Shown here: positions 1 to 36,850 of the stretch, piece by piece
Layout of the letters: every line of letters begins with the position of its first letter
How positions within the stretch are numbered: the stretch's first letter is position 1
Assembly (NCBI GenBank): GCA_947626055.1
Contig: CANQQP010000007.1
Span: 1-36,850, forward strand
Reading direction: 5' to 3'
Length of the DNA: 36,850 bases
Origin: an uncultured Bacilli bacterium
GTDB lineage: Bacteria > Bacillota_I > Bacilli_A > RF39 > UBA660
Notes under the pieces: generated by a model
What the model saw: only the letters and a program-made list of their open reading frames with translations
Told to the model about the DNA's origin: nothing
Database searches by the model: none
Translations under genes and position numbers: made by a program

Positions 1-1
1 C

Positions 2-1153
2 GCTTACATGATGAACAATATGTTAACTTATGCAGGAGCAAATAATGTTGGTGGTAAAATCCATGTTAATGGTACTGATGTCGCTGCCAAAACTGGTACA
101 TCAACAATTGATAAAGAATATATTGAAAAATATAATTTACCTAGTTCAGTCAGCCATGATAACTGGGTAGAAATTTACTCACCTGACTACTCTATATCTT
201 TGTGGTATGGTTATAATGAAATAACAAGTGAATATTATACAACAGCAATTGATGGTGCTAATCAAAGAGTTCAGATATCTGCGGCTTTAGGAAATCGGAT
301 ATTTAAACAAAACTCTAAATTCAGTATTCCAGATGGTGTTGTGGAAGCCCAAGTAGAATTAGGTACAAATCCAGCGCAAAAACCAAGCAATTATACGCCA
401 TCTAGTTTGATATCAACTGAATACTTTAATAAAGAAAGTGCTCCAAAAGAAACATCGCCAAGATTTACCAAATTAAGTGATCCAACTAATGGTAATGCTA
501 GTGTTTCAGGTAGTGCTATTCACCTTACTTGGAACGCTATTGAAACACCTAATGCTTTAGATACCTCTTATTTAGAAGAATATATGAAAAAAGCTTATGG
601 TAATTATTATGAACGTTATTTAAAGCACATGTTAAGTTATAATCAAAGTGTTTTAGGTACAGTGGGTTATGAAGTATTCTTACAATCCGGTAGTGAGCTT
701 CAAGATTTAGGATTTACTGATAGTACATCATTTACTTACACTATGACTGGACTACCGACATATCGCTTTGTTGTTAAGTCAACATTTAGTAACTTTAAAA
801 CTAATATGAGCGATGGTATAACTATTGACGTTAAAGGAAGCTCAGTTGGTACAGGAGGAAGCACAAGTGGTAGCGGACCAGTAGAAATAACTTACAACGA
901 TGATGATTTCTGTCGCAAACCAACTAATGGTTCTACCTGGACAGCTAATGGTAAAATTAGTGCTAAAGTCAATGGAACTGTTATCTCTTCATCAAATATA
1001 ACTTATTCTTACTATCATAATGGTTCTAAATTATCATCTGGTATACCATTAGGTACGGAAGGTACATTTAGTATTGAAATCAATATTCGCTATGGTGGTT
1101 CAACATATACAGAAACTGTTCCATTTAGAGTTTCTAATAGTTGTAAAAATTAA
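2..1153 (+). CDS. C-terminal part of class A penicillin-binding protein (PBP1A-like), 5' end outside window
   Basis: This is the end of a bifunctional peptidoglycan synthase. The frame is open back to the window edge, so the methionine at position 8 is internal, not a start. The KTGTS motif near residue 30 of the visible part is the third conserved motif of the transpeptidase active site. After the catalytic domain comes a fibronectin-III-like beta domain (about residues 150-280), a Gly/Ser-rich linker, and a second small beta domain with two cysteines that ends the protein. Extracellular add-on domains after the transpeptidase are known in Bacillota PBP1 proteins, including B. subtilis PonA. 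The neighbouring nth and dnaD match the ponA-nth-dnaD neighbourhood of Bacilli. The gene converges on nth and shares a hairpin terminator with it. The glycosyltransferase domain and the SxxK motif are not in view. Confidence 0.9.
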   Translation, partial: AYMMNNMLTYAGANNVGGKIHVNGTDVAAKTGTSTIDKEYIEKYNLPSSVSHDNWVEIYSPDYSISLWYGYNEITSEYYTTAIDGANQRVQISAALGNRIFKQNSKFSIPDGVVEAQVELGTNPAQKPSNYTPSSLISTEYFNKESAPKETSPRFTKLSDPTNGNASVSGSAIHLTWNAIETPNALDTSYLEEYMKKAYGNYYERYLKHMLSYNQSVLGTVGYEVFLQSGSELQDLGFTDSTSFTYTMTGLPTYRFVVKSTFSNFKTNMSDGITIDVKGSSVGTGGSTSGSGPVEITYNDDDFCRKPTNGSTWTANGKISAKVNGTVISSSNITYSYYHNGSKLSSGIPLGTEGTFSIEINIRYGGSTYTETVPFRVSNSCKN

Positions 1154-1182
1154 AAGTATGACCTCAAATCATACTTTTTTCT
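1152..1182. terminator. Bidirectional intrinsic terminator between the PBP gene and nth
   Basis: AAAAGTATGA (1152-1161) pairs perfectly with TCATACTTTT (1169-1178) across a 7-nt loop. T-rich sequence follows on the plus strand and an A-rich arm precedes it, so the hairpin can serve both converging genes. Both stop codons lie in or next to it. Confidence 0.8.
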
Positions 1183-1798
1183 TTTTATAATATTTACAAT
1201 TTTCTTGTAACAAACATTTAGAACACTCTGGTTTTTGACTTTTACAAATATATCGGCCAAATAAAACTAATTGATGATGAGTCCTACTCCATTTATCACG
1301 CGGAATCTTGCGCATTAGCTTTTTTTCCACTTCCAAGACACTGTCTTTTTCTTTGGCTAAAGCTAATCTTTTGGAAACTCTTTCTACATGCGTATCAACA
1401 GCAATGGCTGGAACATCATAAATATTGGATAATACGACATTACAAGTCTTGCGCCCGACTCCTGGTAAACTTTCTAGGTATTGACGATTATTGGGAACTT
1501 GACCATCATAATCACGTACTAAAGCTTTAGCAATATTCAAAATATATTCACTTTTACGGGTATAAGTTCCTACAGGTTTAATAATTTTTTGGATATCTTT
1601 TAAATTAGCCTTGCTCAAAGTAAAAATATCATATTGCGAGAATAGTTTTTTAGTTACCATATTAACACGAGCATCCGTGCATTGCGCAGATAAAACTGTA
1701 GCTATTAATAATTCATAATCTTGATGATAAACAAGCTCACAACGGGGATTAGGAATCATAATATCTAGTTTTTCTAAAATATTATTCTTCATCATCAT
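1169..1798 (-). CDS. nth: Endonuclease III (DNA glycosylase/AP lyase)
   Basis: Base-excision repair enzyme that removes oxidised pyrimidines and cleaves the abasic site. The helix-hairpin-helix reads LPGVGRKT (residues 111-118), giving the catalytic lysine K117. The catalytic aspartate is D135 in AVDTHV. The 4Fe-4S cluster ligands follow the family pattern C-x6-C-x2-C-x5-C at C185, C192, C195 and C201. At 209 residues it has the usual length. Its start overlaps the end of dnaD by 17 bases, so the two are probably translated together. Three consecutive ATG codons make the exact start ambiguous by two residues. The gene is last in the minus-strand run that starts at the T-box. Confidence 0.96.
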   Translation of the reverse strand: MMMKNNILEKLDIMIPNPRCELVYHQDYELLIATVLSAQCTDARVNMVTKKLFSQYDIFTLSKANLKDIQKIIKPVGTYTRKSEYILNIAKALVRDYDGQVPNNRQYLESLPGVGRKTCNVVLSNIYDVPAIAVDTHVERVSKRLALAKEKDSVLEVEKKLMRKIPRDKWSRTHHQLVLFGRYICKSQKPECSKCLLQENCKYYKKKKV

Positions 1799-2423
1799 CT
1801 AACCAATCATAATCAAATAGTTCTTTTTTAGGTTCTGTTTTTTCTTTATTTTCTAGATGCTTTTTAACATCATCCATTGTCTTAAAACCTTTTTTACCCC
1901 ATTCATAAATTATTTTGTCTATATAACGGAAATTTTTAACCCCATTATAAATTGCCTCTTTTAAGGCCCCTAATATTAATTCTTCATTAATATTATTATC
2001 TAACCAGGCATTAACAATTTCATATTCAATTGGGGATAAAGAACGATTAAATTCTCTTTCAAATATATCAAAAATATTTTCTTTTTCAGTCTCTTTAGTA
2101 CTATTTTTAATACTATTAGTTAAAGTAGCAAATAAACCATCCAAAGAAATAGTCTCTTCAACTTTACCATTCTCTTTATTTTCCACAACTATATTAATCA
2201 GTTTTTTGATAGTTAAATTATTAAAAGCTTCTAAGATATCCTTTTCTTCTAATCCCAACTCTTGTTTAATTCTTTTTAAATCAAAAATTTTATTATCTTC
2301 ATTATAAAAATACATAATTAATAAGAATTCATTTATATTAAGTTCTATTTTTACTAACTCTTTGATAATTACATCAGAAATTACATAATGTTTAACATTT
2401 AAAATATCTTTATAATCTAGCAT
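1782..2423 (-). CDS. dnaD: DnaD-like replication initiation / primosome protein
   Basis: Primosomal protein that acts with DnaB and DnaI to load the replicative helicase in low-GC Gram-positives. The N-terminal half has a winged-helix character. The C-terminal DnaB/DnaD domain (about residues 120-190) contains the family's YxxxIxxxW motif as YIDKIIYEW. The tail is strongly acidic. A GTG at 2432 would extend the protein by three residues but lies too close to the Shine-Dalgarno-like AAAGGA. The ATG at 2423 forms a TAATG stop/start overlap with the upstream cca gene, so I chose that start. It overlaps nth, as in other Bacilli. Confidence 0.92.
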   Translation of the reverse strand: MLDYKDILNVKHYVISDVIIKELVKIELNINEFLLIMYFYNEDNKIFDLKRIKQELGLEEKDILEAFNNLTIKKLINIVVENKENGKVEETISLDGLFATLTNSIKNSTKETEKENIFDIFEREFNRSLSPIEYEIVNAWLDNNINEELILGALKEAIYNGVKNFRYIDKIIYEWGKKGFKTMDDVKKHLENKEKTEPKKELFDYDWLDDDEE

Positions 2424-3517
2424 TATAACCACAGTCCTTTATTTTCGTTAATGTATTGTTTTAATATTTCTTTTTCATTTCCTAATTTACCATTTAGAAT
2501 TAAAAGAATCAAATGTTCTTCAATATCTTTAACTATTTTTGAAGGTTCAATTTTTAAGATATCTAAGATTTCATCTCCATTAATGTTTAAATCCTGCTCA
2601 TTTTTTAAAGGTAAAGCTTGATAGTCTTCACTTATTTTCTTTTTATCTAAACCAAGTAAATCACCAGCGACCATTGCCAAATATAAGCCATAATTAAATA
2701 AAATTCCGACATCAATTTTTCCATAATCTAGAATTTCTTTGATTTGTCTAATGTTATCCTTTTCTTCTTTAGTTAAAGGAAAGTCTTCCGGAATGTCTAA
2801 TTGGGCATACATGGCATTAATATCATCAGAATATTGCAAATTTTGATATTTTATTCCCAAAATTTCCAAGATTTGTAAGTCTTGAAGATACTTAAAACCT
2901 TCCACAACATTTGGAGAAACTAACATTTTATTTATTTCTTCTTTTTTTCTAGTCGTAGAAATTAAAGCTAGTCTTTCTTTATTATTATGAATATATTCAA
3001 TAATATCATCATCTAAAGAAAATCCCAAAGTTATTTTTAATCTTAAAGCTCTTAGTATTCTTAACGGATCTTCACTAAATTTATCCTCTATATTGCCTAT
3101 TACTTTAATAACTTTATTTTTTAAATCTTCTAGTCCCCCTACTTTATCAATAATGTTGCCATCTTTATCCATATATAAGGCATTGATAGTAAAATCGCGT
3201 CTTTTAATATCAGTCTCTAAATCTTTAATATACTCTATTTCTGTCGGTTTTCCTTCTGTATATTTTAATTCTTTACGATAAGTAGTTATATCAATATTAT
3301 ATTTATTATCAACAATTTTAATTGATCCATAAGCAGAAACTTTAACATTTTCATCAGCAAAAATAGTTGTTAAATCTTTTGGTAAAGCATTTGTACAAAT
3401 ATCAATATCGTTAGTCTTTTTACCCAAAATATAATCTCGTACATAGCCTCCAACGATATAGGCTTCAAATCCCGAATTAATTATCTTAAGCAAAATATCT
3501 TTAAGTTCTTCTATCAT
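2423..3517 (-). CDS. cca: CCA tRNA nucleotidyltransferase (class II)
   Basis: Adds or repairs the 3' CCA end of tRNAs. The N-terminal nucleotidyltransferase head has GGYVRD followed by the catalytic D-x-D in NDIDICT (roughly residues 22-40). RRDFTINALYMD follows, and the RILRALR helix of the RNA-binding region comes next, all typical of the family. At 364 residues it is slightly short; no HD phosphohydrolase motif is seen. RBS GGTGAAG lies just ahead of the ATG. It follows thrS after 60 bases and its stop overlaps the dnaD start, so it is probably in the same transcript. A poly(A) polymerase annotation is possible because the head domain is shared, but the Gram-positive context favours a CCA enzyme. 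Confidence 0.92.
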   Translation of the reverse strand: MIEELKDILLKIINSGFEAYIVGGYVRDYILGKKTNDIDICTNALPKDLTTIFADENVKVSAYGSIKIVDNKYNIDITTYRKELKYTEGKPTEIEYIKDLETDIKRRDFTINALYMDKDGNIIDKVGGLEDLKNKVIKVIGNIEDKFSEDPLRILRALRLKITLGFSLDDDIIEYIHNNKERLALISTTRKKEEINKMLVSPNVVEGFKYLQDLQILEILGIKYQNLQYSDDINAMYAQLDIPEDFPLTKEEKDNIRQIKEILDYGKIDVGILFNYGLYLAMVAGDLLGLDKKKISEDYQALPLKNEQDLNINGDEILDILKIEPSKIVKDIEEHLILLILNGKLGNEKEILKQYINENKGLWL

Positions 3518-3577
3518 TTCTTCACCAATCTAATTGTAGCATATTTATTTCTATAATAAAAGAAGAAAAAAGAAACG

Positions 3578-5332
3578 TTATTTATAACTTTCCTTTTCTT
3601 CTTTTAATTGTTGAATAAATTCTTCATTTGTTACAGTAATGGTCTCTACTGTACTATACTTACGATAGCTTATTGTTTTCTCATCTACTTCTTTTTGGCC
3701 TAAAATTAGAGTATAAGGTATTTTACGCGTTTGACTTTCACGCATTTTATAACCTAGTTTTTCTTCCCGGTCATCAAGTTCTACACGAAAACCTGCAGCT
3801 TTTAAATCATTAAATATTTTCGTAGCATAATCTAAATGATATTGATTATTAACCGGAATAATATTTACTTGAACTGGTGATAACCATAAAGGTAAAGCTC
3901 CTTTAGTTTCTTCTAAATAATAAGCAATAAAACGATCAATAGAGCCAAAGACAGCACGATGTAAGACAACCGGTGTCTTTTTTGAACCATCTTTATCAAC
4001 ATAAGTTAAATTAAATTTAGCAGGTAGGCAAAAATCTAATTGGCAAGTCGAAATCGTTATTTCATTACCAACGGCCGGTTTAACTTGAACATCTAGTTTA
4101 GGTCCATAAAAAGCAGCTTCGCCAATTTTTTCAATATAATCGATTCCGATATTATTTAATACTTTTCTCAAAGTGTCTTCGGCCATATTCCACATCGCAT
4201 CATCATTATGATATTTTACTTTATCTTCTGGATCACGCAATGAAAGTTCAAAACTATAATTGGTAATATTTAATTCTTTATAAGCTTCCAAGATTAGATT
4301 TACAACGGAAGTAAATTCACTTTCTATTTGTTCTGGTGTTACAAAAAGATGAGCATCATTTTGACAAAAAGATCTTGTTCTTTCAATTCCCTTTAAAGCC
4401 CCACTGGCTTCAAAACGACAATCGCGGGCAATTTCGCCAATTCTAATTGGTAAATCACGATAAGAATGAATAGCATTAGCATAAATCATCATATGATGCG
4501 GACAGTTCATAGGACGTAAAACAAACTCTTCACCTTCGACTTCCATTTTCGGAAACATATTGTCTTTGTAATGATCCCAGTGACCAGACGTTTTATATAA
4601 CTCGACATTGCCTAAAGGCGGAGTTAAAACGTGTTGATATCCTAATTTTTTCTCTTTACCTTTAATATAATTTTCTAACTCTTCCCAAATAATATAGCCA
4701 TTTGGTAGATACATAGGCAAACCCCTACCGACTAAATCATTCATAAAGAAAATATCTAATTCTTTACCAATTTTACGATGATCACGATTTTTAGCTTCTT
4801 CTAACTCTGCTAAATGATTATTAAGCTCTTCTTCCGTAGGAAAACAAACCCCATATATTCTTTGTAATACTTTATTGTTTTTATCACCTTTCCAATAAGC
4901 CCCGGATACTTTAAGCAGTTTAAAATTTTTACAAGCTTTTACTGTTTCCATGTGTGGTCCTCGACAAAGGTCGGTAAAGTCCCCTTGCGTGTAACAAGAA
5001 ATAACCGTATTATCTTCATCCATTCGCGAAATTAAATCAATCTTATAAGGATCATCTTTAAACATTTCTAAAGCTTCATCTTTAGAAAGTTCATGACGAA
5101 CAATTCTTTTGCCATCCTTAATAATTTTTTTCATTTCCTTTTCAATTGTCGGAAAATCTTCCTCTTTAATTACATTATCCCCTAAATCCATATCATAGTA
5201 AAAACCACTATCTACGACGGGTCCAACCCAAAACTTAGCCTCAGGATATAAATGTTTAATAGCTTGAGCTAAGATGTGTGCACAACTATGGTTTAAAACG
5301 TTTAATTTTTCATCTTCTTTAATATTTATCAT
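3578..5332 (-). CDS. thrS: Threonyl-tRNA synthetase lacking the N-terminal TGS domain
   Basis: Charges tRNA-Thr. The protein starts directly at the editing domain: the HSCAH motif (H15, H19) carries the paired histidines of the ThrRS/AlaRS second additional domain. The class II core follows, with the RPMNCPHH zinc-site cysteine, a long stretch containing motifs 2 and 3, and the C-terminal anticodon-binding domain. At 584 residues it is about 60 shorter than the usual ~640. The missing part corresponds to the N-terminal TGS (ubiquitin-like) domain. A good start precedes the gene 10 bases after the metallo-hydrolase stop, with an AGGAGG-like RBS, so the shortness looks natural rather than a wrong start. 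The Thr T-box upstream of the preceding gene is its likely control. Confidence 0.96.
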   Translation of the reverse strand: MINIKEDEKLNVLNHSCAHILAQAIKHLYPEAKFWVGPVVDSGFYYDMDLGDNVIKEEDFPTIEKEMKKIIKDGKRIVRHELSKDEALEMFKDDPYKIDLISRMDEDNTVISCYTQGDFTDLCRGPHMETVKACKNFKLLKVSGAYWKGDKNNKVLQRIYGVCFPTEEELNNHLAELEEAKNRDHRKIGKELDIFFMNDLVGRGLPMYLPNGYIIWEELENYIKGKEKKLGYQHVLTPPLGNVELYKTSGHWDHYKDNMFPKMEVEGEEFVLRPMNCPHHMMIYANAIHSYRDLPIRIGEIARDCRFEASGALKGIERTRSFCQNDAHLFVTPEQIESEFTSVVNLILEAYKELNITNYSFELSLRDPEDKVKYHNDDAMWNMAEDTLRKVLNNIGIDYIEKIGEAAFYGPKLDVQVKPAVGNEITISTCQLDFCLPAKFNLTYVDKDGSKKTPVVLHRAVFGSIDRFIAYYLEETKGALPLWLSPVQVNIIPVNNQYHLDYATKIFNDLKAAGFRVELDDREEKLGYKMRESQTRKIPYTLILGQKEVDEKTISYRKYSTVETITVTNEEFIQQLKEEKESYK

Positions 5333-5342
5333 ATTTTTCCTC

Positions 5343-5960
5343 CTATTTTATATAAATATTTACTTCAATATCTTTATTTATTAATTCTTTAAATTTATCT
5401 TTTAAACTAACATCTCCGACAATACTTCCATAATGAATAGGAATTGCTTTTTGCGGTTTTATTTCATTTATATACTCGGCCGCTTCTTGATAGTCCATAG
5501 TATACTTACCACCAATTGGAATAAAACAAATATTAGTTTCAACATTTTCAATTTCCGAAACTATATCCGTATCTCCCATTATATAATAAGAAATGTTATC
5601 TAAATTAATCTTATAACCTACATATCCCATATCTTTGGGATGATAAGATTTATTTATATTATAAGCACTATATGTCCGAAATTTAAAATCAGCTAATTCG
5701 TAATTTTGATTAGGTTCTACCAATAAGATATTATTAGTAATTTCTCTTCCTACTTTTTCCATAATTTTAGGAACAATTAATTTAGTTGTTTCTTTTATTA
5801 TCTTTTGGATAGAGATTGTATCAAAATGATCATAGTGGTCATGGGTTATAAAAATATAATCAGCATCATGATATTCTTCTTTAATTTGATACGGATCAAA
5901 ATAGATTATAATATTTCCTGTAAGTTTTATAGCAGATTGGGTAAATATCTCTATATTCAT
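5343..5960 (-). CDS. Metallo-beta-lactamase-fold hydrolase
   Basis: Cytosolic MBL-fold hydrolase of unknown substrate. The zinc-binding signature is THDHYDH, giving H40, H42, D44 and H45 (numbering from the chosen ATG). Downstream motifs are VGYKINLDN...YIMGDTD and a final IPIHYG, typical of the short UPF0173/UlaG-like single-domain hydrolases. A TTG codon at 5975 is in frame but lies before the AGGAGG RBS (5967-5972), so it cannot be the start; the ATG at 5960, six bases after the RBS, fits best. It is the first gene after the T-box terminator and only 10 bases ahead of thrS. This places an otherwise uncharacterised hydrolase under threonine-tRNA control. The substrate cannot be inferred from the sequence. 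Confidence 0.85.
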   Translation of the reverse strand: MNIEIFTQSAIKLTGNIIIYFDPYQIKEEYHDADYIFITHDHYDHFDTISIQKIIKETTKLIVPKIMEKVGREITNNILLVEPNQNYELADFKFRTYSAYNINKSYHPKDMGYVGYKINLDNISYYIMGDTDIVSEIENVETNICFIPIGGKYTMDYQEAAEYINEIKPQKAIPIHYGSIVGDVSLKDKFKELINKDIEVNIYIK

Positions 5961-5977
5961 CATATTCCTCCTCAAAA

Positions 5978-6172
5978 TAAAAAGGATAATACCAAGGAGT
6001 CAATTTATGACGGTACCATCCTTTATTTTCTTAATTTAAGATAACGGCTTTCAACCGGAGTTTATTAGACTCTCTAGAAAGGAGTAACTTTTAAGTTTTT
6101 CCTTAGTTTCCACCAACCACTAAGTCTCTTTTTAAAAATACTTAAAAATCATGTCTTTCATAATCAATTTAC
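5978..6172 (-). promoter_or_regulatory. T-box riboswitch (probably tRNA-Thr) upstream of MBL hydrolase-thrS
   Basis: On the minus strand the leader carries the T-box core AAAGGATGGTACCGTCA (6008-6024), which binds the uncharged tRNA acceptor end. It can form a terminator with GGTATTATCCTTT (5981-5993), followed by a T-rich tract next to the RBS. Upstream are stem-I signatures: AGAGAC at the 5' end and a GTTGGTGGAAAC element. thrS as the second gene indicates threonine specificity. A candidate ACU specifier lies in GTTACTCC, but I could not fold stem I to confirm it. Confidence 0.9.
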
Positions 6173-6178
6173 GAATAT

Positions 6179-6207
6179 ATTATATAACTTTTTTATTGTG
6201 ATAGCAA
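6179..6207 (-). promoter_or_regulatory. Promoter of the T-box/thrS operon
   Basis: Minus strand: TTGCTA (-35, 6202-6207), 17-bp spacer, perfect TATAAT (-10, 6179-6184). Transcription would begin near 6172, just ahead of the T-box stem I. Confidence 0.75.
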
Positions 6208-6216
6208 ATTAATTCA

Positions 6217-6570
6217 TCAATTATTAGTTAATTTTCTAACTAATTTGTCTTTACACTCTTGTTCTAATATTTCATAATTTTCTTTTGCTAAAATATCATC
6301 AATTCTTAATTTCAGTAACCAAGGTTCCACATTAAATAATGCCGCTATACTATTAAAGTAATCCTCGTTTTCTAATATAGCCTTTAAGCTACCACATAAT
6401 ACTATTGACGTTTCTAATAGTAACTCTTTAGGTAGCAGAAGACACATGGCAAAATAACTAGCCTCGAAGTTTTCAATATCCCTTTTAGTTTTTGGAGTCT
6501 TACATCCATACATATAATCACAAAATTTATTTAAATCTTTATTTAATGATTTATGAGCATATTGAGTCAT
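6217..6570 (-). CDS. ImmA/IrrE-like protein fragment without the metalloprotease motif
   Basis: A 117-residue protein resembling the C-terminal half of ImmA/IrrE-family metallopeptidases, the proteins that cleave repressors of phages and mobile elements. What I see is the stretch ENFEASYFAMCLLLPKEL, followed by a helix and NSIAALFNVEPWLLKLRI, which match the family's E-x-x-A-x-x-F-A-x-x-L-L-x-P and 'LA..F.VS...l..R' segments. The HExxH zinc site, which normally precedes these, is absent, and no room is left for it. The longer reading frame starts at 6600, but AAAGGATG just before the ATG at 6570 favours the shorter start. It has its own promoter. It could be a degenerate remnant or a non-catalytic binding protein. 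Confidence 0.5.
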   Translation of the reverse strand: MTQYAHKSLNKDLNKFCDYMYGCKTPKTKRDIENFEASYFAMCLLLPKELLLETSIVLCGSLKAILENEDYFNSIAALFNVEPWLLKLRIDDILAKENYEILEQECKDKLVRKLTNN

Positions 6571-6591
6571 TTTTTCACATCCTTTGATATT

Positions 6592-6619
6592 ATTATACAA
6601 ATATTTTTCTTTTTGGCAA
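6592..6619 (-). promoter_or_regulatory. Promoter of the ImmA/IrrE-like gene
   Basis: Minus strand: TTGCCA (6614-6619), 16-bp spacer, TATAAT (6592-6597). The start point would be about 15-20 bases from the ATG at 6570. Confidence 0.7.
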
Positions 6620-6662
6620 ATTTCGACATAATTTTCTAGTTATAAGTGTTATTCTACCTGCC

Positions 6663-6761
6663 GATACATCGAAATAATATATGTTGAATTTCTAGATTTA
6701 TTTATTTTAACCTCTACTTATCCTCTTTAATAACAATTTCAGCACGAACTTTCGATGTATC
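6663..6761. repeat. 12-bp perfect inverted repeat bounding a 99-bp segment after dnaI
   Basis: GATACATCGAAA (6663-6674) is the exact reverse complement of TTTCGATGTATC (6750-6761), with 75 bases between. The plus-strand right arm is followed by a run of eight or more T. No target-site duplication is visible at the outer edges, and no gene lies inside. It may be a structured RNA, a small miniature element or a long-loop terminator. Confidence 0.55.
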
Positions 6762-6769
6762 ATTTTTTT

Positions 6770-7648
6770 TTATTTTCGTTTATTTTCGCTAATCATTTCC
6801 ATATCATCACATAATTGTTTTATTCTTTCAATGATTCTTCTAGCTTTTACACCATCTTCGCTATAGTTAGATAAAGCTAAATGATGTTCTAATTCTTCAA
6901 TTGTTAAATTGGAAGTAAAAAAGGTAGCTAAGTGATTATCCATACGATGTTGTAATATAGTTCCTAATATTTCATCGCGCCCCCAGGCCGTTACTTTCTC
7001 TGCTCCGATATCATCGATTAATAAAATATCTACATTTTCATAATAATCCATTTTAGCAGAAAACGTATCCCAATCGTCTTTTAAATCTCTTAACATCTCC
7101 GGGAAATAACCGATTTCCGTTTTTACTCTTTTTTGACTTAATTCATTTAATAAAGCGGAGATTAAGAATGTTTTACCACAACCAAAATTACCATGCAAAT
7201 AAAGTCCTTTTTGATGAGGATTTTTTTCATAGTTGTCATAAAAATTCTTAAGCCATTTAATTACTTTAACTCTTTTTTTATCAGTAATATCAATATCTTT
7301 CATCCGCGCCATTTGCTCACTTTGATTTTTAGTATTTTCTTTTTTTAAGCTTTCTTCTTTATATTGGCAGGCAACATAAGAAAATATTAAATGTTGATCA
7401 TTTACTTTAGGATAATAAACATATCCTTCTATTTTATTTTTACATTCAAATAATGATGGACAATTTTCACAATTAGTTAGCTCCCTTGCGGCATCTTCTA
7501 ATTTCGAAGTATATTTCATCGCTATATCTTCAGAAATACCTAAGTTGGTAACCATTGTCTTTATTTTGGGATTTTTTAAAGCTAAATTAAAATCTTTTTT
7601 TAAGGACATATTTATATTTTTAATATTATTACTTTTAACTTCTAACAC
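6770..7648 (-). CDS. dnaI: Primosomal helicase loader DnaI
   Basis: AAA+ ATPase that loads the replicative helicase together with DnaB and DnaD. The N-terminal domain (to about residue 110) has the zinc-site cysteines in NCENCPSLFEC. The AAA+ domain has Walker A HGNFGCGKTF, Walker B DILLIDDIG, and a C-terminal arginine-rich IERIKQL segment typical of DnaC/DnaI. The start is GTG behind AGGTGAT. It follows dnaB after 8 bases, the classical dnaB-dnaI pair. At 292 residues it is of usual length (about 310). Confidence 0.95.
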   Translation of the reverse strand: MLEVKSNNIKNINMSLKKDFNLALKNPKIKTMVTNLGISEDIAMKYTSKLEDAARELTNCENCPSLFECKNKIEGYVYYPKVNDQHLIFSYVACQYKEESLKKENTKNQSEQMARMKDIDITDKKRVKVIKWLKNFYDNYEKNPHQKGLYLHGNFGCGKTFLISALLNELSQKRVKTEIGYFPEMLRDLKDDWDTFSAKMDYYENVDILLIDDIGAEKVTAWGRDEILGTILQHRMDNHLATFFTSNLTIEELEHHLALSNYSEDGVKARRIIERIKQLCDDMEMISENKRK

Positions 7649-7656
7649 TTTATCAC

Positions 7657-8940
7657 CTACTTAAATTCTTTTAATAAGTCTTCTAATTCGGCCTTTTCTT
7701 CATTACTTATTTCTTCTTTTGTTATATTTTCGTTAAACCATACAGGTTCTTTTTCACTAATCTTAGAAGAAGTTACTTTCGAAGCCTTTTTGGAATATTT
7801 TTTATGTTCTTTTTCTGCCACACTCATAGCCTCAGCTGCGGTTTGAATATTTAATCTTTTCCACTGGCCAGCGATTGTTTCAATAAAAGCTTGATTTAAT
7901 TTATTATTATTCCTGCGCAGTACATAATCAATTAAAACATTGACAACGGCGGGTTTTAATTCTAAATCAATAACTAAATATTCTAATAATTTTAAATCAC
8001 GGCTGGTGGGTCTTACACCTTTATATTTACTTTTTAAAAAATCATAAGGGCTTGTAGTTTCAAAAACATGAATTATTCTTCCTCTATTAGAAGTATCGCC
8101 ATTAGGACTGCGTAAATACTCTGGCTGTTTGCGATATATTAAAGTTGGCAAATTACCATTATTATTAAATTGATAAAATTTACGAGTGCTCTTTCTTAAT
8201 TCTTCTTTATCAATAAATCCTTTTTCATTGACCGCTGTTCTTAATATTTCAGCCATTTTAAGAGAATCTAAATTATATACAAAGGCAAGCTGATTTATTA
8301 AATCCTTAGTTTTTTTATTAAATGTCTTATTATTTAGGATTCCCTTAGGAAAAGAAGATGCAATTAGATTAAAATCAATTTGTTCTTCTAAGCGTATTGA
8401 AGATGAAGATATAGATTGAACGTCAAAATGTTCTATGGAAGCATTTACTGATTTAAAAGTCATATTTAACATTTTAGATATATCAGTATAACCTGAAAGA
8501 TCAATTTGAACTCGTTCATATTCTTGTTTGATTAAATCATATTCTTTTTTTCCTAAATTATTATATAAAATAATATTTAAAACCGGATGATTAAAAAATT
8601 CGCTTGCTGCTAAAGGGGAATATAATTCATAAACGTAATTATTTATTTCTCCTTCTTTATAAAATGTTTTTAGAAGACCAACACTTTCCAGTGCTTCTCT
8701 AGCTAGACGGATTGAATCCAAATCCATTTTTAATATCGCCATTAAATGGTGATGAGTGTAATCAATACTCATTATCTCCAATTTATCTAAATCTCGCCAT
8801 AATGTTAAATACAAGCTAATAGCTAAAGAACCAATTATAGGTTCATATAAAGTAATTAAATTTTTACGATCTGTATCTGACAAAATTGTTTTATTTATTA
8901 CTGAGTATGTATCAGCTGGTAATAAAGATATAGTTTTCAT
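7657..8940 (-). CDS. dnaB: Replication initiation and membrane attachment protein DnaB (Bacilli type)
   Basis: Helicase co-loader specific to Bacilli, not the replicative helicase of the same name in E. coli. The N-terminal domain (residues about 1-130) starts LLPADTYSV and has the conserved 'LYEPIIGSLAISLY' winged-helix region. The C-terminal DnaB/DnaD domain (about 320-390) contains FIETIAGQW, the family's YxxxIxxxW-like motif. The last 40 residues are Lys/Glu-rich and probably flexible. The RBS is GGTGAGG. It forms an operon with dnaI. Confidence 0.93.
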   Translation of the reverse strand: MKTISLLPADTYSVINKTILSDTDRKNLITLYEPIIGSLAISLYLTLWRDLDKLEIMSIDYTHHHLMAILKMDLDSIRLAREALESVGLLKTFYKEGEINNYVYELYSPLAASEFFNHPVLNIILYNNLGKKEYDLIKQEYERVQIDLSGYTDISKMLNMTFKSVNASIEHFDVQSISSSSIRLEEQIDFNLIASSFPKGILNNKTFNKKTKDLINQLAFVYNLDSLKMAEILRTAVNEKGFIDKEELRKSTRKFYQFNNNGNLPTLIYRKQPEYLRSPNGDTSNRGRIIHVFETTSPYDFLKSKYKGVRPTSRDLKLLEYLVIDLELKPAVVNVLIDYVLRRNNNKLNQAFIETIAGQWKRLNIQTAAEAMSVAEKEHKKYSKKASKVTSSKISEKEPVWFNENITKEEISNEEKAELEDLLKEFK

Positions 8941-9010
8941 CGCCTCACCACATTTCTTAATTTATTATAAAATATTCTAAATATTAGTACAAGAATTATT
9001 AAGGTTTTTA

Positions 9011-9043
9011 TAAAAAAAGAAATAGCTTGTTGCACCATTTCTT
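9011..9043 (-). terminator. Intrinsic terminator after the TYGTG-repeat protein gene
   Basis: Minus strand: AAGAAATGG (9043-9035) pairs with CTATTTCTT (9025-9017) with one G-U pair and a 9-nt loop, followed by a run of T. Confidence 0.75.
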
Positions 9044-9052
9044 AATTTTTTA

Positions 9053-10177
9053 TTAAACTGTTGGAACTCCTGTACCGTATGTTATATATGAGTCCTCTTT
9101 TTCTGTAAGTCCTCCTGTACCATAAGAAACACTTTCATTTGTATTTTCTGACTTGCCAGTTCCAAATGTAACTTCTTTTACAGTTGGCTCATTCTTGGTA
9201 TTTCCACCAGTTCCATAAGTAATTTCAGGCTGAGTAATTTCGTTTTGAACATTACCACCTGTACCATATGTAACGTCTACTTTTTCTGTAGGTATAGATC
9301 CCGTTCCATATGTTATATCTGAATTTGTTTTCTCATCATTTTTTTTACCTTCTCCATATGTAATGTTAGGATTGTATGTTTCAATTAACTCAATATAAGC
9401 TTCCACTAAATTATTAAAAGTACTTCTTTTTTCCGTATTAGTTGGAGCATTTTTATAATTGTCAAGCTCTGTCATAAAAGCTGTATATTTATCAGCATTA
9501 TATGAACTAATTGGTTTTAGATCCCTTAAAACAAAATCGATAACATTTTTAGCCATTATATTAAATTCTTCGTCACTACAAATTCTTACTAACGTCTCAT
9601 AAGTTGTTCCATCATTTTTTTGAATTACAATTCCATATAAGCCACTGGCTGTAAAAGTAACTGTATTATCTTCATTAATAATATATTTTTCTGCTGCCTC
9701 GATTTCGGTAAGTGTAATCATACCTTCTGTATAAGCTGTATACGCTTTAACTTCTAAAACTTTACCATTAGTAATGTTAACTATCTCTCCTGTTTCATCG
9801 ATTAATTCGACATTATTAAAAGATACATTATCATTGACTAAATAAACAGGTGATTTATAATTATATGATTGCTTAGAACTTTCTGTTTCTTGAGCTTCTG
9901 CTGCAACATCTACTATATTTATTTCTTCTTCCTTGATATTATCATTAACTACAACTGTATTAGATGGTGTAAATGTATATTCAGAATTTTCTAAATCGCT
10001 AGTATCTTTTTTCTTAACTTCCACTGTTTTATCTTTTGTAACTTTATTTTTTTCTTCTTCTTTCTTATCTTTAGTAAAATACCAAGTTACTAATACCCCT
10101 ATAGCTATTAAAACAATAATAGCTAAAACAATAAATATTGTTCTTTCTTCTTTTGCAAGTTCATTCTTATTTTTCAT
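9053..10177 (-). CDS. Membrane-anchored extracellular protein with seven C-terminal TYGTG-type repeats
   Basis: I do not recognise a named family. The 374-residue protein has a short Lys/Glu-rich cytosolic start, one transmembrane segment (IFIVLAIIVLIAIGVLVTWYF), a charged linker and a large extracellular part. A beta-rich Ig-like region is followed by a helical stretch (about residues 220-265). The last ~100 residues contain seven copies of [TS][YF]G[TE]G spaced 12-18 residues, linked by polar Asn/Thr/Glu-rich segments; the last copy is nine residues from the end. An ATG at 10210 is in frame, but GGGAGG lies between it and the ATG at 10177, so the latter is the start. There is no LPxTG motif. 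The leader upstream has a possible attenuator. A role in surface display or wall binding is a guess. Confidence 0.7.
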   Translation of the reverse strand: MKNKNELAKEERTIFIVLAIIVLIAIGVLVTWYFTKDKKEEEKNKVTKDKTVEVKKKDTSDLENSEYTFTPSNTVVVNDNIKEEEINIVDVAAEAQETESSKQSYNYKSPVYLVNDNVSFNNVELIDETGEIVNITNGKVLEVKAYTAYTEGMITLTEIEAAEKYIINEDNTVTFTASGLYGIVIQKNDGTTYETLVRICSDEEFNIMAKNVIDFVLRDLKPISSYNADKYTAFMTELDNYKNAPTNTEKRSTFNNLVEAYIELIETYNPNITYGEGKKNDEKTNSDITYGTGSIPTEKVDVTYGTGGNVQNEITQPEITYGTGGNTKNEPTVKEVTFGTGKSENTNESVSYGTGGLTEKEDSYITYGTGVPTV

Positions 10178-10291
10178 ATTCCCTCCCATTTTAATTATTA
10201 GATTTTCCACGAAAAAATCCTATATTTTCATAGGATTATTTTCTTGAACAAATCCCCTGAAATTTAATGCCTCTACTTGCTATGGCATCCT
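10178..10291 (-). promoter_or_regulatory. 5' leader with terminator hairpin and possible antiterminator (candidate riboswitch/attenuator)
   Basis: About 114 nt of leader. An early hairpin pairs ATGCC (10288-10284) with GGCAT (10271-10267). Near the end, AATCCTAT (10237-10230) pairs with ATAGGATT (10223-10216) and is followed by T residues, a terminator placed ahead of the RBS. TAGGAT at the leader's 5' end (10292-10287) is complementary to ATCCTA inside the terminator, so a mutually exclusive fold is possible. I could not match it to a known riboswitch class. Confidence 0.5.
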
Positions 10292-10297
10292 AATTAA

Positions 10298-10326
10298 ATT
10301 ATATAGTATCCTTCATCATAATTCAA
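10298..10326 (-). promoter_or_regulatory. Promoter of the TYGTG-repeat protein gene
   Basis: Minus strand: TTGAAT (10321-10326), 17-bp spacer, TATAAT (10298-10303). Confidence 0.75.
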
Positions 10327-10376
10327 CAAATTTCGTTCTTTTTATGAAAAAAAGTTGGCTATTTTATAAGCAAACT

Positions 10377-11105
10377 TTAACATTTGTCAGTACAAGTACT
10401 ATCAGTTACTTTAGTAATATTATCAACATAAATATTATATAGTTCTTCTTTTTGGGTAGCATTTAATTTAACATAAGGATCTTTTTGAGAATCAACTGTC
10501 GCACTATGATGAGCTACTATTTGACCATCCTTAACAAAAACTACTAATGGTACATAAATTCTTTTTTCCCCAGTAGAAACTGTATTACCCTCTTTATCAG
10601 TTAAGGTATATTCTTCTAAAATACTATCTAAAGCGTCTAACAATTCTTGATAGCCTTTTTTAGCCTTTTGCGTTTCGATAATATTACCGTCATCATTAAC
10701 TTCCTTAATATTCTTAATTTGATTAGCATTATAATAATAAATTCGGGCTAATCCGGTATTTAAAGCAGCATCCAGTAATACAGGTACAGCATTTCGACAC
10801 CATGGACACTCCGGATATCCAAAATAAATAACACCTGTCTTTTTATCTAATAAATCTAATACTTCCTCAACATTTAGATACGTCATAACATTATCTTTAG
10901 GAATACTAACTTTGGGGTATTCTTTTTGATTATTAGGATTTACTTGATTATTTAACTTTTCATATTCTTCTTTAAATTTTATCGCATCTGTTACTTCAGT
11001 TTCTTTCTTATTTTTGTCTTTAATATTTATCCAATTCATTCCTAAATAAATAGCTCCGGAAACCAAAATAATAATTAGGATAATTATAAAAATTCTTTTT
11101 TTCAT
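10377..11105 (-). CDS. Membrane-anchored thioredoxin-fold protein with CPWC motif
   Basis: Probable extracytoplasmic thiol-disulfide protein. One N-terminal transmembrane segment (residues about 5-24) is followed by a Lys/Glu-rich linker and a thioredoxin-like domain. The active-site motif is C100-P-W-C103 in FGYPECPWC, with a later cis-proline-like VPLVVFVKDGQIV. A long insertion lies between the CPWC helix and that strand, resembling the family annotated as bacteriocin-transport accessory or thioredoxin-like membrane proteins. Two extra cysteines are near the C-terminus. It follows ezrA after 15 bases and is probably co-transcribed. The window's secretion locus encodes pilins with four extracellular cysteines, so a disulfide-forming role is conceivable but not shown by linkage. 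Confidence 0.75.
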   Translation of the reverse strand: MKKRIFIIILIIILVSGAIYLGMNWINIKDKNKKETEVTDAIKFKEEYEKLNNQVNPNNQKEYPKVSIPKDNVMTYLNVEEVLDLLDKKTGVIYFGYPECPWCRNAVPVLLDAALNTGLARIYYYNANQIKNIKEVNDDGNIIETQKAKKGYQELLDALDSILEEYTLTDKEGNTVSTGEKRIYVPLVVFVKDGQIVAHHSATVDSQKDPYVKLNATQKEELYNIYVDNITKVTDSTCTDKC

Positions 11106-11120
11106 TTATTTACCTACTTT

Positions 11121-12839
11121 CTAATTTTGATAGGCATCTAATAATCTTTTATGAATGCCTGGTTCAATAATATTTATCGTATTAATAGCATTTTCCAAGG
11201 CAGCTTTAAAATTACCACGATTAAATAGACCTTCTGCTTTAGCTAAACCTAAGTCAATTTCTTTATTAATTGGGCGATATCTATTACCATAGACTATGGC
11301 CATCTCCGCCATCCAAGCCGTCTTGACTAGTTCACTAGTTGTATTTAATAGTTTTAATACTAGGTCTCTGGCGGTATCTACTCGCGTATTTAATACTTTA
11401 ATTGAGATTGGTTTTTTATCTAATTCTTTTACCATCTCTTGCATAGCTTCGGTAGCTTCCGCTAATTCAATATAATATTTTTTAGGAATAACTGGTAATT
11501 TAAAACTTTTAATCTTGTATTTAGCTCTTTTTAAAATATCTTTAATTTCATCTAATTGTTCGCGAGCTCTTAATTCATCTTCTTTTAAACTTCCTAAAGT
11601 GCGCAATGCTATTTCTAATCTTTCCTCCGCTTTAGTTAGACGCACATTTAAAAGCTCCATATCTTTCCCTAAACGGGAGTAAGCAAAGGCTTTAGAGCGA
11701 TGAGAAGCAATAACTTGATCGTAACCTTTTTTGATATTGGTAAATTCATTTTTTATATCTCCAACAACTTTAACATCTTCATCGGTAAGATCATAACTAT
11801 ATTTAATTGCTCCTAATTTTTTCAGAAGATCATTATTAATCTTCGTTAATTTTGTCACTTTAACTAAGATAGTACGAGAATAATCTTCAAATATTTTTTT
11901 GGCTATCCGCTCTTTATCAAAATCATTATACAAACTATCGTAATAATCGACTAAAGTTTTTAACTCAAAAATCGAATCTTCAATATTTAAAACGTTCAAA
12001 CGAGCAAAGATATCCGATATTTTCTTTTCGGTTTCGGTAATATTATATTCAATATTTAGATAATCTAAGTTGAAGCCCTCTTTGCGCATTTTATCAGAAA
12101 TAGTTTTAATATCAGAAATTTTTTTCGGAATAATGGTTTTACCGATCATGATAATTGAGGGAGCTTCTTCAATAACTAATTTTAGATTACCAATTGTATC
12201 ATCGATGGCTTTAACTATTTTCCCAACTTCCGAAAAAGACCCTTCATCCATAGCAATTTCAAAAGCACTAAATAATTTATCAACATTTTCAAATTGTAGT
12301 TCGATTGGACTAGAAATTAAACTATAATCTTCTTTTTCTTTATTATATTTATTAAATATCTCGCGATACATAGCTTTAAGTTTCGTTATTGTTTCACGAT
12401 TTTTTTCTTCACTTAAAGTTATTTCTCTTATTTCTTCTAATAAAAAATTAGCTCTCGTTTTAACATAATATATTTGTAATTCGATTTGGGCCAGTTTTTG
12501 TTTTAAGTCTTTATAATTTTTACCTTGAAACAATTCCTCTACTTCTAAAAGTTCATCGGAAATTTTGGGCACTTCTTCATCTTTAATCTTTTTAAATCTT
12601 TTTTGCCACTGACCAAAGGTCTCTTCCATTTTTTCATTATTTAGTAAAGACTCTACTTTATTAAGCTCAGTTAAGATAGAAGCAGAGATAATTAAATTTT
12701 TATCTCTTTCCAAAGTATTTATTTCTTTTTTATAAGAATTTTTCTCTTTTTTATTAATTAAGTTTAAAACAACTATAACAATGGCTACAGCAAGTATATA
12801 GTAACTAACAGCTAAGATAGTAAATGTTGTACTACTCAC
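11121..12839 (-). CDS. ezrA: Septation ring formation regulator EzrA
   Basis: Negative regulator of FtsZ ring assembly in Bacilli. A single N-terminal transmembrane helix (about residues 7-27, ILAVSYYILAVAIVIVVL) is followed by about 540 residues of helical, charged, coiled-coil sequence arranged as spectrin-like repeats. The length of 572 is close to the ~560 typical of EzrA, and the C-terminal region carrying WMAEMAIVYGNRYRP matches the family's conserved end. The start is GTG behind GGAAGTGG. It lies divergent from rpsD; in B. subtilis ezrA and rpsD are likewise near neighbours. Confidence 0.93.
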   Translation of the reverse strand: MSSTTFTILAVSYYILAVAIVIVVLNLINKKEKNSYKKEINTLERDKNLIISASILTELNKVESLLNNEKMEETFGQWQKRFKKIKDEEVPKISDELLEVEELFQGKNYKDLKQKLAQIELQIYYVKTRANFLLEEIREITLSEEKNRETITKLKAMYREIFNKYNKEKEDYSLISSPIELQFENVDKLFSAFEIAMDEGSFSEVGKIVKAIDDTIGNLKLVIEEAPSIIMIGKTIIPKKISDIKTISDKMRKEGFNLDYLNIEYNITETEKKISDIFARLNVLNIEDSIFELKTLVDYYDSLYNDFDKERIAKKIFEDYSRTILVKVTKLTKINNDLLKKLGAIKYSYDLTDEDVKVVGDIKNEFTNIKKGYDQVIASHRSKAFAYSRLGKDMELLNVRLTKAEERLEIALRTLGSLKEDELRAREQLDEIKDILKRAKYKIKSFKLPVIPKKYYIELAEATEAMQEMVKELDKKPISIKVLNTRVDTARDLVLKLLNTTSELVKTAWMAEMAIVYGNRYRPINKEIDLGLAKAEGLFNRGNFKAALENAINTINIIEPGIHKRLLDAYQN

Positions 12840-12945
12840 ATGACCACTTCCTTACTATAAACATTTTAACACATTATTCGACATTTTGTATATGCTTTTT
12901 TAAAGAACATTTGGAAGTTTCTGTCATTTAAAACATATAATTAAT

Positions 12946-12974
12946 TTGACAAGACTATTAAAGTAAAGTATAAT
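12946..12974 (+). promoter_or_regulatory. Strong promoter of rpsD
   Basis: Consensus TTGACA (12946-12951), 17-bp spacer, consensus TATAAT (12969-12974). Confidence 0.9.
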
Positions 12975-12980
12975 CAATGT

Positions 12981-13133
12981 TGCGATGTAATGGCAGTGTT
13001 ATTTAAAAAGATGATGTGTTTGTTGCCATAATGGTAAGTGAGTATCCGAAACTGCCTTTGGAGAAAATAAAAAACAAACTCCCCTTCTTTTTTAGGTAAC
13101 AATTTCTTTTACCCGTAATATAAAGAAAGGAGA
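12981..13133 (+). promoter_or_regulatory. Structured leader of rpsD, candidate S4 autoregulatory site
   Basis: About 150 nt of untranslated leader. TGGCA (12991-12995) can pair with TGCCA (13024-13028), or GGCAGT (12992-12997) with ACTGCC (13051-13056), giving alternative folds. A weak GGAG/CTCC hairpin is followed by TTCTTTTTT (13085-13093), and GGTAA/TTACC closes a hairpin just before the RBS. S4 represses its own synthesis through an rpsD leader in Bacilli; equivalence here is an inference from position. The rest of 12840-12945 shows no gene. Confidence 0.55.
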
Positions 13134-13140
13134 TAATAAT

Positions 13141-13743
13141 ATGGCAAGATATACTGGTCCTGTTTACAAAAAATCTCGTCGTCTTGGTTTTTCGACTTTA
13201 GAAAATGGCAAAGAACTTGCTCGTCGTCCTTATGCTCCTGGTATCCATGGAAATTCACGTCGTAAAAAGATTAGTGAATATGGAATCCAAATGCAAGAAA
13301 AACAAAAAGTACGTTTCATGTATGGTTTAAATGAAAAACAATTCCATAAATTATTTGAACGTGCGGCGAAAATGCAAGGTGTTGCTGGCGAAAACTTATT
13401 AAAGCTTTTAGAAAGTCGCCTAGATAATGTTGTTTATCGTTTAGGACTTGCTAAAACTAGACGTGGCGCTCGTCAAGTTGTTAATCATGGTCACATAACT
13501 GTTAATGGTAAAAAAGTTGATATTCCTTCTTACCAAGTTAAAGTTGGAGATGTAGTTGCTGTTAAAGAAACATCTTTAGACCATAAAGCAATTAAAGAAG
13601 CTGTGGAAACTACTTTAAATCGTCCAGCATATGTAGAATTTGATGCTAATAAACTTTCTGGTAAATTATTACGTTTACCTGATAGAAGTGAACTTAACCA
13701 AGAAATTAATGAATCACTTATCGTTGAATTCTATAATAGATAA
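13141..13743 (+). CDS. rpsD: 30S ribosomal protein S4
   Basis: Primary 16S rRNA-binding protein of the small subunit. It begins [17 protein letters not shown] and has the central S4 RNA-binding domain ([23 protein letters not shown], followed by [18 protein letters not shown]) and the usual 200-residue length. It is of the cysteine-free type without an N-terminal zinc knuckle. RBS AAAGGAG lies 8 bases ahead of the ATG. Monocistronic, with strong promoter, leader and terminator. Codon use is biased toward an optimal set, as expected for a ribosomal protein. Confidence 0.99.
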
Positions 13744-13773
13744 AAAATTGAACGTTGTAGTTCAATTTTTTTT
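13742..13773. terminator. Bidirectional terminator between rpsD and the nucleotidyltransferase gene
   Basis: AAAAATTGAAC (13743-13753) pairs with GTTCAATTTTT (13760-13770) across a 6-nt loop, followed by more T. The minus-strand stop codon of the converging gene lies within the hairpin. Confidence 0.88.
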
Positions 13774-14673
13774 AGGCCATAAATTTAAAGGATAAACTTT
13801 TTGTTCAATTAATTTTTGAATACTCGCTACAACCTGGGCTTTATCTTCTTTATAGGTAACGCCAAACCAAATAGCTGAAGTTAGTACTGTATATAATTCA
13901 ATTTCGCCTTTTTGTATTAATTTAAATAAATCTTCTAATATTAAAGCTTCGCAATTATCTAAATTATCAGCATTCTCTTTCATAAATTCCGTAAATAAAT
14001 TTTCTAATAAGGGAAAAATATCCGGTAATAAAGCCAGCATATTCATTGAAGTCGGCGTATCATCTGCTACTATAAAACTTTGTTCTTCATTTAAAGGAGT
14101 CGCCACAATTTGGCCATCTACTTTTTCGACATTACTTTCCGTAGCTTTAACTAATTTACCATTTTCTACCTGACAAATTCCTCTTTTAACTTTGCCATTT
14201 TCCGTTAAAGTATTAGCTACTTTATATAGGATGTTTCCATATTTTTGATAATTAGTACTTTTAAAGAAATTAACAGCATCCTGGTATGCTTCATAACCAT
14301 AAAAATCATCGGCATTAATTATAACAAACGGTTCATGAATAAATTCTTTGGCTGATAAAATCGCTTGGGTTGTACCTAAAGGTTTTACCCTATCTTTAGG
14401 AATATTGTAAAGTTTTTTCATTTGATCAATATCTTGCAAAGCATATTCTACTTGGATTTGATCTTCAATTCGTTTCCCAATTGTTTCTTTAAATACTTCT
14501 AAATTTTCTGGTTTTATAATAAAAACAATTTTATTAAATCCCGCTTTTATTACATCATAAATAGAATAATCTATTAAAAATTCCCCGTTTGGTCCTATAG
14601 GTTCAATTTGTTTTAATCCACCAAAACGGCTGCCCATTCCCGCTGCTAATATTACAAGCGTCATATCTTGCAT
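13762..14673 (-). CDS. Sugar-phosphate nucleotidyltransferase (NDP-sugar pyrophosphorylase family)
   Basis: Probably transfers a nucleotide from an NTP to a sugar-1-phosphate. The N-terminus has the Rossmann-like nucleotide-binding signature LAAGMGSRFGGLKQ (about residues 9-22), followed by PIGPNGEFLIDYSIYD. The metal-binding aspartates lie in FVIINADDFYG near residue 120, and the C-terminal part closes with YTVLTSAIWFGVTYKED. At 303 residues it has no left-handed helix acyltransferase domain, unlike GlmU. The precise sugar is not evident. Close homologues are usually annotated as nucleotidyltransferase or UTP-glucose-1-phosphate uridylyltransferase-like. The start has GAGGTGAG ahead of ATG. 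Confidence 0.82.
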   Translation of the reverse strand: MQDMTLVILAAGMGSRFGGLKQIEPIGPNGEFLIDYSIYDVIKAGFNKIVFIIKPENLEVFKETIGKRIEDQIQVEYALQDIDQMKKLYNIPKDRVKPLGTTQAILSAKEFIHEPFVIINADDFYGYEAYQDAVNFFKSTNYQKYGNILYKVANTLTENGKVKRGICQVENGKLVKATESNVEKVDGQIVATPLNEEQSFIVADDTPTSMNMLALLPDIFPLLENLFTEFMKENADNLDNCEALILEDLFKLIQKGEIELYTVLTSAIWFGVTYKEDKAQVVASIQKLIEQKVYPLNLWPKKN

Positions 14674-14717
14674 GTTCTCACCTCTATTTTCATTATATAG
14701 GATTGCCCATAAAAAAA

Positions 14718-16007
14718 CTAGCTATTTTTTTCGGTTGGTTTAAAAATAACAACCGTCTTATGAATCATAGATAGTTTTTTCATAATTTTTTTGAAAGTTT
14801 CCATATTAAGGGTGTTTATGACTTTAAAAGTATCAGTAGTTAACATATTATCGGCGATGATATTATCCTGAAGTAAAGTGTTTACTTCTTCGATATCATC
14901 ATAAGTAAGGACAAAAGCGGAAATTAATATTTTTTTTTGCCGATTTAACTCTTCACTTGTAACATTCATATTATCTAGATGTTTATTAATTTCTTTTATG
15001 ACTTCATCGGGATAATTTGTTTCGGCACTGACTGTTAGAGTAAAATGATTTTCCCATATGTTAGCGGTAAAAGAAAAAGGCTTAGTAATTAAATTGTTAT
15101 TAAATAGGTTTTCATGGATTTCGCTAGTAAGACCAAAATTGTTTTTCAAAAGAAATGCTAAATATAATTTTAGCTCATCTTTACGATATTCTTTAAAATT
15201 AGTTAAAGGTACTTTAACTGTTACTTTTAATTTAGGAATTGACACATTCCTGTTTTCTTCATAGTATTTACTGACTACTTTATTAGGCTCTTTTTCACTT
15301 TTAATTTGCGGTTTTTCATAATTATTAAATTTTTTCTGTTTTTCATTTTCTTTAATAATAGCTACTGCTTCATTAGGATTAAAGTTACCAGTTATGATAA
15401 TAAACATATTGGCCGGATGGTAAAAATTATCATAAACTAAGCTTAAATTATCAACATTTATTTTTTTGATATCTTCAACTGTGCCACTTATTAAATATTT
15501 TCTTTTATTTTTATGCCATAATAATTCATTAGTTTTAAAAATTAAAATCGCATTGGGCTCATCTTGATACATTTTTATTTCTTCGGTAATTATCTCTCTT
15601 TCGGATTTGACATTTTCTTTCGTAAAATAAGGAGTCTGCACATAATCTAGTAAATAATTTAAGTTATCTTTAAATTTATTCGAGCCAAAAACTTCATAAA
15701 AAGTAAAATCATTAGTTGTACACGCATTAATAGAAGATCCTAAATCATTGAAATACTCATGGGCGGATTGACCATCAGGCATATAAAACATCATATGTTC
15801 TAAAAAATGGGCAATTCCATTGGGAACTTTTAGAAAATTTTTTGAACCTTTTGTTTTAAATTCGGTATGAATACTCCCATATTTAACATTTAAAGTCATA
15901 TAAAAATTTTTAACCTTATCATTTACCCACATAATAATGGGCATTCCCATTTCGGTTTCATCATAATATATTTCCTCATCTATACCTACAATATTTATTT
16001 TTTTCAC
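14718..16007 (-). CDS. ymfH: M16-family zinc peptidase, catalytic subunit (YmfH-like)
   Basis: Zinc metalloprotease of the pitrilysin/processing-peptidase family. The inverted zinc motif HxxEH is seen as H67-F-L-E70-H71 in AHFLEHMMF, and the third ligand region as REIITEEIKMYQDEP about 75 residues later. It has two M16 half-domains over 429 residues. It overlaps the upstream M16 gene by four bases (ATGA), so the two are translationally coupled; such pairs typically work as catalytic plus non-catalytic subunits. Bacilli carry the same ymfF-ymfH pair. The substrate is not known from sequence. Confidence 0.88.
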   Translation of the reverse strand: MKKINIVGIDEEIYYDETEMGMPIIMWVNDKVKNFYMTLNVKYGSIHTEFKTKGSKNFLKVPNGIAHFLEHMMFYMPDGQSAHEYFNDLGSSINACTTNDFTFYEVFGSNKFKDNLNYLLDYVQTPYFTKENVKSEREIITEEIKMYQDEPNAILIFKTNELLWHKNKRKYLISGTVEDIKKINVDNLSLVYDNFYHPANMFIIITGNFNPNEAVAIIKENEKQKKFNNYEKPQIKSEKEPNKVVSKYYEENRNVSIPKLKVTVKVPLTNFKEYRKDELKLYLAFLLKNNFGLTSEIHENLFNNNLITKPFSFTANIWENHFTLTVSAETNYPDEVIKEINKHLDNMNVTSEELNRQKKILISAFVLTYDDIEEVNTLLQDNIIADNMLTTDTFKVINTLNMETFKKIMKKLSMIHKTVVIFKPTEKNS

Positions 16008-17251
16008 TCTTCCACCCCACTTAGTATATAAATAGTATTAATTTTAACTTTTTTCGCTAGCTTTTTTAGATCATTGACTGTTACTTGTTTTATATCCTTT
16101 ATTCTTTGCTCAACAGTTTTTAAATTAGCAATATTTTGAAATAAGAAATTGTTAATAAGCGAAGAGGGACTATCTTCAATCATGTTTAAAGAAGTAATAA
16201 TCCCCTTTTTCGCATTAGCCAATTCTTCTTCCGTGATTTTACTGCCCATTTCTTTTAAAGCTTTTTTCATTAATGCAATAGCTTTAGAAGAATTTTTTTT
16301 AGCTATCCCGGCATATAAAATGATTACACTATCATATTTTTGATAAATACTATTAGTGGTATAACATAAAGAATTTTCTTGCCTTAAATAAGAGGCTAAT
16401 TTTGTATTAAGGGATGAGCCTCCTAATATATAATTGTATAAATAACCTACCACATCTCTTTCCTCCGGAAGCGGATTAACGATATTACAACCTATTAAAA
16501 GATTAGTTTGGTTAATATCAGCCGTTTCTTTTTTTGTTTGGATGCGACTGCGCGTTTTACCGTCACTAAAAATTTCAATATCATAATTTTTTACAATGCG
16601 CGAGATAAAATTCTTTTCTAAATAATCAGCAATATTATCCATGTCTAAATTTCCTATTAGATAAATATCGCAATAGTCTTCTTCTAATAATCTTGTGTAT
16701 TCGTCTTGGACATCTTGAGGTGTAACATTTTCAATTTGTTCTTTGTTTCCTAACATATCATAAGCCAGTGGAGCATTGGCATCCATGTTTTTAAAAAGCT
16801 GACGATATGCGGAGGATTTAATATTTTCGGTCGCTTTTTTTTCGTCATTTAAAATATTATTCTTAATGATTTGAAAATTTTCATTATCAAAAGAATTGGG
16901 TTTAAAGATAGCTTCCGTTACTAAATTTAATATTTGATTTAAATATCCTTCTTCACAATAACGAGGATTTAAAAAATCTAAGCAAAAATTTGTTAGTAAA
17001 CATTGGCCTACTCGTGAAAGCAATCCATAAAAATTAGCATTATATAAATCTTCTAAATGCATGCTAAAACTTTTTTGGGTATTATAAGTTGCTGTGGAAA
17101 AACTTAACAATTCCATTAAAAACTTTCGGGGAATAATTTTCTCTTTTTGGATTTGTTCTCGAAATACAATTTCTAAATGACAATTTTTAAATTTATCAGT
17201 TTTAATTGTATATAAGTTGAATGAATTAAAATTGTATGTTTTATATTCCAT
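16004..17251 (-). CDS. ymfF: M16-family peptidase-like protein, non-catalytic partner (YmfF-like)
   Basis: This 415-residue protein has the M16 fold signature (LLSFSTATYNTQKSFSMHLEDLY; later NQTNLLIGCNIVNPLPEERDVVGYLYNYILGGSSLNTKLASYLRQ, read in two parts) but no HxxEH. The conserved R/Y-containing substrate-binding region (LRQENSLCYT) is kept. This is the pattern of the inactive partner that supplies the substrate-binding half in M16 heterodimers. It lies directly upstream of, and overlaps, the HxxEH-bearing gene. RBS AGAGGTGACC lies at the usual distance. Confidence 0.85.
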   Translation of the reverse strand: MEYKTYNFNSFNLYTIKTDKFKNCHLEIVFREQIQKEKIIPRKFLMELLSFSTATYNTQKSFSMHLEDLYNANFYGLLSRVGQCLLTNFCLDFLNPRYCEEGYLNQILNLVTEAIFKPNSFDNENFQIIKNNILNDEKKATENIKSSAYRQLFKNMDANAPLAYDMLGNKEQIENVTPQDVQDEYTRLLEEDYCDIYLIGNLDMDNIADYLEKNFISRIVKNYDIEIFSDGKTRSRIQTKKETADINQTNLLIGCNIVNPLPEERDVVGYLYNYILGGSSLNTKLASYLRQENSLCYTTNSIYQKYDSVIILYAGIAKKNSSKAIALMKKALKEMGSKITEEELANAKKGIITSLNMIEDSPSSLINNFLFQNIANLKTVEQRIKDIKQVTVNDLKKLAKKVKINTIYILSGVEE

Positions 17252-17325
17252 AGGTCACCTCTAAATTTAATCTCTTTGTTATATATTCTTCTCATAAATG
17301 TTTTAATCATACTAAAATTAATAAT

Positions 17326-17352
17326 AAAACGTCGAAAAATATTCGGCGTTTC
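17326..17352. terminator. Hairpin terminator after the rhodanese gene
   Basis: AAAACGTCGAA (17326-17336) pairs with TTCGGCGTTT (17342-17351), one G-U, with T-rich or A-rich flanks on both strands. It serves the minus-strand rhodanese gene. Confidence 0.7.
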
Positions 17353-17593
17353 ATTTAGTTATTTGTTCTACATTATAACCATAATATTTTAAAATTTCAG
17401 TGGCTTTTTTACTTTTTCTTCCTTTAGTACAATAAAGATAATATTTTTGATTCTTGTTTAAATATTCTTTATAATTAAACATTAATTTATCATAAGGAAT
17501 ATTCTGACTATTAGGTAAGTGCTCCATATTATAGGTAACAACATCTTCTAAATCAATAATAGTGCCATCATGAGGAAAATTACGATATGTCAT
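17351..17593 (-). CDS. Small rhodanese-like domain protein
   Basis: Single-domain rhodanese of 80 residues, probably a sulfurtransferase or persulfide carrier in the cytosol. The N-terminal IIDLEDVVTYNMEHLPNSQNIPY matches the family's DvR...y..gHI.gA.NiP segment. The active-site cysteine lies in YLYCTKGRKS, followed by the A...L...G(Y/F)..v helix-strand. A GTG at 17605 is in frame, but the GGTGAT at that site is better read as the RBS for the ATG at 17593. It is separated from the downstream M16 genes by a terminator. Confidence 0.8.
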   Translation of the reverse strand: MTYRNFPHDGTIIDLEDVVTYNMEHLPNSQNIPYDKLMFNYKEYLNKNQKYYLYCTKGRKSKKATEILKYYGYNVEQITK

Positions 17594-17651
17594 TTTTATC
17601 ACCAATATAAAATATGTTTTTGAATAATTTAAGCATATTATGAATCCCTAT

Positions 17652-17675
17652 AAAAAAAACCTTAAAAAAGGTTTT
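17652..17675 (-). terminator. Terminator of the secretion operon after virD4
   Basis: Minus strand: AAAACCTT (17675-17668) and AAGGTTTT (17663-17656) form an 8-bp stem followed by further T. It ends the long minus-strand operon. Confidence 0.8.
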
Positions 17676-19889
17676 CTAATCATCACCGAAGAAATCATCA
17701 AAAAATTCATCATCAGACACAATGTGTTCATCAACAATTACGCTGTCATTATCCACTTTAATGTTTGGTTGTGTCTCGGGTTTTGCTTCTTTTGGCATTT
17801 CTGGTATTTTCTCATCTTCCATCATATTTTTTAAATCAAAAGTGGGAATAGTTATTTTCGGTTCTTCCACTATTTTTGGTTTTTCTTCTAATTTAGGCAT
17901 TTCAAAAGTTGGACGTTCTTTTTGCTTTTGTTCCATTTCTTGACGTTTTTTCTCTTCTTCTTCTTTTTCTAATTTAGCTATTTGTGCGTCGATATCTTTG
18001 ATCATCGCATCAATATCCATTGGCGTTTTATTAGCAAGATTATTACCAAATGGTGGCATGCCCATTTGATTTGGCATTCCCATTGGACCCCCAAAACCAG
18101 AGTTAGGCATACCAAACATACCATTTGGCATCATAGCATGTGCATTGCCGTTTTCCATATTTTCTGACATCTTTTTTCTTTTTTCTTCTTTTACAAATTC
18201 CTTTATATCAAATATTTTAACAGTCTTTAAAGGTCTAGTATAAAATTCGGATTTTTCATACTTTTTCATTCCCTCTTGATTATAAGAAGGCACTAATTTC
18301 GTTTTAAAAGGATTCATACGGGCTTTAAGGATGATGACTTCATTCATTTTCATTTTTTGTAAATCGGTAACTGTAACTAAAGGTTTTTCAGATAAGGCTT
18401 TATCTTTATCTTTGGGTTTTTTAACACCACACAATTTACTAATTTCCTCTAAAGCTTTTAATTCTGTTGTTAATAAATAAATTAAATTACCACAATTAGA
18501 ACGAATTGTCTGAGCATCGTTTTCCCCATAAACGTCATTTAATTGGGCAAAGTTCTGAATAATAAATGTAAAACGAATATCACGACTACGCGCCGCTGTA
18601 ACCATACTTGTAACATCTTTTAAAGGAGGCATATTAGCAAACTCGTCAAGGATAAAATTAGTACGATATTTTAAACGCCCGTTGGCTTGCTTATAAGCTT
18701 CATCAATTAAAGTTTCGTAAAGTTGTTTAATAAAAATAGTTGCTAAAGCATGATAAGTAGTTTTTTCATCATGGATAACGATGAAAACTGCAGATTTTTC
18801 TTTACCAATATTGCGCATGTCAAAATCGGTAAATGATAACATTTCACTTAAATTCTTCTGCGCAGCAAAGATACGAATCTTTTGTCTAAAAGTAGAAAGT
18901 TGGCCACCTTGAGTTTCCTTAGGAGCATTAATAACATTCGCAGCAAAAATATATGGGGAAGAATTTTCACCTTTCATCGTAAAGTATTCTTTAATAAAAG
19001 TCGAAGTTGCAAAACGTTCTTCTCCTTGGGTTGTCATAGTATAAATTGAATTTATATTAATTTCTTCTTCTTTACCATCTTCAAATAGACCTAAAACACA
19101 ACCAGAAAAATAATCGGCAGCCGAGTTTTGCCAGAAAGGGTCGGCATTACTATTTTTTTCTTTTAAGATGTTATTAGCTACGTCTTCTAGAAGTTCTGTT
19201 GCTTTATCCACATTACCATCTTTATAAAGTTGATAAGGTAAAGTTAAAGGATTCCAAGAACTACCTTTAACGGGATCACGGAAATTTAAAACTATTACAT
19301 TATATCCTTTTTCTTTAAGCATGGCCGCATGGTTTTTATAGATTTCCCCTTTAGGGTCCGTTAAAACCATGCTTTCGCCTTTTTTAGCTAATGACATTAC
19401 TAATGGATCAACTACACTTGTAGTTTTTCCGGAAGCTGTTGCTCCCACTACCAACGTATGGTTTTCACTATTATCGACATACCATTCTTTTTTATTCATC
19501 ATTAAAACAACGCCCGCCGCATCAGTTTTGTCGTCGTTAATAAAAATTTTTTTAACACCAAAAGCATTCTTCATTTCTTTGTCAGTAGCAAAACGCGAAT
19601 ATTCATTTTCTTCTTTTTTCTTTACAGTAAGACCGACACCTTTGCCCTTTTCTTTATCAAAAATATATGATGAAACACTGGCAAAAATAATAATTAAGAC
19701 AATGGCAAACATGACAAGAGTTATTGGTAAATATTTAGCGGTAAAAGCTTCAAAAGGATTCAAACCATAAAAAGTTCCTGTCAACCCAAAAGAGGAAAAA
19801 TTTAAGACAGCAATCGCGCAAAGATAGAATAAGAATATACAAAAAATGATAAAAATTATTAAATCTTTAGGGGATATTCGAAATTTCAT
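17676..19889 (-). CDS. virD4: VirD4/TraG-family type IV coupling ATPase
   Basis: Hexameric coupling ATPase that brings DNA or protein substrates to a type IV secretion channel at the membrane. There are two N-terminal transmembrane helices (about residues 9-30 and 53-75). Walker A is GATASGKTT (149-157), and Walker B is ILDEFAN (413-419). The C-terminus is unusual: from about residue 590 there is a Met/Gly/Pro/Asn-rich stretch (GMFGMPNSGFGGPMGMPN), then a Glu/Lys coiled coil, then a proline-rich part, and finally an acidic Asp/Phe tail (DDEFFDDFFGDD). Such tails often bind substrates or partners, but the function here is inferred. It is the last gene of the operon. No relaxase is nearby, so the substrate is unknown. 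Confidence 0.93.
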   Translation of the reverse strand: MKFRISPKDLIIFIIFCIFLFYLCAIAVLNFSSFGLTGTFYGLNPFEAFTAKYLPITLVMFAIVLIIIFASVSSYIFDKEKGKGVGLTVKKKEENEYSRFATDKEMKNAFGVKKIFINDDKTDAAGVVLMMNKKEWYVDNSENHTLVVGATASGKTTSVVDPLVMSLAKKGESMVLTDPKGEIYKNHAAMLKEKGYNVIVLNFRDPVKGSSWNPLTLPYQLYKDGNVDKATELLEDVANNILKEKNSNADPFWQNSAADYFSGCVLGLFEDGKEEEININSIYTMTTQGEERFATSTFIKEYFTMKGENSSPYIFAANVINAPKETQGGQLSTFRQKIRIFAAQKNLSEMLSFTDFDMRNIGKEKSAVFIVIHDEKTTYHALATIFIKQLYETLIDEAYKQANGRLKYRTNFILDEFANMPPLKDVTSMVTAARSRDIRFTFIIQNFAQLNDVYGENDAQTIRSNCGNLIYLLTTELKALEEISKLCGVKKPKDKDKALSEKPLVTVTDLQKMKMNEVIILKARMNPFKTKLVPSYNQEGMKKYEKSEFYTRPLKTVKIFDIKEFVKEEKRKKMSENMENGNAHAMMPNGMFGMPNSGFGGPMGMPNQMGMPPFGNNLANKTPMDIDAMIKDIDAQIAKLEKEEEEKKRQEMEQKQKERPTFEMPKLEEKPKIVEEPKITIPTFDLKNMMEDEKIPEMPKEAKPETQPNIKVDNDSVIVDEHIVSDDEFFDDFFGDD

Positions 19890-19942
19890 AAATTTTCCTC
19901 CATATTTCTTAATTTTATTATACTATATTTTTTTCTTAAATA

Positions 19943-20632
19943 CTATTTATATTTATGATTTTTATTAATAATTACGATAATAATTGCAACTACAAAGGCT
20001 CCAATGACACTTAAAATAATTATTAAGTTTAATTGATTATTTTCTTCTTTTATTTGTTCCTGAGTTGAATTTTCAATATTAGAAAGAATTATGGGCTTTT
20101 GATAGGCATTAGATTTATTTATTTTCCAAGTGTAGACATTATTTTCAATATAATCAGCATTATTATTGAGAATTTTTTGATTAGTTTTTATATTAACTTC
20201 TACTTCTTGGGCGGATATATATTTCTCGAAGCATAAAAATTCATTACTCGTTCTGATATCTATTTTATCATTAGTATTATAAAAAGTAACGTTTTCATAA
20301 CAGGTATTTATGATATTTGAATCTGCAAACTCCTCAGTAGTAAACGGATAACTAATTATTAAATTAGCTTTATTATCATCACTATTATTAGTAATATTAT
20401 AATAATCTAAATTAGGATCCTTTTCATATGAATCAGAATCTTGATCGCTATAAATGGTTCTGATATTCCCTGTGTAATTTTTAATAGTACTAAAGTACTC
20501 GTTATTAAGGTCGGTTTCTAATATATCTAGATTTTCTATAGCAGCATTGGGTGTAGTTAAATCTAAATCATATTTTATTGTACATCCTGATAACATGAAT
20601 AAAACTATACTTAAAAAGATAATTTTTTTCAT
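19943..20632 (-). CDS. Lipoprotein with C-terminal transmembrane helix, secretion-locus component
   Basis: No named family is recognised. The signal peptide ends in the lipobox LSGC, so C17 is probably lipidated. The extracellular part (about 180 residues) is rich in Asn, Asp and Tyr, and has two further cysteines. It ends with a hydrophobic helix (NLIIILSVIGAFVVAIIIVII) and a basic tail, so both ends are membrane-anchored. It starts right at the stop codon of the NlpC/P60 gene and lies before virD4, which argues for a role in the secretion apparatus at the cell surface. It has no similarity I can see to VirB7 or VirB8. Confidence 0.7.
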   Translation of the reverse strand: MKKIIFLSIVLFMLSGCTIKYDLDLTTPNAAIENLDILETDLNNEYFSTIKNYTGNIRTIYSDQDSDSYEKDPNLDYYNITNNSDDNKANLIISYPFTTEEFADSNIINTCYENVTFYNTNDKIDIRTSNEFLCFEKYISAQEVEVNIKTNQKILNNNADYIENNVYTWKINKSNAYQKPIILSNIENSTQEQIKEENNQLNLIIILSVIGAFVVAIIIVIINKNHKYK

Positions 20633-21838
20633 CTAAGCTCCTCCTCTACTATAATAGTCTGTCATATCTATAATTTGATTAGAATCACTATCAAAGGACA
20701 TGGTGCGAACACGCATACCCTCATCAGCTCCCGCTGCTTCCGCTACTTTATATTGTTTTGCTCCTTCATCAACTCCAACAATTATCATAATATGTCCGGG
20801 ATGAAAAACTAAATCACCAGGCTTAGCTATAAAACTGGAAGTCATAGGATGAGTTATACCGTAATTTGGAAAACTATCTGAGCCTTCGACCGGAAAATCA
20901 TAACCAGCATTATATATTGCCCAAGAAACAAATCCACTACAATCTAAACCAGAATAGTTGTAAGAACGATCATTAGCATAAATTGGACTAGCTAATTTGG
21001 AGCCCCACTGCCCACTAGCTAAACTAACTTTACTTCCGTGGCCGCCACCCCATTCATAAGGTAAACGAATTTTATATTCTTCGCATAAATCACTAGTGAT
21101 AGATAAAGCCGCCGCCACAACACCTTCACGCGTTTTTAAACCCGCACTTTCAATTTTTGATTTAATGTTATTATTAAAATCATCAATAGTTGTATTATGT
21201 TCAACTAATGCATCACTTAAAGATTTTCCAGAGAGTTGAGAGCATGTTTCAGTTGAAGTGGCATTACCTACTCTACCACTATTAAAAGAACCGTTACTAC
21301 TGCTACCTTCTGCATTAGTACTCATAAAACAAGCTAAGATCATTAAAATTACAAAAGAAAACAAAACACTAACTAAAAAGCCCCCAATGGCAATAGCGAC
21401 ATGTGGATGTTTCATAATAAAATTTAATATTTTCTTGTTTACATTACCTTTAAGATCACTAGCTTTTTCTTCACTATTATCTTCTTCTAAATTATTTTCT
21501 AATGCTTCACTTTCTGAATCAGTAAGATTTTCTTTAGTTTCAATTGGCTTTGGTTTAGAAAGACCTAACATAGTACCAGGAACTAAACTATTTGCTCTTT
21601 TAGGACTAGCAATTTGATTTAATGCTTCTTGACCAGCAGGAGTCTTTAATACTTTTTTTACAATTGCTCCACTACCTGGAGCAATAGTATTAGCAGCCAT
21701 AGCTACTCCTTCAGTTGCCACTTTGCTTTTAAGGGCTGACATTTTAGGATTAGTAGTATTTGCTGGCTTAGTTGTTGTTTGTTGTTGAAGTTCATTTATT
21801 TCTTCTGTTGAATTTTCTATATTATCAGTTGGATGCAT
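20633..21838 (-). CDS. Membrane-anchored NlpC/P60 peptidoglycan hydrolase of the secretion system
   Basis: Likely opens the cell wall for the secretion channel, the VirB1 role. The cytosolic N-terminus of about 145 residues is Thr/Asn/Glu-rich and contains an Ala/Gly helix (VAMAANTIAPGSGAIVKK). One transmembrane helix lies at about 147-172. The C-terminal NlpC/P60 domain has the catalytic C300 in GLDCSGFV, H349 in PGHIMIIVG, and the family's PGDLVFH. Wall hydrolases with a membrane anchor ahead of the catalytic domain are standard in Gram-positive conjugation systems, where they are often fused to a lysozyme-like SLT domain; that second domain is missing here. It lies 19 bases after virB4. 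Confidence 0.88.
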   Translation of the reverse strand: MHPTDNIENSTEEINELQQQTTTKPANTTNPKMSALKSKVATEGVAMAANTIAPGSGAIVKKVLKTPAGQEALNQIASPKRANSLVPGTMLGLSKPKPIETKENLTDSESEALENNLEEDNSEEKASDLKGNVNKKILNFIMKHPHVAIAIGGFLVSVLFSFVILMILACFMSTNAEGSSSNGSFNSGRVGNATSTETCSQLSGKSLSDALVEHNTTIDDFNNNIKSKIESAGLKTREGVVAAALSITSDLCEEYKIRLPYEWGGGHGSKVSLASGQWGSKLASPIYANDRSYNYSGLDCSGFVSWAIYNAGYDFPVEGSDSFPNYGITHPMTSSFIAKPGDLVFHPGHIMIIVGVDEGAKQYKVAEAAGADEGMRVRTMSFDSDSNQIIDMTDYYSRGGA

Positions 21839-21857
21839 TTGTTACACCTTCTAACTA

Positions 21858-23642
21858 TTATAATCCGCCGCCACTTCCAAAGGAATCTAATTCCTCTTGT
21901 GTTAATATAACATTAATTTGCATTCTTCTACTACCACAGACAAATAAAGCTTCTCCTTGATTGAAATATTTTATTCTTTCTTTTTCATTATCATTTAAAT
22001 CAACAAGTTGAGCTAAATCATCAACCGCTTGTTTACGTAGACCCATAATTAAATAATATGATGCATTATCAAATATGGCTTTACCATGCATTATTAAATT
22101 AGGGGAAGCAAAATCAGTAGGTTGTTGAGTAATAATTATTGTACCTGTATTATATTTACGGCTACGGCGTTGAATTTGAGCTAAGAATTCAGCACCAAGT
22201 TCATTACGACTAGAAAGTAATACGTGCGCTTCATCAACCATCATAATTGTATTTAATGATTTATCTAGACACAATCCCCAAGCATATTTTAAAATATTGA
22301 AAAATAAAGCATTACGAATATTTTCGTCACTGTTCATTAATTCGCGAATATTAAATACAATATAATTGCTATTTATCTTAATAGTTGTATGACCTGTAAA
22401 GTAATATCTTAATTCTTTAACTAAAGGACGAACTCGTAATTCCAAACGTTCCATAATATCGCGTTCTTGGGTCTTTTCTGGCATTGATAAAATTCTTCCT
22501 TTAATTGTGGCATAAACATCTTCAAAAGTTGGATAATCTTCGGATGTTAATTGAGAAAAGTCTGTATCAAAATCAATTTTATAACGTTTGTAAGTATCTT
22601 GAACAATCTCACTAAATAGAGCTAAAACATCATCTTCTATAGAAGGAGAATAATATTTCATAAAAGCTTTTAAAGATTGTAAAGTTCTCGTTAGAACTGT
22701 ATAACCAAGACCTTGGGCAATTTCTTCTTCATCAGCGTCCATGACAATTTCCAACGGATTTATCATACCGAATTCTCCACCCTTACCTAAGTCGATAAAG
22801 TCACCACCTAGATTGCGAGTCATTTCTTCTAGTTCACCTTCAGGGTCTATTGCTACTATCTTATAACTATTGCGAATATGATTACGAAGTAATAATTTAG
22901 CTGCTGTTGATTTACCACTACCAGATGTACCTAGAATAATCATATTAGCATTATTTCGATTATGCTCTTTTTTTATTTGATATAAAAATTGATTAAATAG
23001 AACTACTCCTCCGGAAAAGTCAACTCCTAAAAGGGTAGAATAGCCTGGATCTTTTATACTATCAAAAACAAAAGGATACATTGCCGCTATAGTTGGAGAA
23101 GGAATCGGCGTTCCAACGCGATCTTCAATATCTTGTTTAGGGAAAATTGGAATCATTGATTTTAGAACTTTTTCTTGTTCAAACATCAAAGGAATTCCAC
23201 GCATTCCTAAAGCATCTAAGAAAGAACGAACTTGAATTTTTTTCATATCCAATTCTTCTTTATTATTAGCTGTAATCATAATATGCATTTGAAAATCAAA
23301 AATTTTGGACTGAGTAGATGCTAGCATAGAAACAAATTGTTCTATTGATTCATAATCTTGTCTTATTCTTTCTTGAATGGTTCTATCTCTTTCATGTTGA
23401 TATCGAACTTTTAAATCAGCTATTTCTTTATTAAGCATTCTCGTCATTGTCGAAAATTCAATAGGGATATGTTTAATAACAACTTTAACACCAGATATAC
23501 TAGTTAGATTGGCTAAATAACCATGGGCAATATATTTAGGATAACTAACAATAGTTAAAATCGTCGCATATTTATCACTAATAACAAACTCTGTTGGTTT
23601 AAATAATAATCCTTTTGGAGCTATCTCACTTTTTAAACTCAT
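21858..23642 (-). CDS. virB4: VirB4/TrsE-family type IV secretion ATPase
   Basis: Cytoplasmic motor ATPase of the type IV secretion channel. The N-terminal domain (about 1-200) has the pattern GLLFKPTEFVISDKYATIL. It is followed by the RecA-like ATPase domain with Walker A GTSGSGKST (238-246), Walker B MMVDEAH (D470, E471), and a later QQPTDF motif. The length of 594 fits the TraE/TrsE group rather than the ~830-residue single-chain VirB4. It overlaps the upstream TrsD-like gene by four bases (ATGA). The order PrgI-TrsD-TrsE is the same as in pSK41- and pIP501-type conjugation operons. Confidence 0.94.
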   Translation of the reverse strand: MSLKSEIAPKGLLFKPTEFVISDKYATILTIVSYPKYIAHGYLANLTSISGVKVVIKHIPIEFSTMTRMLNKEIADLKVRYQHERDRTIQERIRQDYESIEQFVSMLASTQSKIFDFQMHIMITANNKEELDMKKIQVRSFLDALGMRGIPLMFEQEKVLKSMIPIFPKQDIEDRVGTPIPSPTIAAMYPFVFDSIKDPGYSTLLGVDFSGGVVLFNQFLYQIKKEHNRNNANMIILGTSGSGKSTAAKLLLRNHIRNSYKIVAIDPEGELEEMTRNLGGDFIDLGKGGEFGMINPLEIVMDADEEEIAQGLGYTVLTRTLQSLKAFMKYYSPSIEDDVLALFSEIVQDTYKRYKIDFDTDFSQLTSEDYPTFEDVYATIKGRILSMPEKTQERDIMERLELRVRPLVKELRYYFTGHTTIKINSNYIVFNIRELMNSDENIRNALFFNILKYAWGLCLDKSLNTIMMVDEAHVLLSSRNELGAEFLAQIQRRSRKYNTGTIIITQQPTDFASPNLIMHGKAIFDNASYYLIMGLRKQAVDDLAQLVDLNDNEKERIKYFNQGEALFVCGSRRMQINVILTQEELDSFGSGGGL

Positions 23643-24196
23643 GAACTAATCACCGTCCCAAAATTAGTTGTTGTTCCCCCATTTAAGAAATTATCTAAAA
23701 GCATTCGTAAATCTGAGTTGGATGCTTGCGCCGAATTTACACCTGCATTAGCCAAATTGGTAATTAAACTGTGAATCCGTTTTTGAATAATTTCTTGTTT
23801 TTTCTCTTTAAATAAAATGTAATATTCGGTATCGACTACACTCATTTCACTACTCATAAATAAATTTGCTTTATTAATATCTTGATCAATTAATTTTCTA
23901 ATCTCTGGACTAGGCGTATGGGAGTACAAAACTTGTAATTGCGAAAGATATATATTAATATCTACCGGTCTATCAGCTATTACTAACCAAAATTCGTAAT
24001 CAATAGCATTGTAGAAATTACGCATTCCATAAATCACATTGTTTTGCGCTTGTGCATCAAGAATAAAAATATCTTTTGATTCTATTTTTACTCCCGTTAC
24101 ATAATTGCCATTTTCTAACTCAATCATCCCATTCATGATGCTTTTAACAGGAACCCAATCTTCCGAATATTTCGATATACTAGCGTTCTTTGCCAT
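23639..24196 (-). CDS. TrsD/TraD-like component, N-terminal part of a two-gene VirB4 unit
   Basis: A 185-residue cytosolic protein with beta-rich character, resembling the TrsD/TraD proteins of Gram-positive conjugation systems and the N-terminal region of single-chain VirB4. The segment EDWVPVKSIMNGMIELENGNYVTGVKIE and the following DIFILDAQAQN look like the VirB4 N-terminal domain opening. No P-loop is present. It overlaps the PrgI-like gene by 17 bases at its start and virB4 by four at its end, so all three are coupled. RBS GGAGAGG lies 11 bases ahead of the ATG. Confidence 0.75.
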   Translation of the reverse strand: MAKNASISKYSEDWVPVKSIMNGMIELENGNYVTGVKIESKDIFILDAQAQNNVIYGMRNFYNAIDYEFWLVIADRPVDINIYLSQLQVLYSHTPSPEIRKLIDQDINKANLFMSSEMSVVDTEYYILFKEKKQEIIQKRIHSLITNLANAGVNSAQASNSDLRMLLDNFLNGGTTTNFGTVISS

Positions 24197-24488
24197 TTAC
24201 ACACCAACCTCTCCAATAATACTTTTTTCTTTTACTAAAATAATTATATATGTTATTTAATAAAGTTAACATATTGTGATAATTAGGAACCGGCATTACT
24301 AAGAATGCGGAGATTAAAGCCGGAAGTAATATTAATATAATTAGAAAAATGTTACTAGTTCTTATCACAAATAACAACACTAAAGTTATTACAACTCCTA
24401 TCAAAAAAATTATTAAATCTATGGGATTGAAAAAACCTAAAATTAATTTCGACTTTTTTGAATTAGCAGGTATTAAATAATTCCCCAT
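24180..24488 (-). CDS. PrgI-family small membrane protein of the secretion system
   Basis: PrgI/TcpE-like inner component of Gram-positive type IV secretion systems. The 102-residue protein has an N-terminal soluble segment (LIPANSKKSKLILGFFNPIDLIIFL, split across the first helix), two close transmembrane helices (about 26-45 and 48-66), and then a short cytosolic NYHNMLTLLNNIYNYFSKRKKYYW that matches the family's 'h.n....l....yl..rk.Y.w' end. Its position directly before the TrsD-like gene and virB4 is the usual one. RBS AGGAGGAAT lies ahead of the ATG. Confidence 0.82.
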   Translation of the reverse strand: MGNYLIPANSKKSKLILGFFNPIDLIIFLIGVVITLVLLFVIRTSNIFLIILILLPALISAFLVMPVPNYHNMLTLLNNIYNYFSKRKKYYWRGWCVNGKER

Positions 24489-24499
24489 TTTTATTCCTC

Positions 24500-27085
24500 C
24501 TATTTTTTATCTTTACCAAATGATATTTTTTTATCTTCCACCATTTTTGTAAAGAAATCTTGTAACTCTTTATTTGATTTATAATCGCCATTAGCTTTTT
24601 CTTCAGCAAGAGCTTTAACATATGCACGATCTTCGGCTGTTTTTGGATTAGCTTGAACATCACTTCTATACTCTTTAAGGACATTTGCAAAAGTCTCTGC
24701 TGTATAATTTCCATTAGCATCAACAGCTTCTTTAGCAACTTTATAGTTTTCATTAGTCTTTTTGAGTTGCTCAATGACTTCTTTATTCGCACGTTTTTGA
24801 AGATCTTGATCAATTGTTCTTTCACGCAAGTGATCATTTTTATATTGACGAGCTAGCTCAGAACTATTTTCTTTAATACCATCTAAGATGTAATCAGCCA
24901 ATCTTTGATTAATACGATTTTGTTCTTCAGCAGCTGATAACATCTCATTGTTATTTGCTGCTTCTTGACGAACGTCATTACGAGCTTCTGCTCGAGCTAT
25001 TGCTCTTAAATTATTATACTCTGCACTATTTTCAAAGGCTTGCATTCTTTGTCTAGCAGCCGCTCCTTCATTAGCATCATATTCGTTACGTAATTGTTGA
25101 GCTCTATTATTAATTGCTTGTGTAAATGCGGGACTATTTTCGACATTTCTAATTGTTTCGTTATAAGCTCTTTGAGCTTGCTGTAATCTCTCTCTTAGCA
25201 CTTCATTGTTATTTGGATCATCATGATGTTGAATATATTCTTGAAGTTCTTGAAGATGTTTTTCTAATGCTTGTTTAGTATTTGTTTTATAAACACTATC
25301 TATTTCACGGTTTATATTAGCGCCTATAGTATTGCCACCAAAATAGGAATGAGCATATTTATGATCACCAGTTACATCGCTAGAAACAGATTGATAGGTG
25401 TTTCTAAAGCTGCCTTTATGGTTTTTCCAACCACTTTGAAGGCCTTTTAAAGCCGCGGCTCTAGTAAGTCTGCCACTACCATCACCTTGAACTTGTGCAG
25501 CCCACATACCACCTAAAGCTCCACGCACAGCTCCAAAACCTTTAGCAGGTAGGGAACCAATTGCATTTAAACCTCTGACTACATGTTCGCCACCTACCAT
25601 ATCTTTTAGCTTGTTGCGAATATTTAATGAACCAGTATTGATGCTTATACCTAAAGCATCTGAAATTAATTTAGGAGCTTGCTTAACAAACATTAAAATA
25701 CCAATAATTACTGCGACACGAGCAATTGCTTTAGTTCCCCATGACACCGAATTTATATCCATTATTAACGGTGTTTTAATAGACATAAAGGAAATTTTGG
25801 TTAATATTGAATCTTCCCACATGTCTTGCACATTTGGTAAATGAGTAATCATAAAAATACCTAAGAATATAATAGCAATTCTGACAAATACTTCAAAATA
25901 CGATTGTAAAGTAAATTTAGTCCAACTATCAAACATTTTCTTCTGACTTGGAACAATACGAGCTAAAATTGGAATAGGAGCAATAAGCTGGGCAAAACCT
26001 AATTTTGCTGCTCTTAATCCCATATCTATACAATAAGAAATCATAATATAACAAACGAATAATCCCGCAATAGTTGAAAGAATTATAGAATAGTCAATTT
26101 GACCTTCATAAATAAAGTTAGATAAAAATTTAAATCCACTAAAATCACCAGTAGTTTTAGCATACTGCATTACAGATTTGAAATTTAAAGGAGCTTGTAT
26201 ATCATTTGAACGATTATATACTAACATTTCTGCAGCACAAGCCGATGCAGTAGAGCCATAGGCATATCCATCACTCATATTATGACAAGCATCATAACTG
26301 GCAATTTTATCATATAAATATTGCTCTTTAGCATTAAAATCATGATTATCTTCTGCCCAAGCACTATAATCAAAATCAGCATTATAATTTTGATTACTAT
26401 TAGTAAAATCATCCACGTTTTCACCTATTGCTTCGGCTTCAAGACGGGCTTCATCGACTTTTTCACTATATTCTTCATCAGTTAAATATGGATAGAAAAA
26501 GGAAGTAAACACATCGACCGCAATAGAATTACCAGCTAATGCCACCGAAGCAGAATCTCCAGTAGAATTCCATTTTATAAAACAAGTACCATCACCATTT
26601 ACAACGTACTCGTGTGGTCCTTTTAAAGTATTTAATTGTTCACACATATCAGCTTCAAAGGCTAATTCCAGAGTATCGGTTGAATACGAATAATTTCCTA
26701 AAATTATTTTTCCAATAATATTTTCTTCTAGTAAGATTTCTTGAGCTTGATACAAAAACGTAAATATTGTCGGTAATACGGCAATAAGTACTAAAGCAAT
26801 AACTGTATTAGAAATAATTTTTCCCATAGAGCTATCACCTTTTACCAAAGAATCAGGATCAGCTATACTTTTTAAAATGGTATAAGCTAGGAAAAATAAC
26901 ATTATAACACCTAAAATAACATACACACGATTTATAAAAATTTCAAATGTTTCAGTGCGGAATATTCGCGCACTACTGATTAACATATATAGTTCATATA
27001 ACCAACCAACAAATTTATAAATTACAGAATCTATTGTTACAAAAAAACCATATATTACATCCCATATTTGGCCAGCATCAAACAT
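24500..27085 (-). CDS. VirB6/TrbL-like polytopic channel protein with long helical C-terminal tail
   Basis: Probable membrane channel component. The N-terminus has three hydrophobic helices (about 12-36, 48-70, 88-112). These are followed by an extracellular loop of about 200 residues containing several cysteines, then at least three more membrane segments (about 330-350, 385-410, 440-470). The C-terminal ~370 residues are soluble and strongly helical (Ala, Asn, Gln, Arg, Glu-rich), including a Gly-rich start and repeated NNRAQQLR-like segments, likely a cytosolic coiled coil. This layout is that of VirB6/TraL proteins in Gram-positive systems. It lies 11 bases before the PrgI-like gene. The family call rests on topology and place, not on a motif. 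Confidence 0.75.
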   Translation of the reverse strand: MFDAGQIWDVIYGFFVTIDSVIYKFVGWLYELYMLISSARIFRTETFEIFINRVYVILGVIMLFFLAYTILKSIADPDSLVKGDSSMGKIISNTVIALVLIAVLPTIFTFLYQAQEILLEENIIGKIILGNYSYSTDTLELAFEADMCEQLNTLKGPHEYVVNGDGTCFIKWNSTGDSASVALAGNSIAVDVFTSFFYPYLTDEEYSEKVDEARLEAEAIGENVDDFTNSNQNYNADFDYSAWAEDNHDFNAKEQYLYDKIASYDACHNMSDGYAYGSTASACAAEMLVYNRSNDIQAPLNFKSVMQYAKTTGDFSGFKFLSNFIYEGQIDYSIILSTIAGLFVCYIMISYCIDMGLRAAKLGFAQLIAPIPILARIVPSQKKMFDSWTKFTLQSYFEVFVRIAIIFLGIFMITHLPNVQDMWEDSILTKISFMSIKTPLIMDINSVSWGTKAIARVAVIIGILMFVKQAPKLISDALGISINTGSLNIRNKLKDMVGGEHVVRGLNAIGSLPAKGFGAVRGALGGMWAAQVQGDGSGRLTRAAALKGLQSGWKNHKGSFRNTYQSVSSDVTGDHKYAHSYFGGNTIGANINREIDSVYKTNTKQALEKHLQELQEYIQHHDDPNNNEVLRERLQQAQRAYNETIRNVENSPAFTQAINNRAQQLRNEYDANEGAAARQRMQAFENSAEYNNLRAIARAEARNDVRQEAANNNEMLSAAEEQNRINQRLADYILDGIKENSSELARQYKNDHLRERTIDQDLQKRANKEVIEQLKKTNENYKVAKEAVDANGNYTAETFANVLKEYRSDVQANPKTAEDRAYVKALAEEKANGDYKSNKELQDFFTKMVEDKKISFGKDKK

Positions 27086-27102
27086 ATTTTTTCACCTACA
27101 AT

Positions 27103-28116
27103 CTATTGAATTCCACATGTAGAACTATCTATAACACTTAAAATTAAATTAATTATGGTTGGTATTAAGAAAAATATAATTCCAAATATTATTCTTTTCA
27201 AGAAATTAACATTGGCTTTTTTAAAAGCATCTTGATTTTGAGCAGCAATGGCTTTAGCATAATCTATTACAGAAAAGGCAAATACCAATATTACTACTGC
27301 CATTTTCATATAATCAAATATTTGTTGCAATAAAGCCCCAACAGTGCCATTTTGATATTTTCCATCAACCTTATTTCCCAAAAGTCCATTACAAGTGTTT
27401 AGGTCTTCATCATTTTGCGAATTTGACGCACCGTTTTGTCCATTACCTGGTTCACCAGTTCTTTCAAATTCACTTCCCCAAATAACATAATTATAATCTG
27501 GATTAGATCTTACATAACTATCAATAAAACTTTTAGTACTACTATCGCCAGCATAAATTTGTACATTAGCAGCATCTGCTTTAGCATCACTAATAACAAC
27601 ACCTAAATATTCAGGACATTCAGAACCTAAATCAATATTAGGTAAACTTACAGTTTGGTTTTTTCCTTGGGCATCAACATATTTTAAATTAGTATTAAGA
27701 TATTTACTAGCTGCACTAGAATAATCTTTTGTTTGCATTTCTTTTAAATCATTTGTATTTAAAACACATCTTTTATCTTGATCATCACTTTTAGCTCGCT
27801 GAACTATTCCAGCAATAAGGCCTAAAGAGTGCCCAAATCCGCCAAGAGAACTCAGTGTACCATAAAGCAATGGAGTTGTTACATTCTTAATATCCTCTGA
27901 TACATTACAGTTAATCTTTGGCCCTTGCAAATTTTCAAATATAGCTTTAGCATTAGAATTTGAGGGGTTATTAATAGTTAATTCAGCATATTCATAATAT
28001 CCGCCCGATTTATCACGACTATTATAAAAACACGTTTTAGTTTCAGCTGATACTGAAGTTGTAAAACATAGAAAACTTATGCTAATTAAAAGAACGAAGA
28101 TTATAACTTTTTTCAC
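27103..28116 (-). CDS. Secreted protein with ectodomain fused to a VirB2-like two-helix hairpin
   Basis: The 337-residue protein has a signal peptide (to about residue 27, ending VSA), an extracellular domain of about 230 residues with six cysteines, and a C-terminal pair of transmembrane helices (about 268-290 and 306-328). The hairpin contains VIDYAKAIAAQNQDAFKKA and IIFFLIPTIINLIL, closely like the separate VirB2-like protein at 29143-29478 (SIDFGKAVVAQ...IIFILPSVIM). This suggests a fusion of a pilin-type membrane unit with a surface domain. The ectodomain family is unknown to me. The start is GTG behind AGGTGATA, with an extended -10 promoter upstream. It is the first gene after the Rpn insertion and probably heads the channel operon. 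Confidence 0.7.
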   Translation of the reverse strand: MKKVIIFVLLISISFLCFTTSVSAETKTCFYNSRDKSGGYYEYAELTINNPSNSNAKAIFENLQGPKINCNVSEDIKNVTTPLLYGTLSSLGGFGHSLGLIAGIVQRAKSDDQDKRCVLNTNDLKEMQTKDYSSAASKYLNTNLKYVDAQGKNQTVSLPNIDLGSECPEYLGVVISDAKADAANVQIYAGDSSTKSFIDSYVRSNPDYNYVIWGSEFERTGEPGNGQNGASNSQNDEDLNTCNGLLGNKVDGKYQNGTVGALLQQIFDYMKMAVVILVFAFSVIDYAKAIAAQNQDAFKKANVNFLKRIIFGIIFFLIPTIINLILSVIDSSTCGIQ

Positions 28117-28139
28117 AGTATCACCTAACTTACTCTAAA

Positions 28140-28148
28140 ATTATAACA
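28140..28148 (-). promoter_or_regulatory. Extended -10 promoter ahead of the VirB2-fusion gene
   Basis: Minus strand TGTTATAAT, with no good -35. It lies 24 bases ahead of the GTG start, and would restore transcription to the downstream secretion genes after the Rpn-gene terminator. Confidence 0.55.
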
Positions 28149-28203
28149 TAAATTTACTTTTTATCATAGTTTTTTAAGGTAAATTATTTTTATATGACAA
28201 CTT

Positions 28204-28234
28204 AAAAAAGTAACGATTATTTATTCGTTACTTT
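28204..28234 (-). terminator. Terminator at the end of the Rpn-family gene
   Basis: AAAGTAACGA (28207-28216) and TCGTTACTTT (28225-28234) form a perfect 10-bp stem; a T run follows on the minus strand. The stop codon lies in the loop region. Confidence 0.85.
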
Positions 28235-29039
28235 CTTTAAGAATATTTTCTAGTTTTTCTAAGGTAATGTTTAGTGATTTGCAAATGACTTCTTTGGCTA
28301 CACCATTTTTGGATAAATTTATGGCAGCTTCTTTTTGAGCTTTGGCTATCCCTTGGCCTACATATTCTTCTTCTATTAACCAACTATTTAATTTTTCTTT
28401 TAATTCTTTATCATAGGCTGCTGATACTTCCGGATCGCCACTTAGTCTTTTTAACTCCTTGACTGCTTCCTTTAACTCTTCATCACTATACTTACTCATA
28501 TTCCACTCTTTCTCCTCTTTAAATATTTGTAGCCATCTTAAGTTGTCATTTATTTTCTTACTTCTTAAATTTAATATGTGTATCTCTAACATATCTGTTA
28601 CTTCTTCTTTGGTCTGTATATCATACAGTCTACTCGTATTATGTAACTTTGTAAAGTTTTGATCATTATAATCAAGAACACATATTCCAATATATTTCTT
28701 TATTTTTTTATACTCTTCGCCACTTTTTAAACTTCTATCGGCTAGTTTGCCTAAATAATAAAATATCCTACTAATCATTTTTCCTTCATTATATTTTTGC
28801 ATTTCGACTATAACATAATTTTCTTCATCAAATTTTACTAGGACATCTAAAAAGTTCTCTTTTCTTTTTTCGTTATCTTTTTCTAAATAGGTATCCAAAT
28901 ATTCTATCTTTTGAATTTTCTTTTTTAAAACGTCTTCCAAGAAGTCTTTTAAATATCTTTCATATCTAAACAATGCTTTAAATATTCCATCGGATGTTAA
29001 AGGGACAAATGGGGATGTTGTAACTGGTATATTATTCAC
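28221..29039 (-). CDS. Rpn-family PD-(D/E)XK nuclease (annotated 'transposase' family)
   Basis: A 272-residue member of the Rpn/YhgA-like PDDEXK family, which carries a nuclease fold and promotes recombination but does not encode a classical transposase. Visible features are the start SDGIFKALFRYERYLKDFLEDVL, the nuclease core FLDVLVKFDEENYVIVEMQ with the D...E-x-Q pattern (about residues 63-81), and a basic/helical C-terminal region ending in a short leucine helix (SLNITLEKLENILKE). It has its own terminator, and it interrupts the secretion operon between the VirB2-like gene and the VirB2-fusion gene. It does not look like a secretion component; I read it as an inserted selfish or recombination gene. 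Confidence 0.85.
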   Translation of the reverse strand: MNNIPVTTSPFVPLTSDGIFKALFRYERYLKDFLEDVLKKKIQKIEYLDTYLEKDNEKRKENFLDVLVKFDEENYVIVEMQKYNEGKMISRIFYYLGKLADRSLKSGEEYKKIKKYIGICVLDYNDQNFTKLHNTSRLYDIQTKEEVTDMLEIHILNLRSKKINDNLRWLQIFKEEKEWNMSKYSDEELKEAVKELKRLSGDPEVSAAYDKELKEKLNSWLIEEEYVGQGIAKAQKEAAINLSKNGVAKEVICKSLNITLEKLENILKESNE

Positions 29040-29122
29040 CTCGCTTTCTTTTTTATTTTTGTAAGTTTATTCCTTACATTAGGTATATTATCCTTTTAAT
29101 CTTCATTTCCCTTTTTTTGGGC

Positions 29123-29149
29123 AAAAAAAAATAGAAAATTTTCTATTTT
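29123..29149 (-). terminator. Terminator after the VirB2-like gene
   Basis: A 22-bp perfect palindrome AAAATAGAAAA/TTTTCTATTTT (29128-29149), followed by more T on the minus strand. The gene's stop codon lies inside it. It would separate the pilin operon from the downstream part. Confidence 0.72.
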
Positions 29150-29478
29150 CCACATTCACTTGGGTGAATAACACAATCTGTACAAGTTTCATAATCCATA
29201 TCAGTTCCAGATACATCCATGGCCCAGTTAATTAACATCATTATCACAGATGGTAAAATAAAGATAATTATTGCAGCTACAGCACGCATAGCTAATGATT
29301 TACTTGATTTTTTAATTTCATCATCCTTTTGAGCTACAACGGCTTTACCAAAATCAATACTACCCATAACAATTAAAATAATAGGAATAACAATTTTAAA
29401 TATTGTTAAAAACCAACCAACAACAGCCCAAATAGTTGTTGAATCAGAGCAAAAATTTTCAAAATCCATTAATAACAT
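29143..29478 (-). CDS. VirB2-like two-helix membrane protein
   Basis: Candidate major subunit of the channel or pilus. The 111-residue protein has two transmembrane helices (about 15-44 and 63-88), joined by a short charged loop: GKAVVAQKDDEIKKSSKSLAMR. The outer segments contain cysteines (one before helix 1, three in the C-terminal ETCTDCVIHPSEC). This loop and second helix match the hairpin of the protein at 27103-28116. Such a two-helix form with a basic cytosolic loop is that of VirB2/TrbC pilins, but there is no clear signal peptide. It follows the tadZ-like gene after about 50 bases. RBS AGAGGT. Confidence 0.7.
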   Translation of the reverse strand: MLLMDFENFCSDSTTIWAVVGWFLTIFKIVIPIILIVMGSIDFGKAVVAQKDDEIKKSSKSLAMRAVAAIIIFILPSVIMMLINWAMDVSGTDMDYETCTDCVIHPSECGK

Positions 29479-29529
29479 ATAAATACCTCTTTCTTACAAC
29501 TAAAATTCTATCTTCTTTTTAAATTACTG

Positions 29530-30558
29530 TCAAGACTTATTTTTGAAAATACCTAGAATCTTTGTCTTTTCTCCCCCTAAATTGTTTTGTTTTTGTCTAA
29601 GGAACCCTAACCTTGACATTAAATCGTCAAGTGCACGATGTTTATCTTTTTTATCATCTAATGGAGGAATATTATAAAAGACTTGACTTCTTGACTCATA
29701 TTCAAAATCCATAACATCTTTATTATCTAACAAGCTCTTATTTAAAACAATTTTTTTACCTTTCAAAGTATCAAAAATTCCTCTATTTCTACGAATCATT
29801 TTATTTAACTTGATTGTACTAGGTTCTAATAAATATAAAACATCGGAACAACTATCTTCATTACTACTATTATTTAAATCAACTAAAATAATATCGTATG
29901 TATTAGCATTACGGATCGTTGCCTCATACTTATCCGCTGTAACACTCACTAAATCTTTGTCATTAAAAAACTGAAAATCATTTTTATCGATTTCAATAGC
30001 TAAAACATTATAATTATTTTGTAATTGTTTTTTTAGCATATAGATTAAAGTAGTGGAACCAGCATGATCGGTAACATTTTTAATTCCTATAATAGTTGTA
30101 AATCCTCCACTAGTTACATCTTCTTCATAATCAAATTTGGCTGTCTCATGTTTTTTACTAATTTCATTAGCTACAGTACTTATTTGCTGATATTGAGCCA
30201 CATCTTTGTAAGTATTAGGGTTATCTATTAAGAAAGGAATATTATCTATATTTCTTGTAAAATTATAAATCCCCATTGATATTAGTTGCGATAAATAGCT
30301 TTGCGAACTTGTAACATCACTATCATCTAAAACTAAAATAACTTTACTCATATCAATACCCATAGCAAGTTGCTGAATATTAGATACACTTTGATATCCT
30401 TTAATTGCCGTAACATCCAATATCATTTTATTATAAAAGAAATTTGCAAACATTTCTGTTATTTCATCAGGTGTAAACTCACCATTAACACTTTTAATTA
30501 CATCTATTTGTAAAGCATTTAATTGCGTTTGAAATTTATTTGATACAATTACATTCAT
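29530..30558 (-). CDS. tadZ: TadZ/CpaE-like MinD-fold localisation protein with degenerate P-loop
   Basis: Probably positions the Tad apparatus. The 342-residue protein has an N-terminal region (1-140) that looks like the atypical receiver domain of CpaE/TadZ, then a MinD-like ATPase fold from about 155. The P-loop region reads IGIKNVTDHAGSTTL (158-172): the signature lysine at its start is kept (K160), but the GKT core is replaced by GSTT, so ATP hydrolysis may be lost. Walker-B-like DIILVDLNNSS lies near residue 225. Its place between minor pilins and the VirB2-like gene fits the Tad order. An alternative is another P-loop-deviant MinD relative. Confidence 0.65.
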   Translation of the reverse strand: MNVIVSNKFQTQLNALQIDVIKSVNGEFTPDEITEMFANFFYNKMILDVTAIKGYQSVSNIQQLAMGIDMSKVILVLDDSDVTSSQSYLSQLISMGIYNFTRNIDNIPFLIDNPNTYKDVAQYQQISTVANEISKKHETAKFDYEEDVTSGGFTTIIGIKNVTDHAGSTTLIYMLKKQLQNNYNVLAIEIDKNDFQFFNDKDLVSVTADKYEATIRNANTYDIILVDLNNSSNEDSCSDVLYLLEPSTIKLNKMIRRNRGIFDTLKGKKIVLNKSLLDNKDVMDFEYESRSQVFYNIPPLDDKKDKHRALDDLMSRLGFLRQKQNNLGGEKTKILGIFKNKS

Positions 30559-30575
30559 AAAACTTATTCACTTCC

Positions 30576-31082
30576 TTAATTAGCTATACCAGCATTCCCG
30601 CTATTTTTACTTCCATCATAGTTAGCTGGATATTTTATTTTTATGGTTTCACCTTTAACTTTAAAATTACCAATTTGGCCTATAACAGGCAAATCAAATT
30701 TTAAAAACAATTCAATATTATAGTAACCAGTTTTTTCGCTACTAACTGTAAATTCTACGCAATAATTATATTTATTATTTTTCTTAGCTTTAGAAATGCT
30801 GCTAGCCGAAGTTTCGAAAATATTTACGCCATAGCAATAAGACTTATTTACACAACCACATTTTCCTTGAGCATTATAGCCAGAATTAGCTAAATATTTA
30901 TTAATAATTGGTAATGAAGTATTCTTACTTATACCTTCGTATTTTTCAATGATATTAACTACTTCATTCTTAGTTTTAAATGCGGTTGAATAATTAATCA
31001 TTACCGTAAGATATGCAACAAATATCAACATAAAAGTAATGACTAAGCCAATTAACCAAGCTCCTCCTATTGATTCTCTCAT
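30576..31082 (-). CDS. TadE/TadF-like minor pilin (second)
   Basis: A 168-residue protein with an N-terminal hydrophobic helix (WLIGLVITFMLIFVAYLTVMIN) and an extracellular beta-rich domain with several cysteines (CGC...C...C). It starts MRESIGGA, identical in seven of the first eight residues to its neighbour at 31085-31609. It resembles the TadE-like proteins that sit as minor pilins at the base of Tad pili. The next gene starts 18 bases after its stop (tadZ). A TadE/F distinction is not possible from sequence alone. Confidence 0.65.
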   Translation of the reverse strand: MRESIGGAWLIGLVITFMLIFVAYLTVMINYSTAFKTKNEVVNIIEKYEGISKNTSLPIINKYLANSGYNAQGKCGCVNKSYCYGVNIFETSASSISKAKKNNKYNYCVEFTVSSEKTGYYNIELFLKFDLPVIGQIGNFKVKGETIKIKYPANYDGSKNSGNAGIAN

Positions 31083-31084
31083 AC

Positions 31085-31609
31085 CTACACACCTTCCTGG
31101 CCATTTTTGATTACATCAGTTACTACTGGCATTTTAATATAGTTACCTATATCTTCATTAGGTGAATAAATATTGGCCGAATCAGCCTGAACATTAAAAT
31201 TAAATCCATTAAGTATAGGCACTTCAATACGGTAAAAAACTTTTATACGATAATAATATACTTGTGGCAATTCTTGTCCCTCATTCGAAGTCACTGCTAT
31301 TTTCTTTAAACAATAATTGGCTAGCTCATTATCTCCAATTGGTTTTGTTCCATTTAATTTAAAAGGGGTCCATCCTACTTCCTTTTTACCATCATTACAT
31401 TCTCCAGATGATGTATAATGAGCTTCTTGTAAAGCAATAGATATATTTACAGGATTAATACCCTCATCCTTTTTAATTTGGTTGTTTATAGAGTCAGTCA
31501 CTTTATAAGCAGCAGTGTAATTAATTGAAAGACAAAAATAGGCAGTAAAAAGAAGTAGTAATACAATTACTATTTGGAATAAACTAGCTCCTCCTATTGA
31601 TTCTCTCAT
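31085..31609 (-). CDS. TadE/TadF-like minor pilin (first)
   Basis: A 174-residue protein that begins MRESIGGA and has a hydrophobic helix at about 9-30 (LFQIVIVLLLLFTAYFCLSIN), then an extracellular domain with two cysteines. The N-terminus and helix match the neighbouring minor pilin, so these two are paralogues. The last part is Lys/Val-rich (VVTDVIKNGQEGV). It lies two bases before the second minor pilin gene and 12 bases after the first small pilin. Role inferred from place and topology: minor pilin or pseudopilin of the Tad-type unit. Confidence 0.65.
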   Translation of the reverse strand: MRESIGGASLFQIVIVLLLLFTAYFCLSINYTAAYKVTDSINNQIKKDEGINPVNISIALQEAHYTSSGECNDGKKEVGWTPFKLNGTKPIGDNELANYCLKKIAVTSNEGQELPQVYYYRIKVFYRIEVPILNGFNFNVQADSANIYSPNEDIGNYIKMPVVTDVIKNGQEGV

Positions 31610-31621
31610 ATAACCACCTTT

Positions 31622-31852
31622 TTATCCTTTAAACTTACAAGAAAAAGTTTCCGTTTTGCCTTTTAAATGACAATCCACCATACCATCGTTATTAGTATCC
31701 TTTTTGGCACAAATAGCTTTACTGCAATTCATTTGCTGTTCCTGATTTTTATCCATTATCGGCCAAATAACCCCATAGAAAAAAGCCACTAGGATAGCTA
31801 CTGACGATATAACAACTAATGACATATTTAGTTCTCCTGTCGCTTCTTTCAT
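31622..31852 (-). CDS. Small four-cysteine pilin-like protein (copy 1)
   Basis: A 76-residue Flp-like pilin. It starts MKEATGELNM, followed by one hydrophobic helix (SLVVISSVAILVAFFYGVIWP) and a short extracellular domain with four cysteines. The N-terminal ten residues are the same as in the copy at 31886-32125, but the cysteine domain is quite different. There is no long basic leader and no classical G-xxxx-E-Y prepilin site. RBS AAGGAG lies ahead of the ATG. It is expressed with the pilin operon. The pilin role is inferred from size, topology and neighbours. Confidence 0.72.
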   Translation of the reverse strand: MKEATGELNMSLVVISSVAILVAFFYGVIWPIMDKNQEQQMNCSKAICAKKDTNNDGMVDCHLKGKTETFSCKFKG

Positions 31853-31885
31853 AAATTATTTCTCCTTAATATAAATTTTAATTAA

Positions 31886-32125
31886 CTACTCAGTTTTAGT
31901 AACTTCATTATTATTGACATCTTGAGTAGCGTCTTTTACACACTCATCATAGCAAGTTTGATCTACTCCAGTTCCAGTTGACGATGGGCATTGAGTTTTA
32001 CAAGTATTATTTGCAATACTTTTTTTAATTCCAGGCCATACAAATGCGTAGAATATAGCCGCTATCGCTGCTATTGCTACTACTGTTATAACTGTCATGT
32101 TTAATTCTCCAGTTGCTTCTTTCAT
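31886..32125 (-). CDS. Small four-cysteine pilin-like protein (copy 2, operon leader)
   Basis: A 79-residue Flp-like pilin: MKEATGELNM, then a hydrophobic helix (TVITVVAIAAIAAIFYAFVWP), then a short extracellular domain with two CxxxC pairs (CKTQC, CYDEC) and an Asn/Thr/Glu tail. It is the first gene after a strong promoter, with AGGAGG 12 bases before the ATG. The helix-coding part shares a perfect 73-bp stretch with the leaderless copy at 32286-32528. The cysteine domains of the three copies differ but each has four cysteines, which suggests a conserved fold with varied surface. Confidence 0.75.
   Translation of the reverse strand: MKEATGELNMTVITVVAIAAIAAIFYAFVWPGIKKSIANNTCKTQCPSSTGTGVDQTCYDECVKDATQDVNNNEVTKTE
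32034..32106. repeat. 73-bp direct repeat, copy in pilin 2
   Basis: Identical to 32464-32536, base for base. It codes for the pilin helix and reaches five bases past the internal ATG into the leader-like N-terminus. Confidence 0.95.
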
Positions 32126-32158
32126 TTATAATCATTCCTCCTTATTTTATACATTTTT

Positions 32159-32188
32159 ATTATACCCTAGTTTTATTAGTATTATCAA
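32159..32188 (-). promoter_or_regulatory. Promoter of the pilin operon
   Basis: Minus strand TTGATA (32183-32188), 18-bp spacer, TATAAT (32159-32164). It lies between the expressed pilin genes and the inverted pilin fragment. Confidence 0.78.
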
Positions 32189-32225
32189 TAAAAATTATAC
32201 ACTTACATAAAATATTTTACATTTT

Positions 32226-32283
32226 ATGACAGAAATAACAGTAGTAGCAAATTGCCACTACTTAGCAATAGCAGCTAGCGGCC
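32226..32283 (+). repeat. Inverted, degenerate copy of the pilin 5' coding region
   Basis: On the plus strand, 32226-32250 matches the pilin start (as read on the minus strand from 32098 or 32528) at 23 of 25 positions: ATGACAGaaATAACAG and then TAGTAGCAA. After 18 extra bases that form a local hairpin (32241-32261), the match resumes with TAGCAGC-TAGCGGC. The fragment points opposite to all pilin genes. It has no useful reading frame of its own and could also act as a weak hairpin terminator for the leaderless copy. Confidence 0.75.
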
Positions 32284-32285
32284 TT

Positions 32286-32528
32286 TTATTTTCCTTGATC
32301 CTGTTGTTGATCACAAGGAATGGCTGCACCAGTAACTCCCTTATAAGTTACAGTACAACTTCCGCCTCCGCAACTAATACTATAGTTATCGCCTTCATCG
32401 CTATAAGTTTGGCCACCAGATGCTGAACAAGCATTTTTAGCTAATAATTGTTTTTGTATAGATGGCCATACAAATGCGTAGAATATAGCCGCTATCGCTG
32501 CTATTGCTACTACTGTTATAACTGTCAT
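32286..32528 (-). pseudogene. Leaderless pilin copy 3 (silent cassette or remnant)
   Basis: The frame codes for 80 residues: the same helix as pilin 2 (TVITVVAIAAIAAIFYAFVWP) and a third, different domain with four cysteines (NAC, SISC, GGGSC, IPC). The MKEATGELN start present in copies 1 and 2 is missing. Upstream, only the codons for Leu-Asn are shared, and a stop follows at once in frame. No RBS is near the remaining ATG; the DUF4143-type pseudogene ends just ahead of it. It also has no promoter of its own. I therefore treat it as not expressed, while its intact frame shows it has not decayed. Confidence 0.7.
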
Positions 32529-32536
32529 GTTTAATT
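32464..32536. repeat. 73-bp direct repeat, copy in the leaderless pilin
   Basis: Identical to 32034-32106. Homology breaks exactly at the upstream end of AATTAAACATG, where the leader-coding part of the gene should be. Confidence 0.95.
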
Positions 32537-32541
32537 ATTAT

Positions 32542-33779
32542 TTAATTTTTTAGATTTCCAATAGAAACTACATAGACACCATCTTCTCTTACATATGATA
32601 ATTTAGAGCCTGTTAAAACCATCAAAAAGATAGGTTCTCCACTTTTATTTAAGTCTACTTTGTTTTTAAATTTTATTAAATGTTGAGCTGCTTCATCAAT
32701 TTGTTTGGCTCCTAATTTAACTTCAATTGCACCCCATTTACCATTTTCTGTTCTTAAAATATAATCAATTTCAAAATCTTTATTATCTCTATAATAAAAT
32801 AATTCTGCATTAATAGAATCAGCGTATATTTTTAAATCACGATAACATAAATTTTCAAATAGGAAGCCAGTAAAATTTAAGTCGTTTAATAAATCATTAC
32901 TTTTCAATCCCAAGGCAGCTATAGCTATTGAAGGATCTACTAATTGCAATTTAGATGTCGTTCGAATTTGCGTTGATGACCTTAAATTTAAGTTTGTCGC
33001 GGGAACATATTCTAAAACAAATAACTTCTCTAAAGTAAGAAGGTAATCATCAACTGTAGGTCGCGAAATTTCTGTCGAAAAAATATTTATAACATCATTA
33101 TAAATTGTTTTTTTATTTGTAACTGTGGATACATTTCGACTAATACTTTTTAAAACAGCCCCCATTTTAATTTTATCTCTTACTGTACCATCTACAGACT
33201 GTATTTCTTCATTAATTAAACTTTCCACGTATTCTTTAGCAATCTTATATTTATTTTGCCCTTTTACATTTAAGGTTTCTGGCCACCCACCTCTAATCAT
33301 TATATTAATGATATCTTCTAAGTCTAACTCAGATATTGCCGATATTTCTTTCCCAACAATTACATCAGCTAGGGATACTAACCCATTAGAATCTTGTGAT
33401 TCAAATAAAGACATGGGCCAGTACCAGAGTGCATAATTCCTTTTTCTACGGGTTTAGCTGAGCCTGTTAATATGTATTGCCCTTTTAAACCTGTATTATC
33501 AACATCTGTGCGGATACTATCCCATATCACAGGATACATTTGCCATTCATCAAATAATCTTGGTTTATCTCCCTGTAAAAATAAAGAAGGTTTAGTATCA
33601 TTGATATTATCATACTGAATTTTATTATCAGGATTTTGTAATTCAATTACACTTCTGGCAATTTGTTTTGCAGTTGTTGATTTTCCACAATACTTTGGTC
33701 CTTCTATTATAACAGCACTCATATATTCTAATTTGTTTTTTAAAATATTATCAGCAATTCGTGGTAAATATTTTTTCAT
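32542..33779 (-). pseudogene. Broken AAA ATPase with DUF4143 domain
   Basis: Two overlapping frames form one gene. The N-terminal frame (33779-33378) has Walker A GPKYCGKSTT, Walker B RLFDEWQ and the sensor LTGSAKP, then HSGTG. The family continues HSGxGRI..L.MRPMSL; here the frame shifts and the C-terminal frame resumes at PMSLFESQDSNG (33414 onward). About eight codons plus a non-triplet remainder seem to be deleted at the junction near 33416. The C-terminal part holds the DUF4143/nuclease-like domain (FEIDYILRTENGKWGAIEVKLG). Such ATPases are common as lineage-expanded accessory genes. It sits between the tadC terminator and the leaderless pilin, and its stop lies 13 bases before that pilin's ATG. 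Promoter and RBS (AGGAGG) are intact. Confidence 0.85.
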
Positions 33780-33802
33780 TTTGACCTCCTAGTTCTAAAA
33801 TA

Positions 33803-33831
33803 ATTATATAAAATAAATAATTATTTGTAAA
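33803..33831 (-). promoter_or_regulatory. Promoter of the broken ATPase gene
   Basis: Minus strand TTTACA (33826-33831), 17-bp spacer, TATAAT (33803-33808). The 23-bp iterated repeats lie directly upstream of the -35. Confidence 0.75.
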
Positions 33832-33835
33832 TATC

Positions 33836-33900
33836 ATTTTACATTTTGTACCATTTTTATTTTACACTTTGTACCATTTTAATTTTGCATTTTATGCAAA
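33836..33900. repeat. Three 23-bp tandem repeats upstream of the ATPase promoter
   Basis: Units start at 33836, 33859 and 33882: ATTTTACATTTTGTACCATT, ATTTTACACTTTGTACCATT and a degenerate ATTTTGCATTTTATGC. The first two differ at one of 22 positions. Position, two full turns of helix apart and just ahead of the -35, suggests a regulator binding array. The related ATTTTACATTTTATGAC occurs at 32214, at the far end of the ATPase/pilin segment. Confidence 0.75.
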
Positions 33901-33924
33901 AAAAAGAAAGATTTCTCTTTCTTG
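33898..33924 (-). terminator. Terminator after tadC
   Basis: Minus strand AAGAAAGA (33923-33916), GAAA tetraloop, TCTTTCTT (33911-33904), then T8. It ends the cpaF-tadB-tadC operon. Confidence 0.88.
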
Positions 33925-34713
33925 CTAAATATTTATCATCATCATAACAGCTAGGACTAGAAGTATCATAACACCTAAACCTGTTGTTACTAACATGCTC
34001 ATTGTTTTACCTTCCATTTTCTCTAAACGTTCTTTGTACTTAGTCTCACGTGCTTTTAACTGTAAATTAGAAATTGTTTTTGAAAATGTAACTAGTTGTT
34101 CTTGTTTTCTTTCCTGACGTCCTAAACTAAGACGATATAAAAGTCGCATCATACGCATGGAATCACGAACTGGATAGTCGCGTGCAAATTGCATGTATGG
34201 TTCAATTGAAGAATCGCCAGCATTAATTTGTTCAACTAGTTGTTTTAAACCTGATTTAAATATTTCCGGTGCATCCTCAATAGACTTTGCTAAAGCAACG
34301 GGAACTGTATAATGTTGAATAAGTATTTCTAATCCTTTTAAATAATAAGGAAGCAAAATATCTATCTCATGTAAATGTTTTTTATAGTAAGATTTAATAT
34401 TTATATAATCAAGCTTAAACATTGCAAATCCTGCTAATAAAGCACACAAAATATAAATATAATTTAAATCAGTTATAAAGAAGAATATTACAACTACTAT
34501 AGCTATAAGGCCATTTCGCAATCTTTTATTAAATAGAGCATCGGCATCGGCATTTTCACCATATTTAGCTTTAACATAAAAATCCCAATCATCTTCTTTT
34601 AATTTTTTAAAATATACTTGATTATCAGAAATAAAACGATTAGTACTAATTCTTCCAGTATAATTCATTATAAAAAATACGATAAGACCAAGGGCTAAAA
34701 TTTCTAAATACAT
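33925..34713 (-). CDS. tadC: TadC-like inner-membrane platform protein
   Basis: Type II/IV pilus F-domain platform protein of the Tad system, 262 residues. One hydrophobic helix at the N-terminus, a pair in the first third (LIAIVVVIFFFITDLNYIYILCALLAGFAMF), the cytosolic T2SSF-type helical domain with LLPYYLKGLEILIQHY and MRLLYRLSLGRQERKQEQL, and a last helix (MSMLVTTGLGVMILLVLAVMMM). The start overlaps the tadB stop as TAATG, the usual tight tadB-tadC coupling. It ends at a strong terminator. Confidence 0.83.
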   Translation of the reverse strand: MYLEILALGLIVFFIMNYTGRISTNRFISDNQVYFKKLKEDDWDFYVKAKYGENADADALFNKRLRNGLIAIVVVIFFFITDLNYIYILCALLAGFAMFKLDYINIKSYYKKHLHEIDILLPYYLKGLEILIQHYTVPVALAKSIEDAPEIFKSGLKQLVEQINAGDSSIEPYMQFARDYPVRDSMRMMRLLYRLSLGRQERKQEQLVTFSKTISNLQLKARETKYKERLEKMEGKTMSMLVTTGLGVMILLVLAVMMMINI

Positions 34714-35606
34714 TATTCCACCCCCACATCAGCATTATAGTATTTCTCTCCTGACATAAGGAAAAAACTATTTATTAAAATAATTGCATGTAATATTAAG
34801 GCTACATACCATAAATCGAGTAAGGCTATATATTTATCTTTACCAAGAAGCATTATCATTGCTAATACTAAGAAATATAAAGCTAAACCGAAAGTTAAGA
34901 ATTTACGATGGAATTGTTTACGATCCATTCTATCTCGATAAACACCTTCTACTAAGGCATCGATATCCATAGCCATATTTTCTAAGGCTTCCCCCGAATC
35001 AATTGCGCCTTCTTTGGTAATTTGTAAAAATAATTGATGCATATTTTTTACCATGTAATAAGGATATTTTTCATTAAAATAAGTAATTGATTCATCAATA
35101 GTTCCGTTTTGATATGATAATTCAATCATCTTTTTTACATCTCCCAAAACCGGTTCTTCTAAAACCCCAGAATCCCTAACACCTTCTAAGGATTTAACAA
35201 AACTTTGGGTTGTATTAAATTCCATGATAACGTTTGTTGTATAAGTTTGAATTTGTTCAAAAATAAATTCACTATAAACTCTTTGGCATCTTAAATATGC
35301 TAAATAAGGAATAAACATGACAGCCACAAATGCGTACACTAAGGCCCATATAATAGAAAAGAAATATAAATAAGCAATACCACCGGCAACAATGGCAAAT
35401 ATAGCAACTTGGGTAACGTATTGTCTAGTAGTATATTCTTGTCCTAATTCCTTCGTTTTTTCCCTTACCATTTTAAAACTATATGGCGCATATTTATTAT
35501 AGGCAGAAGCAACACTTCTAGTAACAAATTGATAGACATTTTTACCATCATTCATTCGATAAGCAATTATAAAAACGGTAATAACTAATAAAATTACTAA
35601 AACCAT
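34713..35606 (-). CDS. tadB: TadB-like inner-membrane platform protein
   Basis: Partner of TadC, 297 residues. N-terminal helix (VLVILLVITVFIIAY), a pair near residues 70-105, a cytosolic helical domain (FEQIQTYTTNVIMEFNTTQSFVKSLEGV, then EALENMAMDIDALVEGVYRDRMDR) typical of T2SSF proteins, and two helices near the C-terminus. It lies 16 bases after the ATPase gene, in the order cpaF-tadB-tadC. The charged EGAIDSGEALENMA region matches the conserved 'l..iG..s.aL..la' segment of the family. Confidence 0.83.
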   Translation of the reverse strand: MVLVILLVITVFIIAYRMNDGKNVYQFVTRSVASAYNKYAPYSFKMVREKTKELGQEYTTRQYVTQVAIFAIVAGGIAYLYFFSIIWALVYAFVAVMFIPYLAYLRCQRVYSEFIFEQIQTYTTNVIMEFNTTQSFVKSLEGVRDSGVLEEPVLGDVKKMIELSYQNGTIDESITYFNEKYPYYMVKNMHQLFLQITKEGAIDSGEALENMAMDIDALVEGVYRDRMDRKQFHRKFLTFGLALYFLVLAMIMLLGKDKYIALLDLWYVALILHAIILINSFFLMSGEKYYNADVGVE

Positions 35607-35622
35607 ATTTTAACCTCTCTTC

Positions 35623-36850
35623 CTATAATACATCTGTTCCACCAATAGGTTCTAATGGTGGGATAGGATTATTTATATTTGGTACAACATCATCAACTAC
35701 AGGTTGTAATTCTTGAACGCTAGTCATATTTGACTGAGAAATATTATTTGACTCTACATTATCTAGACTGAGTTCTTGAAAACCATCTGTTTCATTTAAG
35801 GCCTCTATTTTTTCTTCGGGTAGAGTTTGATTTACTTCATTTAAATTATTTACTTGAGGATTAGTTATATTTCCATTTACCACCGTACTTGATTGTTCAA
35901 CTGGAGTATTTGACTGAACAGTTGGTTCATTAACTGGTTGTTGGAGTGGCTCCGTTGTTACAGTTGGTTGTGGAGCTTCCATCTTAGGCTCTTCGGTTCC
36001 CTCCGTATTATTTAACATATCATTAACCTCAGCAGTTTTTTCTAGATTACTTGGTTTATCAGCATCTGGGTTTTCTCCATGCAAGTTGAAAGTATCTTCT
36101 GGTAAATAAACATTGCCTATACTTAAATAATCTAATAATTGTCTAGTCGGATTGTTCATCGTAACTTGTCCATCTAAGGTTTTCTTATAAAGTATATTAG
36201 ATTTTGGCTTGTTATCATCATCAACATAAAATTCACAAACTTCAATAATTTCCCTTTGAAAACGATTAAGCTTTTTTGAAAAATAACCTTTAACATAAAT
36301 ACCTATTTGGACATATCTATGAATTGAAGCTAAGAATTGATCGGTGTCTTGTGAAGACTCCAGTAAGGAGTACATACGCATTGGAATACTACTAGCTTTA
36401 TCAGCATGAATTGTTGATAAAATATGGTGTCCTGAAGAAATTGAATTACGAACAGCTAGAACTGCTTCAGCACTACGAACTTCGGATAGTAATATCCAGA
36501 TAGGATTCTGACGCATACAAGTAACTAGTACATCAGAGTATGAAGCAATATTATTAGTCTTCATAGCTACTATATCTCTATCAGGATATATTCGATCCAA
36601 GTGTAATTCCAAGGTATCTTCTATAGAAATAATTTTTTCGTTTTCTCTAGTTTTAGAGGCCAAATATTTTACTAATTCAGTTTTACCTGAACCAGTTTCT
36701 CCACTAACAATTATATTACAATGCCCAAGAACACATTGTTCTAAGAAATTGTGCAATTTCTCAGTCATGTATTCTTCACTTAATAATTTTTCTTTATTTA
36801 AACGAATTTTGGCAGGAGTTTTACGTATAACGCAAGCAATACCATTGGTA
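35623..36850 (-). CDS. cpaF: CpaF/TadA/VirB11-type secretion ATPase with long disordered tail, 5' end outside window
   Basis: Traffic ATPase that powers Tad pilus assembly, and in VirB11 form, type IV secretion. The frame remains open to the window edge; the ATG at 36768 is internal. Counting from it, Walker A is GETGSGKT (23-30), the Asp box IEDTLEL (49-55), the Walker-B-like LLSEVRS (93-99; usually GEVR, here SEVR), and the His box SSGHHILSTIHADKA. The ATPase domain ends near residue 225. A tail of about 150 residues rich in Asn, Gln, Pro, Thr and Glu follows, unlike normal CpaF; it may bind the other apparatus parts. Next genes are tadB and tadC. The N-terminal domain is not in view. Confidence 0.9.
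   Translation of the reverse strand, partial: TNGIACVIRKTPAKIRLNKEKLLSEEYMTEKLHNFLEQCVLGHCNIIVSGETGSGKTELVKYLASKTRENEKIISIEDTLELHLDRIYPDRDIVAMKTNNIASYSDVLVTCMRQNPIWILLSEVRSAEAVLAVRNSISSGHHILSTIHADKASSIPMRMYSLLESSQDTDQFLASIHRYVQIGIYVKGYFSKKLNRFQREIIEVCEFYVDDDNKPKSNILYKKTLDGQVTMNNPTRQLLDYLSIGNVYLPEDTFNLHGENPDADKPSNLEKTAEVNDMLNNTEGTEEPKMEAPQPTVTTEPLQQPVNEPTVQSNTPVEQSSTVVNGNITNPQVNNLNEVNQTLPEEKIEALNETDGFQELSLDNVESNNISQSNMTSVQELQPVVDDVVPNINNPIPPLEPIGGTDVL

Follow-up and report, generated by a model that had tools for sequence, protein, structure and literature searches.

A leaderless pilin copy as a candidate silent donor for domain exchange in a Tad-type pilus locus of uncultured Bacilli

INTRODUCTION

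Silent-cassette pilin variation is best known from the type IVa pili of Gram-negative pathogens. In the Piv system of Moraxella, inverted repeats in the 5' coding part of the pilin join one promoter and leader to either domain, and in the R64 shufflon and in invertons, short inverted repeats lie around the promoter or C-terminal segments. The silent pilin copies of Neisseria lack a promoter, a ribosome site, and the constant 5' region, and every copy is followed by a 65-bp 3' repeat (PMC6796969). A structure-forming DNA element, the G4, lies upstream of the expressed pilin gene (PMC3547852). In Gram-positive Tad/Flp pili, TadA/B/C-like genes and small leadered pilins are found in one locus, the Flp motif being E5-Y6 after the cleavage site; in a term search, the survey of these pili did not mention pilin duplication, tandem copies, or recombination (PMC3244431). 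We found no report of a silent Tad pilin cassette among open-access papers.

Here, we analyzed contig C7 in its whole length of 36,850 nucleotides (the window). It belongs to G000, the small genome of an uncultured gut-type Bacilli bacterium (1.05 Mb, 60 contigs, 86% complete), and was compared with relatives coded G001, G002, G003, G005, G006, G007, and G008. A sequence-only reading had placed at 32034-32536 a silent pilin cassette next to an expressed pilin and had proposed recombination between them. That span covers the silent copy (copy 3) but takes in the expressed major-pilin candidate (copy 2) only by its shared 5' part. The best explanation of our results is that copy 3 probably serves a Tad-type (Flp-like) pilus as a silent donor in the exchange of pilin domains.

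RESULTS

A Tad-type pilus locus containing a leaderless pilin copy

As shown in Table 1, the minus-strand locus runs from the genes for a T2SSE/TadA-like ATPase, a TadB-like protein, and a TadC-like protein through a broken DUF4143 ATPase gene to pilin copies 3, 2, and 1. Two TadE-like genes, a CpaE-like gene, and then type IV secretion-type genes follow. The T2SSE/TadA-like ATPase gene, for which a T2SSE match was found, is truncated by the contig end. With a TadA ATPase, TadB/TadC-like neighbors, and small leadered pilins, the locus is of the Tad/Flp type. The pilins themselves gave no significant Pfam or NCBIfam match, and the two TadE/F-like genes gave no match in a Pfam search. As read from the sequence, the pilin leader MKEATG/ELNMT has no E-Y pair at positions 5-6, and the pilin is therefore termed Flp-like and not canonical Flp.

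Table 1. Positions of the pilus genes, repeats, and control elements in the window and of the silent frames in three related species
Feature	Position	Strand	Description
Tad-type assembly genes	33925..36849	-	TadC-like 33925-34713; TadB-like 34713-35606; T2SSE/TadA-like ATPase 35623-36849
AAA_14/DUF4143 ATPase pseudogene	32542..33779	-	directly upstream of the silent copy
Silent pilin frame, copy 3	32286..32528	-	MTVITVVAIAA helix and C-terminal domain, 4 Cys, type alpha
Exact 73-bp repeat, silent copy	32464..32536	-	direct repeat
Exact 73-bp repeat, expressed copy	32034..32106	-	direct repeat
40-bp frozen core, silent copy	32497..32536	-	AATTAAAC + ATGACAGTTATAACAGTAGTAGCAATAGCAGC (AATTAAAY plus 32-bp core)
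40-bp frozen core, expressed copy	32067..32106	-	same core as silent copy
IRR	32226..32275	-	50-bp inverted, interrupted core copy; conserved, non-coding; between silent stop and promoter
IRR hairpin	32240..32262	-	AGTAGTGGCAATTTGCTACTACT; formed by an extra arm interrupting the reverse-complement core
Copy 2 promoter	32159..32188	-	TTGATA-18-TATAAT, 11/12; position kept in G008, G001, G005
Copy 2 ribosome-binding site	32137..32143	-	AAGGAGG
Copy 2 leader-coding region	32099..32125	-	MKEATGELN; missing from copy 3
Expressed major-pilin candidate, copy 2	31886..32125	-	C-terminal domain type gamma
Third pilin-like gene, copy 1, leadered	31622..31852	-	found in each of the seven genomes of the genus that have pilins
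Two TadE/F-like minor pilin genes	30576..31609	-	31085-31609 and 30576-31082; MRESIGG leaders
Orthologous silent frame, G008	L028:5250-5444		
Orthologous silent frame, G001	L029:6210-6395	-	
Orthologous silent frame, G005	L030:7482-7664	-	

The frame of copy 3 is open for 80 codons from the pilin's internal ATG, without the MKEATGELN leader or an AAGGAGG-type ribosome site. Just one weak promoter-like match (9/12) was found near it, ending 5 bases before the ATG, in a region with 18 such matches versus 13.5 in shuffles. Copies 3 and 2 lie 430 bp apart and share the 73-bp exact repeat. This identity is far beyond chance, since no other exact direct repeat with copies less than 1 kb from each other exceeds 25 bases in the whole window. 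The C-terminal parts contain four cysteines each, and their tails have no significant similarity (z ~0.3). The sequence-only observation of an intact frame without leader, ribosome site, or convincing promoter, of 73 identical bases, and of a differing four-cysteine domain was thus borne out. The G000 junction contains a ATTAAACAT microhomology. An AlphaFold model of the silent frame (a long N-terminal helix and four strands; pLDDT 64, low confidence) is consistent with a pilin and was put to no other use. No further pilin copy was found in the 86%-complete G000 assembly, nor any of the additional leaderless cassettes for which the earlier reading had suggested looking.

Several other features of the locus were recorded. 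A 25-bp exact repeat (31059-31083 and 31586-31610), the second longest close direct repeat within the window, lies where the two TadE-like genes begin, in the region coding for the MRESIGGA leader. The AAA_14/DUF4143 frame is disrupted by a 25-bp deletion relative to G007, in which an intact, 97% identical copy occupies the same place after tadC (L037:197-1459); the G007 assembly has neither a pilin nor a CpaE-like gene. T4SS-type genes (17676-28116) follow the Tad pilus genes directly and in the same direction, making a combined Tad and T4SS locus. They include VirD4/TraG-like (17676-19889), NlpC/P60 (20633-21838), VirB4-like (21858-23642), and PrgI/TcpE-like (24180-24488) genes and a gene for a large membrane protein (24500-27085), and parts of this gene order are repeated in related genomes. 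An Rpn-type PD-(D/E)XK nuclease gene (PDDEXK_2, 28221-29039) is nested among the pilus/T4SS genes, with a related-looking nuclease gene at about the same place in G003 (L031:6798-7634). The stretch from tadC to the pilins varies in gene content between species (L028:1742-5184, L030:7693-15188, L034:3150-5985, and L033:7759-9001), holding YfhO and GT2, amine oxidase and membrane proteins, DUF6020, or DUF4143. It is a variable insertion spot, possibly with surface-sugar genes. Rfam gave zero matches within the window, and no match was found to viral contigs or plasmids.

The silent copy recurs in three related species

Nine genomes of the genus were searched for pilins, and seven contained leadered ones. 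In G008, G001, and G005, the first pilin copy, like copy 3, has no MKEATG leader. In all four species, homology to the expressed copy starts at AATTAAAY, 8 bases before the ATG, and a ribosome site before the silent frame is absent (4/4). The DNA upstream of the silent copies is unrelated between species and contains the ATPase pseudogene, glycosyltransferase-type genes, or other genes. The orientation of the unit is identical in 4/4 genomes (one genome per species). The public records for three of these four genomes describe MAGs of uncultured Bacilli that were assembled separately, and two of the records bear the label Lapin. An assembly error as the source of the 73-bp identity, the artefact named in the sequence-only reading as a possible refutation, was rejected as unlikely because four separate MAGs carry the same structure. 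The silent copy is absent from G003, G002, and G006. On the operon tree, the unit is patchy (G006 and G003 are without it), a distribution that requires repeated loss or transfer from one species to another. The comparison set consisted of one genome per species, that is, four sequences with short domains from incomplete MAGs.

A frozen core and an inverted hairpin element

The 32-bp core ATGACAGTTATAACAGTAGTAGCAATAGCAGC had 0 mismatches among 8 copies from 4 species, and the 40-bp core was invariant in all eight copies bar one C/T, synonymous codons included. In 118 family genomes, and likewise in G003, G002, and G006, synonymous codons are used freely for this peptide. The probability of ten identical codons across the four species was log10P = -7.1 (~1e-7), using the codon identity of three flanking genes and assuming vertical descent and site independence. 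Leader codons just upstream of the core vary between species, and hence the freeze in the expressed copy also begins where the silent copy starts. This codon pattern demonstrates a DNA-level constraint on the 40-bp core in both copies. It also bears on the earlier proposal that perfect identity reflects recent exchange: 40 of the 73 bases are invariant across species apart from the one C/T, and their identity is therefore no sign of recent exchange, so that the argument holds for the other 33 bases only.

Between the two copies lies an inverted, interrupted copy of the core, termed IRR, which is absent from the sequence-only reading. Within it, the 38 bases AAGTAGTGGCAATTTGCTACTACTGTTATTTCTGTCAT do not differ between G000, G008, and G005 and differ little in G001, whereas the flanking non-coding DNA is not conserved. 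A 16-bp sequence, ATAACAGTAGTAGCAA, is common to both cores and the IRR, in which it is inverted, and 25-bp inverted repeats (92%, 127 bp apart) flank the promoter and leader. The IRR occurs only where the silent copy occurs. A pattern search of 291 family genomes matched G000 and G008 only; G001 and G005 were outside this draw, and their IRRs were read directly. Beyond the core, the IRR tracks the silent copy of its own species, with scores for silent versus expressed copies of 38.2 versus 29.0 (G005), 30.8 versus 26.0 (G001), and 27.4 versus 23.4 (G008), and a tie in G000 because its two copies are identical. The predicted RNA fold of the unit was strong against shuffles in the four species (z -8.5, -6.8, -8.9, and -8.6), an outcome that the inverted repeat itself produces and that is compatible with either DNA or RNA as the acting form. 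A 2-base difference between IRR and core is conserved in three species, and a G in the hairpin arm is conserved too. This conservation suggests that the IRR has a function of its own. A mobile element with terminal inverted repeats was rejected, as no target duplication was seen by eye.

Probable exchange of sequence and domain types between silent and expressed copies

The blocks shared by the silent and expressed copies measured 73 (G000), 50 (G008), 41 (G001), and 44 (G005) bases. Species-specific changes were present in both copies (AATTAAAT and GGTAGCGG in G008, GCAGCC in G001, and GATT in G005), a pattern of concerted evolution that suggests repeated exchange inside each genome. The pN/pS of the silent frames was 0.47-0.73, compared with 0.56-0.68 for comparisons involving expressed copies. 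These ratios demonstrate that the silent frames are constrained as coding sequence, about as strongly as the expressed copies.

The C-terminal tails fell into three clusters. Cluster alpha, defined over about 50 residues (z 5-7), contains the silent copy of G000, the expressed copies of G008 and G001, and both copies of G342, a genome of another genus; with the alpha tail alone as query, a genome search gave no G008 or G001 match at E <= 1. Cluster beta contains the silent copies of G008, G001, and G005, and cluster gamma the expressed copy of G000 together with expressed genes of G177, G043, and G283, genomes of other genera (z 5-11). The silent domain of G000 is thus of the type expressed in G008 and G001. 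The CpaE-like proteins of G000 and G008 are 99% identical, yet their expressed pilin domains differ, and the expressed helix DNA of G000 has 2 changes from the silent copy of G008 and 6 from its expressed copy. Together, these results indicate that the silent copy is maintained for its coding content and probably recombines with the expressed slot. No convincing 3' repeat or 3' similarity between silent and expressed copies was found in the four species (p 0.04-0.85).

In G342, two fully leadered pilins stand in tandem (L082:2009-2904). Their helices are nearly the same, their tails have diverged, and the remnant of a third pilin-like gene lies between them. These and the fully leadered tandem duplicates at L049 were rejected as examples of the same unit; they are ordinary duplications in which the hairpin is absent.

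Recombinase genes

Tyrosine, serine, and IS110 recombinases were searched for in the four incomplete MAGs, and none was common to all beyond Xer-like enzymes. G000 has no serine recombinase and one tyrosine recombinase, of the Xer type, and no IS110 enzyme was found in G008. None of the pilus-locus genes examined encodes a dedicated recombinase. These counts favor general recombination, absence being weak evidence in incomplete MAGs.

DISCUSSION

The comparisons among four species establish, at the level of sequence, the shared architecture, the constraint on the core, the concerted evolution of the cores, the coding constraint on the silent frames, and the presence in the silent slot of a domain type expressed in relatives. 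We infer from them that RecA-type recombination would be the route of exchange, that the IRR would promote it, and that surface variation would be its outcome; the bacterium may change its pilus surface through this unit. The invariant N-terminal helix sequence in copy 3 would serve as the homology block, with the alternative cysteine-bearing surface domain carried alongside. This silent domain would be expressed only once recombination across the core joined it to the promoter and leader of copy 2. By one route, gene conversion would swap the silent domain in at the expressed slot. By another, a crossover between the direct repeats would excise a circle on which the promoter, leader, core, and silent domain make up a complete gene, and the copy remaining in the chromosome would have no leader. 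The IRR could act as an inversion site, or it could promote DNA breaks close to the expressed gene, the role of the G4 in Neisseria (PMC3547852).

The donor role proposed by the sequence-only reading is the best-supported one, given the four species, the concerted evolution, the coding constraint, and the domain types; the reading is supported in part, and the shared 3' repeat that gives Neisseria its second crossover is missing. The gene conversion route is weakened because 3' homology is absent. A counterpoint to the donor role as a whole is that simple recombination between direct repeats deletes the promoter and leader without a domain swap. One silent copy per genome also implies a small repertoire. 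It is conceivable, if doubtful, that the 40-bp coding core and the hairpin-bearing IRR form a new recombination system, as dedicated sites that move pilin surface domains between the silent and expressed slots and are served by a housekeeping enzyme such as Xer or RecA.

The IRR and the two cores could instead be the recombination sites of a site-specific DNA inversion switch, in which inversion between the IRR and the expressed core would flip the promoter and leader and turn the operon off, and a second inversion, between the silent core and the IRR, would bring the silent domain under the leader. The inverted repeats around the promoter and leader fit such a switch, as does the conservation of a non-coding element present only alongside the silent copy, and for 4/4 species, two inversions in silico yielded a complete leadered pilin that carries the silent domain. 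However, this product faces away from the rest of the operon, which loses its promoter, and the sequence by which the IRR extends beyond the core agrees with the silent copy and not with the expressed copy. The four genomes share one orientation, and a dedicated recombinase is absent nearby, only Xer-like enzymes among the three classes searched being common to the four genomes; we regard the switch as unlikely. The conserved IRR could also mean that the unit acts as RNA or as a transcriptional barrier, either through a core-IRR panhandle or with the IRR as an antisense or terminator element controlling the pilin, the silent frame being incidental. The strong fold in four species (z -6.8 to -8.9), the pairing of the IRR extension with each species' own silent copy, the terminator-like hairpin on the sense strand, and a conserved G-U pair would agree with this. 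The fold, however, is automatic from the inverted repeat and leaves DNA and RNA function unseparated, a promoter for such an RNA is absent, and by eye the upstream genes end in terminator-like hairpins in several species. The coding constraint on the variable domain would be left without explanation, and so would the shared AATTAAAY left end, which the IRR leaves unpaired. An RNA role is in our view quite unlikely.

That open frames persist in four diverged species with pN/pS like that of expressed copies also argues against a decaying duplicate, a functionless tandem pilin copy that lost its leader and owes its identity to recent duplication or passive conversion. Fully leadered tandem duplicates do occur elsewhere in the family (G342 and L049), the adjoining DUF4143 gene is a pseudogene as well, and a deletion could have left the microhomology at the G000 junction. 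On this account, however, the frozen 40-bp core and the conserved IRR are unexpected, and decay, a reading already disfavored, appears improbable. The open and constrained frame might, finally, be translated as it stands into a small membrane protein acting on pilus assembly, and in G000 the weak promoter-like match ends close before its ATG. This match was unseen in the other three species, the ribosome site is absent in 4/4, and the domain type in the silent slot of G000 differs from that in the other three, making direct translation extremely improbable.

Among known systems, integron cassettes with their attC hairpin resemble the unit in that a frame without a promoter precedes an imperfect inverted repeat able to form a hairpin. 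Here, however, the promoter is downstream of the cassette and not upstream of it, no integron-type integrase is nearby (the sole tyrosine recombinase of G000 is Xer-like), and the attC core sites RYYYAAC/GTTRRRY were not seen in the IRR by eye. The R64 shufflon and invertons also have short inverted repeats, but here the recombinase is not adjacent, the repeats are within coding sequence, and inversion was unobserved. As in Moraxella Piv inversion, inverted repeats in the 5' coding part of the pilin could join promoter and leader to either domain; unlike there, a Piv-type gene is not adjacent, an IS110-family enzyme was not found in G008, two inversions are required, and the inverted state was unseen. 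The locus is like those of Gram-positive Tad/Flp pili in combining TadA/B/C-like genes and small leadered pilins.

The closest parallel is Neisseria pilE/pilS. In all four species, the silent copies resemble those of Neisseria in being partial, promoterless, 5'-truncated, and open in frame. Both systems have promoterless partial copies with variable domains, one promoter-bearing expressed copy, signs of exchange, and a structure-forming DNA element upstream of the expressed gene (the G4 there, the IRR hairpin here). In Neisseria the G4 is accompanied by a small RNA, and exchange depends on RecA. The element here is an AT-rich hairpin in place of a G4, and G-runs of the quadruplex kind are absent from the spacer by eye. 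Neisseria has a type IVa pilus, up to 19 silent copies, and the 65-bp 3' repeat, whereas this locus has a Tad/Flp-like pilus, one silent copy, and no 3' repeat; the constant 5' coding region is missing from pilS, but here the helix is retained in the silent copy and only the leader is absent. If the donor role is correct, the silent-cassette strategy would extend to Tad-type pili and to host-associated Bacilli that are non-pathogens, in which a variable surface may be a response to phages, host antibodies, or neighbors. This compact locus, in which 430 bp separate the single silent copy from the expressed one and a conserved hairpin lies between them, could serve as a model for how directed gene conversion starts. 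Silent pilin donors are known from Neisseria; this locus differs in its pilus class, retained helix, single donor, missing 3' repeat, and inverted hairpin.
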